Source: Tubulanus polymorphus
Lineage: Eukaryota; Nemertea; Palaeonemertea; Tubulaniformes; Tubulanidae
Reading direction: 5' to 3'
Assembly (NCBI RefSeq): GCF_964204645.1
Contig: NC_134031.1
Span: forward strand, 18,287,307 to 18,351,306
Length of the DNA: 64,000 nt
Part shown: positions 1 to 64,000 of the stretch, piece by piece
How the letters are laid out: every line of letters begins with the position of its first letter
Position numbering within the stretch: position 1 is the stretch's first letter
Notes under the pieces: generated by a model
What the model was told of the DNA's origin: nothing
Seen by the model: only the letters and a program-made list of their open reading frames with translations
Database searches by the model: none
Made by a program: the position numbers and the translations under genes

Positions 1-520
1 GTCAGACTGTGGACTGTGGAACTGGGACCTCATGTGTAAAGTATCTCTAAACTAACCCCACCCCTCTTCTTTGCACTACTCACTCAATGTTATATGTTCT
101 TTCTCTTGTTGTGTTGTCATTAGATGTGGTTTCACATTCAGCTTCAATATTTCAACTATTATTTCTCCCTATGAAGGTTTTCTGTACTCGTCCATCCACT
201 TGAATCCTGATTACCAATATTCTTAAGCTTGATCCAACAACACGATAAACCCAGTTCATCCTGTGTTTCAAACCATGACCTGTTCTGTTGTCAAAACCAG
301 TCAAGGTCTTCTCGACTCATGAGGTTTAAGCCTGTTTATGAACCTAATTTATGGGCCTAGATTTGTCACAAGAAATTAAAATCTAGGCATTGAATGACTT
401 TTCAATGTAGATTAGGAACTGAATTGTTAAAGACTTGTTGAGATCCCATGAACTCTGTGTAACCTGCTTTTTTGGATTCAATCTCTTATGGCCCTCTATC
501 TTCCTACTGTTTTTCCTTAG
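1..520. other. Perlecan intron, upstream part
   Basis: No coding exon is visible. The stretch holds dispersed repeat-like words (ACTGTGGAACTGGG near position 15) that recur elsewhere in the window, and it ends in the pyrimidine-rich acceptor TTTTTCCTTAG at 520. It is read as the intron before the first Ig exon of the window. Confidence 0.6.
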
Positions 521-775
521 AAAAAGACTTGATTGACGTAACAACGATAGAAGTACCGGTAGGTCAGACTGCTCGATTAACCTGCTCCGTACGGGGCAGC
601 GGACCCTTTAAAATCACGTGGACTAAGATCGACGGTCAGCTACCAGCTGATGCGATCATAAACGACAGAGTTCTGATTTTGAATAATGTTAAACACGAAG
701 CTACTGGTCGATTCATGTGCATCGCCGAGGGGCCGTTCGGAACGGCGAGAGGATTCATTGATTTGATCGTCACAG
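521..775 (+). CDS. HSPG2: Perlecan exon, Ig1
   Basis: Acceptor CCTTAG, donor GTAAGA, phase 1 at both ends. Reads VPVGQTARLTC, then DGQLPADAI, then TGRFMCIAEG: a complete I-set Ig domain. Confidence 0.88.
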
Positions 776-3700
776 GTAAGAGGCAGTAAATCTAGGTAAA
801 CTCTTATTGGCGGTTTATGGGTTCCTTATTCTCTTTACTTGCTTTGTCCTCTCTCAAAAATAAATACAACATCCTTTGTAAAATGAAATGATTCCTTGTA
901 GTTATTCCCATTCCCAACCCATTCCTCAATGGTGCCCGGTTCTATCTGAATTTATGAGTTGCAAGTATTCTGTTTAAATGACTCTTTCGGGAATAAAGCT
1001 GCCAACTGTCCCTGATTTTCACGGAAGAACCCTGATAATAAACCTGGTCTGTTTATGCTGAGCATGCTGTCTTAAATGGCGTCCCTGAAGCAATTATCTT
1101 GAATCCCTGAAAAGAAATGTTTATTGCTTGAATTTTCTCTACTGGTCCCTGATTGAAGTTGGCAACTCATTCATTGATCTAGAGTGAATAAACGATATAC
1201 TTGTAACTTTCTTTATCTGCTTTATATATTTTATCATGCATCACATCTTCATCTATTACTCTCTCTCTCTCTATCTCTGCGTGACCCGCGCGCTACGTGT
1301 AGGAACGCTTCCTCTACCGACGATCGAGTTCACGCTCGGCGGTACGATCACGCTCGTCTGCGAGCCAAAAGGTCCCGGCGAATTCTCGATCACGTGGGAG
1401 AAAGTCGACGGAACGTTGTCGGAGTTGGCGATCATTCGCGATCGTATTTTGAAAATAACGAACGCCCGAGAACGAGACGCTGGACGATACAAATGTACAG
1501 CGGTGAACGAAGAAGAAACTCAGGAGATATTCATCGAAGTTACGATTAAGAAAAGTAAGACGAAAAATGGCATTATTTCTTCTATTCTCTTCATACTTTA
1601 TCCTCAACCAAACCTCAATAATTGTACGGGTGACAGTTTTATAGACTGGTTTCTAGGGTCCATAAACCTGCATTTCTGATTTTGGTCTATACCTCAAGTT
1701 TGACATCTAGATCCAGTTTCACAATTTTCAGTTAAGTTTTAGTGAGATTGGAAATCAGTTTATTGTCAATGTTTTATTTATGAGCCGAAATCTTAACTCA
1801 CAGCTTTGGAACTGGTTCATGTGTATCAGACATACGTGCGGCTATCATATGCTCTCCCTACCAGTGGAATTTGCACTGATAGTGGAAAGTTTTTTTTGAG
1901 AATTTGGCTTTGTTCCGGGCAGCCAGTATCTTTACATGCTATACAAGGCTCAAGGAATCATGAGGCTAAACTCCATTCCCCTTAAACTAGTCTACAAAAC
2001 TTGCCCCTTGAGATCTATGATTATTTGCGATTCCTTTAAACGAACCCCGCCTCATCTTTTCTCTTCATTAAACGCGTTTCCTCTGTAGAACCTCCTCTGA
2101 TTCCCGTGCACGAAGTACAAGAAGGTGATAGCGCGCGTTTGACTTGTCGTGTACGAGGCACTGGACCGTTTACAATCACTTGGTTTAAACAGAACGGCCG
2201 TTTACCGACGAACGCCTTCCCGAGCAATGGAGTGTTGGATATCGACGGAATAAAACCGAGTGATGAAGGCAGATATATTTGTCGCGCTGTTGGACCGCGG
2301 GGAACTCAAGAAGCGCTCGTAGATGTTAGGGTTTTAAGTAAGAGGCAGATGTTCGAATTATTATGACACCTTTCACAATTCTGTAGATATTTAGAAAATA
2401 TTTCTTTTCTTAATGTAAAAAATTATCTATATCCCAATAATTTGATCTTTTGATCCATCGGTAATGGTGCATTTTCCCATAGAATTTTAAAAAATGCAGT
2501 AAACCTTGGTCGACTTGAAATATTTGGACAAGCAAATTGAGTCTGAGATATAGATGATCTTATGCATCATATTTCTGTACTATGTTAAAGAACAAGTTTT
2601 ACTGTATTTTGTATGTAAATATTTCAAATCTATCTCCCATCAATTTATAATCTAAAGACCATTGAACTAATTCTTTTCCCATTCCCTCTTTCCCTCCCAC
2701 CTGCATCCCCTCTGTCTTCTATCTTTGATTATTACGTTTCTCAGGAGGTCCAGTAGTTCCCCAGATCGATGTTACATATGGAGGGCGAGCGGTGTTAGTC
2801 TGTAATCCACGTGGCACCGGTCCGTTTACAATAACCTGGCAGCGACTGGACGGCGTAGTCCCATCGTACGCCATCCAGGATCAAAGAAGACTTATATTTA
2901 AAACGGCTCAAACTGTTGATACAGGCAGATATGTGTGCGTAGCTATCGGACCAGATGGTTCCAGGCAAGATATTTATATAGAATTAACTGTTACGGGTAA
3001 GGTTTGGAATATTTTGATTATTTCTGTTTCAATCTTAGTCGCATGGTTTTTCAAAGTGAAAATCATCAGAATTCTTCCTGCACTAAGTAGTAACGACTAA
3101 TCAATGATGTGATCCCACATTTGAATAATGTGATCCTACATTTTGTTCTACGATAATATTTGTTTGTTTTTATTTTGGTCATATTTTACCATTTGTATTT
3201 TTAGCTCTTATTGAATGAACATATCAATATGCACCTGGATCATTTGTTGCTGTATGATTATGTTCTATTTTCAGGTTCTCCCCCAAAAGTCTCAAAGTAT
3301 GATGTCCAATATGACCAAACTGCTCAACTGACCTGTAATGTCAGAGGACTTGGTTCTTATACGGTGACCTGGCAAAAGGTGGGAGGCAGTTTACCATCTC
3401 GCGCTTTGAGAAGAGACAGAACTTTAGAAATTAGAAATGCTAGAAATGAAGATGAGGGCAGATATCATTGTATAGCTATTGGTGAAAATGGCAGGCGGGT
3501 TGATGCCTTTGTTGACCTTGATGTCTTAGGTGAGTTATAGTCATCAAAGATTTCAGAAATTAATTTTCATGATGAAACCAATGACCTTTGATACAAATTA
3601 TTTGAATGTTTGATTGGATAAATCTTGTTTTGATAAATCTTCTTTTCACTTTTTCAGGATCAGCACCAACTGTATCCAAATATGATGTTGGATATGATGA

Positions 3701-6700
3701 AACAGCTACATTGACATGTAATGCTCAGGGTCTAACCCGTTATACGGTGACCTGGCAGAAAGTTGGAGGCAGTTTACCATCTCGGGCTTTGAGAAGAGAC
3801 AGAACTTTAGAAATTAGAAACGCTAGAAATGAAGATGAAGGCAGATATCATTGTATAGCTATTGGTGAAGATGGTAGAAGAGCTGATGCCTACGTTGACC
3901 TCAATGTTATTGGTAGGAAAAGTTCCCGAATTCATGATGCCTTCATTAGAAGTTCTTTGAGTCCACAAACTTGGAAAAATTTCTTCTTTTTCAGGAACAG
4001 CACCAACTATTTCAAAGTATGATGTCCAATATGATCAAACTGCTACTTTGACCTGTAATGCTCAAGGTCTCACCCGTTACACAGTGACCTGGCAGAAAGT
4101 TGGAGGCAGTTTACCATCTCGTGCTTTGAGGAGAGACAGAACTTTGGTAATTAGAAATGCTAGGAATGAAGATGAGGGCAGATATCATTGTATTGCTATT
4201 GGTGAAGATGGTAGAAGGGCTGATGCATACGTTGACCTCAATGTTATTGGTAAGAGAAGAAGTTCCTTTATTATAATGCGATGCCTTCATAAGATGTGTA
4301 TGAGTCCATAAACTTGGAAAAATGTTCACTAACTTTTCCAGGATCAGCACCAACTATTGTGAAATATGATGTCCAATATGACCAAACTGCTACATTGACC
4401 TGTAATGCTCAAGGTCTCACCCGTTATACGGTGACCTGGCAGAAAGTAGGAGGCAGTTTACCATCTCGCGCTTTGAGGAGAGACAGAACTTTAGAAATTA
4501 GAAATGCTAGAAATGAAGATGAGGGCAGATATCATTGTATAGCTATCAGTGAAGATGGTAGAAGGGCTGATGCATATGTTGACCTCAATGTTATCGGTAA
4601 GTTATCCTCACTTTCCTGGTAAGGGTAATCTTCATTAAAAGTTCCTTGAGGGCACAGATTTGGAAAAATTTCTCTTTCTTTTTCAGGAACAGCACCAACA
4701 ATTTCCAAGTATGATGTCCAATATGATCAAACTGCACTTTTAACTTGTAACGTCCAAGGACTTGGTTCTTATACTGTGACCTGGCAGAAAGTTGGAGGTA
4801 GTTTACCATCTCGCGCTTTGAGGAGAGACAGGACTTTAGAAATTAGAAATGCTAGAAATGAAGATGAAGGCAGATATCATTGTATAGCTATCAGTGAAGA
4901 TGGTAGACAAGCTGATGCATACGTTGACCTCGATGTTATCGGTAAGTTATAAACACAAAGGTTATCTGAAATTGATTACCATGATACTGATGACCTATGC
5001 AGATATTTCTTTAAGTTTTTTTATGCATATTTGGTAAATATTCTTTATCTTTTTCGTTAATATTACTTTCTTTCAGGAACAGCACCAACTATTTCCAAAT
5101 ATGATGTCCAATATGATCAAACTGCTACTTTGACCTGTAATGCTCAAGGTCTCACCCGTTACACAGTGACCTGGCAGAAAGTTGGAGGCAGTTTACCATC
5201 TCGCGCTTTGAGAAGAGACAGAACTTTAGAAATTAGAAATGCTAGAAATGAAGATGAAGGCAGATATCATTGTATAGCTATTGGTGAAGATGGTAGAAGG
5301 GCTGACGCATATGTTGACCTCAATGTTATTGGTAAGTTATACTCTCTTAGACTCCTCGTTAGAGTAATCGTTATTAAAAGTACTTTTGAGTCCACAAACT
5401 TGGAAGCATTTCTTCTTTTTTAGGAACAGCACAAACAATTTCTAAGTACGATGTCCAATATGATCAAACTGCTCTTATAACTTGTAATGTCCAAGGACTT
5501 GGTTCTTATACGGTGACCTGGCAGAAAGTTGGAGGCAGTTTACCATCTCGCGCTTTGAGAAGAGACAGAACTTTAGAAATTAGAAATGCTAGAAATGAAG
5601 ATGAGGGCAGATATCATTGTATAGCTATTGGTGAAGATGGTAGACGAGCTGACGCATACGTTGACCTCAATGTTATTGGTCAGAATTGTACCATATTTTA
5701 TGAGATGATGCCTTCATAAGATGCATTTTGAGTCCATAAACTTAGAAATATTCTTGGAAAAATATTCTCACTTTTTCAGGATCAGCACCAATCATTTCCA
5801 AGTATGATGTCCAATACGATCAAACAGCAACCTTAACATGTAATGCTCAAGGTCTCACCCGTTATACAGTAACCTGGCAGAAAGTCGGTGGCAGTTTACC
5901 ATCCCGTGCTTTGAGGAGAGACAGTACTTTAGAAATTAGAAATTCACGAAATGAAGATGAAGGCAGATATCATTGTATAGCTATTGGTGAAGATGGTAGA
6001 CGAGCTGATGCTTATGTTGATCTAAATGTTGTTGGTAAGTTATTTTAAATTTGACTGACGCTAAAGAATTTAATATAAAGTTCTTTGAGTTTTTGATGGA
6101 AATTTCATTAATATTTCTTTCAGGAACAGCACCAACTATTTCCAAATATGATGTCCAATATGATCAAACTGCTACTTTGAGCTGTAATGCTCAAGGTCTC
6201 ACCCGTTATACAGTGACCTGGCAGAAAGTGGGAGGCAGTTTACCATCTCGTGCTTTGAGAAGAGACAGAACTTTAGAAATTAGAAATGCTAGAAATGAAG
6301 ATGAAGGCAGATATCATTGTATAGCCATTGGTGAAGATGGTAGACGAGCTGATGCCTACGTTGACCTCAATGTTATTGGTAAGAATTGATCCTTAAATTG
6401 TAATGTGATGCCTTCATAAGATGTGCTTTGAGTCCATAAACTTGGAAAAAATTTCTTTTCACTCTTTCAGGAACGGCACCAACTATTTCCAAGTATGATG
6501 TCCAATATGATGAAACTGCTACATTGACATGTAATGCTCAGGGTCTAACCCGTTATACAGTGACCTGGCAGAAAGTGGGAGGCAGTTTACCATCTCGCGC
6601 TTTGAAGAGGGACAGAACTTTAGAAATTAGAAATGCAAGAAATCAAGATGAAGGCAGATATCATTGTATAGCTATTGGTGAAGATGGTAGACGAGCTGAT

Positions 6701-9700
6701 GCTTATGTTGATCTAAATGTTGTTGGTAAGTTATTTTAAATTTGACTGACACTAAAGAATTTTATATGAAGTTCTTTGAGTTTTTGATGGAAATTTCATT
6801 AATATTTCTTTCCTTCAGGAACAGCACCAACTATTTCCAAATATGATGTCCAATATGATCAAACTGCTACTTTGAGCTGTAATGCTCAAGGTCTCACCCG
6901 TTATACAGTGACCTGGCAGAAAGTTGGAGGCAGTTTACCATCTCGTGCCTTGAGAAGAGACAGAACTTTAGAAATTAGAAATGCTAGAAATGAAGATGAG
7001 GGCAGATATCATTGTATAGCTATTGGTGAAGATGGTAGAAGAGCTGATGCCTACGTTGACCTCAATGTCATTGGTAAGAATTGATCCTTAATTTGTAATG
7101 TGATGCCTTCATAAGATGTGCTTTGAGTCCATAAACTTGGAAAAAATTTCTTTTTACTCTTTCAGGAACGGCCCCAACTATTTCCAAGTATGATGTCCAA
7201 TATGATGAAACTGCTTCATTGACATGTAATGCTCAGGGTCTAACCCGTTATACAGTGACCTGGCAGAAAGTTGGAGGCAGTTTACCATCTCGCGCTTTGA
7301 AGAGGGACAGAACTTTAGAAATTAGAAATGCAAGAAATCAAGATGAGGGCAGATATCATTGTATAGCTATTGGTGAAGATGGTAGAAGAGCTGATGCATA
7401 TGTTGACCTCAATGTTATTGGTAAAAATTGTGCCTTAATTTATGATATGATGTCTTCATAAGATGCGTTTTGAGACATTCAATTTAGGAAAATTCTTGAA
7501 AAAATCCTCTCACTTTTTCAGGATCAGCTCCAACTATTTCAAAGTATGATGTCCAATATGATCAAACAGCTACTTTGACATGTAATGCTCAAGGTCTCAC
7601 CCGTTATACGGTGACCTGGCAGAAAGTAGGAGGCAGTTTACCATCTCGCGCTTTGAGGAGAGACAGAACTTTAGAAATAAGAAATGCAAGAAATGAAGAT
7701 GAGGGCAGATATCATTGTATAGCTATTGGTGAAGATGGTAGAAGGGCTGATGCCTACGTTGACCTCAATGTTATTGGTAGGAAAAGTTCCCGAATTCATG
7801 ATGCCTTCATTAGAAGTTCTTTGAGTCCACTAACTTGGAAAAATTTCTTCCTTTTCAGGAACAGCACCAACTATTTCAAAGTATGATGTCCAATATGATC
7901 AAACTGCTACTTTGACCTGTAATGCTCAAGGTCTCACCCGTTACACAGTGACCTGGCAGAAAGTAGGAGGCAGTTTACCATCTCGCGCTTTGAGGAGAGA
8001 CAGAACATTAGAAATTAGAAATGCAAGAAATGAAGATGAGGGCAGATATCATTGTATAGCTATTGGTGAAGATGGTAGAAGAGCTGATGCCTACGTTGAC
8101 CTCAATGTCATTGGTAAGAATTGATCCTTAATTTGTAATGTGATGCCTTCATAAGATGTGCTTTGAGTCCATAAACTTGGAAAAAATTTCTTCCTTTTCA
8201 GGAACAGCACCAACTATTTCAAAGTATGATGTCCAATATGATCAAACTGCTACTTTGACCTGTAATGCTCAAGGTCTCACCCGTTACACAGTGACCTGGC
8301 AGAAAGTAGGAGGCAGTTTACCATCTCGCGCTTTGAGGAGAGACAGAACATTAGAAATTAGAAATGCAAGAAATGAAGATGAAGGCAGATATCATTGTAT
8401 AGCTATTGGTGAAGATGGTAGAAGGGCTGATGCCTACGTTGACCTCAATGTTATTGGTAGGAAAAGTTCCCGAATTCATGATGCCTTCATTAGAAGTTCT
8501 TTGAGTCCACTAACTTGGAAAAATTTCTTCCTTTTCAGGAACAGCACCAACTATTTCAAAGTATGATGTCCAATATGATCAAACTGCTACTTTGACCTGT
8601 AATGCTCAAGGTCTCACCCGTTACACAGTGACCTGGCAGAAAGTAGGAGGCAGTTTACCATCTCGTGCTTTGAGGAGAGACAGAACTTTAGAAATTAGAA
8701 ATGCAAGAAATGAAGATGAGGGCAGATATCATTGTATTGCTATTGGTGAAGATGGTAGAAGAGCTGATGCATACGTGGACCTCAATGTTATTGGTAAGTT
8801 TGATGTTTTCTTTTCTAAGTTATTTAACTTTTATCTATCCAAATCAAAAATTTTTCTTATATTCAATAATGTATGCTTGCTGTTATCTACACTTTGTGAT
8901 GTTTGAGCTTTTCATGTCAAAAAATGTGGCCCAATATGTTTTTCTGTGTCGTATCTCAGGCTCCGCACCTACAATAACCTCCCTTACGGTTCCGTATGGA
9001 CAAACAGCCGTGCTTACTTGTCAAGTTCGTGGTTCTGGTGCATTTACGGTTAACTGGCTGAAAGTCGGTAGCCGTCTGCCATTAACAGCACAAACAATCG
9101 ATAACAAATTAGAAATCGGTTACGCTCGTAAGGAATATGAAGGTAGATATCAGTGTGTGGCTGTAAATGAGGCTGGTGAAGTACTGAAAGGATTCGTTGA
9201 TTTAACTGTCGTCGGTAAGAATTGACTCATTCATTCATCCACTCACATCCCATCTCTTATTTACTTGTGCTTTTTTTATTCTGCATTATTTCCTGCTTTT
9301 TGTTCTCTATAACTTTCTGTGAATGTTTGCTTATGTGTTGCTTGTTTGTCCGTCACAGGCTCCGAGCCTTCCGTATCATCTTATGAAGTTCGTTACGATC
9401 AAACGGCGACCTTGACTTGCAATGTGCAAGGTCTGACCTCTTACACGGTGACCTGGCAGAAAGTCCGAGGCAGTTTACCATCTCGCGCTTTTAGAAGAGA
9501 CAGAACTTTAGTAATCAGAAATGCTAGAAATGAAGATGAAGGCAGATATCATTGTATAGCTACTGGGTCTGATGGTCAAGTGAATGAGGGATATATTGAC
9601 CTCAATGTTGTAGGTTTGTATGGTTAGAAAATTTAAGAGAAGGGAGACCCGACCAATTAACACATCGGCTTCCAGCAGATGATTGCTGTGAGGAGGATAT

Positions 9701-12700
9701 CGCAAAAATCATTCAAATAGAATACGATTTAACTAAGACTTAGAACTCTTCTTAGAGCTTTTCTAAATCTCAGAATTTGTCTCGGAATTAATGATGATTT
9801 TGCGGTTATCATTTGTTTCAGGTTCACCTCCGACGTTTTCGACGTATGAAGTACAATACGGTCAGACAGCATCGATTACGTGTAAAGTTCCTGGTCTCGA
9901 GTTGTACTCAGTTCGATGGCTGAAAGTCGGCAGTTCGTTACCGCAGAATGCGAACGTACGAGAACGAACGCTGATCATTTCTCAAGCTCGAACGGAAGAT
10001 GAAGGTCGTTATCACTGTATAGCGACGACTCCCGACGGGAAGCGCATCGATGCATACGTAGATCTCACTGTTAAAGGTAACATTTCAATCCTCAATTCTC
10101 TCCTCTTGTTTCTATTAACATTTTAAACGTAGCACGTTTCGGGTCGGTTATAAAGTTCAGGATCCGGTTCGATAAACCTACAAAATCGTATCTCGTAGAT
10201 TTCTAGATTTCAATGATTTTGATAATGTACAATGTTTCATTCGAAATTCAGAAACAGAACCATGTTCTATCAAATTGGTTAGATTTCAGTTTTTGGCTTT
10301 AATTTAAGTAAGCCTTCTGAAATTTTAACTCTAAAATGACGAAAACTAAGGAATTTGGTCTTGAAGTTGAATGATTAAAAAATAAACTAATTCAGACTCT
10401 TAAGGCATGAGTTTTATCCTGAACTTAAGAATTGGCTTAATCGGTTGGCGTCCTTAGTAAATGTCTATCCTGTCTTTGTCTTTTAACCTGAGTGTATTTT
10501 GTTGTTTAACCCATTCTCTGTCTATCTGTGTTGTTTTGTTGAAGTCTATTGTGTGTATTTCTGTCTCACTTGTCTCATCGCAATCATCAGGCTCTGCTCC
10601 TACTATAACCCCATACGAGGTGATTTACGGGCAGACGGCTTCGCTGACTTGTAACATACGTGGAGGATCAGCAGGCACGTACACGTTCACCTGGAAGAGA
10701 GTCGGTAGCCGGTTGCCAGCTACAGCCGTACAACGAGACCAAACTCTATTGATAACTAGCGCTCGTTACAACGATGAGGGAAGGTATCATTGTATCGCGA
10801 CTCGACTAGATGGCGAGAAATTTGAGGGTTATGTCGATCTTATCGTTACCGGTAAGAAACTCGAAATATTTACGAGTTACACAGTGCAGCCTTGACATGA
10901 ACGAAACCCCTTTCACTGTTAGATATTATACAGTTAGACTCCTACTTACTCGATATCAGTCAACTGCTCAAGTTTTATGTGAATTCTACTAATTTCTATC
11001 TATTTCCCTCATTCTCGACTTGGTGGAATATTTAGAGCAGTCGACAAGATACTGAATAAGACGGGAGTTTACCATTTACTGGACTCACTTCATATGAATA
11101 TCTTAAAGCTCTGGACCCAGTTCCACAGTTCTGTTTTAAGATTTGAATCTCATTGAAAAGGAACTAATTCTAACTCAGAGTTACTCACTACTGTGGAACC
11201 GGGTCCAGTTTCACATTTTTCAAACAAAGATACAAATGTTGAACTGAGTTCCTAGAGAAAGCCAGTCACTGAAATATATTTCGCACAATTTTCAAGATAT
11301 CGAACTTGTTAGAATATATTGATCTATATACATTTAACTGTGTAAACACATCACTGGAACTGCTGCATGTGAATTATCTCTACCCCTGTTAGGCACTCCT
11401 GCACCTAAAATCTCAACTTACGAAGTCGAGTACGGCCAGACAGCGACAATGATCTGTAGCATCGAAAATGAACGTAAAACTTACACAATACGTTGGCAGA
11501 AAGTTAGTAAAGCTGGGGGCGCGTTACCTCAATACGCGATCAGACGAGATCGGCAGTTAATTATCAGAAACGCTCGAACGGAAGATCAAGGTCGTTATCA
11601 ATGTATCGCGATTGATGCAGACGGCAAACAGTTTGAATCGTTTATTGATTTCACTGTAACCGGTGAGTTTAAACTAACCGAACTAACAGTTAGAACTTGG
11701 TTTGATCGGATCTTTGAGTTAAAAGAACGGAAAGAGTTGATAACTGATCACGCTTACTCACTACCTTCCATTCCTTTTATTCCCTTCCTCTTTATGTTAT
11801 TTCCTCATCCTCCGCAGGCAGGTATTCAAACCTGATCTCTTGTCTCAGTCATGACTCGAAACCTTGCCTGACTGACCCGAGTGCTCAGGTATATAACATG
11901 ATTTCTGATTGGCTAATGATACTATCATTGATGCTAAATCAGGCAGGGATTTGAATCATAAGTCTTAATGTCATTAGTTTCGAATCCGTGCTGAGAGAGG
12001 ATGGCTATTCCTTTTCATTTTAAAACTTTTTTCACTTTCATTTCTTGTTTTCTTGTTTTCCTCACATGCACTAAAAGGTTCTGCACCTCCGAGTATTACT
12101 AAATACGAAGTACAATACGGACAGACGGCCATGTTGACTTGTAAAGTAACTCAGACCGATCCGTCTGCTCGGTTCGCCGTCGTCTGGCAGAAAGTCGGCA
12201 GTAATTTACCGAATTACGCCGTACAAAAAGACAACGTGCTGGAAATATCTCAAACGCGGCGTGATGATGCCGGTAGATACCGCTGCATCGCTACCAGTCC
12301 GGATGGGGGACAAATTGATGCATTCGTTGATTTGACTGTCATTGGTAAGCTTAATCGGTTCAGGTTCAGGCTCATAAGACCATTCTACTGACTAGGTTCC
12401 CTTTTCCAAGTATACTTGGACTTAGATTGGATTCGAGGGACAGATTTCGTGTATTTTCAATAGGAGAGTGACTTTATTATCTTATGTCTGTCTTATGTGT
12501 GTCTTAATTGTAAGCACTTTGTTTGTAAAACCCATCACTACATGTCATATGTGAGTCATGTTTCTCCTCTCTCCAAACCTGACTACAGCAACTATTTGAG
12601 AGTAGTTTGAACTCTTTGTGAGACCTCCAACTACTGCCTAATGATCAAAATACTCTGAAAATATAGAGAACATTCAATTATACTACTACTCTTGATATCA

Positions 12701-15700
12701 AAATACCCATATTTTGGTGAAAACTACTGCAAATAGAGATATCAGGTAGTCTTGTCATCCTCTTCCCCTGATTTGTATTTCAAATAGTTCTGTATACCGC
12801 TATATTGCATGAATATCTATATCTGTATATATATATATATATATATAGGTTCGGCTCCTGTAACTATTTATGACGTGCGTTACGGGCAGACGGCAACTTT
12901 AACATGTAGCGTTCTACTGAACGGTGATTATACGATCAACTGGGTCCGTCTGGACGGACGTCTGCCGGCGAACGCGATCATTCGCGATCGTATTCTAGAA
13001 ATACCGCAAGCTCGTACCGCCGACGCCGGACGATATCAGTGTATAGCTCGAGATAAAAATGGCCGCCAGATTGATGTTTTCGTCGATCTCCGCGTAACAG
13101 GTAAATACGCTCGGTCACATGACCAGTTCTCGGGATCAGCCATTTTGAAATATATTAGTATTGACTGAGGGATTTTGACAAATTTCTTATCAGTAATCAG
13201 TTGTTCAGAGTATCATTCAGTATTAGTATCACATATAACATCTTGAATTATGAAATTATATCCTATATTACGTATGTGAAATTATGATATCATATTTATT
13301 CATGCATAATTAATATTTAAGACCCAAGTTTCATGTTTTGAATAAGCATATTCATCAAGCCTTTGAAGAGCCAACACAACTTTACGGCCTGTTTGCACAA
13401 TTCCTGTGTCAGAATTGATACCTTCAATCTGAAGCCTGCTTTAAGTAAAGGAGCTGACTCTAAATTTTCCTTCAATATGTATGTGTCGTAGAAATTTGGA
13501 AGAAAAACCTTTTCATAAATAAAAGGCTGACCTGACTAAACCGCTTAACTTATTAAGGGTACATTTACTTATCGAAAAAGCTTAAAGTCAGATTCATTCC
13601 TAGTTTATTTTCAATGAAACTACAAGTTTTGATATCGAATAACTCGATAAATTGTGTTGATTACTATTCCTAAGAAGAAATGACAGGTATTCAGTCCTGT
13701 GTTAACTGAAACTTTGGTCTTAAACTTTGCTTGTTTGTTTATATGTATATACTATATATGAATATGTATGATATATTCGTAGGTACCCCTCCTCCTATCC
13801 CCTCGTTTGAGGTGCGCTACGGTGAACCTGCTCAGCTGGTCTGTAACGTACAAACTAACGGTCAATATTCGATCGTTTGGCAAAAAGTCGATGGCACGTT
13901 GCCAGATTACGTGATAATGCGCGACCGTGTGCTAGAAATCAGACAATCAAAAACCGAAGACACCGGTCGATACCGTTGCATAGCAACGGGACCAGACGGT
14001 CAAATTCGCAGGCTCGATTTAGATTTGATTGTTACCGGTAAGTTTGAAGAAAATTGATATCTAACAGTAAAGTCACTAGTGTCTGCCATTTCATTGAGAT
14101 TGTAGCATGCAATTCTTAATAAATTGCCATGAAACTTAGCTGAACTGGCTAGGTCGATCTCGGCCTGAGTGCATCGGTTCCACTCTTATTGAAAATGGGG
14201 AGCATCGGCAATTGAATATGGCCATTAGGGGGCTAGTTGCTCAAAAGTTGGTTAGAGTTAACCAGTGGATAAATGCCATTTATTACCGTGGTATTTGTCC
14301 ACCAGTTAACTCTTACCAACTTTTGACGTACAAGCCCCTGATGGTTTCTATGAAATACATGGTATATGTGTTACCTTTCTTCAATGTCTTCAGCCCGTGA
14401 CTGTCCATGGCATTGCCACGGCATTGCCACAATTTAGCATTTAGGATTTTTCATGTGGTGCTCCAACATTTGCGTTTTGAAGAGAGATATTCAGAAACTT
14501 TTCATTTACGTTTGGAATGTTTGTTATTTTGTAGGTTCCGCGCCCGTTTTAACGTCTCGTCGAGTTCCATACGGGCAGACGGCGACCTTGAACTGTAACG
14601 TCGACGGTTCGGAACGTTATACGATCACGTGGGAACGAATTGACGCTCAGTTACCGGTGAATTCGATCAGACGCGGAAATTCACTAGAGATTCATTCGGC
14701 TCGTACCGAGGATGAAGGTCGCTATCATTGTATCGCGCTATCCCCAGACGGACAACGATTAGATGCATACGTCGATCTTACTGTGTATGGTGAGTCGACA
14801 AACATCCATTAGTAATAGTTGTAAACAGTTTTTCTCTTCAGTTGAAATTTTTGTCTAATTTTGTCCTATCCTCGGTTGATATCACTACAGGAGAGGTTCC
14901 TGGTGGGATTGAGCAACCCCCTTCGATTATAACTTTAATATTTTCAAATAAACTCTGAAGATGGGTCGAAGGATTCCACCTGAAACTTATGAAAAAAACA
15001 ATAACAGTTGTGTAAATTAATATTGTGGGTTTCTCTTAATGATATAAGTAACTTTGAATATTAAGAACATTATTTCTGAATCTTGCAACTCATTGAATCT
15101 CATTGATAGGATCGGAACCGGTAATCACGGCGCGTGAAGTAAAACTAGGATCAACCGCCACACTCAACTGCAACGTACAAGGATCCGATTTCACGATCAC
15201 CTGGCAGCGTGTCGGAGCGCGTCTGCCCGTGAATTCTGCCACCCGCGGTGACAGCGGGTTAGAAATTCAAAACGCGAAATACGAAGATCAAGGTCGCTAT
15301 CACTGCATCGCTTCGTCAGCAGACGGAACTAGATTGGACGCATTTGTTGATTTAACTGTTGTCGGTAAGTTCGAAAATCTATCGCTTTCAGAAACCAACT
15401 ATTGGTTTATTGTTCTCATGGGGCCACTAAGTTAGAAGGTTTAAAGTGGCTAATAAGTAGAGCAAAAAAATGTGTCTATTTTGGCGAGATAGTCTTAACC
15501 CTTTCAGTGCTGACTGATTAATACCCTATAGTGCTGGAGATTATTTCAAAATTTAAAAAAAATTCCACCCTAGTGTGTTGAATAACGGGAATACCGCCAT
15601 AGTGCATCTACACCGCGGTGCAGTGTATCGTTAGTTACCAGTATTTCACTATGTTTGACACGTGCTGCCATTTTTCAATAGAGATAAAAACTTAATACTA

Positions 15701-18700
15701 GCAAAATCTATCACTGATTTATACACTGCACTGCGGTGTAGACGCACTGAAAGGGTTAAACATGTTTTGCTGTTGTTAAAGGGTCCTCACCGGCGGTTAT
15801 TGCGAAGAAAGAAGTCCCGTTCGGTGAAACAGCTCGGTTGAATTGTAACGTAGAGGGCGGTGACTATCAAATCACGTGGGAACGTGTGAACGGAGGGCTG
15901 CCGGAGAACTCTGCTGTATTGAGAACAGTTCTAGAAATCAGAGACGTTAAAATAGAAGACGAAGGAAGATATCACTGCACGGCTGTATCACCTACTGGGG
16001 AAAAATTAGACGCCTATCTAGATCTTACTGTTACAGGTGAAATTCTTCAAGTCATTCCTAAAGCGGGTGTCAATGTATTCTATAAAATCCACTTCTTATG
16101 TTCACGCGAAAATTTTCAAGATATTTGTCTGAATCGTATATGAAATGTTTATGATGTTTTTTGCAGGAGGTCCGGTACCGGTGAGAACGGTGAATGAAGG
16201 TGACAATGCGCGTTTGACGTGTAACGTCGGAGATGAATACACGGTTAGCTGGAGACGGGTCGACGCGGCGCTATCCCTCAATGCCGTCGTCGAGAATAAA
16301 CGTATCGAAATCCCGAACGTGCAAGTGGAAGATACCGGTCGTTACGAGTGTCTGTCTCGCAGCGCAACGGAAACGCATAAAGCGTACGTTGATTTGCTCG
16401 TCAAACGTAAGAATTTTTAGTCGATTTTTAGTCAGTCGTGTAGTTGCATGTATTTATTGTTATACCAAGTAGTTAGATTACTATAAAAGTTGTCAGAACT
16501 CCCATAACTTATAAATTGGAAGTTGAAGCCCAGTTGATAGAAAGTTTATCCAAAAAGCTTCATCTTGTTGTTCGCTTTTTGAGAAACTTAATCTTTAAAC
16601 TGTTGGATAAGTTGAGAAGTTAAGAGATTTTTCCCCTTTTCTTAAGTCTTGCTATTATTGCAGTCAAAGCTTAAGTTTCTTCATCAACTTAGTCGAAGCT
16701 CATTTTAGTTCTATAGCCAATCTGACGACTTAAGACCAGTCTAAGCTCATTTTGGTTCTATAACCAATTTAAAAACTTAGTACCAGTTTTATGATTGAAA
16801 CCATTTTCAGACTTTAATTCTAGACCGTAGAACTGGAATTTGGTCCTGATCTGATTTTTCTCGCCTGTTGAATTGATTTACTCAAATTCTATTTTCAGCT
16901 CGTGAAACGATACCGCGTACCGTCGTAACCGTCGGCGATACAGCACAAATAACGTGTAATACAAATGGCGCAGTTAGCGATCGTATAGAATGGAGTCGAG
17001 TGAACGGCCGTCTACCGAATAACGCTATAATACAGAACAGCGTCGTGGAAATACCGCAAGTGAAACTGGTCGATACCGGGCGTTATACGTGTATATCTAT
17101 AGCGACAGACGGCTCCAGAAAACAAGCTCAAGTCGATCTTATTGTCAATGGTCAGCTTTAACTATCCATAGATAAACAAAAACTTCCACGCAATCTATTT
17201 TCAAACAGTTTCAGGATTTTGCCTCTGACTTTTGCCTGAAAAACTGTTAGAAAATGAACGAGATATTTGACCAATAGTTATATTCTATCCACAAACTGAG
17301 GAAAACATCTTTCTGTTCTCTGTTTCTGTTAAAGATGAGATTTAGATGAATCCTGAAATTGTCAAAAAGATAAACTATATCTATTGTTATTTGTGGGATT
17401 AGGTTCTACACTGAGAGAGAATATATCAGTTTATCTCAGTCAGATTGATTGATTGTGATGTATATTTTTTGTTCACAGATCAATCACAAACTCCTCAGGT
17501 GAACGTTAAACTCGGAGATACGGCTCGATTGACGTGTAACCCACAGAAACGCGGTCCTCACACGTATCAATGGTTTAAACTCGGCGAAATACGCGCGATT
17601 AACCGAAATCCGGACCAGCGCGTTTTACTGATCAGTCGCGTCGTTGAGACTGACGCTGGTAGCTACACGTGTAGAGCTACGGGACCAGACGGAACTGAAG
17701 AGTTACCGATGATTATTAATGTATTAGGTTCGTGTAAAGTTTACCTTTCATCAAATCATTTGCTGTTCAATATGGGGCAGATCCATTAAAATCATAAAAA
17801 ATAGATTTTGCCTAAGGGGCTGATTTTCCACCACTCTCCTGCGGAATAGGGAGAAGTTGACAATTTCCGACCCAGGGGCTGCAGTTGCTCAAAAGTTGGC
17901 TCGAGCTAACCTGTGGACAAACGAATAGCACAGTTTTGCATGATTTACATGGCGTTTAGATTAAGCTTACGACTGAACGAAAACTGATTTGAAAATCAGA
18001 GATTCACTTTTTAGTGCAGAAATAGATTAACTATTGGAAATAATGATAATATGATGTCTGTATTTGTTCACAGGTAGCGGTGGAGGGAATGAACCGGAGA
18101 ACGGATACCCGTCTCACAAGGTCGGAGTCGGAGAGACGGCTAAACTAAAGTGCGACGTACAAGGCGAAGGTTTTCAGATCAGTTGGAGTCGTTCAGGAGG
18201 CACGCTGTCGCCGTACGCGATCGTTCAGGATCGCGTTCTCGAGATACGAGATGTCCGACCCGAAGATCAAGGTCGTTACGTCTGTACGGCCGTTGGTCCA
18301 CGAGGTTCGACTCAAGCGAAAATAGATCTATTCGTGATCGGTAAGATTCCAACGATCAGTGTTTCTTTATCTTGTCTTTAAATCAACTAAAATCAAATCA
18401 AAAACACAATATTCATTTATCGCACAAATTTACTAATGATCGAATGAGAAAGAATCGAAATCCTATTCTTCGCAAATATATTTATTTCACGAGCTTTTTA
18501 GTCGAAATATTATCGATAATTATCCGATCATCAATAGCCTTGATTAGGGTCACTTGATTGTGACCTTGTGCACCTCATATAAGCATCGTGACTCACTCAG
18601 ACCTCATTTGTGAGACTCCGTAAGATTGTGCTTCATTGAGACCTCAATTGTGCCTCACTGAAGCCTCAATTGTGCCTCACTGAAGCCTCGATAATGTCTC

Positions 18701-21700
18701 ACTGATTTCTCAATAGTGTGTTGTCTGAATGGCTCGGACCTTCAAACATTCTTTGAGAAATTGGGCCAGCCCTGGGCTGCAGTCTGTCGGAAACTGCAGT
18801 TTTCATCAGCAACCAAAAATCCTTGTAACAAAATTGGAAGTTAATTTAGAAAATTAACTTATTCAAAATAAAACCTGAAGCCATAGTTTCACAGTTTTCG
18901 GTGAATTTTAACTCTTAGAGCTGAATTGGTTTATTTCCAATGTTTTAACTCTGTGAACTGAAATGGTAGATGTGGAATTGGTTTCAGGAGATATTTTTGA
19001 ATTTCATGAATCTTTGAGGAGTGAAGATGCAGCCCTGGCATGTGATTGTTTGTATATCGCACCAATCAACCAATCATCTTTTCTTTCCTCTTTTTCCTCT
19101 ATTTTCTCTCGCTATAGACTCGCAACCAAATGCACCTCGTATTGTTGCGTTACCGGGACAACGAACGACGTTGACGTGCCGACTGACGGGTGTCGCTCCT
19201 CATTTCGTGACGTGGCGTAAACTCGATGGCGCGATGTCGAGTGACGCTGTCGAACGCAATGAGATTCTCGATATCTCGAACGTCGGTTCTCGAGATTATG
19301 GACGGTATATGTGTACGGTTAGATCGTCTGATGGTAGATCTGTTGATAGGTATATAGAGTTAATTAGACCTGGTAAGTTCCACCCTCCCCCTGCCCCTCC
19401 CCATCCCCTCCCCTCTATCTGGCTTCGGTAATATGTAGTTACAAAATGTTAGCAAAATATGATAGATGTGTCAGATATTTTTCAGTATGTACGCTGTGCT
19501 TATTTGAAATCTGGGCCAGCTTTCACAGAATCACGGCTCAGTTCTTAAAGTGGTCGCAAACCATAAGACTGGTATCAATCTCTTAGATTGGCTATATTTA
19601 GGTTTAGAATGGCGGACATCAGTGAGCTCACCTGTCAAACTTTACTGACAGCTGTGGGAATGAATCCAGTTCCCTACTTGTACAATCATAGCTTAGACCA
19701 GGCTAAGACCATCTAACCATAGCTCTATAGCCAATCTAACAACTTACAATCAGCTTTAAGATTCAAGACCACTTGTGGATTTGAGTGACGATTATTAGAG
19801 ATTTTGGTTTTATTTCAACCCCTGATTTCAAGCTCTATATCTTCGATATCTATATATGTGTGATTAGTGAATGATTTGTTTTAATACGACGCTTTGTGTC
19901 TATAATAAAACCTGCTGCACTGCTTCATGTCTGCTACGTGTGTGTGTATTGTATAATTATAGATACTCGACCGGGCGTAACAATCTCACAACCTCAATAC
20001 GAGGTGCACCTCGGTAAAACTGCCCGGTTACTCTGCGAAGTGCGCGATAAAACCGCCTCGACCGTCGTCTCGTGGAAACGTCCCGGCGGTAAACGGTTGC
20101 CCCCGTTCGCGATCGCGCGAAACGGATTGTTAGAAATTCGTCAGGTGACGTCGGACGACGCCGGTCAGTACGTCTGCCAGGTGACAGACACAACGGATAG
20201 TGGCGCCCCCTCGCGACAAGCGTTTACTGAATTAATCATCGTTGGTATGTAAAATGTTGTATCGGAGAAAAAAAGTGGAGTTTTCAGAAATGTTCGGATA
20301 TCAATCCATGAAAATCTTGATGAAAATATGGATTCTAGAAATAGGAATTAACTGTTAAGAAAAAACTCAAGTGGGTTTGGAAAATCTAGAAAAGTATGAT
20401 TTTGAATAAGCAAATTCTATTCAATGTCAGAGTGGTGATTTTGTCTGAATAGAAAATGATCACTAAGGATTTCTGGTGTAAGGTTGAAAGCTTGAATCTA
20501 AAATGAATTATTTTCGTTCAGCAGAATCAAACATGACTTAGTTTTAATCGTTGTGATGCTAAGATAAGAGAACGTTTTATGTTGAATTAAGTTTAATCTG
20601 TCTCTGGTTTTTTTTTTTTATAGTTTTACCCGAAGTTCAAGTCGGACCGAGTAAAAGTGTAACACGTTATATCGGAAACGATGTTGAACTACGTTGTGAT
20701 ACGACCGGGTCACCGGCTCCGCGGGTGTTCTGGGAGAAAGACGGAGGAACGTTACCCCCTCAAATCACTGTTCAAGATGGCCGTTTGAAGTAAGTTAACA
20801 GTGTCTAGAAATAGAGTTGATTGCAGGGAATAATATAACCATTCGGTTAGAAGTTGCAGCTTAGGCCAGTTAAGTTATATCTTTTGAATTTGAGGATTAT
20901 TCCCAAGCTTTTTTAAATGAAATGCTGTCAAGAAAAGCAAGTTAGATGCTTTATGCATAATACAGTTAAACCTAATCAAGTCACATTACTGAAGTCATCA
21001 CTATTTCTGAATCCCAAGTCGTCAGCGCATGATGATCATCCCATGACTTCATTAGCATCTGGCCTCTATTTATACTAGCCTCTGAATCCATTAATTTTGT
21101 AAGGTCTCTCGGTAAGGTTTTCTGCCGCTTTGATTTTTCTGAAACTTGAATTTATTTCGACAGGATTTTCAATCTACAACTGGTTGATTCTGGTCGTTAC
21201 TATTGCACGGCTTCAAACTCCGGAGGAAGCGACAGAGACTTCGTTCAGTTAAACGTTTACGGTAAAACGAGACGGTTTTCACTTCGTGAATTTGAAGTTT
21301 TTGTTAGACTCATTTGATGAATTGTTGTTTGTTAAATTTGTGAACTTGATTTTGTTTGTAGATCGTTCAACTGGACCCGATGAGAACTATTCAAACATTA
21401 CTCAGATTTCATCTCGCACTGAAACTGTGGCACTCGGTGATAAGGTTGACTTTACTTGTGAAGTGCAAGGTTTGTATCTAAATGGTTTGGGTTTTGCTTC
21501 AACAGGTTAACAGCCTATTGTTAATTGGCTTTTAGAAAATATAAGATATTAGTTATTCAAGATAAGATGTTCAATCCTGTTCATACGGCTGTTTGACTCA
21601 TAACTGAGAGGTCCCAGATTCACTGATGGTTTATCAGAATAAGTCTTGAGTTAAGTTGGTTCTCGCATTAAGATAACTGCCACTGATAAGCAATTTTGTA

Positions 21701-24700
21701 TCCAAAATTATAGCTAAGAAACTACAATTCAAAAAGGGTTTGGGATTCTTGAAAATATGGCTCCCGTAATTGTTGAAATATCTTGTTTATTTTCGTGATT
21801 TTGTGACTAAATCCTGTCCTCAGAGTGACACTTATTCATCGTCAAACTGATACAGACATCATCCTGTCTACTGTCATAAAACGTGTATTTCCAGGTACCC
21901 CTCGTCCTAAGATCCAATGGTTAAGAGATGGAGCTCAGATGCCACCATCTGCAATTATCGAAGACTATAAACTGATTATACCGAGCGTTGCTAAAGAAGA
22001 TGAAGGTCGCTATCGATGTATGGCTAGAAACGTTGCCGGAGCCGTGCAAGCCGTCATTGATCTGGTCGTTAAAAGTGAGAACTGATTCTAGAAAATGCGA
22101 TCTAAAATGAGCAAAACCATCCTTGATTTCCATAGAGGAATTACCAGGGCCCAGTTGTGCAGTTATGACTTAGTCCATAAGATCTTTAAAATGGTCTTTA
22201 ATTGTTAATCTAAGCCATCACTGTGCAACTGATCACTGATATCTATATATCACTTTTGAAAATGGCTCATAGTATTTGAGTCATAACATGAGGATAATTC
22301 TTCTTACAGTTTCTTTTGATTGTCAATTTTCCATCTGGCTTTACATACAATGTCTCTCTGAATAAATGTCGATTGCTCAGGATTCAGTCCTGGTTGTTTT
22401 GTCTCATCCCTCTATGACCCGACTGATTTCCTGTATATTTTCTAGCTCCTGATTATCCCCTGGCAACTGAGTCAATAATCCAAACGGCGTCAGTCGGTTC
22501 GAGAGTAGACATTAAATGTCCGAATCCAACGGACGAAAATGGCGTGATCTGGACCAAAAAGGATGGACCACTCCCCAGGTATATAGATAATAGACTTAAG
22601 GATTGTTTTAACTTGTCTTATAACCTATAACTAAGAGATTTTCATCAATTTCCTAGCAATTGCCTTTAAAGATGATAAATCCTTGATCGAGTTCTTCATG
22701 ATCGATGATTTTCATCTTGCAGGAAACACGAAATACAGAACGGTATTTTAACGATTGAAGGAATCACTGAAGATAACGCTGGAGTTTACGTCTGTAAGAT
22801 TCAAGGTCTGACGCAAGGTTCGGTGGAACAGCTTGTCGAACTGGTGGTCGGAGGTATGAGAAATATTGCCATATGCATATTTTGTAATCACAATCAATTG
22901 CAAAAATTGTAGCTCATGATATACTGTTGGAAGCAATTTTTGATTTTTGATTGCCGCTGCAAATTTATTTTGACAGGTTCTGGTTTTATTGCTGCGGCAA
23001 ATTTGCTTCAATTTGTCAAAAACAAAGTATTTAAAGAAAAAAAATGGTCACTCAGTAAACTATTGCTGCGGCTTTCCCTGCTGCAGTCGCTGCAGTTCCA
23101 GCGTCACTGCTATAATCGTGATGAATTTCAAGTTCATTGATTACTGTATTTGTTCGCGAACAGGCATTGGATATCGAAATTGGCAGATTGGCACGTGTTT
23201 CGCTAAGTGGGCATGTTGTCCCCTAGTTGTAATGATTGCATTGTTCTAATGGTTTCAGCATTGGTTCCGTATTTCAAACAGCAAGCGTCAAATTCGTACG
23301 TGTCATTCCCAACGCTACCCGACGCTAAACTGAATTTCGATGTTACGATCTCATTCTATCCGGAATCAGCAGACGGTAAGTATTGGGCAATAGTCTGCGT
23401 TTCAAAAATACCTGGACCCAGATCTATAAAAATAGTATAAGGAAATAGAAAATATTGTCAGATGAGACATTGATAAAAGTAAAGCATAACTTGCGACCTA
23501 AAAGTCCAAATCACACATTTTAGCATCGAAAATTAACTCATGGACCAAGTCCAATTTTGAGTGCTGTTTTATAGAGTTGTGATTTGATGATGTTTTGTTT
23601 TATTTCTCTGCTAGGTTTGATCCTGTATAACGGACAGTTCGAGAATGGTAACGGAGACTTTGTTTCATTCGGATTACAAAATGGCTATGGAGAATTCCGA
23701 TTCGACTGTGGCTCGGGACCTGCTATCATTAAGTCAGAAGGACCGGTGTCGCTGCAGAAATGGCACAAAGCTGAACTCAAACGAAATAAACGAAATGGTC
23801 AGATTTTAACTTTTGTGGAATTTGGTTTCCTCATTACAAAAATATATTTTTTTAAAATTTTCTTGAATGATTTGAGATGTTTTGTATCAATATAGGAACT
23901 TTGATCCTCGACGGGAAGAAGACAGTCGGTCAGTCTGAAGGTCGTTTCCAAGGCCTCGATCTTCAGTTGAACTGCTACGTTGGAGGTGTGCCCGAGTTCA
24001 ACAAAATCTCGAGGAAAGCCGGATTAACTCAAGGTTTTATCGGTAAGATATGAGAAAACAGTTAATCTAGGGCCACATCTCGAATTAGAGCGATGAAAAA
24101 GTTGAATTTGTTTATTTCCTAATATCAAGTAAAACTCAGAAAAACTCAATCATTTGAACTTAGACTTTTGATTGAAACCAGTTGCATAGAGAAGACTAAG
24201 ATTAAAAATTTATCGAATACCATCTTAGACAATCTAATAACTTATGACAGGACTTACAATCCTTCTTAGACTCAGGCATGTCCTGAACTTCATAGGATTT
24301 TGGTGATTTGATTTGTTTATTTTAAAAGGTGCCGTATCTCGTGTGGATATACGCGGAGTCCCGTTAGATATGAGCAGTGACTCAGAGAAATTAGCCGGTA
24401 TCACGGACTTTCCTGTTTGTCGGAACCGGCCCTGCAGGAATGGAGGCACGTGTATCCCTGCGAACACTGATATCGGGTACAGATGTAGCTGTTTACAGGG
24501 ATTTACAGGACTGACTTGTGAACTGAAGGGAGAAGGCTGCTTCAGAGGTGATCTCATAATTATGGGTAGAATTTGATGCGGTTATCAGTCTGGAGATATT
24601 GAAAAATGAACTAAATTTGAAAATGTTGTTGTTTTAGGCGCTTGTGGAGTCAGAGGAAAATGTTACGATTTACCAAACCAAGGAATACGCTGTGCTTGTC

Positions 24701-27700
24701 CCATTGGAAAATCTGGCAACCGCTGTCAGCAAGGTATCCCCTAAATGAATTCCCTGTGTTGTTTATTCTTTTTCAATCGATAAATTTTATTTTAGGTAAG
24801 GTCTTCTATATGTCGGTATCTTAGTGCTAAATCGTCAACTGTGGGTTTTGCTCAATACCTATTAAATACTGAGATCAATATCAGTCTACCAGTCATGGTA
24901 ACAATTACTACTGATGACATTGATTTTGAGTAAAAGCAATTTTGCATTGGAGACTACTGAAGGATTTTCTCACATTTTACCCTGCTCTGATAAATACAGC
25001 GCTGACAACTGACATATTTCATATCGAGTAATACCGACTCAATTTATTTGATGTGAACAGAAATATGAAAGATGTTACTGAAGATCTAACCATTGATTAC
25101 TGATTGATTCGAAAATTTTAATTCATATTTCAATGAAATATTCCAGACTTGTTACTGATAGCGTTTTTCAGAGGTTGGCAGCCCTGTAAATACTTCATTC
25201 ATTATTTGCAGGTGTAATCATTGAGGATCCTGCATTTGATCAGACATCGTATATAGCTTACGATCCGTTACAAGACGCGTCTCAGGGCGTAATGATTAAA
25301 CTACTGTTTAAAGCGAACACTTTAGACGATGCTATTCTGTTGTATAACGGTCAGAGACGCGACGGAGGCGGAGATTTCTTATCGCTGACGATCAGAGATC
25401 GACGCATCGAATTGCGATACGACAGCGGTTCCGGAACGGCGGTTATAACCAGTCAGAATCGCGTTCAAATCGGAAAATGGACGCGTGTCGTGGCTGAGAG
25501 GAGTCAAAGAGATGGAATGCTTACTGTCGATGCAGGAATGACTGTTAAAGGTATTTTAATGTTTTATTCTTGTTTTATATCGATGTTTTCTGTAGCTTTA
25601 AGTGTGGCCGATCGCGGGTGAATCCAGGGGTCACTTCCGACTGTAGTATCAACAGGAAAGGCCCGGCATTTTTCACTATGCAATAACTATCACAGACTCC
25701 TTTTAACTCGAATCAATCAGGACCAGTGATTTTTTTTTTCAAGTTAGGCCACGATTCAAGTTAGAATTTAATTCACATTCTGTTGCATTGTTTCTAAGAT
25801 TAGACAATATGACTTGAATCATTCAAGTTAATCCGTTTAGTGCGTCTACACCACAGTGCAGTGTATAAATTGGTGATGATCTTTGCTAGTACATTGCATT
25901 GCGGTGTACTGGATGTAATTAGGAATTAATCTATTGAAAGATGGCAGAATACAGTGAAATATTAGTAACTAACGATACTCCGCACTGTGGTGTAGATGCA
26001 CTAAGGCCGTATGCCGGTCATTTAATGTACTGGGGTGGACTTTTTTTGAAATTTTCTTATTATCTCCAGCACTTTCAGGAATTAGTCAATACTGAAAGGG
26101 TTAAGAGGAGTCTACTCTATATATTCATTTATTCATTAGTCGTCTGTTTCTATTTTCTCTTATTTCCACAGTTGCGAATCCCAGTTTTGAAGCAGGTATC
26201 TATACATCATCAACTAATTACTAATTAGTATTGAATTGTAGTATTCACCAGTAGAATTAACACAGTTAACATAATAATAGCGCTAATGAACAACCAGAAA
26301 TTTCAGCCAGTTTTAACGAAAAAAATTAACGCTTTAATTCAGTAGTTTATCATCAGAGGTGAATTGGCTAAATATCACGTAGTATAGTTTAGAATGAATT
26401 AAGTTGATTCGGTATTTAGCTTAAGTCCTTGATATTCGCGTTGCAATATTCATAGGATTCAGTTCTACGATGTTTATAGGACTAACTTACTTAAATCTAT
26501 GTCTTGAAATGATACCGTAGAACTGGATCTAGGACCCAGTTGAAAATGAACTTATTTCGAACCCAGATTCAAATTAAACTCATCTTAGACTAGTTTGTTA
26601 TGCATGACGCAAACAAGAAATTCTGATATTTTCGAAACCCATAGATTCAAATAGTATTTAAGATTTTGTAGTTGTTGTAGCCGAAGCATGATTTCGAATT
26701 TTGAAGGTGACGGGAATCAGGATATTTGGGAATTTTATTTATATTTATTCAGAATCTTGTACATTTTCGCTACCGGAACGTAATATAACATGTAAGTCAA
26801 TGCAAAGCACGAAATGTTCATTGATTTACATTTCATTTTGATTATTTTTGTTTCAGTTTTCTTCCTATCCAGCACACTGGTATTGTCATCATGTCGTCTG
26901 CACTTCTAAGATTCATCGATTCATGAAACTTTCTCTCTCTCTCTCCTGTTTTTGCTTTATCTATGTTCCTCTGTCGGTCGGACTCTGATATTATTTTCGA
27001 TGTCCTTTGATGCTTTCTGCAAATTTTTCACTTTATTTTTTTTTCATTTTTATTTTTTTCTGTCTGTGTTCATTTTCTACAGTTGTTCACGATAACGAAT
27101 CTAGAATTATTCAACTGAGCCTTCAAAACCTATTTGAGCTACTAGAACCAGTTCCGCAGTTCCGTCTTATGATTGAACAATTGTTTAAAACATTGAAAAT
27201 CAACTCATTTTAGCTATGAAGGCAAATCTAACTGTGAAACTTGAGTCTTGTAGATTTTAAAACCTTGGGTGTCACCAATAATTCAATATCCTTAAATCAT
27301 GATGAAGGTCACATTGTGCAGGTTTGATATTGCATTTTTGATAAGTGTTTTGAATTTGTGACCAATCTTTTAGATATTTTGCTGAATTGTTGACAATACC
27401 CTTTTCTGTGAAAACTATTAATGAATTTGGTATATCCTTCACTGAAAAAATACTTGAAATGCGGTGTTCTCTCTTTTCACGGTACCCGATAACTCAGAAG
27501 TTGTTCTATGATCTATAATGTTTTTGAATGGCATTTATTTCAGGTATCTCTCCGGGGAATATGGTTGGATTAAATCTGAGAAGGCATTTGTTCATCGGAG
27601 GTGTTAATCCGGATGAAGTAATCGCTCCGGGCGTTGGAGTTGTTACTGGTCTGAGGGGCTGTATCGGACAGGTAAACTAAATAGATTGGCAAAATCTTAA

Positions 27701-30364
27701 TACATGTAGATGCCAAAAATAGAAGCACAAAATTTTGCTTAAAATCTTGCAAATCTTTATTTGCATTTTTTACTTTGAACATATACGTCCAGTTAGAAAA
27801 TACCAAGGTCGAGCACTGCGTACGGCGGCATCCTTAGAAAAAGGAACAAAGGAAAGGAGAAGAAAAACAAAACATTAACACTTGACAACAATTCTAGTCC
27901 ACTGAAAATGCTTTTCTCTTTGTATGACAACATTTTCTAAAATAAGATATTTTTATGTATTTTCAGTTGGAAGTGAATAACTATGGAATCGATCTCGTCA
28001 ATTCGGCGGTCGATAGTTCCGATATTAAAGATTGCGGTGATAAGTTACCGTGCTTGCGTCAACCGTGTCAGAACGGCGGCATCTGTCGCGGCGCATCAGA
28101 CGGAGGATATACCTGCCAGTGCCCAACTACCCATACAGGTCGGTTCATTTTGGTTCGATAACTTATGTAACAGCTTAAGACCAGTCTGAGATCAACATCA
28201 TATGTCTCTGATCTTGTTTTCTTTGATTGCATATAATTCTGATGAAGTCTTCAATGAGAATGTTTTTGTTTGTTCTAGGCAAACGATGTGAAATTGAGAT
28301 CAACTATTGCGTAACAAATCGCCCGTGTCAGAACGGTGGTAAATGTGAAGCAGTCGGTGATTCATTCATATGTATGTGTCCGCTAGGATTCTCCGGTAGA
28401 ACTTGTAACAGCAGTAAGTATAGTTAATTTTCAAATTTTTCCAGTTATTATGAGACCTTAACTTAAGGATACAGTTCAGTTCACTATCAGAATGCCACGG
28501 TTCTTGGTTAGAGAGTGTTCATTTAAAAAAAGCCTTAAGATGATAAATGTAGATTTTGTAAAAAGAAAACCATTCTGGTATGAAATTTAAGATAAAAAGA
28601 TAAGACTAGTTTGAAGTTAAATAGATTAGTCTGAAGAGCAGTTTTAAAAGCATTTAAATGAAAGGTTTTGATGGTAATTGAAAATCAAAATGGCTGCTAA
28701 TAATTCGGGCCTGGTTTCATAGACCAAGTTTCAAACATATCCCTAGGGGTAAATCCTCAACTTAAGCCCGGTATCATAGACCAGGGATCAAACGTACCAC
28801 TAGGGGTAAAACCTAGGCCTGGATGGGCAATAACTGAAGAATTTCAAAATGTACCCACGGATAATTTTGCCCATGCATCAGTAAAACTCGGCTGTGGTGT
28901 TTTTATTTCAGGAGTGACACTGTACTCGAGTGTACGTCTACGGGGGAAGGGATATTACGAGTTACCGGCGAGTTTACTGCCACACACGAATTCACAGGAG
29001 CACGAAGTGATCACTATTACATTCAGTACAAATGAACCGAACGCTCTGTTGTTCTGGCACGGTCAGAATCCGAACACGCCCGGTCAGGATGACGATTACT
29101 TGTCGATAGCGTTACGCGATGGACGAGTGGAACTCAGGTTAGTTCTGATTCGATTCCGGTGTTAACTACAGTCAAAGTCTTCTGCTCACTTAATGCCAAA
29201 TCTTTCCGAGAATAAATTTGTTCAATCTTACTCAAATTTAATGAAAAAACCATTCTTTATAATGATGCCAAATTCGTTATAACGCCATATTTTCTATTAG
29301 TCCCAAAAGTGAATTTTACTCATATTGAATATATACTTATTCACTGATTTTATTGAAGATTTCAAATTTTTCAATGGATTCTAATTGTTTCTATATCTTT
29401 TTATGAAACTAAGTTGCATCTTTGTGTTTCACATGCAAAATACAAATGTTTATTTTATTTGCAGCTATGAATTGGGAACAGGAATTGCTAATATTGTAAC
29501 AAACGAACGCTACAATGATGGTTTAACTCATACTATTGTTACTGAAAGGTACGATTAAAGGTGTCTAGAATCATTCAGTCCGTTATTTCGCAGGAGCGGT
29601 TTAAGATAAAACTTCTTTATTTAATTGACTATCCTAGGACCGGTCGCAATGGTGAACTCAAAGTCGACAATGGCAGAAAGTATTCCGGTTCATCGGGCGG
29701 ACTTCTACAAAAACTCAACACGAAGGGAAATATTTATATAGGTATGCTTTCATTTGATTCCACACAAGATGACAAAACGCAAGTTGGCTTTCATACACAA
29801 GTCACTGTCTAATTCAATTGGAGAAAACCCTCTATTATTACAAATATAATCGAAACAGGGATGTTTCGATTTATTTCCAACGAGCTTCCTTTGAAACAGT
29901 TTTGAAAATGGAATTGCTCCTCTCTAGTTGGTATTTTCTTCAATGTTATTGTGCTCTGTGAGACTAAGCCACTCTTCTTTAATTACTAACATATCTTGAG
30001 TATTTGTGGTTGTTGAGGAGAGAATCCCACAATGATAATAGAATTAATCATTATTCCTGAAGATGACTATTAGGATATAGTCGAAACGTTGAGATAAACT
30101 ACTATCTCGAAGTTTCATTTTCGGACTTTTTATTATCATTGTGGGATTCTCTCCTTATCGCGTCAACACGGATATAGTGTTCTACCAATCGTGATTTGTG
30201 GTTGTTGTTGAATTTCAGGTGGAGTTCCAGATTTTAAATTCATGACGGCTGGACGCTATAAATCAGGATTAAACGGTTGCATATCTGTTGATATACAGAA
30301 CAGAGGCAATGTGAACGTAGGAGCAACAGCGCTGAGTGGGTTTAATCTAGAACCGTGCTTATAG
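521..30364 (+). CDS. HSPG2: Perlecan (basement membrane heparan sulfate proteoglycan core protein), 3' part of the gene
   Basis: This is a secreted basement-membrane core protein that links laminin, nidogen and collagen networks. The window holds its Ig-repeat region (domain IV) and C-terminal endorepellin region (domain V). I count 40 I-set Ig domains, each with the Cys...Trp...D-x-G-x-Y-x-C pattern, then LG1, two EGF, LG2, two EGF and LG3, ending at TAG 30362-30364. This domain order is diagnostic for perlecan. Agrin shares LG/EGF modules but lacks the long Ig run. Human perlecan has 21 Ig domains in domain IV, so this one is greatly expanded. Ig1-Ig37 are one exon each with phase-1 borders; Ig38-Ig40 are split by one intron. 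The signal peptide, SEA, LDLa and laminin-type domains must lie upstream. Exons are listed separately below. Candidate ATTAAA polyadenylation signals lie near 31022 and 31809. Confidence 0.93.
1303..1554 (+). CDS. HSPG2: Perlecan exon, Ig2
   Basis: Begins GTLPLPTIEF after acceptor GTGTAG; donor GTAAGA. Cysteines and tryptophan in place (TLVCEPKG, ITWEKVDG, GRYKCTAVN). Phase 1-1. Confidence 0.88.
2089..2337 (+). CDS. HSPG2: Perlecan exon, Ig3
   Basis: Acceptor CTGTAG, donor GTAAGA. VQEGDSARLTC, ITWFKQNGRLP, DEGRYICRAVG. Phase 1-1. Confidence 0.88.
2745..2996 (+). CDS. HSPG2: Perlecan exon, Ig4
   Basis: Acceptor TTTCTCAG, donor GTAAGG. Begins GGPVVPQIDV; AVLVCNPRG, ITWQRLDG, DTGRYVCVAIG. Phase 1-1. 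Last divergent domain before the young array. Confidence 0.88.
3275..3529 (+). CDS. HSPG2: Perlecan exon, Ig5 (first array member)
   Basis: 255 bp, phase 1-1, donor GTGAGT. Subtype with GLGSYTVTWQKVGG; KVSKYDVQYDQTAQLTC. Carries AIGENGRRVDAF where most array members read AIGEDGRRADAY. Confidence 0.9.
3658..3912 (+). CDS. HSPG2: Perlecan exon, Ig6
   Basis: 255 bp, phase 1-1, donor GTAGGA. SKYDVGYDETATLTC with the GLTRY subtype. Its downstream intron (3913-3994) is nearly identical to those at 7777-7858 and 8457-8538. Confidence 0.9.
3995..4249 (+). CDS. HSPG2: Perlecan exon, Ig7
   Basis: 255 bp, phase 1-1, donor GTAAGA. Array consensus with DRTLVIRN in place of DRTLEIRN. Confidence 0.9.
4342..4596 (+). 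CDS. HSPG2: Perlecan exon, Ig8
   Basis: 255 bp, phase 1-1, donor GTAAGT. Array consensus with TIVKYDVQ and AISEDG. Confidence 0.9.
4687..4941 (+). CDS. HSPG2: Perlecan exon, Ig9
   Basis: 255 bp, phase 1-1, donor GTAAGT. GLGSY subtype (CNVQGLGSYTVTW) like Ig5 and Ig11; AISEDGRQADAY. Confidence 0.9.
5077..5331 (+). CDS. HSPG2: Perlecan exon, Ig10
   Basis: 255 bp, phase 1-1, donor GTAAGT. Matches the array consensus of the GLTRY subtype. Confidence 0.9.
5424..5678 (+). CDS. HSPG2: Perlecan exon, Ig11
   Basis: 255 bp, phase 1-1. GLGSY subtype with ALITCNVQG. Donor is GTCAGA, weaker than the GTAAG of its neighbours. Confidence 0.87.
5780..6034 (+). CDS. HSPG2: Perlecan exon, Ig12
   Basis: 255 bp, phase 1-1, donor GTAAGT. 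Carries GSAPIISKYD, DSTLEIRNSRN and a C-terminal LNVVG. First half of a two-exon unit repeated as Ig14. Confidence 0.9.
6124..6378 (+). CDS. HSPG2: Perlecan exon, Ig13
   Basis: 255 bp, phase 1-1, donor GTAAGA. TATLSC before CNAQGLTRY, shared only with Ig15. Confidence 0.9.
6471..6725 (+). CDS. HSPG2: Perlecan exon, Ig14
   Basis: 255 bp, phase 1-1, donor GTAAGT. DETATLTC, ALKRDRT and RNQDEGRYHC; ends LNVVG like Ig12. Confidence 0.9.
6819..7073 (+). CDS. HSPG2: Perlecan exon, Ig15
   Basis: 255 bp, phase 1-1, donor GTAAGA. Near copy of Ig13 (TATLSC), about 695 bp downstream of it. Confidence 0.9.
7166..7420 (+). CDS. HSPG2: Perlecan exon, Ig16
   Basis: 255 bp, phase 1-1, donor GTAAAA. Near copy of Ig14 (DETASLTC, ALKRDRT, RNQDEG). 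Confidence 0.9.
7522..7776 (+). CDS. HSPG2: Perlecan exon, Ig17
   Basis: 255 bp, phase 1-1, donor GTAGGA. Consensus GLTRY domain beginning GSAPTISKYD. Confidence 0.9.
7859..8113 (+). CDS. HSPG2: Perlecan exon, Ig18
   Basis: 255 bp, phase 1-1, donor GTAAGA. Almost identical to Ig19 and Ig20. Confidence 0.9.
8202..8456 (+). CDS. HSPG2: Perlecan exon, Ig19
   Basis: 255 bp, phase 1-1, donor GTAGGA. Almost identical to Ig18 and Ig20. Confidence 0.9.
8539..8793 (+). CDS. HSPG2: Perlecan exon, Ig20 (last contiguous array member)
   Basis: 255 bp, phase 1-1, donor GTAAGT. Consensus domain. The following intron (8794-8959) has array-unrelated sequence, which marks the array edge. Confidence 0.9.
8960..9214 (+). 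CDS. HSPG2: Perlecan exon, Ig21 (divergent)
   Basis: 255 bp, phase 1-1, donor GTAAGA. Clearly older sequence: ITSLTVPYGQTAVLTC, NWLKVGSRLP, EGRYQCVAVN. Separates the array from the hybrid Ig22. Confidence 0.9.
9359..9613 (+). CDS. HSPG2: Perlecan exon, Ig22 (array-like hybrid)
   Basis: 255 bp, phase 1-1, donor GTTTGT. The 5' third is divergent in codon use (SSYEVRYDQTATLTC), while the middle from about 9447 to 9561 is nearly identical in DNA to the array exons. Ends LNVVG. See the gene-conversion finding. Confidence 0.9.
9822..10076 (+). CDS. HSPG2: Perlecan exon, Ig23
   Basis: Acceptor GTTTCAG, donor GTAACA. STYEVQYGQTASITC, RWLKVGSSLP, DEGRYHCIAT. Phase 1-1, CpG-rich codons. Confidence 0.9.
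10591..10851 (+). CDS. HSPG2: Perlecan exon, Ig24
   Basis: 261 bp, phase 1-1, donor GTAAGA. TPYEVIYGQTASLTC, TWKRVGSRLP, DEGRYHCIAT. Confidence 0.9.
11393..11662 (+). CDS. HSPG2: Perlecan exon, Ig25
   Basis: 270 bp, phase 1-1, donor GTGAGT. STYEVEYGQTATMIC, IRWQKVSKAGG, DQGRYQCIAI. Slightly longer loop before the LPQYAI strand. Confidence 0.88.
12078..12344 (+). CDS. HSPG2: Perlecan exon, Ig26
   Basis: 267 bp, phase 1-1, acceptor ACTAAAAG (unusual), donor GTAAGC. TKYEVQYGQTAMLTC, VVWQKVGSNLP, DAGRYRCIAT. Confidence 0.87.
12849..13100 (+). CDS. HSPG2: Perlecan exon, Ig27
   Basis: 252 bp, phase 1-1, donor GTAAAT. TIYDVRYGQTATLTC, INWVRLDGRLP, DAGRYQCIAR. Its acceptor is the end of a TA dinucleotide run rather than a pyrimidine tract. 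Confidence 0.88.
13783..14037 (+). CDS. HSPG2: Perlecan exon, Ig28
   Basis: 255 bp, phase 1-1, acceptor TTCGTAG, donor GTAAGT. PSFEVRYGEPAQLVC, VWQKVDGTLP, DTGRYRCIAT. Confidence 0.9.
14227..14340. repeat. Foldback element in the Ig28-Ig29 intron
   Basis: Two imperfect inverted arms: GGGGCTAGTTGCTCAAAAG on the left and CTTTTGACGTACAAGCCCC-type sequence on the right. Each is followed inward by AGTTGGTTAGAGTTAACC and its complement. A related single arm occurs at 17872-17925 and a weaker one near 48868. Confidence 0.65.
14535..14789 (+). CDS. HSPG2: Perlecan exon, Ig29
   Basis: 255 bp, phase 1-1, donor GTGAGT. TSRRVPYGQTATLNC, TWERIDAQLP, DEGRYHCIAL. Confidence 0.9.
15110..15364 (+). CDS. HSPG2: Perlecan exon, Ig30
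   Basis: 255 bp, phase 1-1, acceptor TTGATAG, donor GTAAGT. TAREVKLGSTATLNC, TWQRVGARLP, DQGRYHCIAS. Confidence 0.9.
15495..15759. mobile_element. piggyBac-like MITE, copy 1
   Basis: Flanked by TTAA at both ends, with terminal inverted repeats CCCTTTCAGTGC. No transposase. Internal CACCGCGGTG-type palindromes. TTAA target duplication and CCC ends are typical of piggyBac-type non-autonomous elements. Two further copies are in the window. Confidence 0.75.
15782..16036 (+). CDS. HSPG2: Perlecan exon, Ig31
   Basis: 255 bp, phase 1-1, acceptor TGTTAAAG, donor GTGAAA. AKKEVPFGETARLNC, TWERVNGGLP, DEGRYHCTAV. A MITE (15495-15759) ends about 20 bp upstream of the exon and may supply its branch region. 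Confidence 0.88.
16167..16406 (+). CDS. HSPG2: Perlecan exon, Ig32
   Basis: 240 bp, phase 1-1, acceptor TTTTGCAG, donor GTAAGA. VNEGDNARLTC, SWRRVDAALS, DTGRYECLSR. Short domain. Confidence 0.88.
16899..17150 (+). CDS. HSPG2: Perlecan exon, Ig33
   Basis: 252 bp, phase 1-1, acceptor ATTTTCAG. No internal ATG near its 5' end. VTVGDTAQITC, EWSRVNGRLP, DTGRYTCISI. Donor GTCAGC is weak. Confidence 0.85.
17479..17727 (+). CDS. HSPG2: Perlecan exon, Ig34
   Basis: 249 bp, phase 1-1, acceptor TTCACAG, donor GTTCGT (weak). VKLGDTARLTC, YQWFKLGEI, DAGSYTCRAT. Confidence 0.86.
18074..18340 (+). CDS. HSPG2: Perlecan exon, Ig35
   Basis: 267 bp, phase 1-1, acceptor TTCACAG, donor GTAAGA. Gly-rich entry GSGGGNEPENG, then VGVGETAKLKC, SWSRSGGTLS, DQGRYVCTAV. 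Confidence 0.88.
18627..18715 (+). repeat. Short tandem repeat, about 24-bp unit
   Basis: About four copies of a unit of the form CTCAATTGTGCCTCACTGAAGC in the Ig35-Ig36 intron. Confidence 0.6.
19118..19372 (+). CDS. HSPG2: Perlecan exon, Ig36
   Basis: 255 bp, phase 1-1, acceptor GCTATAG, donor GTAAGT. VALPGQRTTLTC, TWRKLDGAMS, DYGRYMCTVR. Confidence 0.88.
19963..20244 (+). CDS. HSPG2: Perlecan exon, Ig37
   Basis: 282 bp, phase 1-1, acceptor AATTATAG, donor GTATGT. YEVHLGKTARLLC, SWKRPGGKRLP, DAGQYVCQVT. Last domain encoded by a single exon. Confidence 0.88.
20624..20789 (+). CDS. HSPG2: Perlecan exon, Ig38 first half
   Basis: Acceptor follows a long T run; phase 1 in, phase 2 out (donor GTAAGT). 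LPEVQVGPSKSVTRYIG, ELRCDTTG, VFWEKDGGTLP. The domain continues at 21164. Confidence 0.87.
21164..21261 (+). CDS. HSPG2: Perlecan exon, Ig38 second half
   Basis: Phase 2 in, phase 1 out. KIFNLQLVDSGRYYCTASN completes the domain with the second cysteine; ends LNVYG. Donor GTAAAA. Confidence 0.87.
21362..21469 (+). CDS. HSPG2: Perlecan exon, Ig39 first half
   Basis: Acceptor TTTGTAG, donor GTTTGT, phase 1 at both ends. A linker DRSTGPDENYSN, then VALGDKVDFTCEVQG. Domain completed by the exon at 21895. Confidence 0.83.
21895..22074 (+). CDS. HSPG2: Perlecan exon, Ig39 second half
   Basis: Acceptor TTTCCAG, donor GTGAGA, phase 1-1. GTPRPKIQWLRDGAQMPP, then DEGRYRCMARNVAG. Classic I-set C-terminal half. 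Confidence 0.88.
22446..22578 (+). CDS. HSPG2: Perlecan exon, Ig40 first half
   Basis: Acceptor TTTTCTAG, donor GTATAT, phase 1 in and 2 out. VGSRVDIKCPNPTD, VIWTKKDGPLP. Confidence 0.83.
22723..22853 (+). CDS. HSPG2: Perlecan exon, Ig40 second half
   Basis: Phase 2 in, phase 1 out, donor GTATGA. ILTIEGITEDNAGVYVCKI completes the last Ig domain; ends LVVGG before the LG region. Confidence 0.85.
23259..23375 (+). CDS. HSPG2: Perlecan exon, LG1 part 1
   Basis: Acceptor GTTTCAG, donor GTAAGT, phase 1-1. ALVPYFKQQASNSYVSFP opens the first laminin G-like domain of endorepellin. Confidence 0.87.
23615..23797 (+). CDS. HSPG2: Perlecan exon, LG1 part 2
   Basis: Phase 1-1, acceptor GCTAG, donor GTCAGA. 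LILYNGQFENGNGDFVSFG and EFRFDCGSGPAII are LG core strands. Confidence 0.87.
23896..24042 (+). CDS. HSPG2: Perlecan exon, LG1 part 3
   Basis: Phase 1-1, donor GTAAGA. LNCYVGGVPEFNK corresponds to the LG YVGG motif; ends TQGFIG. Confidence 0.87.
24329..24547 (+). CDS. HSPG2: Perlecan exon, LG1 end and EGF1
   Basis: Acceptor TTTAAAAG, donor GTGATC, phase 1-1. LG1 tail, then an EGF domain: CRNRPCRNGGTCIPAN and CSCLQGFTGLTCE. Confidence 0.88.
24638..24733 (+). CDS. HSPG2: Perlecan exon, EGF2
   Basis: Acceptor GTTTTAG, donor GTATCC, phase 1-1. ACGVRGKCYDLPNQGIRCAC and IGKSGNRCQQ form a compact EGF-like domain. Confidence 0.87.
25212..25550 (+). CDS. HSPG2: Perlecan exon, LG2 part 1
   Basis: Acceptor TTTGCAG, donor GTATTT, phase 1-1. 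ILLYNGQRRDGGGDFLSL, RYDSGSGTAVI, GKWTRVVAERSQRDG. The exon ends at MTVKG, where LG domains of agrin carry a splice insert. Confidence 0.9.
25828..26104. mobile_element. piggyBac-like MITE, copy 2
   Basis: TTAA at both ends. Left end ATCCGTTTAGTGC is degraded and right end is ACTGAAAGGG. Internal sequence matches copies 1 and 3. It lies in the LG2 intron, about 70 bp before the candidate microexon. Confidence 0.65.
26172..26195 (+). CDS. HSPG2: Candidate 24-nt microexon within LG2
   Basis: It lies in the 2-kb LG2 intron, flanked by a long pyrimidine tract ending CCACAG and the donor GTATCT. Phase 1 at both ends; inclusion adds VANPSFEA between MTVK and GISPGN without changing frame. Inferred from splice signals and frame only. 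It may be constitutive, alternative or fortuitous. Confidence 0.45.
27544..27671 (+). CDS. HSPG2: Perlecan exon, LG2 part 2
   Basis: Phase 1 in, phase 0 out; donor GTAAAC. ISPGNMVGLNLRRHLFIGGV then LRGCIGQ, the LG FIGG and GCI motifs. Confidence 0.88.
27967..28138 (+). CDS. HSPG2: Perlecan exon, LG2 end and EGF3
   Basis: Phase 0 in, phase 1 out; donor GTCGGT. LEVNNYGIDLV closes LG2; CLRQPCQNGGICRG and YTCQCPTTHTG are an EGF domain. Confidence 0.87.
28279..28413 (+). CDS. HSPG2: Perlecan exon, EGF4
   Basis: Acceptor TGTTCTAG, donor GTAAGT, phase 1-1. CVTNRPCQNGGKCEAVGDS and CMCPLGFSGRTC, a textbook EGF. Confidence 0.9.
28912..29137 (+). CDS. HSPG2: Perlecan exon, LG3 part 1
   Basis: Acceptor ATTTCAG, donor GTTAGT, phase 1 in and 2 out. 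ITITFSTNEPNALLFWHGQ and DDDYLSIALRDGRVEL. Confidence 0.88.
29465..29548 (+). CDS. HSPG2: Perlecan exon, LG3 part 2
   Basis: Phase 2-2, acceptor TTGCAG, donor GTACGA. SYELGTGIANIVTNERYND. Confidence 0.85.
29638..29741 (+). CDS. HSPG2: Perlecan exon, LG3 part 3
   Basis: Phase 2 in, 1 out; donor GTATGC. RTGRNGELKVDNGRKYSGSS then NIYIGG. Confidence 0.86.
30017..30154. repeat. Perfect 24-bp inverted repeat enclosing a hammerhead-like fold
   Basis: Arms 30017-30040 and 30131-30154 are exact reverse complements (GGAGAGAATCCCACAATGAT plus ATA A-rich end). The enclosed sequence carries CTGAAGA, a 6-bp hairpin and GAAAC (30057-30087). Located in the last perlecan intron. Possibly the end of a Penelope-like or similar retroelement. 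Confidence 0.6.
30219..30364 (+). CDS. HSPG2: Perlecan terminal exon, LG3 end and stop
   Basis: Acceptor ATTTCAG. GVPDFKFMTAGRYKSGLNGC then FNLEPCL and TAG. The C-terminal cysteine pairs with LG3 GC as in the family. Confidence 0.9.
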
Positions 30365-31095
30365 GAATACAGCACTGGGTTCTATAGACCTGGGGTCGGT
30401 TGCATAATCGGGGCTTATCACTTGAAATCAGTCTTCGAGACCATCTTATTACTATAGTCAGTCAATATAACAATAATCAAATAATCTTAAACCTTAAGAT
30501 GACTTTTGGACATAGGTCCCGACTGTATAATCGAGAACCTGCTCTGTGCAACTGGCTCCAAAAAATTAACTAACTATCTCGAAGTTGAATTGTAAAAAGT
30601 GCTGTCTGTTAGTACTAATACTAATGTGTGAAAAGTATTTTCAACTCTCTCTGGTCCACGTTAGTAGTATCGATCAAAATGAATTTGTGTGAATGGCCAT
30701 CATATAAAATATACTGTAGCTTAAAGATTTATACTATGTAAGAGTCGATGTAGTGATAAACTACACTTAAAGCTACAGGATTTATAGATAATTATACGTT
30801 ACTTTTTTAATGATAATAGTTAGATCGTAGTTCGCTTATTATTGTCACAAACACGCACACTAGGTGGCGCTTACGGCATGACTCAAAACTAAATGATATT
30901 TGTGTATACTTAAATCTATTTTACTGAACCTGGTTCACAGTCATGTGTAACTCTCGTTCTGGCATTTACTCATTATTAAATGCAATGCATAATCATTTGT
31001 AGAATATTTCTGAATTTGTGTGAATTAAAGCCATATCTGCTGTAAAAAATATATCAATATGTGTATGTAACTTGTGAATGTAGTGCATTGGGTCC

Positions 31096-31326
31096 TACAG
31101 TAGACTCTGTCGAGTTGTTTGCTCCGGACTTTGTTTATCCCAGACTATCACGTGCCCCAGATTCTGTCTACCCCAGAGTCATTTTCCTCGGATTTTCGTG
31201 CGTCCATCTGAATATATACTACTAGTTTTCTTACTCAAATTCATCGTATTAACGACCTATCCCTGCTCGGACTGCTTTGGAATTCACCGGTCCCACGAGA
31301 TCCTAGATAACATGGAGTCTACTGTA
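31096..31326. mobile_element. MITE with TACAGTAGACTC ends
   Basis: Ends are the perfect inverted pair TACAGTAGACTC and GAGTCTACTGTA, which includes a TA duplication. No ORF. CAGT ends with a TA target suggest a pogo/Tigger (Tc1-mariner) type. Related ends occur at 36766-36910 and 43620-43806. Confidence 0.65.
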
Positions 31327-31428
31327 ACCTACATATGAGAATCATGTATAAATCTTATTCATAATACTCTACTGTTTAAATAGAGGTCTACGCCAGCAGA
31401 CTGCTCAGGGGCGTATCCAGCCTCAGCT

Positions 31429-31443
31429 CCCCCCCCCCCCCCC
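31429..31443 (+). repeat. C15 homopolymer
   Basis: Fifteen consecutive C bases after GCCTCAGCT, downstream of perlecan. Confidence 0.9.
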
Positions 31444-32268
31444 GAGTATTGCTCAGTTCACTGTCACAGTGTACCACAGAGGGGGTAAGTCGAGCGGTAA
31501 TGGCAGTAGGCTGGATCCACCCTTGTAGCTGCTGCTCTTTGCCTTCTTCTATTTCGAGTATCATCACATTAGTTTTGCTGTCTCATTTTTGTACGATATT
31601 ATACTGTAAGTTGGAACCCGGATAGGATTATTCAAAGAGTATTCAAAAATCATGAAATAGCGACATTTTTTTGCAAACCAGTAAAATAATTCTATGATGT
31701 TTCGACTGTACTTTGTGTGAGTGATGTATGAAATGCTAGATTGAAACATGATTGTATTTTGTAACATACGCAAACATACTAGACGTGACATTGTTCTATA
31801 TGACTAAAAAATTAAAGTTTTACTCAACACAATATTCTAACCAAGTAAATTGTGTTTGTCCATCTGTTTAGGAACTGTATCTCCATCCTACTGTCCCGTG
31901 TCATCTTCACTTAGCAAATAATAATCTTAGCTGTATCCGGTCTCGGCTGTGGGGCCTAGCGTTAACCATAGCCTGGTCTTATCTCTTCAACTGTAGGGTC
32001 TAGTCTAGCCCTAAACCTTGCTAGGTCAGGGGTCAAGGAGGCCATTTTGTATTTTTCATTTCCTGGCTTTAATTTGTGTTAACAGGTCAACATAGGCTCA
32101 GGGTGTATTACACACCTAGGCATTTCAACCTCGTATAGGGGCCTAAGTTAAGTTCACCCACATCCTAGCTGATTGCAGAGATTAATGATCAAATGTTCGC
32201 TAAGGATTAAGAAATGATATCCACTCTAAGAAGAATTACATAATCTAGAATAATAGAATAATAACAGT

Positions 32269-32274
32269 TTTATT
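32269..32274 (-). terminator. PUSL1 polyadenylation signal
   Basis: AATAAA on the minus strand, 33 bp after the PUSL1 stop codon. Confidence 0.7.
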
Positions 32275-32306
32275 CAACACATATTTACAGCTAAAATCAA
32301 TATTAA

Positions 32307-32497
32307 TCAAGATTTCTTTTCTGCTGAGGATTGCGTTATATGATTCTCTCTTTCTCGCTCTTCCATCTGTGGAGTAGTATCCGGTGTATATGGCAGTTCA
32401 TCGTATTTCTTATACATAGCAGACGGATCGTCCTCCCACTCGGGTAGTGTTAATATTGGATCTGTTTTAATCTGTGACGGTCGTTCATATCGTAATT
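32307..32497 (-). CDS. PUSL1: PUSL1 exon 8
   Basis: Acceptor TTTTTTTTGTAG. Encodes a hydrophilic tail (LPEWEDDPSAMYKKYDELPY) ending EKKS and TGA at 32309-32307. Confidence 0.85.
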
Positions 32498-35400
32498 CTA
32501 CAAAAAAAAAACAGCCGATGATTGTTATGTTGATATCCTGTAAAACAAAGTGCAGTATATTTTGTTCTCTTCATAGTCGTAGTAGAAGGAATGCATTCTG
32601 GCTTGAGTCTACAATTCAAAAACTGAGATGAATCAGGTAAGCAGGTTATAGGCGCTCCATATGAAAACTAACAGTATTTCGACATTCAGTTCCAGTTAAC
32701 TTCAATTGAAATCAGTTCATCTCATATACGAGTCTAATCTCCACTAAGAACAAGAACAGCGTTAACGAAGGATCTTACTGCTAACAGATGTTAAGGGTAT
32801 GGGAAACTAATGATCTTCAATGTTGTGAATTAAATAACAGTACAATGAAGCAGTTTTTAGTTCTAGCCCATGAATGGAATACAAATCTGGGCCCGGTTAT
32901 TCACTCTTCATCGTTAAATCGGGCCTTGAATTTCACTCACTGTTTTCATCATATTCCACGTCTATTAAGTAAAGCCCGTGTGCGGGACAACTCGTGATCA
33001 TGTGATGTCCTTGATACATGTGCGGTTTCTTTAAAGACATCTTCAGTTCATCCAACGAGAAATAACCACGAGCGACGTTTAAAACAGCGCAAACCATCTT
33101 ACGCACCTGCATGGAAACAACAACATCAGATCAAGGTTAACCCTTTCAGTGCGGTGTATAAATCAGTGATAGATTTTGCGAGTACACCGCACTGCGGTGG
33201 GTTGATGTTATTAGTAATTAGTAATTATCTCCCTTGAAAAATGGCAGCACTTGTCAAACATAGTGAAATACTAGTAACTAACCATACACCGCACCGCGGT
33301 GTATACGCACTATAGTGGTATGCCAGTTCTTTAACACACTAGGGTGGAGTTTTTAAAGATTTTCAAATTATCTCTAGCACTATAGGGTATTTATCAACTA
33401 GTCAGCACTGAAAGGGTTAAGACGCGTTTAAATCAGTCCGATTCCGGAATTCTCTTATGGTGTTTTTTTAACGGAATGGTTAAATCTAATAGATGTGTCC
33501 CGTAGAGAGTTCGTAATCCAGAATCGTCATTTCTTAACTGGAATACCTCAGATGAAATTGAGTTGCTTTCAATTGACTCAAACTTCACCGAATTGAACAC
33601 TTGTTTTTACCAGTAATTTTGATACTCGATTACAACTATTTACCGAATAAAACAGATATTTGTCGTACCTGTCGATATAAGAATGAGGATCCGTTAAAGA
33701 TGAGATCGATATTAACGTGTTTATCTCGTCCTAGTCTGTTATATTCCTCCATGAATAGCGACCCGTATTGGAAATAAGTGCGTAGATTCTTGACGCGGCT
33801 CTGCCACGGCTGAACGTTTCGTTTCGTCGAGAACGCGTAGAAATTGTGTCTGCCGTTTAGAACCGCGAGAGCTGCCTTCGCTTTCTCCGGGTCAAACGGT
33901 GGACTGAAAATAAATAGATACAGCATAATTACCGGCAGTCCGCAACTGCTCCCCTTCAGCCTAGAACCAGCTCTAAAACACCCCCTTCAGCCTGGAACCA
34001 GCTCTGAAACACCCCCTTCAGCCTGGAACCAGCTCTAAAACAAACATCCCCTTCAGCCTGGAACCAGCTCTGAAACACCCTTCAGCCTAGAACCAGCTCT
34101 AAAACAAACATCCCCTTCAGCCTGGAATCAGCTCTGAAATATTTATCTTTGAAGTTTGGGTGATCAGTTTTTGAAAGTGAGCTGATAAAATATCTAATGA
34201 TTGATTTATGGTTCACGTTCAATTTGAGATGTCACGGATGAAGTCCTGAACACATGTGAATTGTGGACGACCAGTTTGTGAAAGTGTGCTGATAAAATAT
34301 CTTATGTCTGGTGTTTGTAGTTTATTTTCAATAAAAGATTTTTCAGGTGATGCTCTGAACACATTTGAAGTGTGAACGATCAAAAATTGGAAGATTGATG
34401 AACAAGTATTGAATATGTGAGGGGATGCAGGTGCTTAGAATTACATAATGAATATATATACTTACAATACTATGTGTGAAGACATGTAGTCAAACGGAGT
34501 AAAAGGATGCGTCCACTGACCGTGAAGTGAGTTATCATGTAATACTGCGAGTTTATAAACATACGTTCGACTGATCGCGTCAAATCTCGAGTGAAAATCA
34601 TCGGGAACTCGTCTTACTTTCAACGCCCTGAAAATAATCAATCAATTACTAACATAAAGCGCCCTATTTTCACTTCGACATTTCCTATTTTACTATGACA
34701 TCATGAATTACAGATGTATACACAAACCTGATTGGTTCCTCCGCGTGGTGGAAAAATGCGTTCAGTCCACGACATAATAAATCCGGATCGAATTCTACAT
34801 CGGGTTCATCTCTGAAATAGAAATCAATTATGACACAAATGGCATACTTCTCTACCGTAGCCGAAGACGAATTTTTTTTTTTCTTTTTAACACCCTCAAC
34901 CCGCTAAGCGCCACACAGGGCATTATAAGCAGGTTCGATGTTTCTTTTTCCGAATCGGGGAGAGACCAGAGAAGAACCTTCAACCAAGAAACTCTGTCGC
35001 CACCAGGGTTTGAACCCATAAACCCTGGATTGACGAGACTAGTGACTGGCGGCTTAAACCACTTGGCGACTGCGCCGCTCCAAAGACGAATTAAGCCTAA
35101 GAAACATTTTGATTCCACCAGTTCCACTTCCATTTCAAGGGCAGGGTTCGAAATAACTCAAAACGCTACAAAGTCCCCAAGAACAGACACATGGGTTCTG
35201 GGAGGGGGCTGTGGGGAGGAGCGGGGAGTCAGACTTACGGATGTATTAGATCACAATGTACAGTATTACACAATGAATGAACTCCGGCGTCAGTTCTACT
35301 CGACGTAACAACTTTAAAATCATTCGCCGGCTTAAAAATATTCAGAGCGTCCTGAAAAAATGAAGATACGACTCAATAGATGGAAAATCCACCAGCACTT

Positions 35401-35823
35401 AGAGTAAGAGAGGAGGATGCAAATACGAGACGAGATCTAACTAAGCGCTTACCTCAATAACCCCAACTACTGTATGAGGGGAATACGCCTTTCCGTACTT
35501 CAGATAAGAAGGCAATCCTGATTTTTGAACACCACTTTTAGTTGTGAATAAAACAGACAGAATTAGAATACGACTTACTTTTCCTAGGTGAAAACAGGAC
35601 ATATCACCCTAGGAAAAGAATGAGATACAGTCGACTTCTTTCGATACTTAGTGCAATTATTACAACTTTTAGGCCCGATTTAAAGCATTTACACTTAATA
35701 GAAAGTTTATTCGTGATAAAAAACGATGGATACATTATATAGCTTTCAGATTTAGCAGATAAAATGAGAATCTGACCTGTATTTTGAGCCTATGTAGGAA
35801 AAATAGATTAAAAATCTTCCCAT
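32307..35823 (-). CDS. PUSL1: tRNA pseudouridine synthase-like 1
   Basis: TruA-family pseudouridine synthase, predicted to isomerise uridine in RNA. Eight exons, 5' to 3': 35823-35777, 35534-35453, 35351-35239, 34811-34728, 34627-34466, 33903-33669, 33106-32941, 32497-32307. They sum to 1080 nt (359 residues plus stop) with every junction in frame. Start MGRFLIYFSYIGSKYSGVQ is the typical N-terminal strand. SSRTDAGVHSL near residue 65 carries the catalytic Asp, GRHNFYAFS is the usual loop, and NGSSFLYRQVRKMV the core helix. ITSCPAHGLYL is the conserved C-terminal strand. An acidic tail of about 60 residues follows it. No obvious mitochondrial presequence. A SINE and a MITE sit in its introns. 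Confidence 0.92.
32941..33106 (-). CDS. PUSL1: PUSL1 exon 7
   Basis: Acceptor CATGCAG, donor GTGAGT. VRKMVCAVLNVARGYFS then ITSCPAHGLYLIDVEYDEN. Confidence 0.9.
33137..33420. mobile_element. piggyBac-like MITE, copy 3
   Basis: TTAA on both sides and well preserved inverted ends CCCTTTCAGTGC / GCACTGAAAGGG. Internal sequence is the reverse orientation of copy 1. Inside a PUSL1 intron. Confidence 0.78.
33669..33903 (-). CDS. PUSL1: PUSL1 exon 6
   Basis: Phase 2 in, 0 out; donor GTACGA. LNGRHNFYAFS and LIFNGSSFLYRQ. Confidence 0.92.
33945..34140 (+). repeat. Minisatellite in PUSL1 intron, about 32-37-bp unit
   Basis: About six copies of CCCCTTCAGCCTGGAACCAG followed by CTCTGAAACA or CTCTAAAACAAACAT. 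Confidence 0.85.
34466..34627 (-). CDS. PUSL1: PUSL1 exon 5
   Basis: Acceptor ATTTTCAG, donor GTAAGT. VPDDFHSRFDAISRTYVYKL, the usual FDA...R.Y.Y block. Confidence 0.9.
34728..34811 (-). CDS. PUSL1: PUSL1 exon 4
   Basis: Acceptor TATTTCAG, donor GTTTGT. DEPDVEFDPDLLCRGLNAFF. Phase 2-2. Confidence 0.88.
34868..35090 (-). mobile_element. tRNA-derived SINE
   Basis: On the minus strand it begins GGAGCGGCGCAGTCGCCAAG (tRNA 5' end and A box) and then has GGGTTCAAACCCTGG (B box). A tRNA-unrelated body follows, ending in an A-rich tail (plus-strand T/C run at 34872-34889). The long variable region suggests a Ser/Leu-type tRNA ancestor. Intronic in PUSL1. Confidence 0.75.
35239..35351 (-). CDS. PUSL1: PUSL1 exon 3 (catalytic Asp)
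   Basis: Acceptor TTTTTCAG, donor GTAAGT. Holds VVTSSRTDAGVHSLCNTV with the catalytic aspartate of the family. Confidence 0.92.
35453..35534 (-). CDS. PUSL1: PUSL1 exon 2
   Basis: Acceptor ACTAAAAG, donor GTAAGC. GVQKSGLPSYLKYGKAYS then VVGVIE. Confidence 0.87.
35777..35823 (-). CDS. PUSL1: PUSL1 exon 1
   Basis: ATG at 35823-35821. Reads MGRFLIYFSYIGSKY and ends in phase 2 before donor GTCAGA. Too short for ordinary ORF calling; the joined YIGSKYSGVQK motif identifies it. Confidence 0.85.
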
Positions 35824-36651
35824 GTTTACAGTTGAGGATATTTCACAGCCGCCATAGACAATTGAATTCAATTAAGATATATTGCTTCCAAGAGAGGGGC
35901 ATCCTCGCTTGCCAGGGTTAGATAGCCTCCTTCGCCGAAGCCTCGGTGTCACTTTGAGTTGGAAACTTGGGACCTCCCTGTACACATGCTCTATCCACAA
36001 TCAGGGTTCTCTGAATCAGGCATCAGCAACTGAGTTCAAAACCTGATCACCCATTTTCAGCGTGGTAAAGAATTCTTCTCCATTTCGGCGGGCCCCGGCC
36101 ACGGCACTGAAACGGCCGAACACCGAACACTGAAAACACTCAAACCCAGTGATAATGATTGAGAATCTAGTCCTGATGCTGCTGAATAGAGGATGAACAG
36201 GGATGTCCCGGGTTCGAACCTGTTATTGACACTAATGCTGGCATGCTTCAGGGTGCGGCTCAGGAAATTCCGCAGCTGTGCCGAAGGCCACCTCGATTAG
36301 AAATTCGAAAATATCTATTCGAAAAGTGCCAATCTCTGTCTTGACAAAAAGGCAACAAAGCAGAAAGCAGGGGTCCGGACCCCCCAAAAAATCATCCACC
36401 ACTGGCTTGCTTGGTGACGTGAAACCGGTACCAACAAACAAATCGATCTGGTTATTCGTAAAATCAAACCCTGAAGGACAGGAGTGAGGGTTTACTGCGG
36501 TATTGAAACTCGGTAAACCAATCAGAAAACAGCTGTTTAAATCATCATGTAAAAGCCTCAGTAGTTTTATTATGCATTATTTTCTATGCTACGTGCTGAA
36601 GGATTCAATACTATATAATTTAATTAATTTTCTACCGGCGAGGCGGGCAAC
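35824..36651. other. Divergent intergenic region, PUSL1 / KGGG gene 1
   Basis: 829 bp between two divergent start codons, so it should contain both promoters. Much of 35880-36240 looks repeat-derived: it includes the tRNA B-box-like GGGTTCGAACCTG near 36209. No clear TATA box seen. Confidence 0.45.
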
Positions 36652-36709
36652 ATGGCCGCATCAAGTCTGTGGATATTAAGCTTTCTGCTGTTAGTTATAA
36701 TCATAATAG
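36652..36709 (+). CDS. KGGG gene 1, exon 1 (signal peptide)
   Basis: 58 nt; ATG in GGGCAACATGG context; donor GTATGG. Same length and sequence pattern as exon 1 of the paralog at 40270. Confidence 0.83.
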
Positions 36710-38704
36710 GTATGGATATCAGTGATTTGTAATGTATTATCAAACCTACGATAAACAATAGAATATACAGTTAACCTCGCCTAACTCGGATAAAATGGAA
36801 GTTAGGATAAGAAAAATAAGTTATAGGAAATCACAAAAAAATTCGTTTTTTTGTCCAAGTTATAGTCATGAGTTGCCCGATGACCGAGTATGTGGGTGAG
36901 GCTTACTGTACGAAGATATCTGATGGCGTGAAACATATCCATGCAACGAAATCAATTTTTTAAGAGAAGCCACAGGTGCATTGGAAACATTGAGCATGAA
37001 CCAGTTCTAACACGCTTATCCGATAACTGTGGAATCGGATCCAGTTAGAAATCAGTATTATTCTCCACGTCTCTCAAAAAGTACTCGTGGCGTCCAGTTT
37101 AAAGTGTTGTTGTATTGTTATTATGTGATGTATTTTACAGCTGAAGTCTCGTCTGCCCCTGCGATTCAATCAGTCCAGCAGGCGGCTCATAATGTTTTGA
37201 ATAACAACCGAGTTGTCGATACGGCCGCAATCGATAATGCTATTAAATCTGGAAAAGGAATACAAGGAATAGTTGATGCATATGGTAACTATATCTTCCT
37301 GTTATGTATCGCGTTAAAGACCGTTCAATTAGTGCGTATGCACGATAGGGAGGGAGGGAAGTCAGTGAAAATGTAACCTAAATGCGCATGGGGAGGGAGG
37401 CGTCTAAACAGGCCTAGTCCGTACGCACCACTTGATACCTTTTTTTGTTACAGCATTGAATAACAATATTGTGCTATAAGGCTAAAAACGGATACCTTGT
37501 TTCTAATATCTACTTAGCTTTAAGTTGACCCGGCCGGTCGCCCGTCTGCCCGATAGATGACTTTTTTCAAAATCATAATCAATTTTACCATAACAGGCCC
37601 AGCAGCTATAGAAATTGAACTGATAACAAATTTCATTGCATTTTACAAAACGACCCGGCCAATTAGGAGAAATAAGGTATCATTTATCATTTTCTTATCT
37701 CAATAAAATACGAACCTTTTTGACGAAATTTTGTGTTGAAAAATACGTACATCATTAATCTTCGCAATTGAATAAATATTGCATATTTGGTTTCACAAAT
37801 ACAACGGTAGTTACCATTAATAACAGGAGCGGCTATTTTTGGCTAATTCGTACTAATTGAACGATCCCTTACTCGGACTTTTGACCAACTCAGACCAATT
37901 TTGCCGGTCACTGTTTTGCGAATCAGGCGAATCAGGCATTTACTGTAATTTTCTTTATATCGCGGTGTCGGTGAGAGGTGAGAGTTAACGAAGTTTATCA
38001 GAAACACTATGACTATAATAGATCACCTGCAGGGTCCAATGTATTTAGGAGTCTACAGGCTCTGGACCACTTCTGAGCGACCCTCACAGTTCATGTATTA
38101 TGGATATAAAATCAATCAGATCTATACTTTTTCTTCAGCAGGTAAACAACCCGGTAAAGGAGGTGGCAAAGGAGGTGGCAAAGGAGGCGGCAAAGGAGGC
38201 GGCAAAGGAGGCGGCAAAGGAGGTGGCAAAGGAGGACAAACTACGACACCAGCTATGACTGCCTTTCCGACTACAACTATTTCGTCCAGTAGCATCACTG
38301 AAAAACAGCAACCTTCATCGTCAGCAACTCAGAAATACACTACAACCGCTACAACAGCTACTAATGAAACTACCTTTCCCACTACATCTACCACTTTCAG
38401 TAGTTTCACTACCAAACAACCCCAAACAACAGCTAGAACTAGCACTGAACACCAGTCTACATCAACACCTAACCAAATAGATACTACTACGATAACTAAC
38501 ACTAAAACTATCTTTCCGACTACGACTTCTACTTCCAGTAGTTTCACTTCAAATCAACCCCTAACAACAACTAGTACTAACTATCAGTCTACATCAGTCT
38601 ACATCTCACCAGAAATCGGTAACCATGCTTCTTCACTTTCCTTCTGCTTAACACTGACTCTTATCGTCTGCGCTACTTTTGTTGTTGTGTTTCTTATAGA
38701 TTAG
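36652..38704 (+). CDS. KGGG-repeat secreted protein, paralog 1 (unrecognised family)
   Basis: Three exons: 36652-36709, 37141-37284, 38139-38704, all joined in phase 1; 768 nt, 255 residues plus stop. Exon 1 is a signal peptide (MAASSLWILSFLLLVIIII). Exon 2 gives a short mature N-terminus with SSAPAIQSVQQAAHNVL and NNNRVVDTAAID. Exon 3 has six KGGG repeats, a long Thr/Ser-rich stretch likely to be O-glycosylated, and the hydrophobic C-terminus SLSFCLTLTLIVCATFVVVF. That tail suggests a GPI-attachment signal or a terminal membrane anchor. Probably a cell-surface mucin-like protein. Function unknown. Its paralog is 3.6 kb downstream. Confidence 0.82.
36766..36910. mobile_element. MITE with TACAGTTAACCTCG ends
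   Basis: 145 bp with imperfect inverted ends (TACAGTTAACCTCGCC / GGTGAGGCTTACTGTA) and TA borders. Inside intron 1 of KGGG gene 1. Same broad family as 43620-43806. Confidence 0.6.
37141..37284 (+). CDS. KGGG gene 1, exon 2
   Basis: Acceptor TTTTACAG, donor GTAACT, phase 1-1. Contains VVDTAA, which is conserved in the paralog. Confidence 0.8.
38139..38704 (+). CDS. KGGG gene 1, exon 3
   Basis: Acceptor TTCTTCAGCAG is a NAGNAG pair, so it may start at 38139 or 38142. Encodes the KGGG repeats, Thr/Ser-rich region and hydrophobic C-terminus; TAG at 38702-38704. Confidence 0.85.
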
Positions 38705-39616
38705 AAATACGGAGTCAGTTCCATGAGCCAGTTCAGCCATACGCCAATTCGACAGTTCTCGTGGAGCTAGATCCACAGTTCTAGATACAGTTCCTGATCT
38801 GAACTATGGAACCGGACCCTAACAAGTAGCGATATTGTATGGTTTGTTTCGTGATTTCATATATATGTTAAAAGCTCGGAAATGAATGTTGCAAAAAATG
38901 GATAACTTAAGTCTTTCAGCTGAAAATGAAATAATCAACTCTATATTCAACTATAAATACGCCTCGATTTGCATTTATTCTGTTAAGGAGAACAAACCGA
39001 ACTATAACAGCTCAGTTTTTTCCTAATCGTTTCAAATCGATCCAAGCTGTACGCTCTAGATTGCGGTTTATTCCCACAATTAATGGCGACCTCTAAAATC
39101 AATACGGGACGCACCTGTTACGGTATTGAATTAAGGAATTGTTTTTGTCTTTTTCTCGATAATAGTTCATATTGAATTGAGAGAGAGTTTTTAATGGTAA
39201 TGTGTTACAAACATATTTTCTATACGAGCAATTTTATAAAGCATATTGATAATACAATATGCCCACGTATAGATAGATGTATGCTCAAAACGTATTGTTC
39301 ACGTCATAATGGACGTCAGATGGCCGTCAACTGTCACTCTTATTCAGTTGACTGCTTGACCGTGGGGTCCAATACAACGCGCAGTGACGTCACGCGCATT
39401 ACCCCCTGTTTCGCTCCCGACAGGTGTGGTGGTTTGTAAGGGAACTTAATCAAAAGAAATCTACCAATCAAATGAATAACAGGGTCAATCCACAATTATT
39501 TAAAATTTAAAAAATTATTTAAGATTTTAATTATTCAATATTTAAAAAAAAACCGTGCGAAACAAATGTAATGATGATTTGAGATGTGCACGGACTAGTA
39601 CGGAAAGTTGTCTTAC
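38705..39616. other. Intergenic, no gene seen
   Basis: Downstream of KGGG gene 1. Holds AACTGTGGAACCGG-type dispersed repeat words near 38760-38820 and otherwise no coding signal. Confidence 0.5.
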
Positions 39617-40072
39617 AGTCGTCGGAAGCTAAATCACATCCGGACATCCAGCCTTTGACCCAGTTGCACCGTCATGGGTAAAGTGGTCGAAAAATGTTAC
39701 GACTAGTCTTGTTAGACTAGTTGTGCGATTGGCTATAGAACTAAAAGGAGTGAAGATTGGTCTTGTTGTTAGATTGATTATGGAACCAAAATGTAAGATT
39801 AGCTATAGAACCAAAATGAGCTTAAACGTCTTAAGTTGTTAGATTGGTTTTTGAAACAAAATGATCTTAGGAGAAATCTTAATGACTGTGCAACTGGGTC
39901 ATGGGTCCAACTTTAACCTTTACAACAAATACATTTAATCTAAGTTTGAATCCGTCACAGATTTCTGCGGTCGTCCGCATATGGTGCCTGGTCTGGTGTT
40001 ATGACCTGCGTATGTTCGATCGGGTAATCGGGTATCATAAAATAGAAATTTGAGATATCCTGTGGACGTCAT
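39617..40072 (-). pseudogene. Broken CUB-domain exon, interrupted by a MITE
   Basis: Minus strand: acceptor TTCTTCTACAG, then GYLKFLFYDTRLPDRTY and TICGRPQKSVTDSN, which fit the middle of a CUB domain. The reading is cut by a 244-bp inverted-repeat element at 39900-39657. Beyond it, a stretch ending GCDLASDD runs into donor GTAAG. It aligns with the end of the CUB2 exon of the gene at 45255 (GFDLTFIE then GTAAG). Without the insert the exon would be about 212 nt, close to the 193 nt of that exon. Read as a dead exon, described only as broken. Confidence 0.55.
39657..39900. mobile_element. MITE with GACCCAGTTGCAC ends
   Basis: Perfect 13-bp inverted ends GACCCAGTTGCAC / GTGCAACTGGGTC. The interior repeats GATTGGCTATAGAACCAAAA-type words also seen at 16690-16800, 19590-19770, 24180-24290 and 58330-58410, so this is a dispersed family. 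Confidence 0.7.
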
Positions 40073-40269
40073 CTGTAGAAGAACAGTCGCGCATTTGAAA
40101 ACAAAATAGATGAAATCAACGAATGGATGACCGAGTCGACTGCGCTGCTCGGTGCGAACACTGCAATCAATCTCCAAAAACATCTGTTTTATGAAGTGTC
40201 CTATAAGTGGTCTGCATTAACGTTACACGCGTTAGAGGTTTATTATTCATATTTTACCAAGTCGCCAAC

Positions 40270-40327
40270 ATGGCTGCATCCAGACTGTGGATATGTTGTT
40301 TTCTGTTATTGGTATTAGTTATAATCG
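40270..40327 (+). CDS. KGGG gene 2, exon 1 (signal peptide)
   Basis: 58 nt, ATG in GCCAACATGG context, donor GTAAAT; mirrors exon 1 of paralog 1. Confidence 0.83.
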
Positions 40328-41622
40328 GTAAATGTTCTTACTTATTAATCATTTCTATCTAATATTCGCTTCTTAAATATTTGTAAATGGTTTTTTAACA
40401 TAATATTGATTCTATGATGTGTTTGAATTTTAATGATATATTCTGCCGTCTTCTGTATACTGCTTTTTGGTAAATTTGGTAAAGTTCACGAATTTCCCTT
40501 TAGACTAGTTTGTAAAACAGCGATTTTTTAACTGTCAGATTATTTACACGTAAAACCCTTCCGTTTACAAATTCATTATAAGTCTCCTAGCGAACAGTTA
40601 AATTATGAAAGTTAGGAGGTTCCTTCTCAGGTACCTATCTTTTTTGATTTTATAAAGATTTTTGTGAATTTTCATACTCTATTCCGCCTCTCTAGACTGC
40701 CATTTGATGAGTTTTGTAAAATACAAGTATTTCCCATCAGAACAGTTTGTAAAACAGTGAAGTTTAAAACCCAAAATTTCAAATATTAAAAGCGAATTTT
40801 ATTTATCAAAATCAAAATCAAACGATACGACGCTTCGAACTCTTACTAGAGATCATCGTCAGATGTCTGTGATAATCTATACTACACTGTAAAACTCATT
40901 CAAAGATGATTACGTATTTCTTCATACAAATTATGTATATATTTATATTTCTGTATGAGTAGCCGTATCGTCAGCACCGCATTCATCGAACAATCAGGCG
41001 GCTAATGTTGTTGGAAATGGTAAAGTCGTAGACACGGCAGCAGCAGCTCGTCAACCAAAAGGTATGATAAGAGATGGTTCCATCATTTTCGGTAAAGCTG
41101 GCTCTCTAAAATCAGTTCATTTTCGATGTTTTAACTGGATTATGTAGATATATATATATAGCGCGGATACCAACCCCCGCGTCATATTGGCCTGGTCAAA
41201 TGTGACCTTTCTATTCGGTTAGACGCTTGCGTTTGACGGCCAGTATGGCGTCACGATTATGTGCAACCTCCATATCTATTTTATCGTTCAGGATTATTTT
41301 GGTTCAATTTTTATACGAAGTAAATTTGGATCAATTTCTATTCGCAATTCTTGTAGCTAAGAAAAAGAAAGGCGGTGGAAGAGGCTGGGGAGGAGGCAAA
41401 GGAGGTGGAAAAGGAGGCGGCAAAGGAGGTGGAAAAGGAGGTGGCAAAGGAGGAAAGAAGACTACCACAACTACAACTACCACTACAACTGTTGCTACAA
41501 CTACTAAAAATGTGCCGCCAACAGCATTACCGCAAGTAGACCCGAATCGCGCCACATCGCTCGCATTCAGCTCATCGCTGGCTCTCGTCATTAGCGCAAC
41601 CGTCGTCTTCCTCTTCAACTAA
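40270..41622 (+). CDS. KGGG-repeat secreted protein, paralog 2 (unrecognised family)
   Basis: Three exons: 40270-40327, 40963-41061, 41357-41622, all joined in phase 1; 423 nt, 140 residues plus stop. Signal peptide MAASRLWICCFLLLVLVII. Short mature N-terminus with SSAPHSSNNQAANVV and KVVDTAA. Then a Lys/Gly segment (KKKKGGGRGWGGG followed by KGGG units), ten threonines in a row, and the tail SLAFSSSLALVISATVVFLF as a likely GPI signal. Intron positions and phases match paralog 1, so they arose by duplication. Shorter mucin-like part than paralog 1. Function unknown; extracellular matrix, adhesive, mineralisation or defence roles are all possible. Confidence 0.82.
40805..40885 (-). other. CTGACGA-hairpin-CGAAG motif, retroelement-like
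   Basis: Minus strand reads CATCTGACGATGATCTCTAG then TAAGAGTTCGAAGCGTCG, the same layout as the motif at 30057-30087. In intron 1 of KGGG gene 2. Possibly a decayed retroelement end. Confidence 0.4.
40963..41061 (+). CDS. KGGG gene 2, exon 2
   Basis: Acceptor ATGAGTAG, donor GTATGA, phase 1-1. Carries VVDTAAAARQPK. Confidence 0.8.
41357..41622 (+). CDS. KGGG gene 2, exon 3
   Basis: Acceptor CTTGTAG. Lys/Gly repeats, poly-Thr, hydrophobic tail; TAA at 41620-41622. Confidence 0.85.
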
Positions 41623-42249
41623 AACTATTTCATTTCAAAAATATTAACCTTTGATAAGTCATCATTTTTTGTCCATCATAGAAAAAGATCGTGTTCGTTT
41701 CGAGTGTGTTTGAAATATCTTTACGAAATGAAATGTTTGAAATTGCGATGTAAAATATCTTTACTGGGAATCTGTTGAAAGCTCTTCTTATTTGGCGTGA
41801 TAATATAAAATAACAAACTTTCCAATAATCTAATATACTTTTCCTCCTGTTGGTTTCGAGGTGATTTTTATATCTTCAGATCGTTTCAAATCGAACCCCA
41901 GCTGTTCAATAGTATTGGAGTTGTCGTCTGGGTCTCATTTCCTGAATTCACGTGACATTAAATATAGAATCGATACCGGATGTATACATCTGCTAACATA
42001 TCGAATATTGGGGGATTAGTTTCTTTTTTACTTATTGTTGAAAATATCAATTATGTTAAAGAAGATGATCTGATTTTCTATACAGGTAGGACCAGTTCGT
42101 TAGCGGTTTAAGTTTGACTTTAATATATAAGATTAGTGTTCATTTATTAGTGCCAGAACTGTAGAATACTGTATAACCGGGTCCGGGATGACATTGCCTG
42201 AAATAGAATGCTAATGAGGGATACGATGAATGGGAAGTGAGAGAGGAGA
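41623..42249. other. Intergenic, nothing recognised
   Basis: 3' flank of KGGG gene 2. No coding or structured signal seen before the minisatellite. Confidence 0.5.
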
Positions 42250-42620
42250 GTGGAAAGACGGCTCAGCGCTGGTAGCGTGGATGAGGACACGAGACGAGTC
42301 AGCGCTGGTAGCGTGGATGAGGACACGAGACGAGTCAGCGCTCGTAGCGTGGATGAGCACACGAGACGAGTCAGCGCCGGTAGCGTGGATGAGGACACGA
42401 GACGAGTCAGCGCTCGTAGCGTGGATGAGGACACGAGACGAGTCAGCGCCGGTAGCGTGGATGAGGACACGAGACGAGTCAGCGCCGGTAGCGTGGATGA
42501 GGACACGAGACGAGTCAGCGCCGGTAGCGTGGATGAGGACACGAGACGAGTCAGCGCTGGTAGCGTGGATGAGGACACGAGACGAGTCAGCGCTGGTAGC
42601 GTGGATGAGGACACGAGACG
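42250..42620 (+). repeat. 36-bp minisatellite, about ten copies
   Basis: Unit GGTAGCGTGGATGAGGACAC GAGACGAGTCAGCGCT with few changes. Because 36 is a multiple of three, long frames stay open on both strands; these are not genes. The unit contains a tRNA A-box-like GGCTCAGCGCTGGTAGCG at its edges. Confidence 0.92.
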
Positions 42621-42621
42621 G

Positions 42622-42745
42622 CTCAGCACCATCCTCCCACGGCAGGGATTCGAACCTGATGGCATCGCTACACTCAGCCACGGCATGTACCGGGGCAATC
42701 TCGATGCCATCGGGTTCGAATCCCTGCCGGGGGAGGATGGCTCAG
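42622..42745. repeat. Large inverted repeat with tRNA-like B boxes
   Basis: Arms 42622-42667 and 42702-42745 are imperfect reverse complements. Each holds GGTTCGAATCCCTGCC or its near complement, a pol III B-box-like word. A partial minisatellite unit follows. Looks like two head-to-head tRNA-derived sequences. Confidence 0.65.
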
Positions 42746-42806
42746 CGCTCGTAGCGTGGATGAGCACACGAGACGGCTCATCGCTAATAGCAGACATCGT
42801 GTGCCC

Positions 42807-43619
42807 ATTAATGACTGTTATAGAGAGTTTAATGACAAATTCTAACATTAAAATGGAACCAAGAGGAATTTATGGCTCTCACATATATACATGTGCTTTT
42901 TCCAATGCTAGTATTTATTGGATATAGTGGCAGAGTCAGTTAGCAACATGGTTGACTTAATAAATACCCACTACTAATAAATCGACAGTAAAATGTTTCC
43001 TAGTCAATCACCAGTACAGTCAATTATTGACACCCACTTTTGTAAAAATCCAAAAGAGAATTAAAACGCATTAGTCTTCGCGCGAAATCATAAAACGTCG
43101 TTTCTTGATTAAGATTATCAATGCAAATCCCGCTTTTCTAAGTGTCTAGCTTTATTAAAATGGTTTTCTTTTGTATTGTACATCAAAATTCATGCATGCT
43201 GGAAATTTATAAACTGGTTATATAGTTGTGTATATGGAGTTTGATATTATAAATCCTCCTGCAGTCCTCAAAACTCATAATGATCATTCAATTGGAACAG
43301 CTGCCAATATAGTGGATAAAACAGAATGCAAACTTTAACGCAGACTCGTGCTGAATATGTTAAACAAAAAATATATATGTATTTCGTTCGGGTATCACTC
43401 ACAACAAAATCAATACACCAGATTCTCCTGATGCAATACATCTAGATATAAACACGATTAACATCGATATTTCTATGAATATAAATTATTAATAAAAAAT
43501 GCTCGTATTGGTAGAACACGTGTATTGTTTTATCAGCCGCGCACTCAGTGGCCGTCTCTAATGCTCAGAAAAATAGAGCTATGATCAGTATTCAGTGAAA
43601 GGTTACATAAATTATCAAA
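42807..43619. other. Intergenic, nothing recognised
   Basis: AT-rich, no ORF or repeat structure that I can support. Confidence 0.5.
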
Positions 43620-43806
43620 TACAGTAAACCTCTCCTTACCCGGACCAGGGAGGTGGGATCGGACCCTGCTCGGACAAACTTGAACCGGCCAAAATTGGTC
43701 CGAGTTAAGGGTCGAAAAATACGTTATGAAGTCAGAAAATGATTTCGTTGTTGTCGAAGTTAGTCAAAAGTCGGAGTTGATCATGTTTGGAGCGAGGTTC
43801 ATTGTA
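43620..43806. mobile_element. MITE with TACAGTAAACCTC ends
   Basis: Imperfect inverted ends (TACAGTAAACCTCTCC / GAGCGAGGTTCATTGTA) with TA borders and internal CGGACC / GGTCCGAG words. Non-autonomous. Confidence 0.55.
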
Positions 43807-44363
43807 TATTACATATTTAAACCGCATTTTTGAATAATCAAAAACGATCGAAATAAATCAAGAAAGATCGATCATATTTTTTAGCCGATTCTTTACAGAA
43901 TAGCAGTCGTCACTGATTGGAAGTCGTCTCTATTTTCTAGTCACTATTTGTATTCAATGTTTAAGTCGTCATTTGGAAGTCGCAACTATGACAGCAGGTA
44001 TATAATTATATTTCATTTTTCAATTTCCTGATATCAATTATTGCTATAAGTACAGCCCTAGGCTTGCACTGTGTCCTTCATCTTATGTATGTAAAAACAA
44101 TGTGTATTCCTATATGTTGAATAATCATATATGGCATAACGATGAAAATAAATTATATATCATATATTACATCATCAAAGTGATGTTTACAATTCGACCG
44201 AAAACGCTGTCAATCGACTCCAGTAAAATACAAAGTGTTCGTTTTCTTTTATTTCAAAATTAAATTCCTAAAATTTCTCAAAATCGTTCATGTTGGAATT
44301 GCGTTCTGAGCGCCACAGACGTATCTGAAAGAACAGGAAAAAATTACTTGAAATTCATTTTAT

Positions 44364-44549
44364 TCATTCGAGTTCTAGTTCGGCAGATTTCGGTTGAATT
44401 TCACTCTCATATTGTCGATCGTAGATTCTGATTTTTACCTCTTTTTTTCTTGACTTTCTTACAACCGTAACAAACGAGTCCGATAACTAAAACAAGGACG
44501 GCTAGAACTCCCAAAGCGCTTCCCAGAATAATCGTGTGCTTCAGTTTAT
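44364..44549 (-). CDS. CUB protein exon 7 (membrane segment and tail)
   Basis: Acceptor CTTTGTAG. Membrane helix then KKVKKKRG. In-frame stop at 44407. A second frame, one base off across an A7 run, encodes YDRQYESEIQPKSAELELE and ends at TGA 44366-44364. That stop overlaps an AATAAA at 44364-44359. Confidence 0.7.
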
Positions 44550-47500
44550 CTACAAAGAAAAGATGAAAACAATCCTTTGTCAGGGATCGGAAAATTCAGA
44601 TATCAGGATCCATTTCACAGCTATGAGTCAGAGTTCACTCTGGATCCAGTTCAACTGATGTGAGTTTTAGAGTTACTCTGAGTTGAAATCAGTTAATTTT
44701 CAATGAGTTAACTCTAGAGAAGTCGACTGCGTAGAACTGGCTCTGTTTGATATTTCAGATGTACAATACTCTCCGACACATAGTAAAATTAAATATGGAT
44801 TCTATTGATTTCATCTCATAATTCAGGTTTTTATGAGTATATTAGGTATATGTATATATGTATATATAACGAAATTATATGAATTCATATTCTTTTTTTT
44901 CTATGTCTCAGGAATTATTGAACATGTGAAATATATGGACCTTTCTAATTTAGGGAAGGTGATGAGTTGGTTTTATTCCTATGAAATTATTACGGCTGCA
45001 CAATACCTTTATCGTTTGCTAAATAACACGGGATTTCATCTGCTTCAAATTTACAATCTACGCAAGAATGAAAAATAGAACAAAAATAATAACAATCATT
45101 TTCTAAAAATTTACATTGTGGGTTAAACAACTATAATCCAGACGGAAAATAGTCTCAACTATCTACAACGTAAGAATAAATTCGTAATATTCATTATCAT
45201 TACTGCACAGAACAAGGTTTAACTCGATTTGAACGGAACGGGAAGTTGTCTTACATTCGATGAAGGTTAAATCAAATCCGCGTCTGGTCGGTTGATTCGA
45301 TGACGTCACGAACTCGAGAGAGAAATGATTCAGCGACGTGTAGTAAGATCCTTTCGGTGGTTTAGCGCTGGTGAATGTGAAAAGCGGCAAAAGCTTCGAA
45401 CCTTCTTCGTAGATATGCAGAATTGCTCCCGAACCGAGATCGAAATCCTGAAAACAAACACAGGAATAGAATTGTTGATTCCTTTTCGAAAACGTACGTG
45501 TATGAAAGAAAAACTATTTCTTTCTAAATTCTAATTTGGATTTAAGAATTCCATCACATCAGCCCATAGTTGGGTAAACAAGTAGAAAATCCTGCAATAT
45601 AAAAAAGAAAAAAGACATCAGGTGACAGTATGCCTGATGATTGTCATTATAGCTTATAACCGAACTGAACATTCCATCTATTGTTATTTGATTTATTGTG
45701 GCATTTCACGTCTAACACGGAAATTATACTTTATCTCGATCTAATAAAGAATGCATTTGATAACATTGAAATAAGTAATAATTCAGCGTAATTTAGCGTA
45801 ATAAGATTTAAGGCGTAATGCACGGTTGAGTTGATTTGTCACGTATTCACAGCAAGATTATTAAATTGTCGTCACCAGCCGTCCGTACTGGAGAGAATTT
45901 CATGGTTCGTTCCCAGGTAACCAATAACAACAAACCTGACAGTACAGACAGACTATTACAGTAATACTGAAAGTATAGACGACGGATTCGCAGTAGGATT
46001 GCGACGCCGGAATAGAGATATACATATTTTGAAATATACCACTTCTATATTGATAGTAATTTTTAGGTAAGTGAGAAAGTAGCACATGTCGACCTTTCTT
46101 TAATTCGTTCAAGAAAATAACATGTATATACGCAATTTCATTTTAGAAATTTTTAATTCTGTTACTGCAAAATGATAAGAATTTGTATCAATTAGAATCT
46201 GTTAGCCTAGGTATCTATTTCGATATATGATTAGGGTGGGTATCAATATGTATATGTTAGAAAACGGTGTTGTTCTACTGTAGATCATCGTCGATTTTAA
46301 GTCCCAATTTGTATTTCCAATGACCAATCAAATTCACATTTCTAATCATTTGGTTAAGTCGTTTCCATTTTTAGTTTCAATTTCTATTTCTAATCCAATT
46401 CAACATAACGAAGTAGTAGTGATCATTTGAATATATAAGTCGTCATTACAGTCAAACTCATTACGACTGACTGAAGTTGTCGCTATTTTCGAGCCCCAAT
46501 TTGTATTTCCAATTCAATTTAGGAAGTGTAAGTCATCATTAGAGTAGGGTCCCACAGTATCCTAGGTGTATACTGTATAAGAACTTATCTAGGGTACTGG
46601 GGTCAATAGGTTTTGCGCCAGGCCCCTGATGTGGAATACGCTATAACGACTTCAGCTAATTCCACAGTACTGTACAATGTTTGTTAAAACTGTGCTTGTG
46701 CTCTTTTTTCAGACAAGAAAAATTAAAACATGGCAGGAGTCGACGAGAAGACAATGTTCGGCGACACTTCCTCGTTCGCTCTTCAAATGAAACGTCTTAT
46801 AAACAATAAAGACATGAGCGACATTAAATTCCTGATCGGTCCGAACAGAAAACCAGTTTACGCTCATCGCTGTTTGCTATCGGCGAGGTGCGATGTTTTT
46901 AGAGCTATGTTTCTCGATCAGGCGAAGAATAAAGAATCGCAAGACGTACCGTTCGTCATGTCGGATATTTCGATGGAGATTTTCATGCCCATTTTGGAGT
47001 TTATCTACACCAATGCGGTGACGCTATCGAGTAAGAACGCCGTCGATGTGTTGGGCAGCGCTCTGGAATACGGTATGGACGATTTGAGGAAGTTATCGGT
47101 GAGATATTTGATCGAGAATTTGAGTATAAACACGGCGAGTGAAGCGATGCAGGCGGCTGTCACTTACGGACAAGATGAACTTAGAGAAAAGGCGTTGAAT
47201 TATACAGAAAACAATACATCGGGCGTGTTTAAAACTAAAGGTTTTCATGAAATGTCTGAAGATGCTTTGTCCGTCGTGTTGGATAGTGATCAATTACAAC
47301 TGGACGAATTGGATATTCTTAACGCAGTTCGGGAATGGGCTACGGTGAATTCGGTTGTTCTGTCCAAACCGGTCAACGAGGTCGCCAAGAAGGTGATCTG
47401 GAACGTGCGACTCGCGTTACTGTCGCCGGACGAACTGGCTAAAGTAGAGAAGGAGAACGAAAAGGATCACATGGTTCCGGTCGAGTTGATGTCGATGGCC

Positions 47501-50500
47501 TGGAGATTCCACGCTTTGCGAAAACCGGATAAAAAGAACGCGTTCACGAAACGTAGAAAGGGAACGACGCTGAGAGATTCACACAAAGGGTTGGAAAATT
47601 TATAATATACGAGAAAAAACATTTCAAGTCAAATTCTAACGGCAATATACTGTACAATAAAGCAGTGGGGGGAGGGGGGAGTTGAGAGGGCCTGTTGAGG
47701 TGGATATGGAATTTTCCATTAATTAAATGTTATCGGTATGGTAACCTAAGTGAACGAATTGTCAAGCCAAGTTCTAATCACAATAGAAAAGTGAAAAAAT
47801 GAACTTATCAAAAGAGGTCACGATCTTCTTGTTTAGTGGCAATCTGTGTCTGACGCTGATTCTATTTTCAATACTAAAATTATTTTGGATATTGCTATCG
47901 CTATTGGATCTCAATGTTCGTAATTTAAGCGTAGTTCTTATTGAATTGTTTATGTCGCTGCCAATTTGTAACAAAAAGCTGAAATAAAATATCATTGTTT
48001 ATCTGTTTAATACGAACCTGAAAGTTGAATTTAATCGTTCCTTTTTTATTAGCTGTAACGATCTGATATTGTTTGCGGAAGCCGTTTGGATAGTTTAGAG
48101 GATATGCGGGTGAGGAGACCGAACCGCTCGTCATCCAGCGGTTAAACTGAACACGATCTGTTAAATGAATAATAGACAAAATAGATTGTTCAGTTCGAGA
48201 TATCTAAGGAGAATCATAACGCTTAGATTTTTGCAATAAAACAAGAACGTTCACCTGCGGTAGAGGAATTCAGTTCCTGAAATTGCGCTTTAAAACCAAG
48301 TTGTGATGAAGACGGTTTATTTCCAACCGACTGAAACGTAACCTGCAAAATATGAGATCATTTGTTATTTCAAAAAATGTTTTCATATAATCCGTTCAAT
48401 TTCCTACTGTTCTCTGGTACGTTAACAACTTAGTGCACACGACATAAACGCTGTCACCTGACACAAACGATACCTTTTGTTATTGATGCCAGTTGCTGCT
48501 ATTGGCGAAGATGGTTCTAACTTATATGGAAAATTTGAATTCTTCTATTGCAAGAGATTAGGTCATTGACTGGCTTCCGGTGAAGCCGTAGTGAACACTC
48601 GTCGCCAGACTAGGTCCATATGAAATACTGAATACTACAGCGAAACGACCAAGATTTGGGTTCGAACCCATCTAAAGCTACCAAAATAGTCGTAGAATTC
48701 TTAACTAACTTACCGTAATTTCATTTGTTAACGAGGTTACACCTTTTGGAGCATTAGCACTAAAGACGCCAAGTAGATTTCCATTTGCATCAGCGATCTG
48801 TTCAGATTATGAAGAAGACATTTTTTGAATATTTTATTTGATTTCATAAACCTTCAGTTATCATAAACAGGGGCCAGTTACTCAAAATTGGTTTGAGTTA
48901 GCTGGTCTGAGTTGCACAGTCGTGACTAGTTTTAAATCTCATGACTAGTCTTATGTGGTTAGTGGCAAAAAGTCCATTGTGACCACATAATTCACCCGCC
49001 GATTATCTACAACCAAATATTGCCCCAATTTTAAATGAATTCAGTTGTCCATCACAGCAAAATAAATTTAATCTTTAATATCTGCGTTTAAATGATCTTG
49101 TAGTAATTTCAATCGAATTTACTGGTTCACTTACAGATACTGTATTCTTTTTCATGCCGGTGACGTCATCATTTATACGAAACTGGTCGAATACTACAGC
49201 TATCAAAGTGCCCCCTGGTGACTGATCGGGCAGACGATATTTATAAATACATTGAGAATTGACGGGGAAGACATCCGGGTAGTTTGGTGACGTGAAAGTA
49301 AGGTTCTGCGAGGTACTCGTCCAATTTCCTCCACATCCGGTTACACTGTCGCGTAAACATAACCCTTAAAAATATTCAACAAATAGCCTGCTTTAGACCT
49401 GGATCCAGTTTCATAAAGGTTGGGGGTAAATTATCCCAAAAATAAAGTGTTATGAATCAATTCTATAGTTATTTTTTCAAAACTAAGAGGGAAGTTTTGA
49501 AAATAGCTCATGGACGTCGCTACTCTCTTAGTTTTAGAAATATCACTACTCTCTTTCCTCTAATTGTGGTTCTTTCTTCTATTGACGTAAAGATAGCGCT
49601 TCTAACAACTGTCAACGTATTTTTACTCCTCAATCGTTAAGTCACGTGTGAACTCCGTGGTAGATGGAAAGTGCACCGAAATCTTTTCAAAAACAGACGA
49701 AAATTCAACACAATACTTTTTTCTTTTAATTCCTCAGATTGTTAGGTTTTACTTTCAATTCTATCGATCTATCTCGTGATAAGAAATGTATTCCCCTGGT
49801 ACCTAAAACCTGTCCTTCGTCAACAAGCAGAAGAAAAACGATTTTTTGGGAATTTTCTCCTTTTTAATTCTATTTCGTGATATAACAACATCGCAGTACA
49901 CAATCCTCGATAAATAATCATTTCTATCAATACAGTGTGGTCGTCTAATATATTCCTTGTTTTGTGTGGTTAACATTCCGACCTTTTCGATCGTTTTTTT
50001 ACAGTTATAGTTTAGCATATAGAATGATGTATGAATAAAATTCATTTATAATGTTGTTTCTTGTAGTTGTGCTTGAGCTGGGTTTTTTTTAGATAAAAGT
50101 ACGTGTGGCCTCAAATAAAAGAGGAACGCTTTTTGACACCCGGATGCTCAACACATCGACACTAATCACCCACGTATGATATATATCGCCAGCATTACAT
50201 ATACAAATACATATACAAAGGAAAAATACTTTTGATAAAATACTTTCGTACAAAAAATGAGGATTTAATTTACTTTTTTCTAGGGAGCTTTATTTCAAAC
50301 GCAGTTCAAGTCCATTGACACAATTATCAATACTTATATATGAAACATATAAACCTCAAATAAAGAAAAATGATTTGATCACAAATATACATTTCATATA
50401 AACAGGATACATGTACGGTTTATATGATTTTTTTTGATGAGTGAGCGATTATATCACAGAGATATTTTGACACTTACCAAACAGCACCAGAATAGTGAAT

Positions 50501-50574
50501 ATACAACGGGTATCATCGCTTACGAGTCGACGCCGACGACAGCAGCTGCTATTCAGCGGCCACCACTGCTTCAT
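44364..50574 (-). CDS. Two-CUB-domain single-pass membrane protein
   Basis: Seven exons, 5' to 3': 50574-50478, 49364-49135, 48797-48714, 48342-48255, 48157-48018, 45447-45255, 44549-44364. Start MKQWWPLNSSCCRRRR then CIFTILVLF, a signal peptide or signal-anchor. CUB1 spans exons 2-4 (VTGCGGNWTSTSQNLTFTSP through GFKAQFQEL). CUB2 spans exons 5-6 (SSPAYPLNYPNGFRKQY through FVTSSNQPTRRGFDL). Exon 7 has the membrane segment ILGSALGVLAVLVLVIGLVC followed by a Lys-rich stop-transfer. In the given frame it stops at TGA 44409-44407 (324 residues). The next frame reads on through an acidic tail to 44364 (see findings). Extracellular binding role likely; ligand unknown. Confidence 0.8.
45255..45447 (-). 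CDS. CUB protein exon 6 (CUB2 end)
   Basis: Acceptor GTTTTCAG, donor GTAAGA. DFDLGSGAILHIYEEGSK then EFVTSSNQPTRRGFDL. Related to the broken exon at 39617-40072. Confidence 0.85.
46730..47605 (+). CDS. BTBD19: BTB/BACK domain protein, BTBD19
   Basis: 291 residues in one uninterrupted ORF, the same length as I recall for the family. BTB domain at about residues 28-130 (NNKDMSDIKFLIG, YAHRCLLSARCDVFRAMF, LEFIYTNAVTL). BACK-like region from about 135 (AVTYGQDELREKAL, LDELDILNAVREWA). Basic C-terminus KRRKGTTLRDSHKG. Likely a Cullin-3 adaptor or scaffold by family analogy. ATG at 46730 is 17 bp after CTCTTTTTTCAG (46701-46712), so an upstream non-coding exon is probable. It sits wholly inside the intron between exons 5 and 6 of the opposite-strand CUB gene. 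Confidence 0.92.
   Translation: MAGVDEKTMFGDTSSFALQMKRLINNKDMSDIKFLIGPNRKPVYAHRCLLSARCDVFRAMFLDQAKNKESQDVPFVMSDISMEIFMPILEFIYTNAVTLSSKNAVDVLGSALEYGMDDLRKLSVRYLIENLSINTASEAMQAAVTYGQDELREKALNYTENNTSGVFKTKGFHEMSEDALSVVLDSDQLQLDELDILNAVREWATVNSVVLSKPVNEVAKKVIWNVRLALLSPDELAKVEKENEKDHMVPVELMSMAWRFHALRKPDKKNAFTKRRKGTTLRDSHKGLENL
47656..47661 (+). terminator. BTBD19 polyadenylation signal
   Basis: AATAAA 51 bp after the BTBD19 stop codon. Confidence 0.7.
48018..48157 (-). CDS. CUB protein exon 5 (CUB2 start)
   Basis: Acceptor GATCTGTTAAATG-type intron end ...CAG at 48160-48158 (read on the minus strand as AACAG), donor GTTCGT. SGSVSSPAYPLNYPNGF. Confidence 0.8.
48255..48342 (-). CDS. CUB protein exon 4 (CUB1 end)
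   Basis: Acceptor TTTTGCAG, donor GTGAAC. VTFQSVGNKPSSSQLGFKAQ: C-terminal CUB strand. Confidence 0.82.
48714..48797 (-). CDS. CUB protein exon 3 (CUB1)
   Basis: Acceptor TGAACAG, donor GTAAGT, phase 0-0. IADANGNLLGVFSANAPKGV. Confidence 0.82.
49135..49364 (-). CDS. CUB protein exon 2 (CUB1)
   Basis: Acceptor TTTTTAAG, donor GTAAGT. CGGNWTSTSQ, FTSPNYPDVFPVNSQCIYKY: N-terminal CUB signature. Confidence 0.85.
50478..50574 (-). CDS. CUB protein exon 1
   Basis: ATG at 50574-50572; signal peptide or anchor; donor GTAAGT, phase 1. Confidence 0.78.
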
Positions 50575-51850
50575 CGTTTATCCCCTTACGACAAATAGTT
50601 TCATAGTAAAAAATTCCTACAAAACTTCTCCATAACTGTTAATAAAACGCGTAAACTCCTTATCGACGGTTGAATAAGTGACCGCTCTATAGTTTGGTAT
50701 ATTATAGTACTATCAGTTCTGAACAGCGCTATGAAACAGTACGCCCCTTAATTTCAGAGTATAATATTCAATAGTAGGTCACAGTAGAGATATCAGACAA
50801 ATGCGCTAATGACGTCGTCTTTTATTGCTGTGACCAATAGTTTTTATCTAACCTTTCAGCTTTTATGAATCGATAGAGTTTCGACACAGTGAAAAACCCC
50901 CGAGGAGAATTTGTTTATTTCAACATCGATTGAATAGACACGTTGAAATATTTGGCAGCGAGTCATTTTTTATCGGCGACTAAAAATAATTATCTGGTTT
51001 CGGTTCGAAAATGATCGTTTCTATATACATGTAGTTCAATGTGTGAAAATAATATGGTAGTCACAGTTTTTATGGCATTACAAAAAAAACTTATACATGT
51101 ATAGATGAAGGACGGTTGGTTACTATAAGTAATACACTTTTATCAGATACATATTGTACACGACCCTTTCAAGAAAATATGGCCGCCTTCAGAAATCTCC
51201 CTATGACGTCATCTGATTTGCCTCTGCGACCAGATTCATCAACTACTCTGGTAAGTGTACTGCAATTATCTAGACCTCGCCATTTTGTTATCGATGACGT
51301 CATAGGTTGAATAAAGGAAGGCGGGCATTTTACAATAACATGCAAGATAAGCCATCAAATATACACGTATCTTAGTTTATGATTAACAGCATACATGTAT
51401 TTCTCAACGGATGTGAAATCTCTGACACCCGATCGTCGTAAAAATTCTTATTCGATCCAGTTTCACAGTTGTGAATTGTGAAATGAATTCTCAATCAACC
51501 GTTCACAAACGCACGGCTGCTTTATTATAAAAATTGCACTTTTTGAGCAGAGAAAGACACTCAAAAACAAAATATTCTCTATTTATTTTCCATTGATCTT
51601 TAACTTTCACAGTCTTATCGTAGCTTTCTGGGGTATTCGTGTAACCTGACGAATGGTACAAAGCGGCCGAAAAGATTTCGTGATGGATTACGAAGTAGGC
51701 ACCCAACGACCTGCACTTCGGTATATATCCACATATACAGGATCAAAATAGAAATTCAAATTAACTACAACTGTAGAACTGGATAGGTACAATAGATATA
51801 AAGACAATAAAAGATATTTCTTAAACATTCTTCAAGATAATAAATAATGT
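50575..51850. other. Intergenic between CUB gene 5' end and ABCB 3' end
   Basis: Should include the CUB gene promoter and the ABCB 3' UTR. Minus-strand AATAAA candidates at 51521-51526 and 51582-51587. Several TGACGTCA-like words (for example near 51210 and 51295). No ORF supported. Confidence 0.45.
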
Positions 51851-52051
51851 TTATCGTAGTTCTAATTGGCCACTGGTAAGCGAGTAATACGCTCCTTTCA
51901 CAGCCAGCAGTTCCTGGTGAGTTCCGAGCTCCACTACTCGACCGTGATCTATAACGGCGATGACGTCAGCACCTTGTACAGTCGACAGACGATGAGCTAT
52001 GACGATACACGTACGACCTTCTTTAGCTCGATCGAGAGCCGTCTGAACGAT
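51851..52051 (-). CDS. ABCB1: ABCB terminal exon (H-loop)
   Basis: Acceptor [42 protein letters not shown], stop TAA. Confidence 0.92.
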
Positions 52052-54473
52052 CTATATTGAGCAACAAGTAGAAAAATTATTGAAATTTTTATGAGAAAAA
52101 AATAAATCACGATAATGTAATATATAAACCCCACACAAATAATCCAATATCAAGCTCTTTGTTTCCCATTTGAAGGAGTTAAAATCCCTAGTTTAAATCA
52201 GTTCATATTTTCCCATTTTCAATAAGTAAACTTTAGAGGCAAATCTTAACCGAAAAGCTGTGGAACTAGGTCCAGTTTTTGTCGTAATTTTGAATGTTTT
52301 CTTTGGTATGAAGAAAATTGAAATGTTTTGATTTTTGAATTGACAGGGTACGACACTAAGCTAAATTCAAATTCACCAACAAGTAAATAAATAAATAATC
52401 ACTTCCAATTCAAGCATTATTGTTCAACACAATAAAGTAATTAAAACAGTTATCAACGTACCCTTTCATTTTCTGTGTCGAGAGCTGACGTGGCCTCGTC
52501 AAGTATGAGTATAGGCGGGTTACAGATTAAAGCCCTGGCTATAGCGACTCGCTGTTTCTGACCTCCAGATAGCTGCGTTCCCTTCTCGCCGACCATCGTT
52601 TCATAACCCTGAATACATATCACACAAATATCAGCGACATTTCAAAAGTGACACATAAAATAAGTCTTAAACTGAATAGAGCTCCACAATTCTCTGTTAA
52701 GATTCAACTGTGTATTTCAAATAGACTGTGTGTTGTTTAAAAGTAGCCAGTCTCATTGCATTCTAGAGCCTGTTTCAGAAACAAGTTGATCGTTTTGTAA
52801 GTGTTGGCTATCATATAACTAATGAAATCTTTAGTTGTTCTTTGAAGTGCATGTGACTCTGTTTTTTCTTTGGAGAAGGGGCCGATTGGTCCATACCGAT
52901 TCCGGAATTCTCTTCTGGCGCGTTCCGACCAGAATACACTCTAAGTATTCCAGAATAGCGTAATCTGTAAACCTGATAGAAGCGGCCGGTAGAGAGTGTG
53001 ATCGGGAATTGATATTCCTAAACCGGAATATGTTCAATCGAAACCTACCCATGTCTTGTTATAATTCAAATTCAATAACTTCGTGATAAAACTAACGAAT
53101 TAACGTAACGTTTACCTCGGGCAGAGCGGTGATGAAATCGTGGGCGTTGCTCATTGTTGCAGCGTTTTCAATCATATCCTGAGTCCACGGCGGCTCCAAA
53201 CCGTAAGTTATATTCTCAGCAATAGTTTTATCGAACAGCACTGGTTCCTGGCTGACCACGGCAATACGCGACCGCAGAAACTGCGTGTTCAACGATCTGA
53301 TATCAACACCGTCAACGAGCTGAAGAAAATATTATCAATATGAATTTGAATATGAATTTCATTTCTCAATAAATATTTTTAAATCGTGTACATAATTACA
53401 ATATATAGCATTGACAGAATATGATTTATTGAGAGGACACCCCCAAGTCGAAAGACTGTACCAAATGATGGGGGGGGGGCAATTATCAGAAATGTCATTA
53501 TATAACATCCGAGGAATATTGAATAATTTTGAAAATGTGCGCCCAAAAACTGAGATCCACAATAAAAGACTCATCATCCGTCAGAAATGGCTGCAGTATC
53601 TATGAACCCATGGCTTAAAGCTCGAAAGGTAGAAACTATTATTTCCCTATCATCCCTGTCTTAAGATAATTGACACAAAAAAAAACAATTGTATTTGAAA
53701 GAATAATGAATAGTTGAACATCTTATCATATTCAATAACTTGATTGTATATATTTTATTTTATTATATTTTATTTTTATTTAACTTGAGAAAAAATGTCT
53801 CTTTATAGGAACTTGTACTATTGAATTACTACTACTATCATCATTATTATTATTAACATCGATTGTTGTGATTATATTAATGAGGATATAAGAAATGAAC
53901 TGTAAACTAAACGTACTATACTCCCGTCGGCAACATCGTAAAGTCTTTGTAGTAACGAAACGATCGTACTTTTACCGCAGCCACTGGTTCCGACTAAAGC
54001 CATCGTTTGACCCGATTTTACTTGAAACGATACTTTATCTAACACTGTCACGTCGGGACGCGTCGGATACTTAAAACACACGTCTTTATACGTCACTTCG
54101 CCATGTATCTTATCCTGAAAAACAAAACAGCAGAAACATTTAGGGCCCGAAAAGAAAGGATGCAAGGTATTTGAGTTGGAAACTAACTAATATTTTTTTT
54201 GGATATTGAATCCTCGGGACCCTGGGTAAGTCAACTAAAAATACATTAAAATACTGCTCAGTACAACCGATGAAACTTAGCTAAATACAATTATCAAACT
54301 TCGTAGAAGAACTAACCATAGTCGCCCCATCTTCAGAAGTGTTATCTATTTTCGGTTGTGTATCTAGCACTTTGATAATCATTCCGGCGGCAAGTTTCGC
54401 TTTAGAATAATCGGGTAACATCGACGATGCTTGACCGACCGATAAACCGGCGAATGCTACGGCGAAAAATACC
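51851..54473 (-). CDS. ABCB1: ABCB/P-glycoprotein-type ABC transporter, 3' end only
   Basis: Five exons, 5' to 3': 54473-54317, 54114-53917, 53319-53116, 52608-52462, 52051-51851, all in frame to a TAA at 51853-51851. They encode the last membrane helix region ([15 protein letters not shown]), the linker, and a complete C-terminal nucleotide-binding domain. That domain has Walker [11 protein letters not shown]-loop VSQEPVLFD, signature [15 protein letters not shown], Walker [13 protein letters not shown], and the H-loop in IVIAHRLST. Tail ends SGQLELR. The domain would be the second of a full ABC exporter of lipids or drugs. The first half of such a protein (about 900-1000 residues) is not found upstream in the window. 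Confidence 0.88.
52462..52608 (-). CDS. ABCB1: ABCB exon (signature and Walker B)
   Basis: Acceptor TATTCAG, donor GTACGT, phase 0-0. [18 protein letters not shown] and [12 protein letters not shown]. Confidence 0.93.
53116..53319 (-). CDS. ABCB1: ABCB exon (Q-loop)
   Basis: Acceptor TTCTTCAG, donor GTAAAC, phase 0-0. [20 protein letters not shown] then [10 protein letters not shown]. Confidence 0.92.
53917..54114 (-). CDS. ABCB1: ABCB exon (Walker A)
   Basis: Acceptor TTTTTCAG, donor GTACGT, phase 0-0. [15 protein letters not shown] and [18 protein letters not shown]. Confidence 0.92.
54317..54473 (-). CDS. ABCB1: ABCB exon (TM end and linker)
   Basis: Acceptor ATTTCTAG, donor GTTAGT; phase 2 in, 0 out. 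[34 protein letters not shown]. First exon seen; something must precede it. Confidence 0.85.
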
Positions 54474-55714
54474 CTAGAAATACATAAAATACAGATAATA
54501 GTCAACGACGGCACTTCGGAGTCACCCGCCATCGATGTCGACTCGCTCCTCCCGCTGCTACCGCCCAGTTAATGGAATTAGTCATAACCACGGGAATCCC
54601 GCGAATGACGTCATCGAATATCAATGAGGAAATCCGCTGCATATCATTTATAAAATTTCGGATAAAAAGCTCATTAAAACGTCTCCTATTCAGTGTCTGG
54701 ATGTGGTGAGTAAATCAATGTTTTAATAATCTTCTATTACAGGTGGAAATTCAGTTAATTCGATTAATATTGCGTTGTTTGCTTCAATTTGTATGTTGTT
54801 AATCGTTTATTAGAGAGGAACTCAGTCAGAGCGAGAGCGAGCGGCTCCCGGGCGGGTCGGCCAGTCTGTGCATATTCCATCTCCTGCCGTCAGAATACAC
54901 ATGAGATATTTCATAGTTCTATAAGGGCTGCATTTTTAAAAACATTTTTGCTGCTACTGAATAACAGACACTGACAGCAGAATCAGAATATATGGCCGCC
55001 GCCTTTATAAAAGCCAACACAAAGAATCGGCCTAGGCCTACTTGTTGAGGAGAGCTACCAGCTTTTGATTGGGAATTATCTGGATCTTTTTTTGCACCTC
55101 GACTCTCTGAAGTCTTTGTCCACTCTATGAAAATACAATGAAGGTGGTATTCTGTGTTGGTTCCCCCTATAGAGGCTAGTCTCTCCTCCGTAGAAACTGA
55201 ACTCAGACAATCTTCAGTTAGGAATTTATAAAATAAACACTTTTTTATCTTCAAATAGTTTCCTGTCAGTTTAAACGACCTGCACATTGTACATTTGTTT
55301 AAATGAACTTCATGTTTTTCTACACGAGTGACTGAATGGCTGAAGAGATTAGAGGAGGAGCACTTCTTAAAAATAGCATTCTTGGTTTTTAAAGTGCACT
55401 TATTAAAAGTACCTCCCTGAACAACTTCTTGATTTGAAGCTGTTTAGTTTAACTAGTGCCTTCCACAGCCCCCACTGCAATACAAGAATCTTGATCTCGA
55501 AGTCTAGACTAGAACTGCTGGTTGTCAGGCAAATATTGATCTAATTATCTTAACGAGAACTAGTGTCTAATTGATATGCTATCAGTGTCTCTCCCCCTCT
55601 TCGTTTCCCCACCGGCACCTTGGTCTATGGTTGTTGGTATTACGAGGGAGGAATGTGACTTTTTCTCACACAATACTTCAATAGATTATAATAGTAACTC
55701 TCTCAGCTGTGCTT

Positions 55715-55744
55715 CTGCTGCTGCTGCTGCTGCTGCGGCTGCTC
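55715..55744 (+). repeat. CTG trinucleotide run
   Basis: About seven CTG units followed by CGG CTG. Confidence 0.85.
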
Positions 55745-56922
55745 TATATACTGCGTAAAGAGTGAATGACTCATGTATGTTTTAGAGCATTTTACTGATG
55801 ATTATAGCAGAAAGCAACAGATTCAGTCAGGAGAGAGAGAGAGAGTCAGTGTCGATAGGATTTAATTTATCTGCAAAATCACGGATTTCGATATTTGTGT
55901 TTAGTAAAGGTACGTGTATATGTATATAAAACGATACTGCAGTACACTCTATCCAGTATTGACTGAGGTAAGATCAGTAATAAGAGATGATACTGTCTGC
56001 GTCTGCTGTCTACAGGTGTTTCACCGAGACACGGCTGCTGTACCCAGTTCTACAGTCTCCAGTTGACTATGCTGTAATAGTCGTAATACGCAGACTTGTA
56101 CAAGGAGAGAAGAGGGTTTAGTGAGGGACGACGGGTGAAAATACCTCTATTTCCGATGTACTGCTTTGTACTCTGGGTATAAGCTAAACCCTTTCAACAT
56201 TTAACTTTCAAGCATATTTTCAACTCGAATGCTTCGATGTCAACAGTAACCTCAGTTTTTTTAAATCTATGTCTGTGTTCGTGTATTTTACGTATGATTG
56301 TCATGTTGTATATGATTGCTCTATTACTGTCACTGTATATTGTGTTCTGTATCGCTCTCGATTACCGAGCTCTCCTCGTATAATGTGTTTTGATTACGAA
56401 TCCACATCCGCAAATTAATTAATCAGACAACACATTATTGATAATGTGAAAAAAGAATGTTTTATTCGGAAGTACGCAGTCGCTGCTGTATGTCTATATT
56501 GTGAATACCTTTGAGAATAGCCATGTATAATTACTCAGCAGTAGCTCTGCCCACCGGGGGTCAGTCTATTTATCTGTGTAGCAGGCCGTGTCTTCTTATG
56601 TTTGACAACTTTTCAGTTCTTAGAGTCTGTTGACCTAGTTTCATTTGAGAGTTCAACTAAAATTAATTATTTGTTTCTACCATTTGATTGAAATTAAACT
56701 ATTTTAAAGTGAAACCCCCGTGTTCGTATATCTGAATCCTGTCTGATGCCAATTTTGTGTCTATTCTAATTAGTAGTTATGATTTCGCTAAAATTGATGT
56801 TTGAACAGCTTGTCGTCATTATAACTCCAACTATCGGATATGATATGATGATGAGGTGCTCTACACAGCCTACCTACTGGTAGCATACACAGCCACGATT
56901 GACACTGTTTTTTATGTTTACA

Positions 56923-56992
56923 GGTGTCTGAAGTCTGTGATTATGATCTCTAAGTGATTGCGTTGTTGATGATGTTATGATAAGCTGTTATG
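56923..56992 (+). other. Candidate 5' UTR exon ending in ATG
   Basis: Acceptor TTTATGTTTACAG, donor GTAAGT immediately after an ATG (56990-56992). Stop codons in all frames inside, so it would be non-coding except perhaps for that start codon. An upstream candidate donor GTACGT follows AGTAAAG at 55910. Inference from splice words only. Confidence 0.25.
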
Positions 56993-59537
56993 GTAAGTAC
57001 TGATAAAACATTGGTGTTTTGGTATCTGAATCAGGTGAAGAGATGAGACCTGGCCGGACCCGACCCGACCCTGGCTATATTCCTCAGGAGTTGACGAACA
57101 TAAGATGCCTGCACTATGTTTCATTCTGCATTCATTCTGTTATTGTGGCTGCTGGAAGTACCAAGGCTTCAATCTCCCTCAAAAAAAGAAAATCAACCTT
57201 AATTTTGGTGTAATTGACTCTGGTAGGGGTAGCAGATATTATATAAGGGGTGGCTGATTTTCAAAGGGATGGATGTAAAAATGAAAGGGGCGGCCGCTCC
57301 TCTCTAAACTTATTGGGGAGGAGAACACTGGATGGCTCGACCTTGTAGAAACTGTGCCCTCTATTAGTGGCCCAGTTCGGGTATTAGAAGTGAATTTTTC
57401 ATAAGAGATACTCCAAGGTCTCATGTGGTTCTCATGTTGTGTCCGAGCTAAGTAAATAGGAAGAAAAGCATAATTTTTCAGTGAGTTTAAATGATCTATG
57501 ATCTATGATCAGTTTACTGTGTTCCGTAATAGCCGAGAAATTGGCAGTAATATTTTTATGTGATTAGCGTTGGAACTATTAATGACAATAAATCAGTTAA
57601 CGTTTTTATATAAATCCTGATGACCCTCGAATCACAATGCCTAATGGTAGTTTATTTATAAGCGTGTTTATACAAATCCAAGACGTTCCTGCTGAAAATA
57701 GGTCATCGCTAGAAAGAGAACTATAGATATTTCATTTCTGGCTATTCTTTTATGAGGTGTTAAGTGTCATTATTTTTATTTTGAACGACACACTCTACGT
57801 GGCTCAGGGCGCCGTAGTGCGCAGTACTGACTGGCTCTCTGTTTTTAGGTCTGTTCGTTTGTCTCTGCCGTATGTGGAATATTACTGATATTTACAGGTA
57901 AGAAGCAGAACTCAGATCAGATGATCTAACATCGATTTGAAGTCTAGATTCTATTAGCAATTACACCCTGTATACAGTACATGTGTTATCTGACATTGCT
58001 GCTTCTAGGCAATGTAAACCAGTAAACAAGCTAATATTGGAGTAATTCCTCTTATTATGAAACTCTACGCACTGTCTGATAAAGGCACTGGTAATTAATA
58101 ATATGGCATCTTGCAGCAATCAGGATTGAGAATTCCTTCACAAAGTCTTCAAGGATTTCATCCCTAAATAATATCTGTCTATTAGACTGGTAAGGCCCGT
58201 GGCGTAGTTTTAACCATTTCGTCAAAACAGGGAGCGCAGACCGGGTCATGCGAGATATTCCAGGTACTACTGATACAGCTCTGGTCATTCTAGTAAGAGA
58301 TCTGTGAGTCTTGGGTTCGAGATAAAGGTTCTGGGGCCACAAGACTGTTTCAGAGCTTTAAGACCAGCCTTAAGCCATCTGAGTTATATAACCAATCTAA
58401 GACCAGTGCAACCGAGGTCGCAGTATGTACTCAATAAGTTGTGAGATTATAAGATCCCTGGCAAGAGATAACTCTTGGGTCTTCTGGCATTCTTATAGGT
58501 TGTGATTGATGACATCTTCAACTATGAGTAACGAATGAAATCAGATAATATTCAGGTCAGATTTCTATTTTCTGGGTCAATTTAGAGCATTTTACATTCA
58601 TGAGAGCCCTAAACACGCAAATTAATTTCAGTGTTTGTTATAAACACCTCTCTAGTAGAGCTATGTAGAACTTAAGGTATTTTTTATGCCTGGCCAATTA
58701 AAAGTAGATATTTTTTTAGGTTAGTAGGGTTTGTTGTTCGTCTGTTGAACAACAAATCTTTGTATGAATTCTGTTGATTGAGAGGGGCAGGGATGAACGA
58801 GTGGAAAGTATAGTAATATTAGTGTGTATTAATAGTTGGTTTATGGTGTTTGTGAAGGGAGGGGGAGAGGGAGAGTTGTGACTCACAACTTCGGATTTCA
58901 GTTTCTGATGTAAAAAACAATGTTTACCTCTCGCTATAGTCTCCCCCTATCTCCATCTCCTACAGTCTGTCATAGAATGATGGATTGAGAGTCTGATAAT
59001 CATAGAATCTTTACTAGAAAATTTGAGACCCTGGACAAAAAAAAAATAGTTCTAAAATATTCTATACAGGGTACGAGAGATAAAGATGTAAGGACAGGGA
59101 GAGGAAGGCAAGAGTGCATCGGCCGATTCTGGTGCCATAGCAAACAATATGTATATACTTGTTGATTCATTGAATTGTATTTTGAAAAATGAAACAAGTT
59201 GATGTCAAGTGCCCTTTTTTGCTCATGGTTTGACATAGACAGTGCCCTCCCCCATATTAGTGAATTTTGCCCTTATACAATATAAGAACCCATCATATAA
59301 GGCTGCTGGTGAGGCACTGACTGTGTCGTGTCAGGGAGGTCCACCTCCCTGGTTGCGTTAACCGTGTCCAGCAGCAGACGCATAGCGACTAAGTCGTGTT
59401 AACCGTGTCCCGACTATTTGCTCATTCTCATCTCTGATGATGTCATATTCTCCCAATATGAATAACGAGAGAATCGCTCGGATAAAGATTGAGATCTGCC
59501 CTTGATCTACTTTTAAAAATCATCGTCATCTTCTTCA

Positions 59538-59553
59538 CTGCTGCTGCTGCTGC
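59538..59553 (+). repeat. CTG trinucleotide run
   Basis: Five CTG units ending at CGATG. Confidence 0.85.
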
Positions 59554-59742
59554 GATGACTCAATCTTCTCAGATTCAGGGCTGTAGAAATATTCTATTTA
59601 TCACAGTTTTCTTTCTGTATCTCATGAAAAGAGTAATGATTCCGATTGATAAGAGAATTCAAGCTCTCTCCTCTCTCTGTGAGGTTGACAAGTTTGGAAT
59701 GTAAAGATTCTGAATCAATCAATTCTCGTGTAAATATATTGA

Positions 59743-59763
59743 TGCTGCTGCTGCTGCTGCTGC
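59743..59763 (+). repeat. CTG trinucleotide run
   Basis: Seven CTG-type units after ATTGATG. Confidence 0.85.
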
Positions 59764-59950
59764 AATAGGGTACGGTCACTATCAGTCAAACCATTGTTAG
59801 GTTAATACTTCTCTATTTACAAAATGAAATCATATGCAGCCTCTTGAGCTCAGGAGACCGTGACCATCAGATCCAGCGGTATTGTGGCGGCGTTGAGACC
59901 TCTATGATCAGTTCATCTCCTGTGGGGTGAGCCTGGGTGATACATGCCTC

Positions 59951-62900
59951 TATATTTGTAGAGAGGGCTGTAGGGTCTACAGTGATGATTTCTGTGTATT
60001 TGTAGAGAGGGCTGTAGGGTCTACAGTGATGATTTCTGTTTGTGTATTTGTAGAGAGGGCTATAGGGTCTACAGTGATGATTTCTGTGTATTTGTAGAGA
60101 GGGCTGTAGGGTCTACAGTGATGATTTCTGTTTGTGTATTTGTAGAGAGGGCTGTAGGGTCTACAGTGATGATTTCTGTTTGTGTATTTGTAGAGAGGGC
60201 TGTAGGGTCTACAGTGATGATTTCTGTGTTTGTGTATTTGTAGAGAGGGCTGTAGGGTCTACAGTGATGAGTTCTGTGTTTGTGTATTTGTAGAGTGGGC
60301 TGTAGGGTCTACAGTGATGATTTCTGTGTATTTGTAGAGAGGGCTGTAGGGTCTACAGTGATGATTTCTGTGTATTTGTAGAGAGGGCTAAAGGGTCTAC
60401 AGTGATGATTTCTGTTTGTGTATTTGTAGAGAGGGCTGTAGGGTCACAGTGATGATTTCTGTGTATTTGTAGAGAGGGCTGTAGGGTCTACAGTGATGAT
60501 TTCTGCGTATTTGTAGAGAGGGCTGTAGGGTCACAGTGATGATTTCTGTGTATTTGTAGAGAGGGCTGTAGGGTCTACAGTGATGAGTTCTGTGTTTGTG
60601 TATTTGTAGAGAGGGCTATAGGGTCTACAGTGATGAGTTCTGTGTTTGTGTATTTGTAGAGAGGGCTATAGGGTCTACAGTGATGAGTTATGTGTTTGTG
60701 TATTTGTAGAGAGGGCTGTAGGGTCTACAGTGATGATTTCTGTGTATTTGTAGAGAGGGCTGTAGGGTCTACAGTGATGATTTCTGTGTATTTGTAGAGA
60801 GGGCTATAGGGTCTACAGTGATGATTTCTGTGTTTGTGTATTTGTAGAGAGGGCTTTAGGGTCTACAGTGATGAGTTCTGTGTTTGTGTATTTGTAGAGA
60901 GGGCTGTAGGGTCTACAGTGATGATTTCTGTGTATTTGTAGAGAGGGCTGTAGGGTCTACAGTGATGATTTCTGTGTATTTGTAGAGAGGGCTGTAGGGT
61001 CTACAGTGATGAGTTATGTGTTTGTGTATTTGTAGAGAGGGCTGTAGGGTCTACAGTGATGATTTCTGTGTTTGTGTATTTGTAGAGAGGGCTTTAGGGT
61101 CTACAGTGATGAGTTCTGTGTTTGTGTATTTGTAGAGAGGGCTGTAGGGTCTACAGTGATGAGTTATGTGTTTGTGTATTTGTAGAGAGGGCTGTAGGGT
61201 CTACAGTGATGAGTTATGTGTATTTGTAGAGAGGGCTATAGGGTCACAGTGATGATTTCTGTGTATTTGTAGAGAGGGCTGTAGGGTCTACAGTGATGAT
61301 TTCTGTGTATTTGTAGAGAGGGCTGTAGGGTCTACAGTGATGATTTCTGTGTATTTGTAGAGAGGGCTATAGGGTCTACAGTGATGATTTCTGTGTTTGT
61401 GTATTTGTAGAGAGGGCTTTAGGGTCTACAGTGATGAGTTCTGTGTTTGTGTATTTGTAGAGAGGGCTGTAGGGTCTACAGTGATGATTTCTGTGTATTT
61501 GTAGAGAGGGCTGTAGGGTCTACAGTGATGATTTCTGTGTATTTGTAGAGAGGGCTGTAGGGTCTACAGTGATGAGTTATGTGTTTGTGTATTTGTAGAG
61601 AGGGCTGTAGGGTCTACAGTGATGATTTCTGTGTTTGTGTATTTGTAGAGAGGGCTTTAGGGTCTACAGTGATGAGTTCTGTGTTTGTGTATTTGTAGAG
61701 AGGGCTGTAGGGTCTACAGTGATGAGTTATGTGTTTGTGTATTTGTAGAGAGGGCTGTAGGGTCTACAGTGATGAGTTATGTGTATTTGTAGAGAGGGCT
61801 GTAGGGTCACAGTGATGATTTCTGTGTATTTGTAGAGAGGGCTGTAGGGTCTACAGTGATGATTTCTGTTTGTGTATTTGTAGAGAGGGCTATAGGGTCT
61901 ACAGTGATGATTTCTGTGTATTTGTAGAGAGGGCTGTAGGGTCTACAGTGATGATTTCTGTTTGTGTATTTGTAGAGAGGGCTGTAGGGTCTACAGTGAT
62001 GATTTCTGTTTGTGTATTTGTAGAGAGGGCTGTAGGGTCTACAGTGATGATTTCTGTGTTTGTGTATTTGTAGAGAGGGCTGTAGGGTCTACAGTGATGA
62101 GTTCTGTGTTTGTGTATTTGTAGAGTGGGCTGTAGGGTCTACAGTGATGATTTCTGTGTATTTGTAGAGAGGGCTGTAGGGTCTACAGTGATGATTTCTG
62201 TGTATTTGTAGAGAGGGCTAAAGGGTCTACAGTGATGATTTCTGTTTGTGTATTTGTAGAGAGGGCTGTAGGGTCACAGTGATGATTTCTGTGTATTTGT
62301 AGAGAGGGCTGTAGGGTCTACAGTGATGATTTCTGCGTATTTGTAGAGAGGGCTGTAGGGTCACAGTGATGATTTCTGTGTATTTGTAGAGAGGGCTGTA
62401 GGGTCTACAGTGATGAGTTCTGTGTTTGTGTATTTGTAGAGAGGGCTATAGGGTCTACAGTGATGAGTTCTGTGTTTGTGTATTTGTAGAGAGGGCTATA
62501 GGGTCTACAGTGATGAGTTATGTGTTTGTGTATTTGTAGAGAGGGCTGTAGGGTCTACAGTGATGATTTCTGTGTATTTGTAGAGAGGGCTGTAGGGTCT
62601 ACAGTGATGATTTCTGTGTATTTGTAGAGAGGGCTATAGGGTCTACAGTGATGATTTCTGTGTTTGTGTATTTGTAGAGAGGGCTTTAGGGTCTACAGTG
62701 ATGAGTTCTGTGTTTGTGTATTTGTAGAGAGGGCTGTAGGGTCTACAGTGATGATTTCTGTGTATTTGTAGAGAGGGCTGTAGGGTCTACAGTGATGATT
62801 TCTGTGTATTTGTAGAGAGGGCTGTAGGGTCTACAGTGATGAGTTATGTGTTTGTGTATTTGTAGAGAGGGCTGTAGGGTCTACAGTGATGATTTCTGTG

Positions 62901-64000
62901 TTTGTGTATTTGTAGAGAGGGCTTTAGGGTCTACAGTGATGAGTTCTGTGTTTGTGTATTTGTAGAGAGGGCTGTAGGGTCTACAGTGATGAGTTATGTG
63001 TTTGTGTATTTGTAGAGAGGGCTGTAGGGTCTACAGTGATGAGTTATGTGTATTTGTAGAGAGGGCTATAGGGTCTACAGTGATGATTTCTGTGTTTGTG
63101 TATTTGTAGAGAGGGCTTTAGGGTCTACAGTGATGAGTTCTGTGTTTGTGTATTTGTAGAGAGGGCTGTAGGGTCTACAGTGATGAGTTATGTGTTTGTG
63201 TATTTGTAGAGAGGGCTGTAGGGTCTACAGTGATGATTTCTGTTTGTGTATTTGTAGAGAGGGCTAAAGGGTCTACAGTGATGAGTTATGTGTTTGTGTA
63301 TTTGTAGAGAGGGCTGTAGGGTCTACAGTGATGATTTCTGTTTGTGTATTTGTAGAGAGGGCTGTAGGGTCTACAGTGATGATTTCTGTGTATTTGTAGA
63401 GAGGGCTGTAGGGTCAGTTCTGTGTTTGTGTATTTGTAGAGAGGGCTTTAGGGTCTACAGTGATGATTTCTGTGTATTTGTAGAGAGGGCTGTAGGGTCT
63501 ACAGTGATGAGTTATGTGTTTGTGTATTTGTAGAGAGGGCTGTAGGGTCTACAGTGATGAGTTATGTGTTTGTGTATTTGTAGAGAGGGCTATAGGGTCT
63601 ACAGTGATGATTTCTGTGTTTGTGTATTTGTAGAGAGGGCTGTAGGGTCTACAGTGATGATTTCTGTGTATTTGTAGAGAGGGCTATAGGGTCTACAGTG
63701 ATGATTTCTGTGTATTTGTAGAGAGGGCTATAGGGTCTACAGTGATGATTTCTGTGTATTTGTAGAGAGGGCTGTAGGGTCTACAGTGATGATTTCTGCG
63801 TATTTGTAGAGAGGGCTTTAGGGTCTACAGTGATGATTTCTGTGTTTGTGTATTTGTAAAGAGGGCTATAGGGTCACAGTGATGATTTCTGTGTATTTGT
63901 AGAGAGGGCTGTAGGGTCTACAGTGATGAGTTCTGTGTTTGTGTATTTGTAGAGAGGGCTATAGGGTCTACAGTGATGATTTCTGTGTTTGTGTATTTGT
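59951..64000 (+). repeat. Minisatellite array, 44/48/50-bp units, open at window end
   Basis: Unit core TTTGTAGAGAGGGCTGTAGG then GTCTACAGTGATGA, followed by TTTC or GTTC and a spacer TGTGTA, TGTTTGTGTA or TGTGTTTGTGTA that sets unit length. Length divided by unit size gives somewhat under 90 units in the window. Short frames that read through it are artefacts. Larger blocks are duplicated at offsets of 563 and 1830 bp. Confidence 0.95.

Follow-up and report, generated by a model that had tools for sequence, protein, structure and literature searches.

Perlecan ties basement membranes to cells, and much of its length is domain IV. In human perlecan this domain holds 21 Ig domains, of which about ten central modules share a common pattern and have been suggested to derive from insertion by intronic recombination (PMC4398486). 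The number of perlecan Igs varies among species, mouse perlecan being without seven of the human ones (PMC6266596), and the longest domain IV among the perlecans studied by 2015 was that of Trichoplax adhaerens perl 1/2, with 36-40 Igs (PMC4398486).

The locus described here is from the nemertean Tubulanus polymorphus and was analysed within a 64,000-nucleotide stretch of the forward strand (assembly GCF_964204645.1, contig NC_134031.1, positions 18,287,307 to 18,351,306), referred to below as the window. Part of the window is occupied by a perlecan gene, in which 16 closely similar Ig exons stand side by side. In marker searches of the assembly, Neur_chan_LBD had 145 matches, which by themselves would suggest a cnidarian or a bilaterian in preference to a sponge, placozoan or ctenophore; COX1 had none, and neither had STING, innexin and Chitin_bind_4 in searches that lacked a positive control, the innexin result leaning weakly toward an anthozoan cnidarian.

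The exon array and its neighbours

A scan for Ig motifs and splice sites placed the array at window positions 3275-8793, where it comprises 16 Ig exons of 255 bp each, all in phase 1-1 and with an exon-to-exon spacing of 337-390 bp. These values agreed with those of the initial annotation, whose figure of about 1,360 added residues corresponds to 16 x 85. Tandem Repeats Finder assigned the array a period of 347 and a score of 6070, far above chance. The exons, all on the forward strand and numbered by their domains, begin with Ig5 (3275..3529), which is of the NVRGLGS type and is the most diverged member of the array, and continue with Ig6 (3658..3912), Ig7 (3995..4249), Ig8 (4342..4596), Ig9 (4687..4941), Ig10 (5077..5331) and Ig11 (5424..5678), the last being of the NVQGLGS type. 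They are followed by Ig12 (5780..6034), Ig13 (6124..6378), Ig14 (6471..6725), Ig15 (6819..7073), Ig16 (7166..7420), Ig17 (7522..7776), Ig18 (7859..8113), Ig19 (8202..8456) and, as the sixteenth, Ig20 (8539..8793).

The motifs TVTWQKVGGSLPSR and DEGRYHCIAI are present in 16 of 16 array exons, as had been claimed, but a third motif said to be common to all, KYDVQYDQTA, is exact in only 13 and occurs as a variant in Ig6, Ig14 and Ig16. Pairwise DNA identity between the exons ranges from 77.6 to 98.8%, with a mean of 90.2, and at the protein level the average is 93%; the 16 copies encode 12 different amino-acid sequences, one of them shared by Ig10, Ig18, Ig19 and Ig20 and another by Ig13 and Ig15. 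Each array domain has two cysteines and nearly balanced charges, and lacks an NxS/T site.

The array is preceded by four older single-exon Ig domains, Ig1-4 (536..2996, forward strand, as are all of the features that follow). On its other side is a diverged Ig exon, Ig21 (8960..9214), beyond which lies a seventeenth member of the array family, Ig22 (9359..9613), with 82% DNA identity to one array exon and 75% protein identity to the array consensus. A tree united the array and Ig22 in a single clade (support 96/98), and so the earlier description of Ig1-4 and Ig21-40 as strongly divergent needs amending for Ig22; the other flanking Igs have 34-61% identity to the array consensus. Fifteen older single-exon Ig domains (9822..20244) come after the array family, and three Ig domains, each on two exons (20671..22849), form the end of domain IV. 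The identity of adjacent Igs outside the array averages 44% (27-67%), versus 83-100% in protein inside it.

An alternative to a protein that carries the whole array is that the exons serve as a splicing cassette, being picked singly in the manner of Dscam or skipped in blocks in the manner of titin, and that no protein ever has all 16. With equal length and symmetrical phase in all of the exons, any subset would stay in frame, and there is a precedent for regulated splicing in the several isoforms of C. elegans unc-52 (PMC6266596). However, mutually exclusive choice among exons that encode near-identical, and in some cases fully identical, proteins would generate almost no diversity, and the introns are ordinary ones, with GT-AG at every intron between the 16 exons. 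We consider such a cassette unlikely. A variable cluster of the Dscam type was also considered as a class for the array and was rejected, the diversity of such a cluster being absent at a mean protein identity of 93%. Tuning of length through exon skipping is possible, because the phases of all of the exons match.

Origin of the array

The reading that we prefer, with a probability of roughly 0.85, is that a perlecan Ig exon was multiplied by unequal exchange, in units of one or two exons, and that the copies have probably since exchanged sequence among themselves under purifying selection. In this model, which is built from comparison of the copies, one Ig module, encoded by a 255-bp exon that is symmetrical (phase 1-1) and bordered by short introns, would have given rise to 16 adjacent copies and one displaced copy via repeated unequal recombination. 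Exchange among the copies, by gene conversion or further unequal crossing-over, would have followed, and purifying selection would keep every copy a working, near-uniform Ig fold. Since the exon boundaries are also the domain boundaries and the phases match, every copy that is gained or lost changes the protein by exactly one complete Ig with no frameshift, and the copy number of the array may still be able to change.

Several lines of evidence point in this direction. Some units are of recent origin: the introns that follow Ig17 and Ig19 (those preceding Ig18 and Ig20) are 100% identical, and the intron between Ig6 and Ig7 is 98% identical to both of them; 98% is also the identity of the two introns that follow Ig13 and Ig15, and the Ig18/Ig19 pair has a dS of 0.05. 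Similarity peaks at an offset of two units, where it is above chance for exons (p=0.002) and introns (p=0.013), four offsets having been tried, and the pairs Ig13/Ig15 and Ig14/Ig16 define a duplicated two-exon block of approximately 695 bp. In addition, which copy is closest depends on whether one exon half, the other half or the intron is compared; Ig9, for instance, is a mosaic whose 5' half is closest to Ig11 and whose 3' half is closest to Ig8. The PHI permutation test, which is also sensitive to uneven substitution along an exon, rejected the absence of recombination (p ~0.001-0.004), and did likewise on third positions alone. Together, the young units, the two-exon offset, the mosaic halves, the PHI result and the low dN/dS given below are accounted for by repeated unequal exchange and conversion under purifying selection.

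The ages of the copies bear on the initial annotation, which had proposed a recent internal expansion. Between array copies, dS has a median of 0.37 (0.05-1.30) and dN a median of 0.028, with a ratio of means of ~0.10, values that were obtained by NG86 on paralogues subject to exchange and that give relative ages only; part of the low ratio may stem from conversion rather than from selection on each copy. Third positions account for 56 of the 90 variable columns in the array exons, and the array introns are mostly only 55-80% alike (gaps counted). The copies are thus not simply new, because their synonymous sites and most of their introns have diverged with the amino acids held back. The proposal of a tandem exon expansion stands, and a few units are indeed young, but as a description of the whole array "recent" does not fit the median dS or the introns. 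A purely recent burst, in which the copies would be alike through youth, without exchange or constraint, would suit those adjacent units that are very close, such as Ig18 and Ig19 or those with introns at 98-100%; it is nevertheless very unlikely in light of dS values that reach 1.3, the strong differences between most introns, the dN/dS of ~0.1, the mosaic exons and the PHI signal. A claim of special selection for sameness was dropped, a dN/dS of ~0.1 being ordinary for a constrained protein.

Tandem repeats at 337-390 bp are an assembly risk, and the 100% identical introns after Ig17 and Ig19, together with one exact repeat of 282 bp, could suggest that the assembler duplicated units and that the true gene has fewer copies. 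However, exon DNA differs in each of the 16 units (maximum identity 98.8%) and no two whole units are identical, and the 282-bp repeat, the longest exact one in the array, is less than one unit long, so that an assembly artefact is disfavoured; ordinary long reads would span an exact repeat of this length in an array of 5.5 kb. There are no N bases in the window. Across the 268-Mb assembly an array exon had 17 DNA matches, all at the perlecan locus, and DNA and protein searches of the assembly found no array copies elsewhere, the close protein matches being at this locus only. Duplication by the assembler is, on these grounds, highly improbable, and unequal exchange among genuine copies continues to be the account that we favour.

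Domain context and predicted role

The domains around the array identify the gene. Upstream of the window, on the same strand, are nine LDLa domains, an Ig, two LDLa, an Ig and then laminin IV with laminin EGF exons (Laminin_B matches at contig 18270638-18277154, with EGF_laminin between them), and the Ig run itself matches Pfam I-set/Ig_3. Downstream of it, domain V LamG/EGF exons occupy 23575..29809 of the forward strand, with LamG at 23575-23892, 25190-25618 and 28704-29162 and EGF at 24307-24573; a PDB sequence search with one LamG exon returned agrin LG as the top match and had the perlecan LG3 peptide 3sh4 among its matches. Judged by this domain order, which matches perlecan domains II-V, the locus belongs to an animal perlecan (HSPG2) gene, as had been supposed, and represents the central part of its domain IV. 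That it belongs to some other long Ig protein, hemicentin or a titin-like one, is scarcely credible: hemicentin likewise has more than 40 Ig domains, but its Ig run would be expected to follow an N-terminal VWA and to have no laminin IV, LDLa or LamG domains beside it, and here LDLa, laminin IV, laminin EGF and LamG flank the run in perlecan order. Of the features of perlecan domain I, which are a SEA domain and heparan sulphate attachment sites, the SEA domain is reported to be missing from the perlecans of Nematostella, fly and worm (PMC4398486). Domain II, about 27900 to 18980 upstream of the window (contig 18259400-18268330), is seemingly enlarged, with 11 LDLa and 2 Ig domains, the human and Trichoplax counterparts having three LDLa and one Ig (PMC4398486).

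Ig domains were counted with an HMM trained on the Ig exons of the locus itself, and split domains were joined by hand; in two of these the profile missed the first half, which was instead picked out by eye in the ORF list. By this count, the window has the 40 Igs that had been claimed for it (37 single-exon and 3 split), and the locus has 49 in domain IV and 2 in domain II. Eight of the 49 span two exons. All 37 of the single-exon Ig domains at 536-20244 are in phase 1-1, whereas at either end of domain IV most Igs are spread over two exons, because of which the middle of the domain seems to be its growing part.

Structure prediction for the array domain Ig20 gave a confident Ig fold (pLDDT 92), and the second-best match of this fold in the PDB was perlecan Ig3 in its complex with nidogen (1gl4_B). 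A PDB sequence search with one array Ig returned general Ig neighbours, namely Robo, Dscam and contactin, which carry little functional information. As each exon supplies a whole two-cysteine Ig without an NxS/T site, the array is expected to form a uniform rod, and by analogy it would lengthen a basement-membrane core protein by a segment of ~1,360 residues. A role as a mechanical spacer would likewise follow from what domain IV is held to do in general. Transcription and splicing are presumed to be continuous over the locus and the product to be secreted; Trichoplax perlecan, which is made from two separate genes (PMC4398486), counts against taking one continuous mRNA for granted.

The remainder of the window has other features. 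Two ORFs (37982-38701 and 41206-41619) have KGGGKGGGK repeats, a Thr-rich tail and a hydrophobic C-terminus, and perhaps encode related secreted or GPI-type proteins. A 36-bp tandem repeat at 42256-42627 (10 copies, 95%) lies within long open frames (e.g., RVSAGSVDEDTR), and a 292-aa open frame at 46727-47602 is putatively BTB/POZ-BACK-like by eye. At 59953-64000 there is a satellite-like array of ~50-bp units (86 copies, with a higher-order period of 188) that runs off the end of the window.

Significance and comparison with known systems

Work on titin has led to the proposal that adjacent Ig domains diverge and thereby avoid long-lived misfolds (PMC4660218), although some folds tolerate identical neighbours, e.g., polyubiquitin (PMC4862688). 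The 16-copy block is notable because the titin work holds that adjacent Igs must diverge against misfolding, and its neighbours, up to 100% identical, allow the proposal to be tested directly on a secreted protein. It is conceivable, if doubtful, that exchange and selection here keep natural Ig neighbours 83-100% identical, contrary to the usual trend toward divergence, and that copy number varies between individuals, which would make the length of perlecan variable within the species. The array may also be a locus of variable length, suited to scoring in population samples. With domain IV being so much of the length of perlecan, the array also exemplifies the lengthening of a core matrix protein by whole domains with the frame intact.

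Human HSPG2 is alike in having tandem Igs between laminin IV/LE and LamG/EGF, and unlike in having 21 of them versus the 49 here, where array neighbours are 83-100% identical in protein. The initial annotation had measured the 40 Igs of the window against those 21, and the count is correct, but the comparison overstates the lengthening because Trichoplax has 36-40 Igs and because domain IV would still hold 33 here without the 16-copy block. In Trichoplax, moreover, there are two transcribed genes and no distinct central module group has been reported, whereas 16-17 of the 49 Igs here are one close family. The approximately 49 Igs of domain IV appear to be the longest perlecan Ig stretch reported.

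Further afield, in the triplicated region of nebulin, another giant among structural proteins, blocks of in-frame exons were tandemly copied, and people with additional copies have been observed (PMC11026289). Nebulin is, however, a muscle protein with 8-exon blocks in three copies, and here it is single Ig exons that are present in 16 copies, in a basement-membrane protein. The Dscam variable clusters are tandem exon arrays that encode Ig sequence (PMC3364881). Their exons are mutually exclusive and diverse, unlike the perlecan array exons, which are near-identical and each encode one whole domain. No such array had been described in the literature that we searched, in which subscription journals were thinly covered. 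A variable number of perlecan Igs, and this kind of event, are known; what is unusual, and new beyond the reports found, is the total of 49 and the uniform block of 16 copies.
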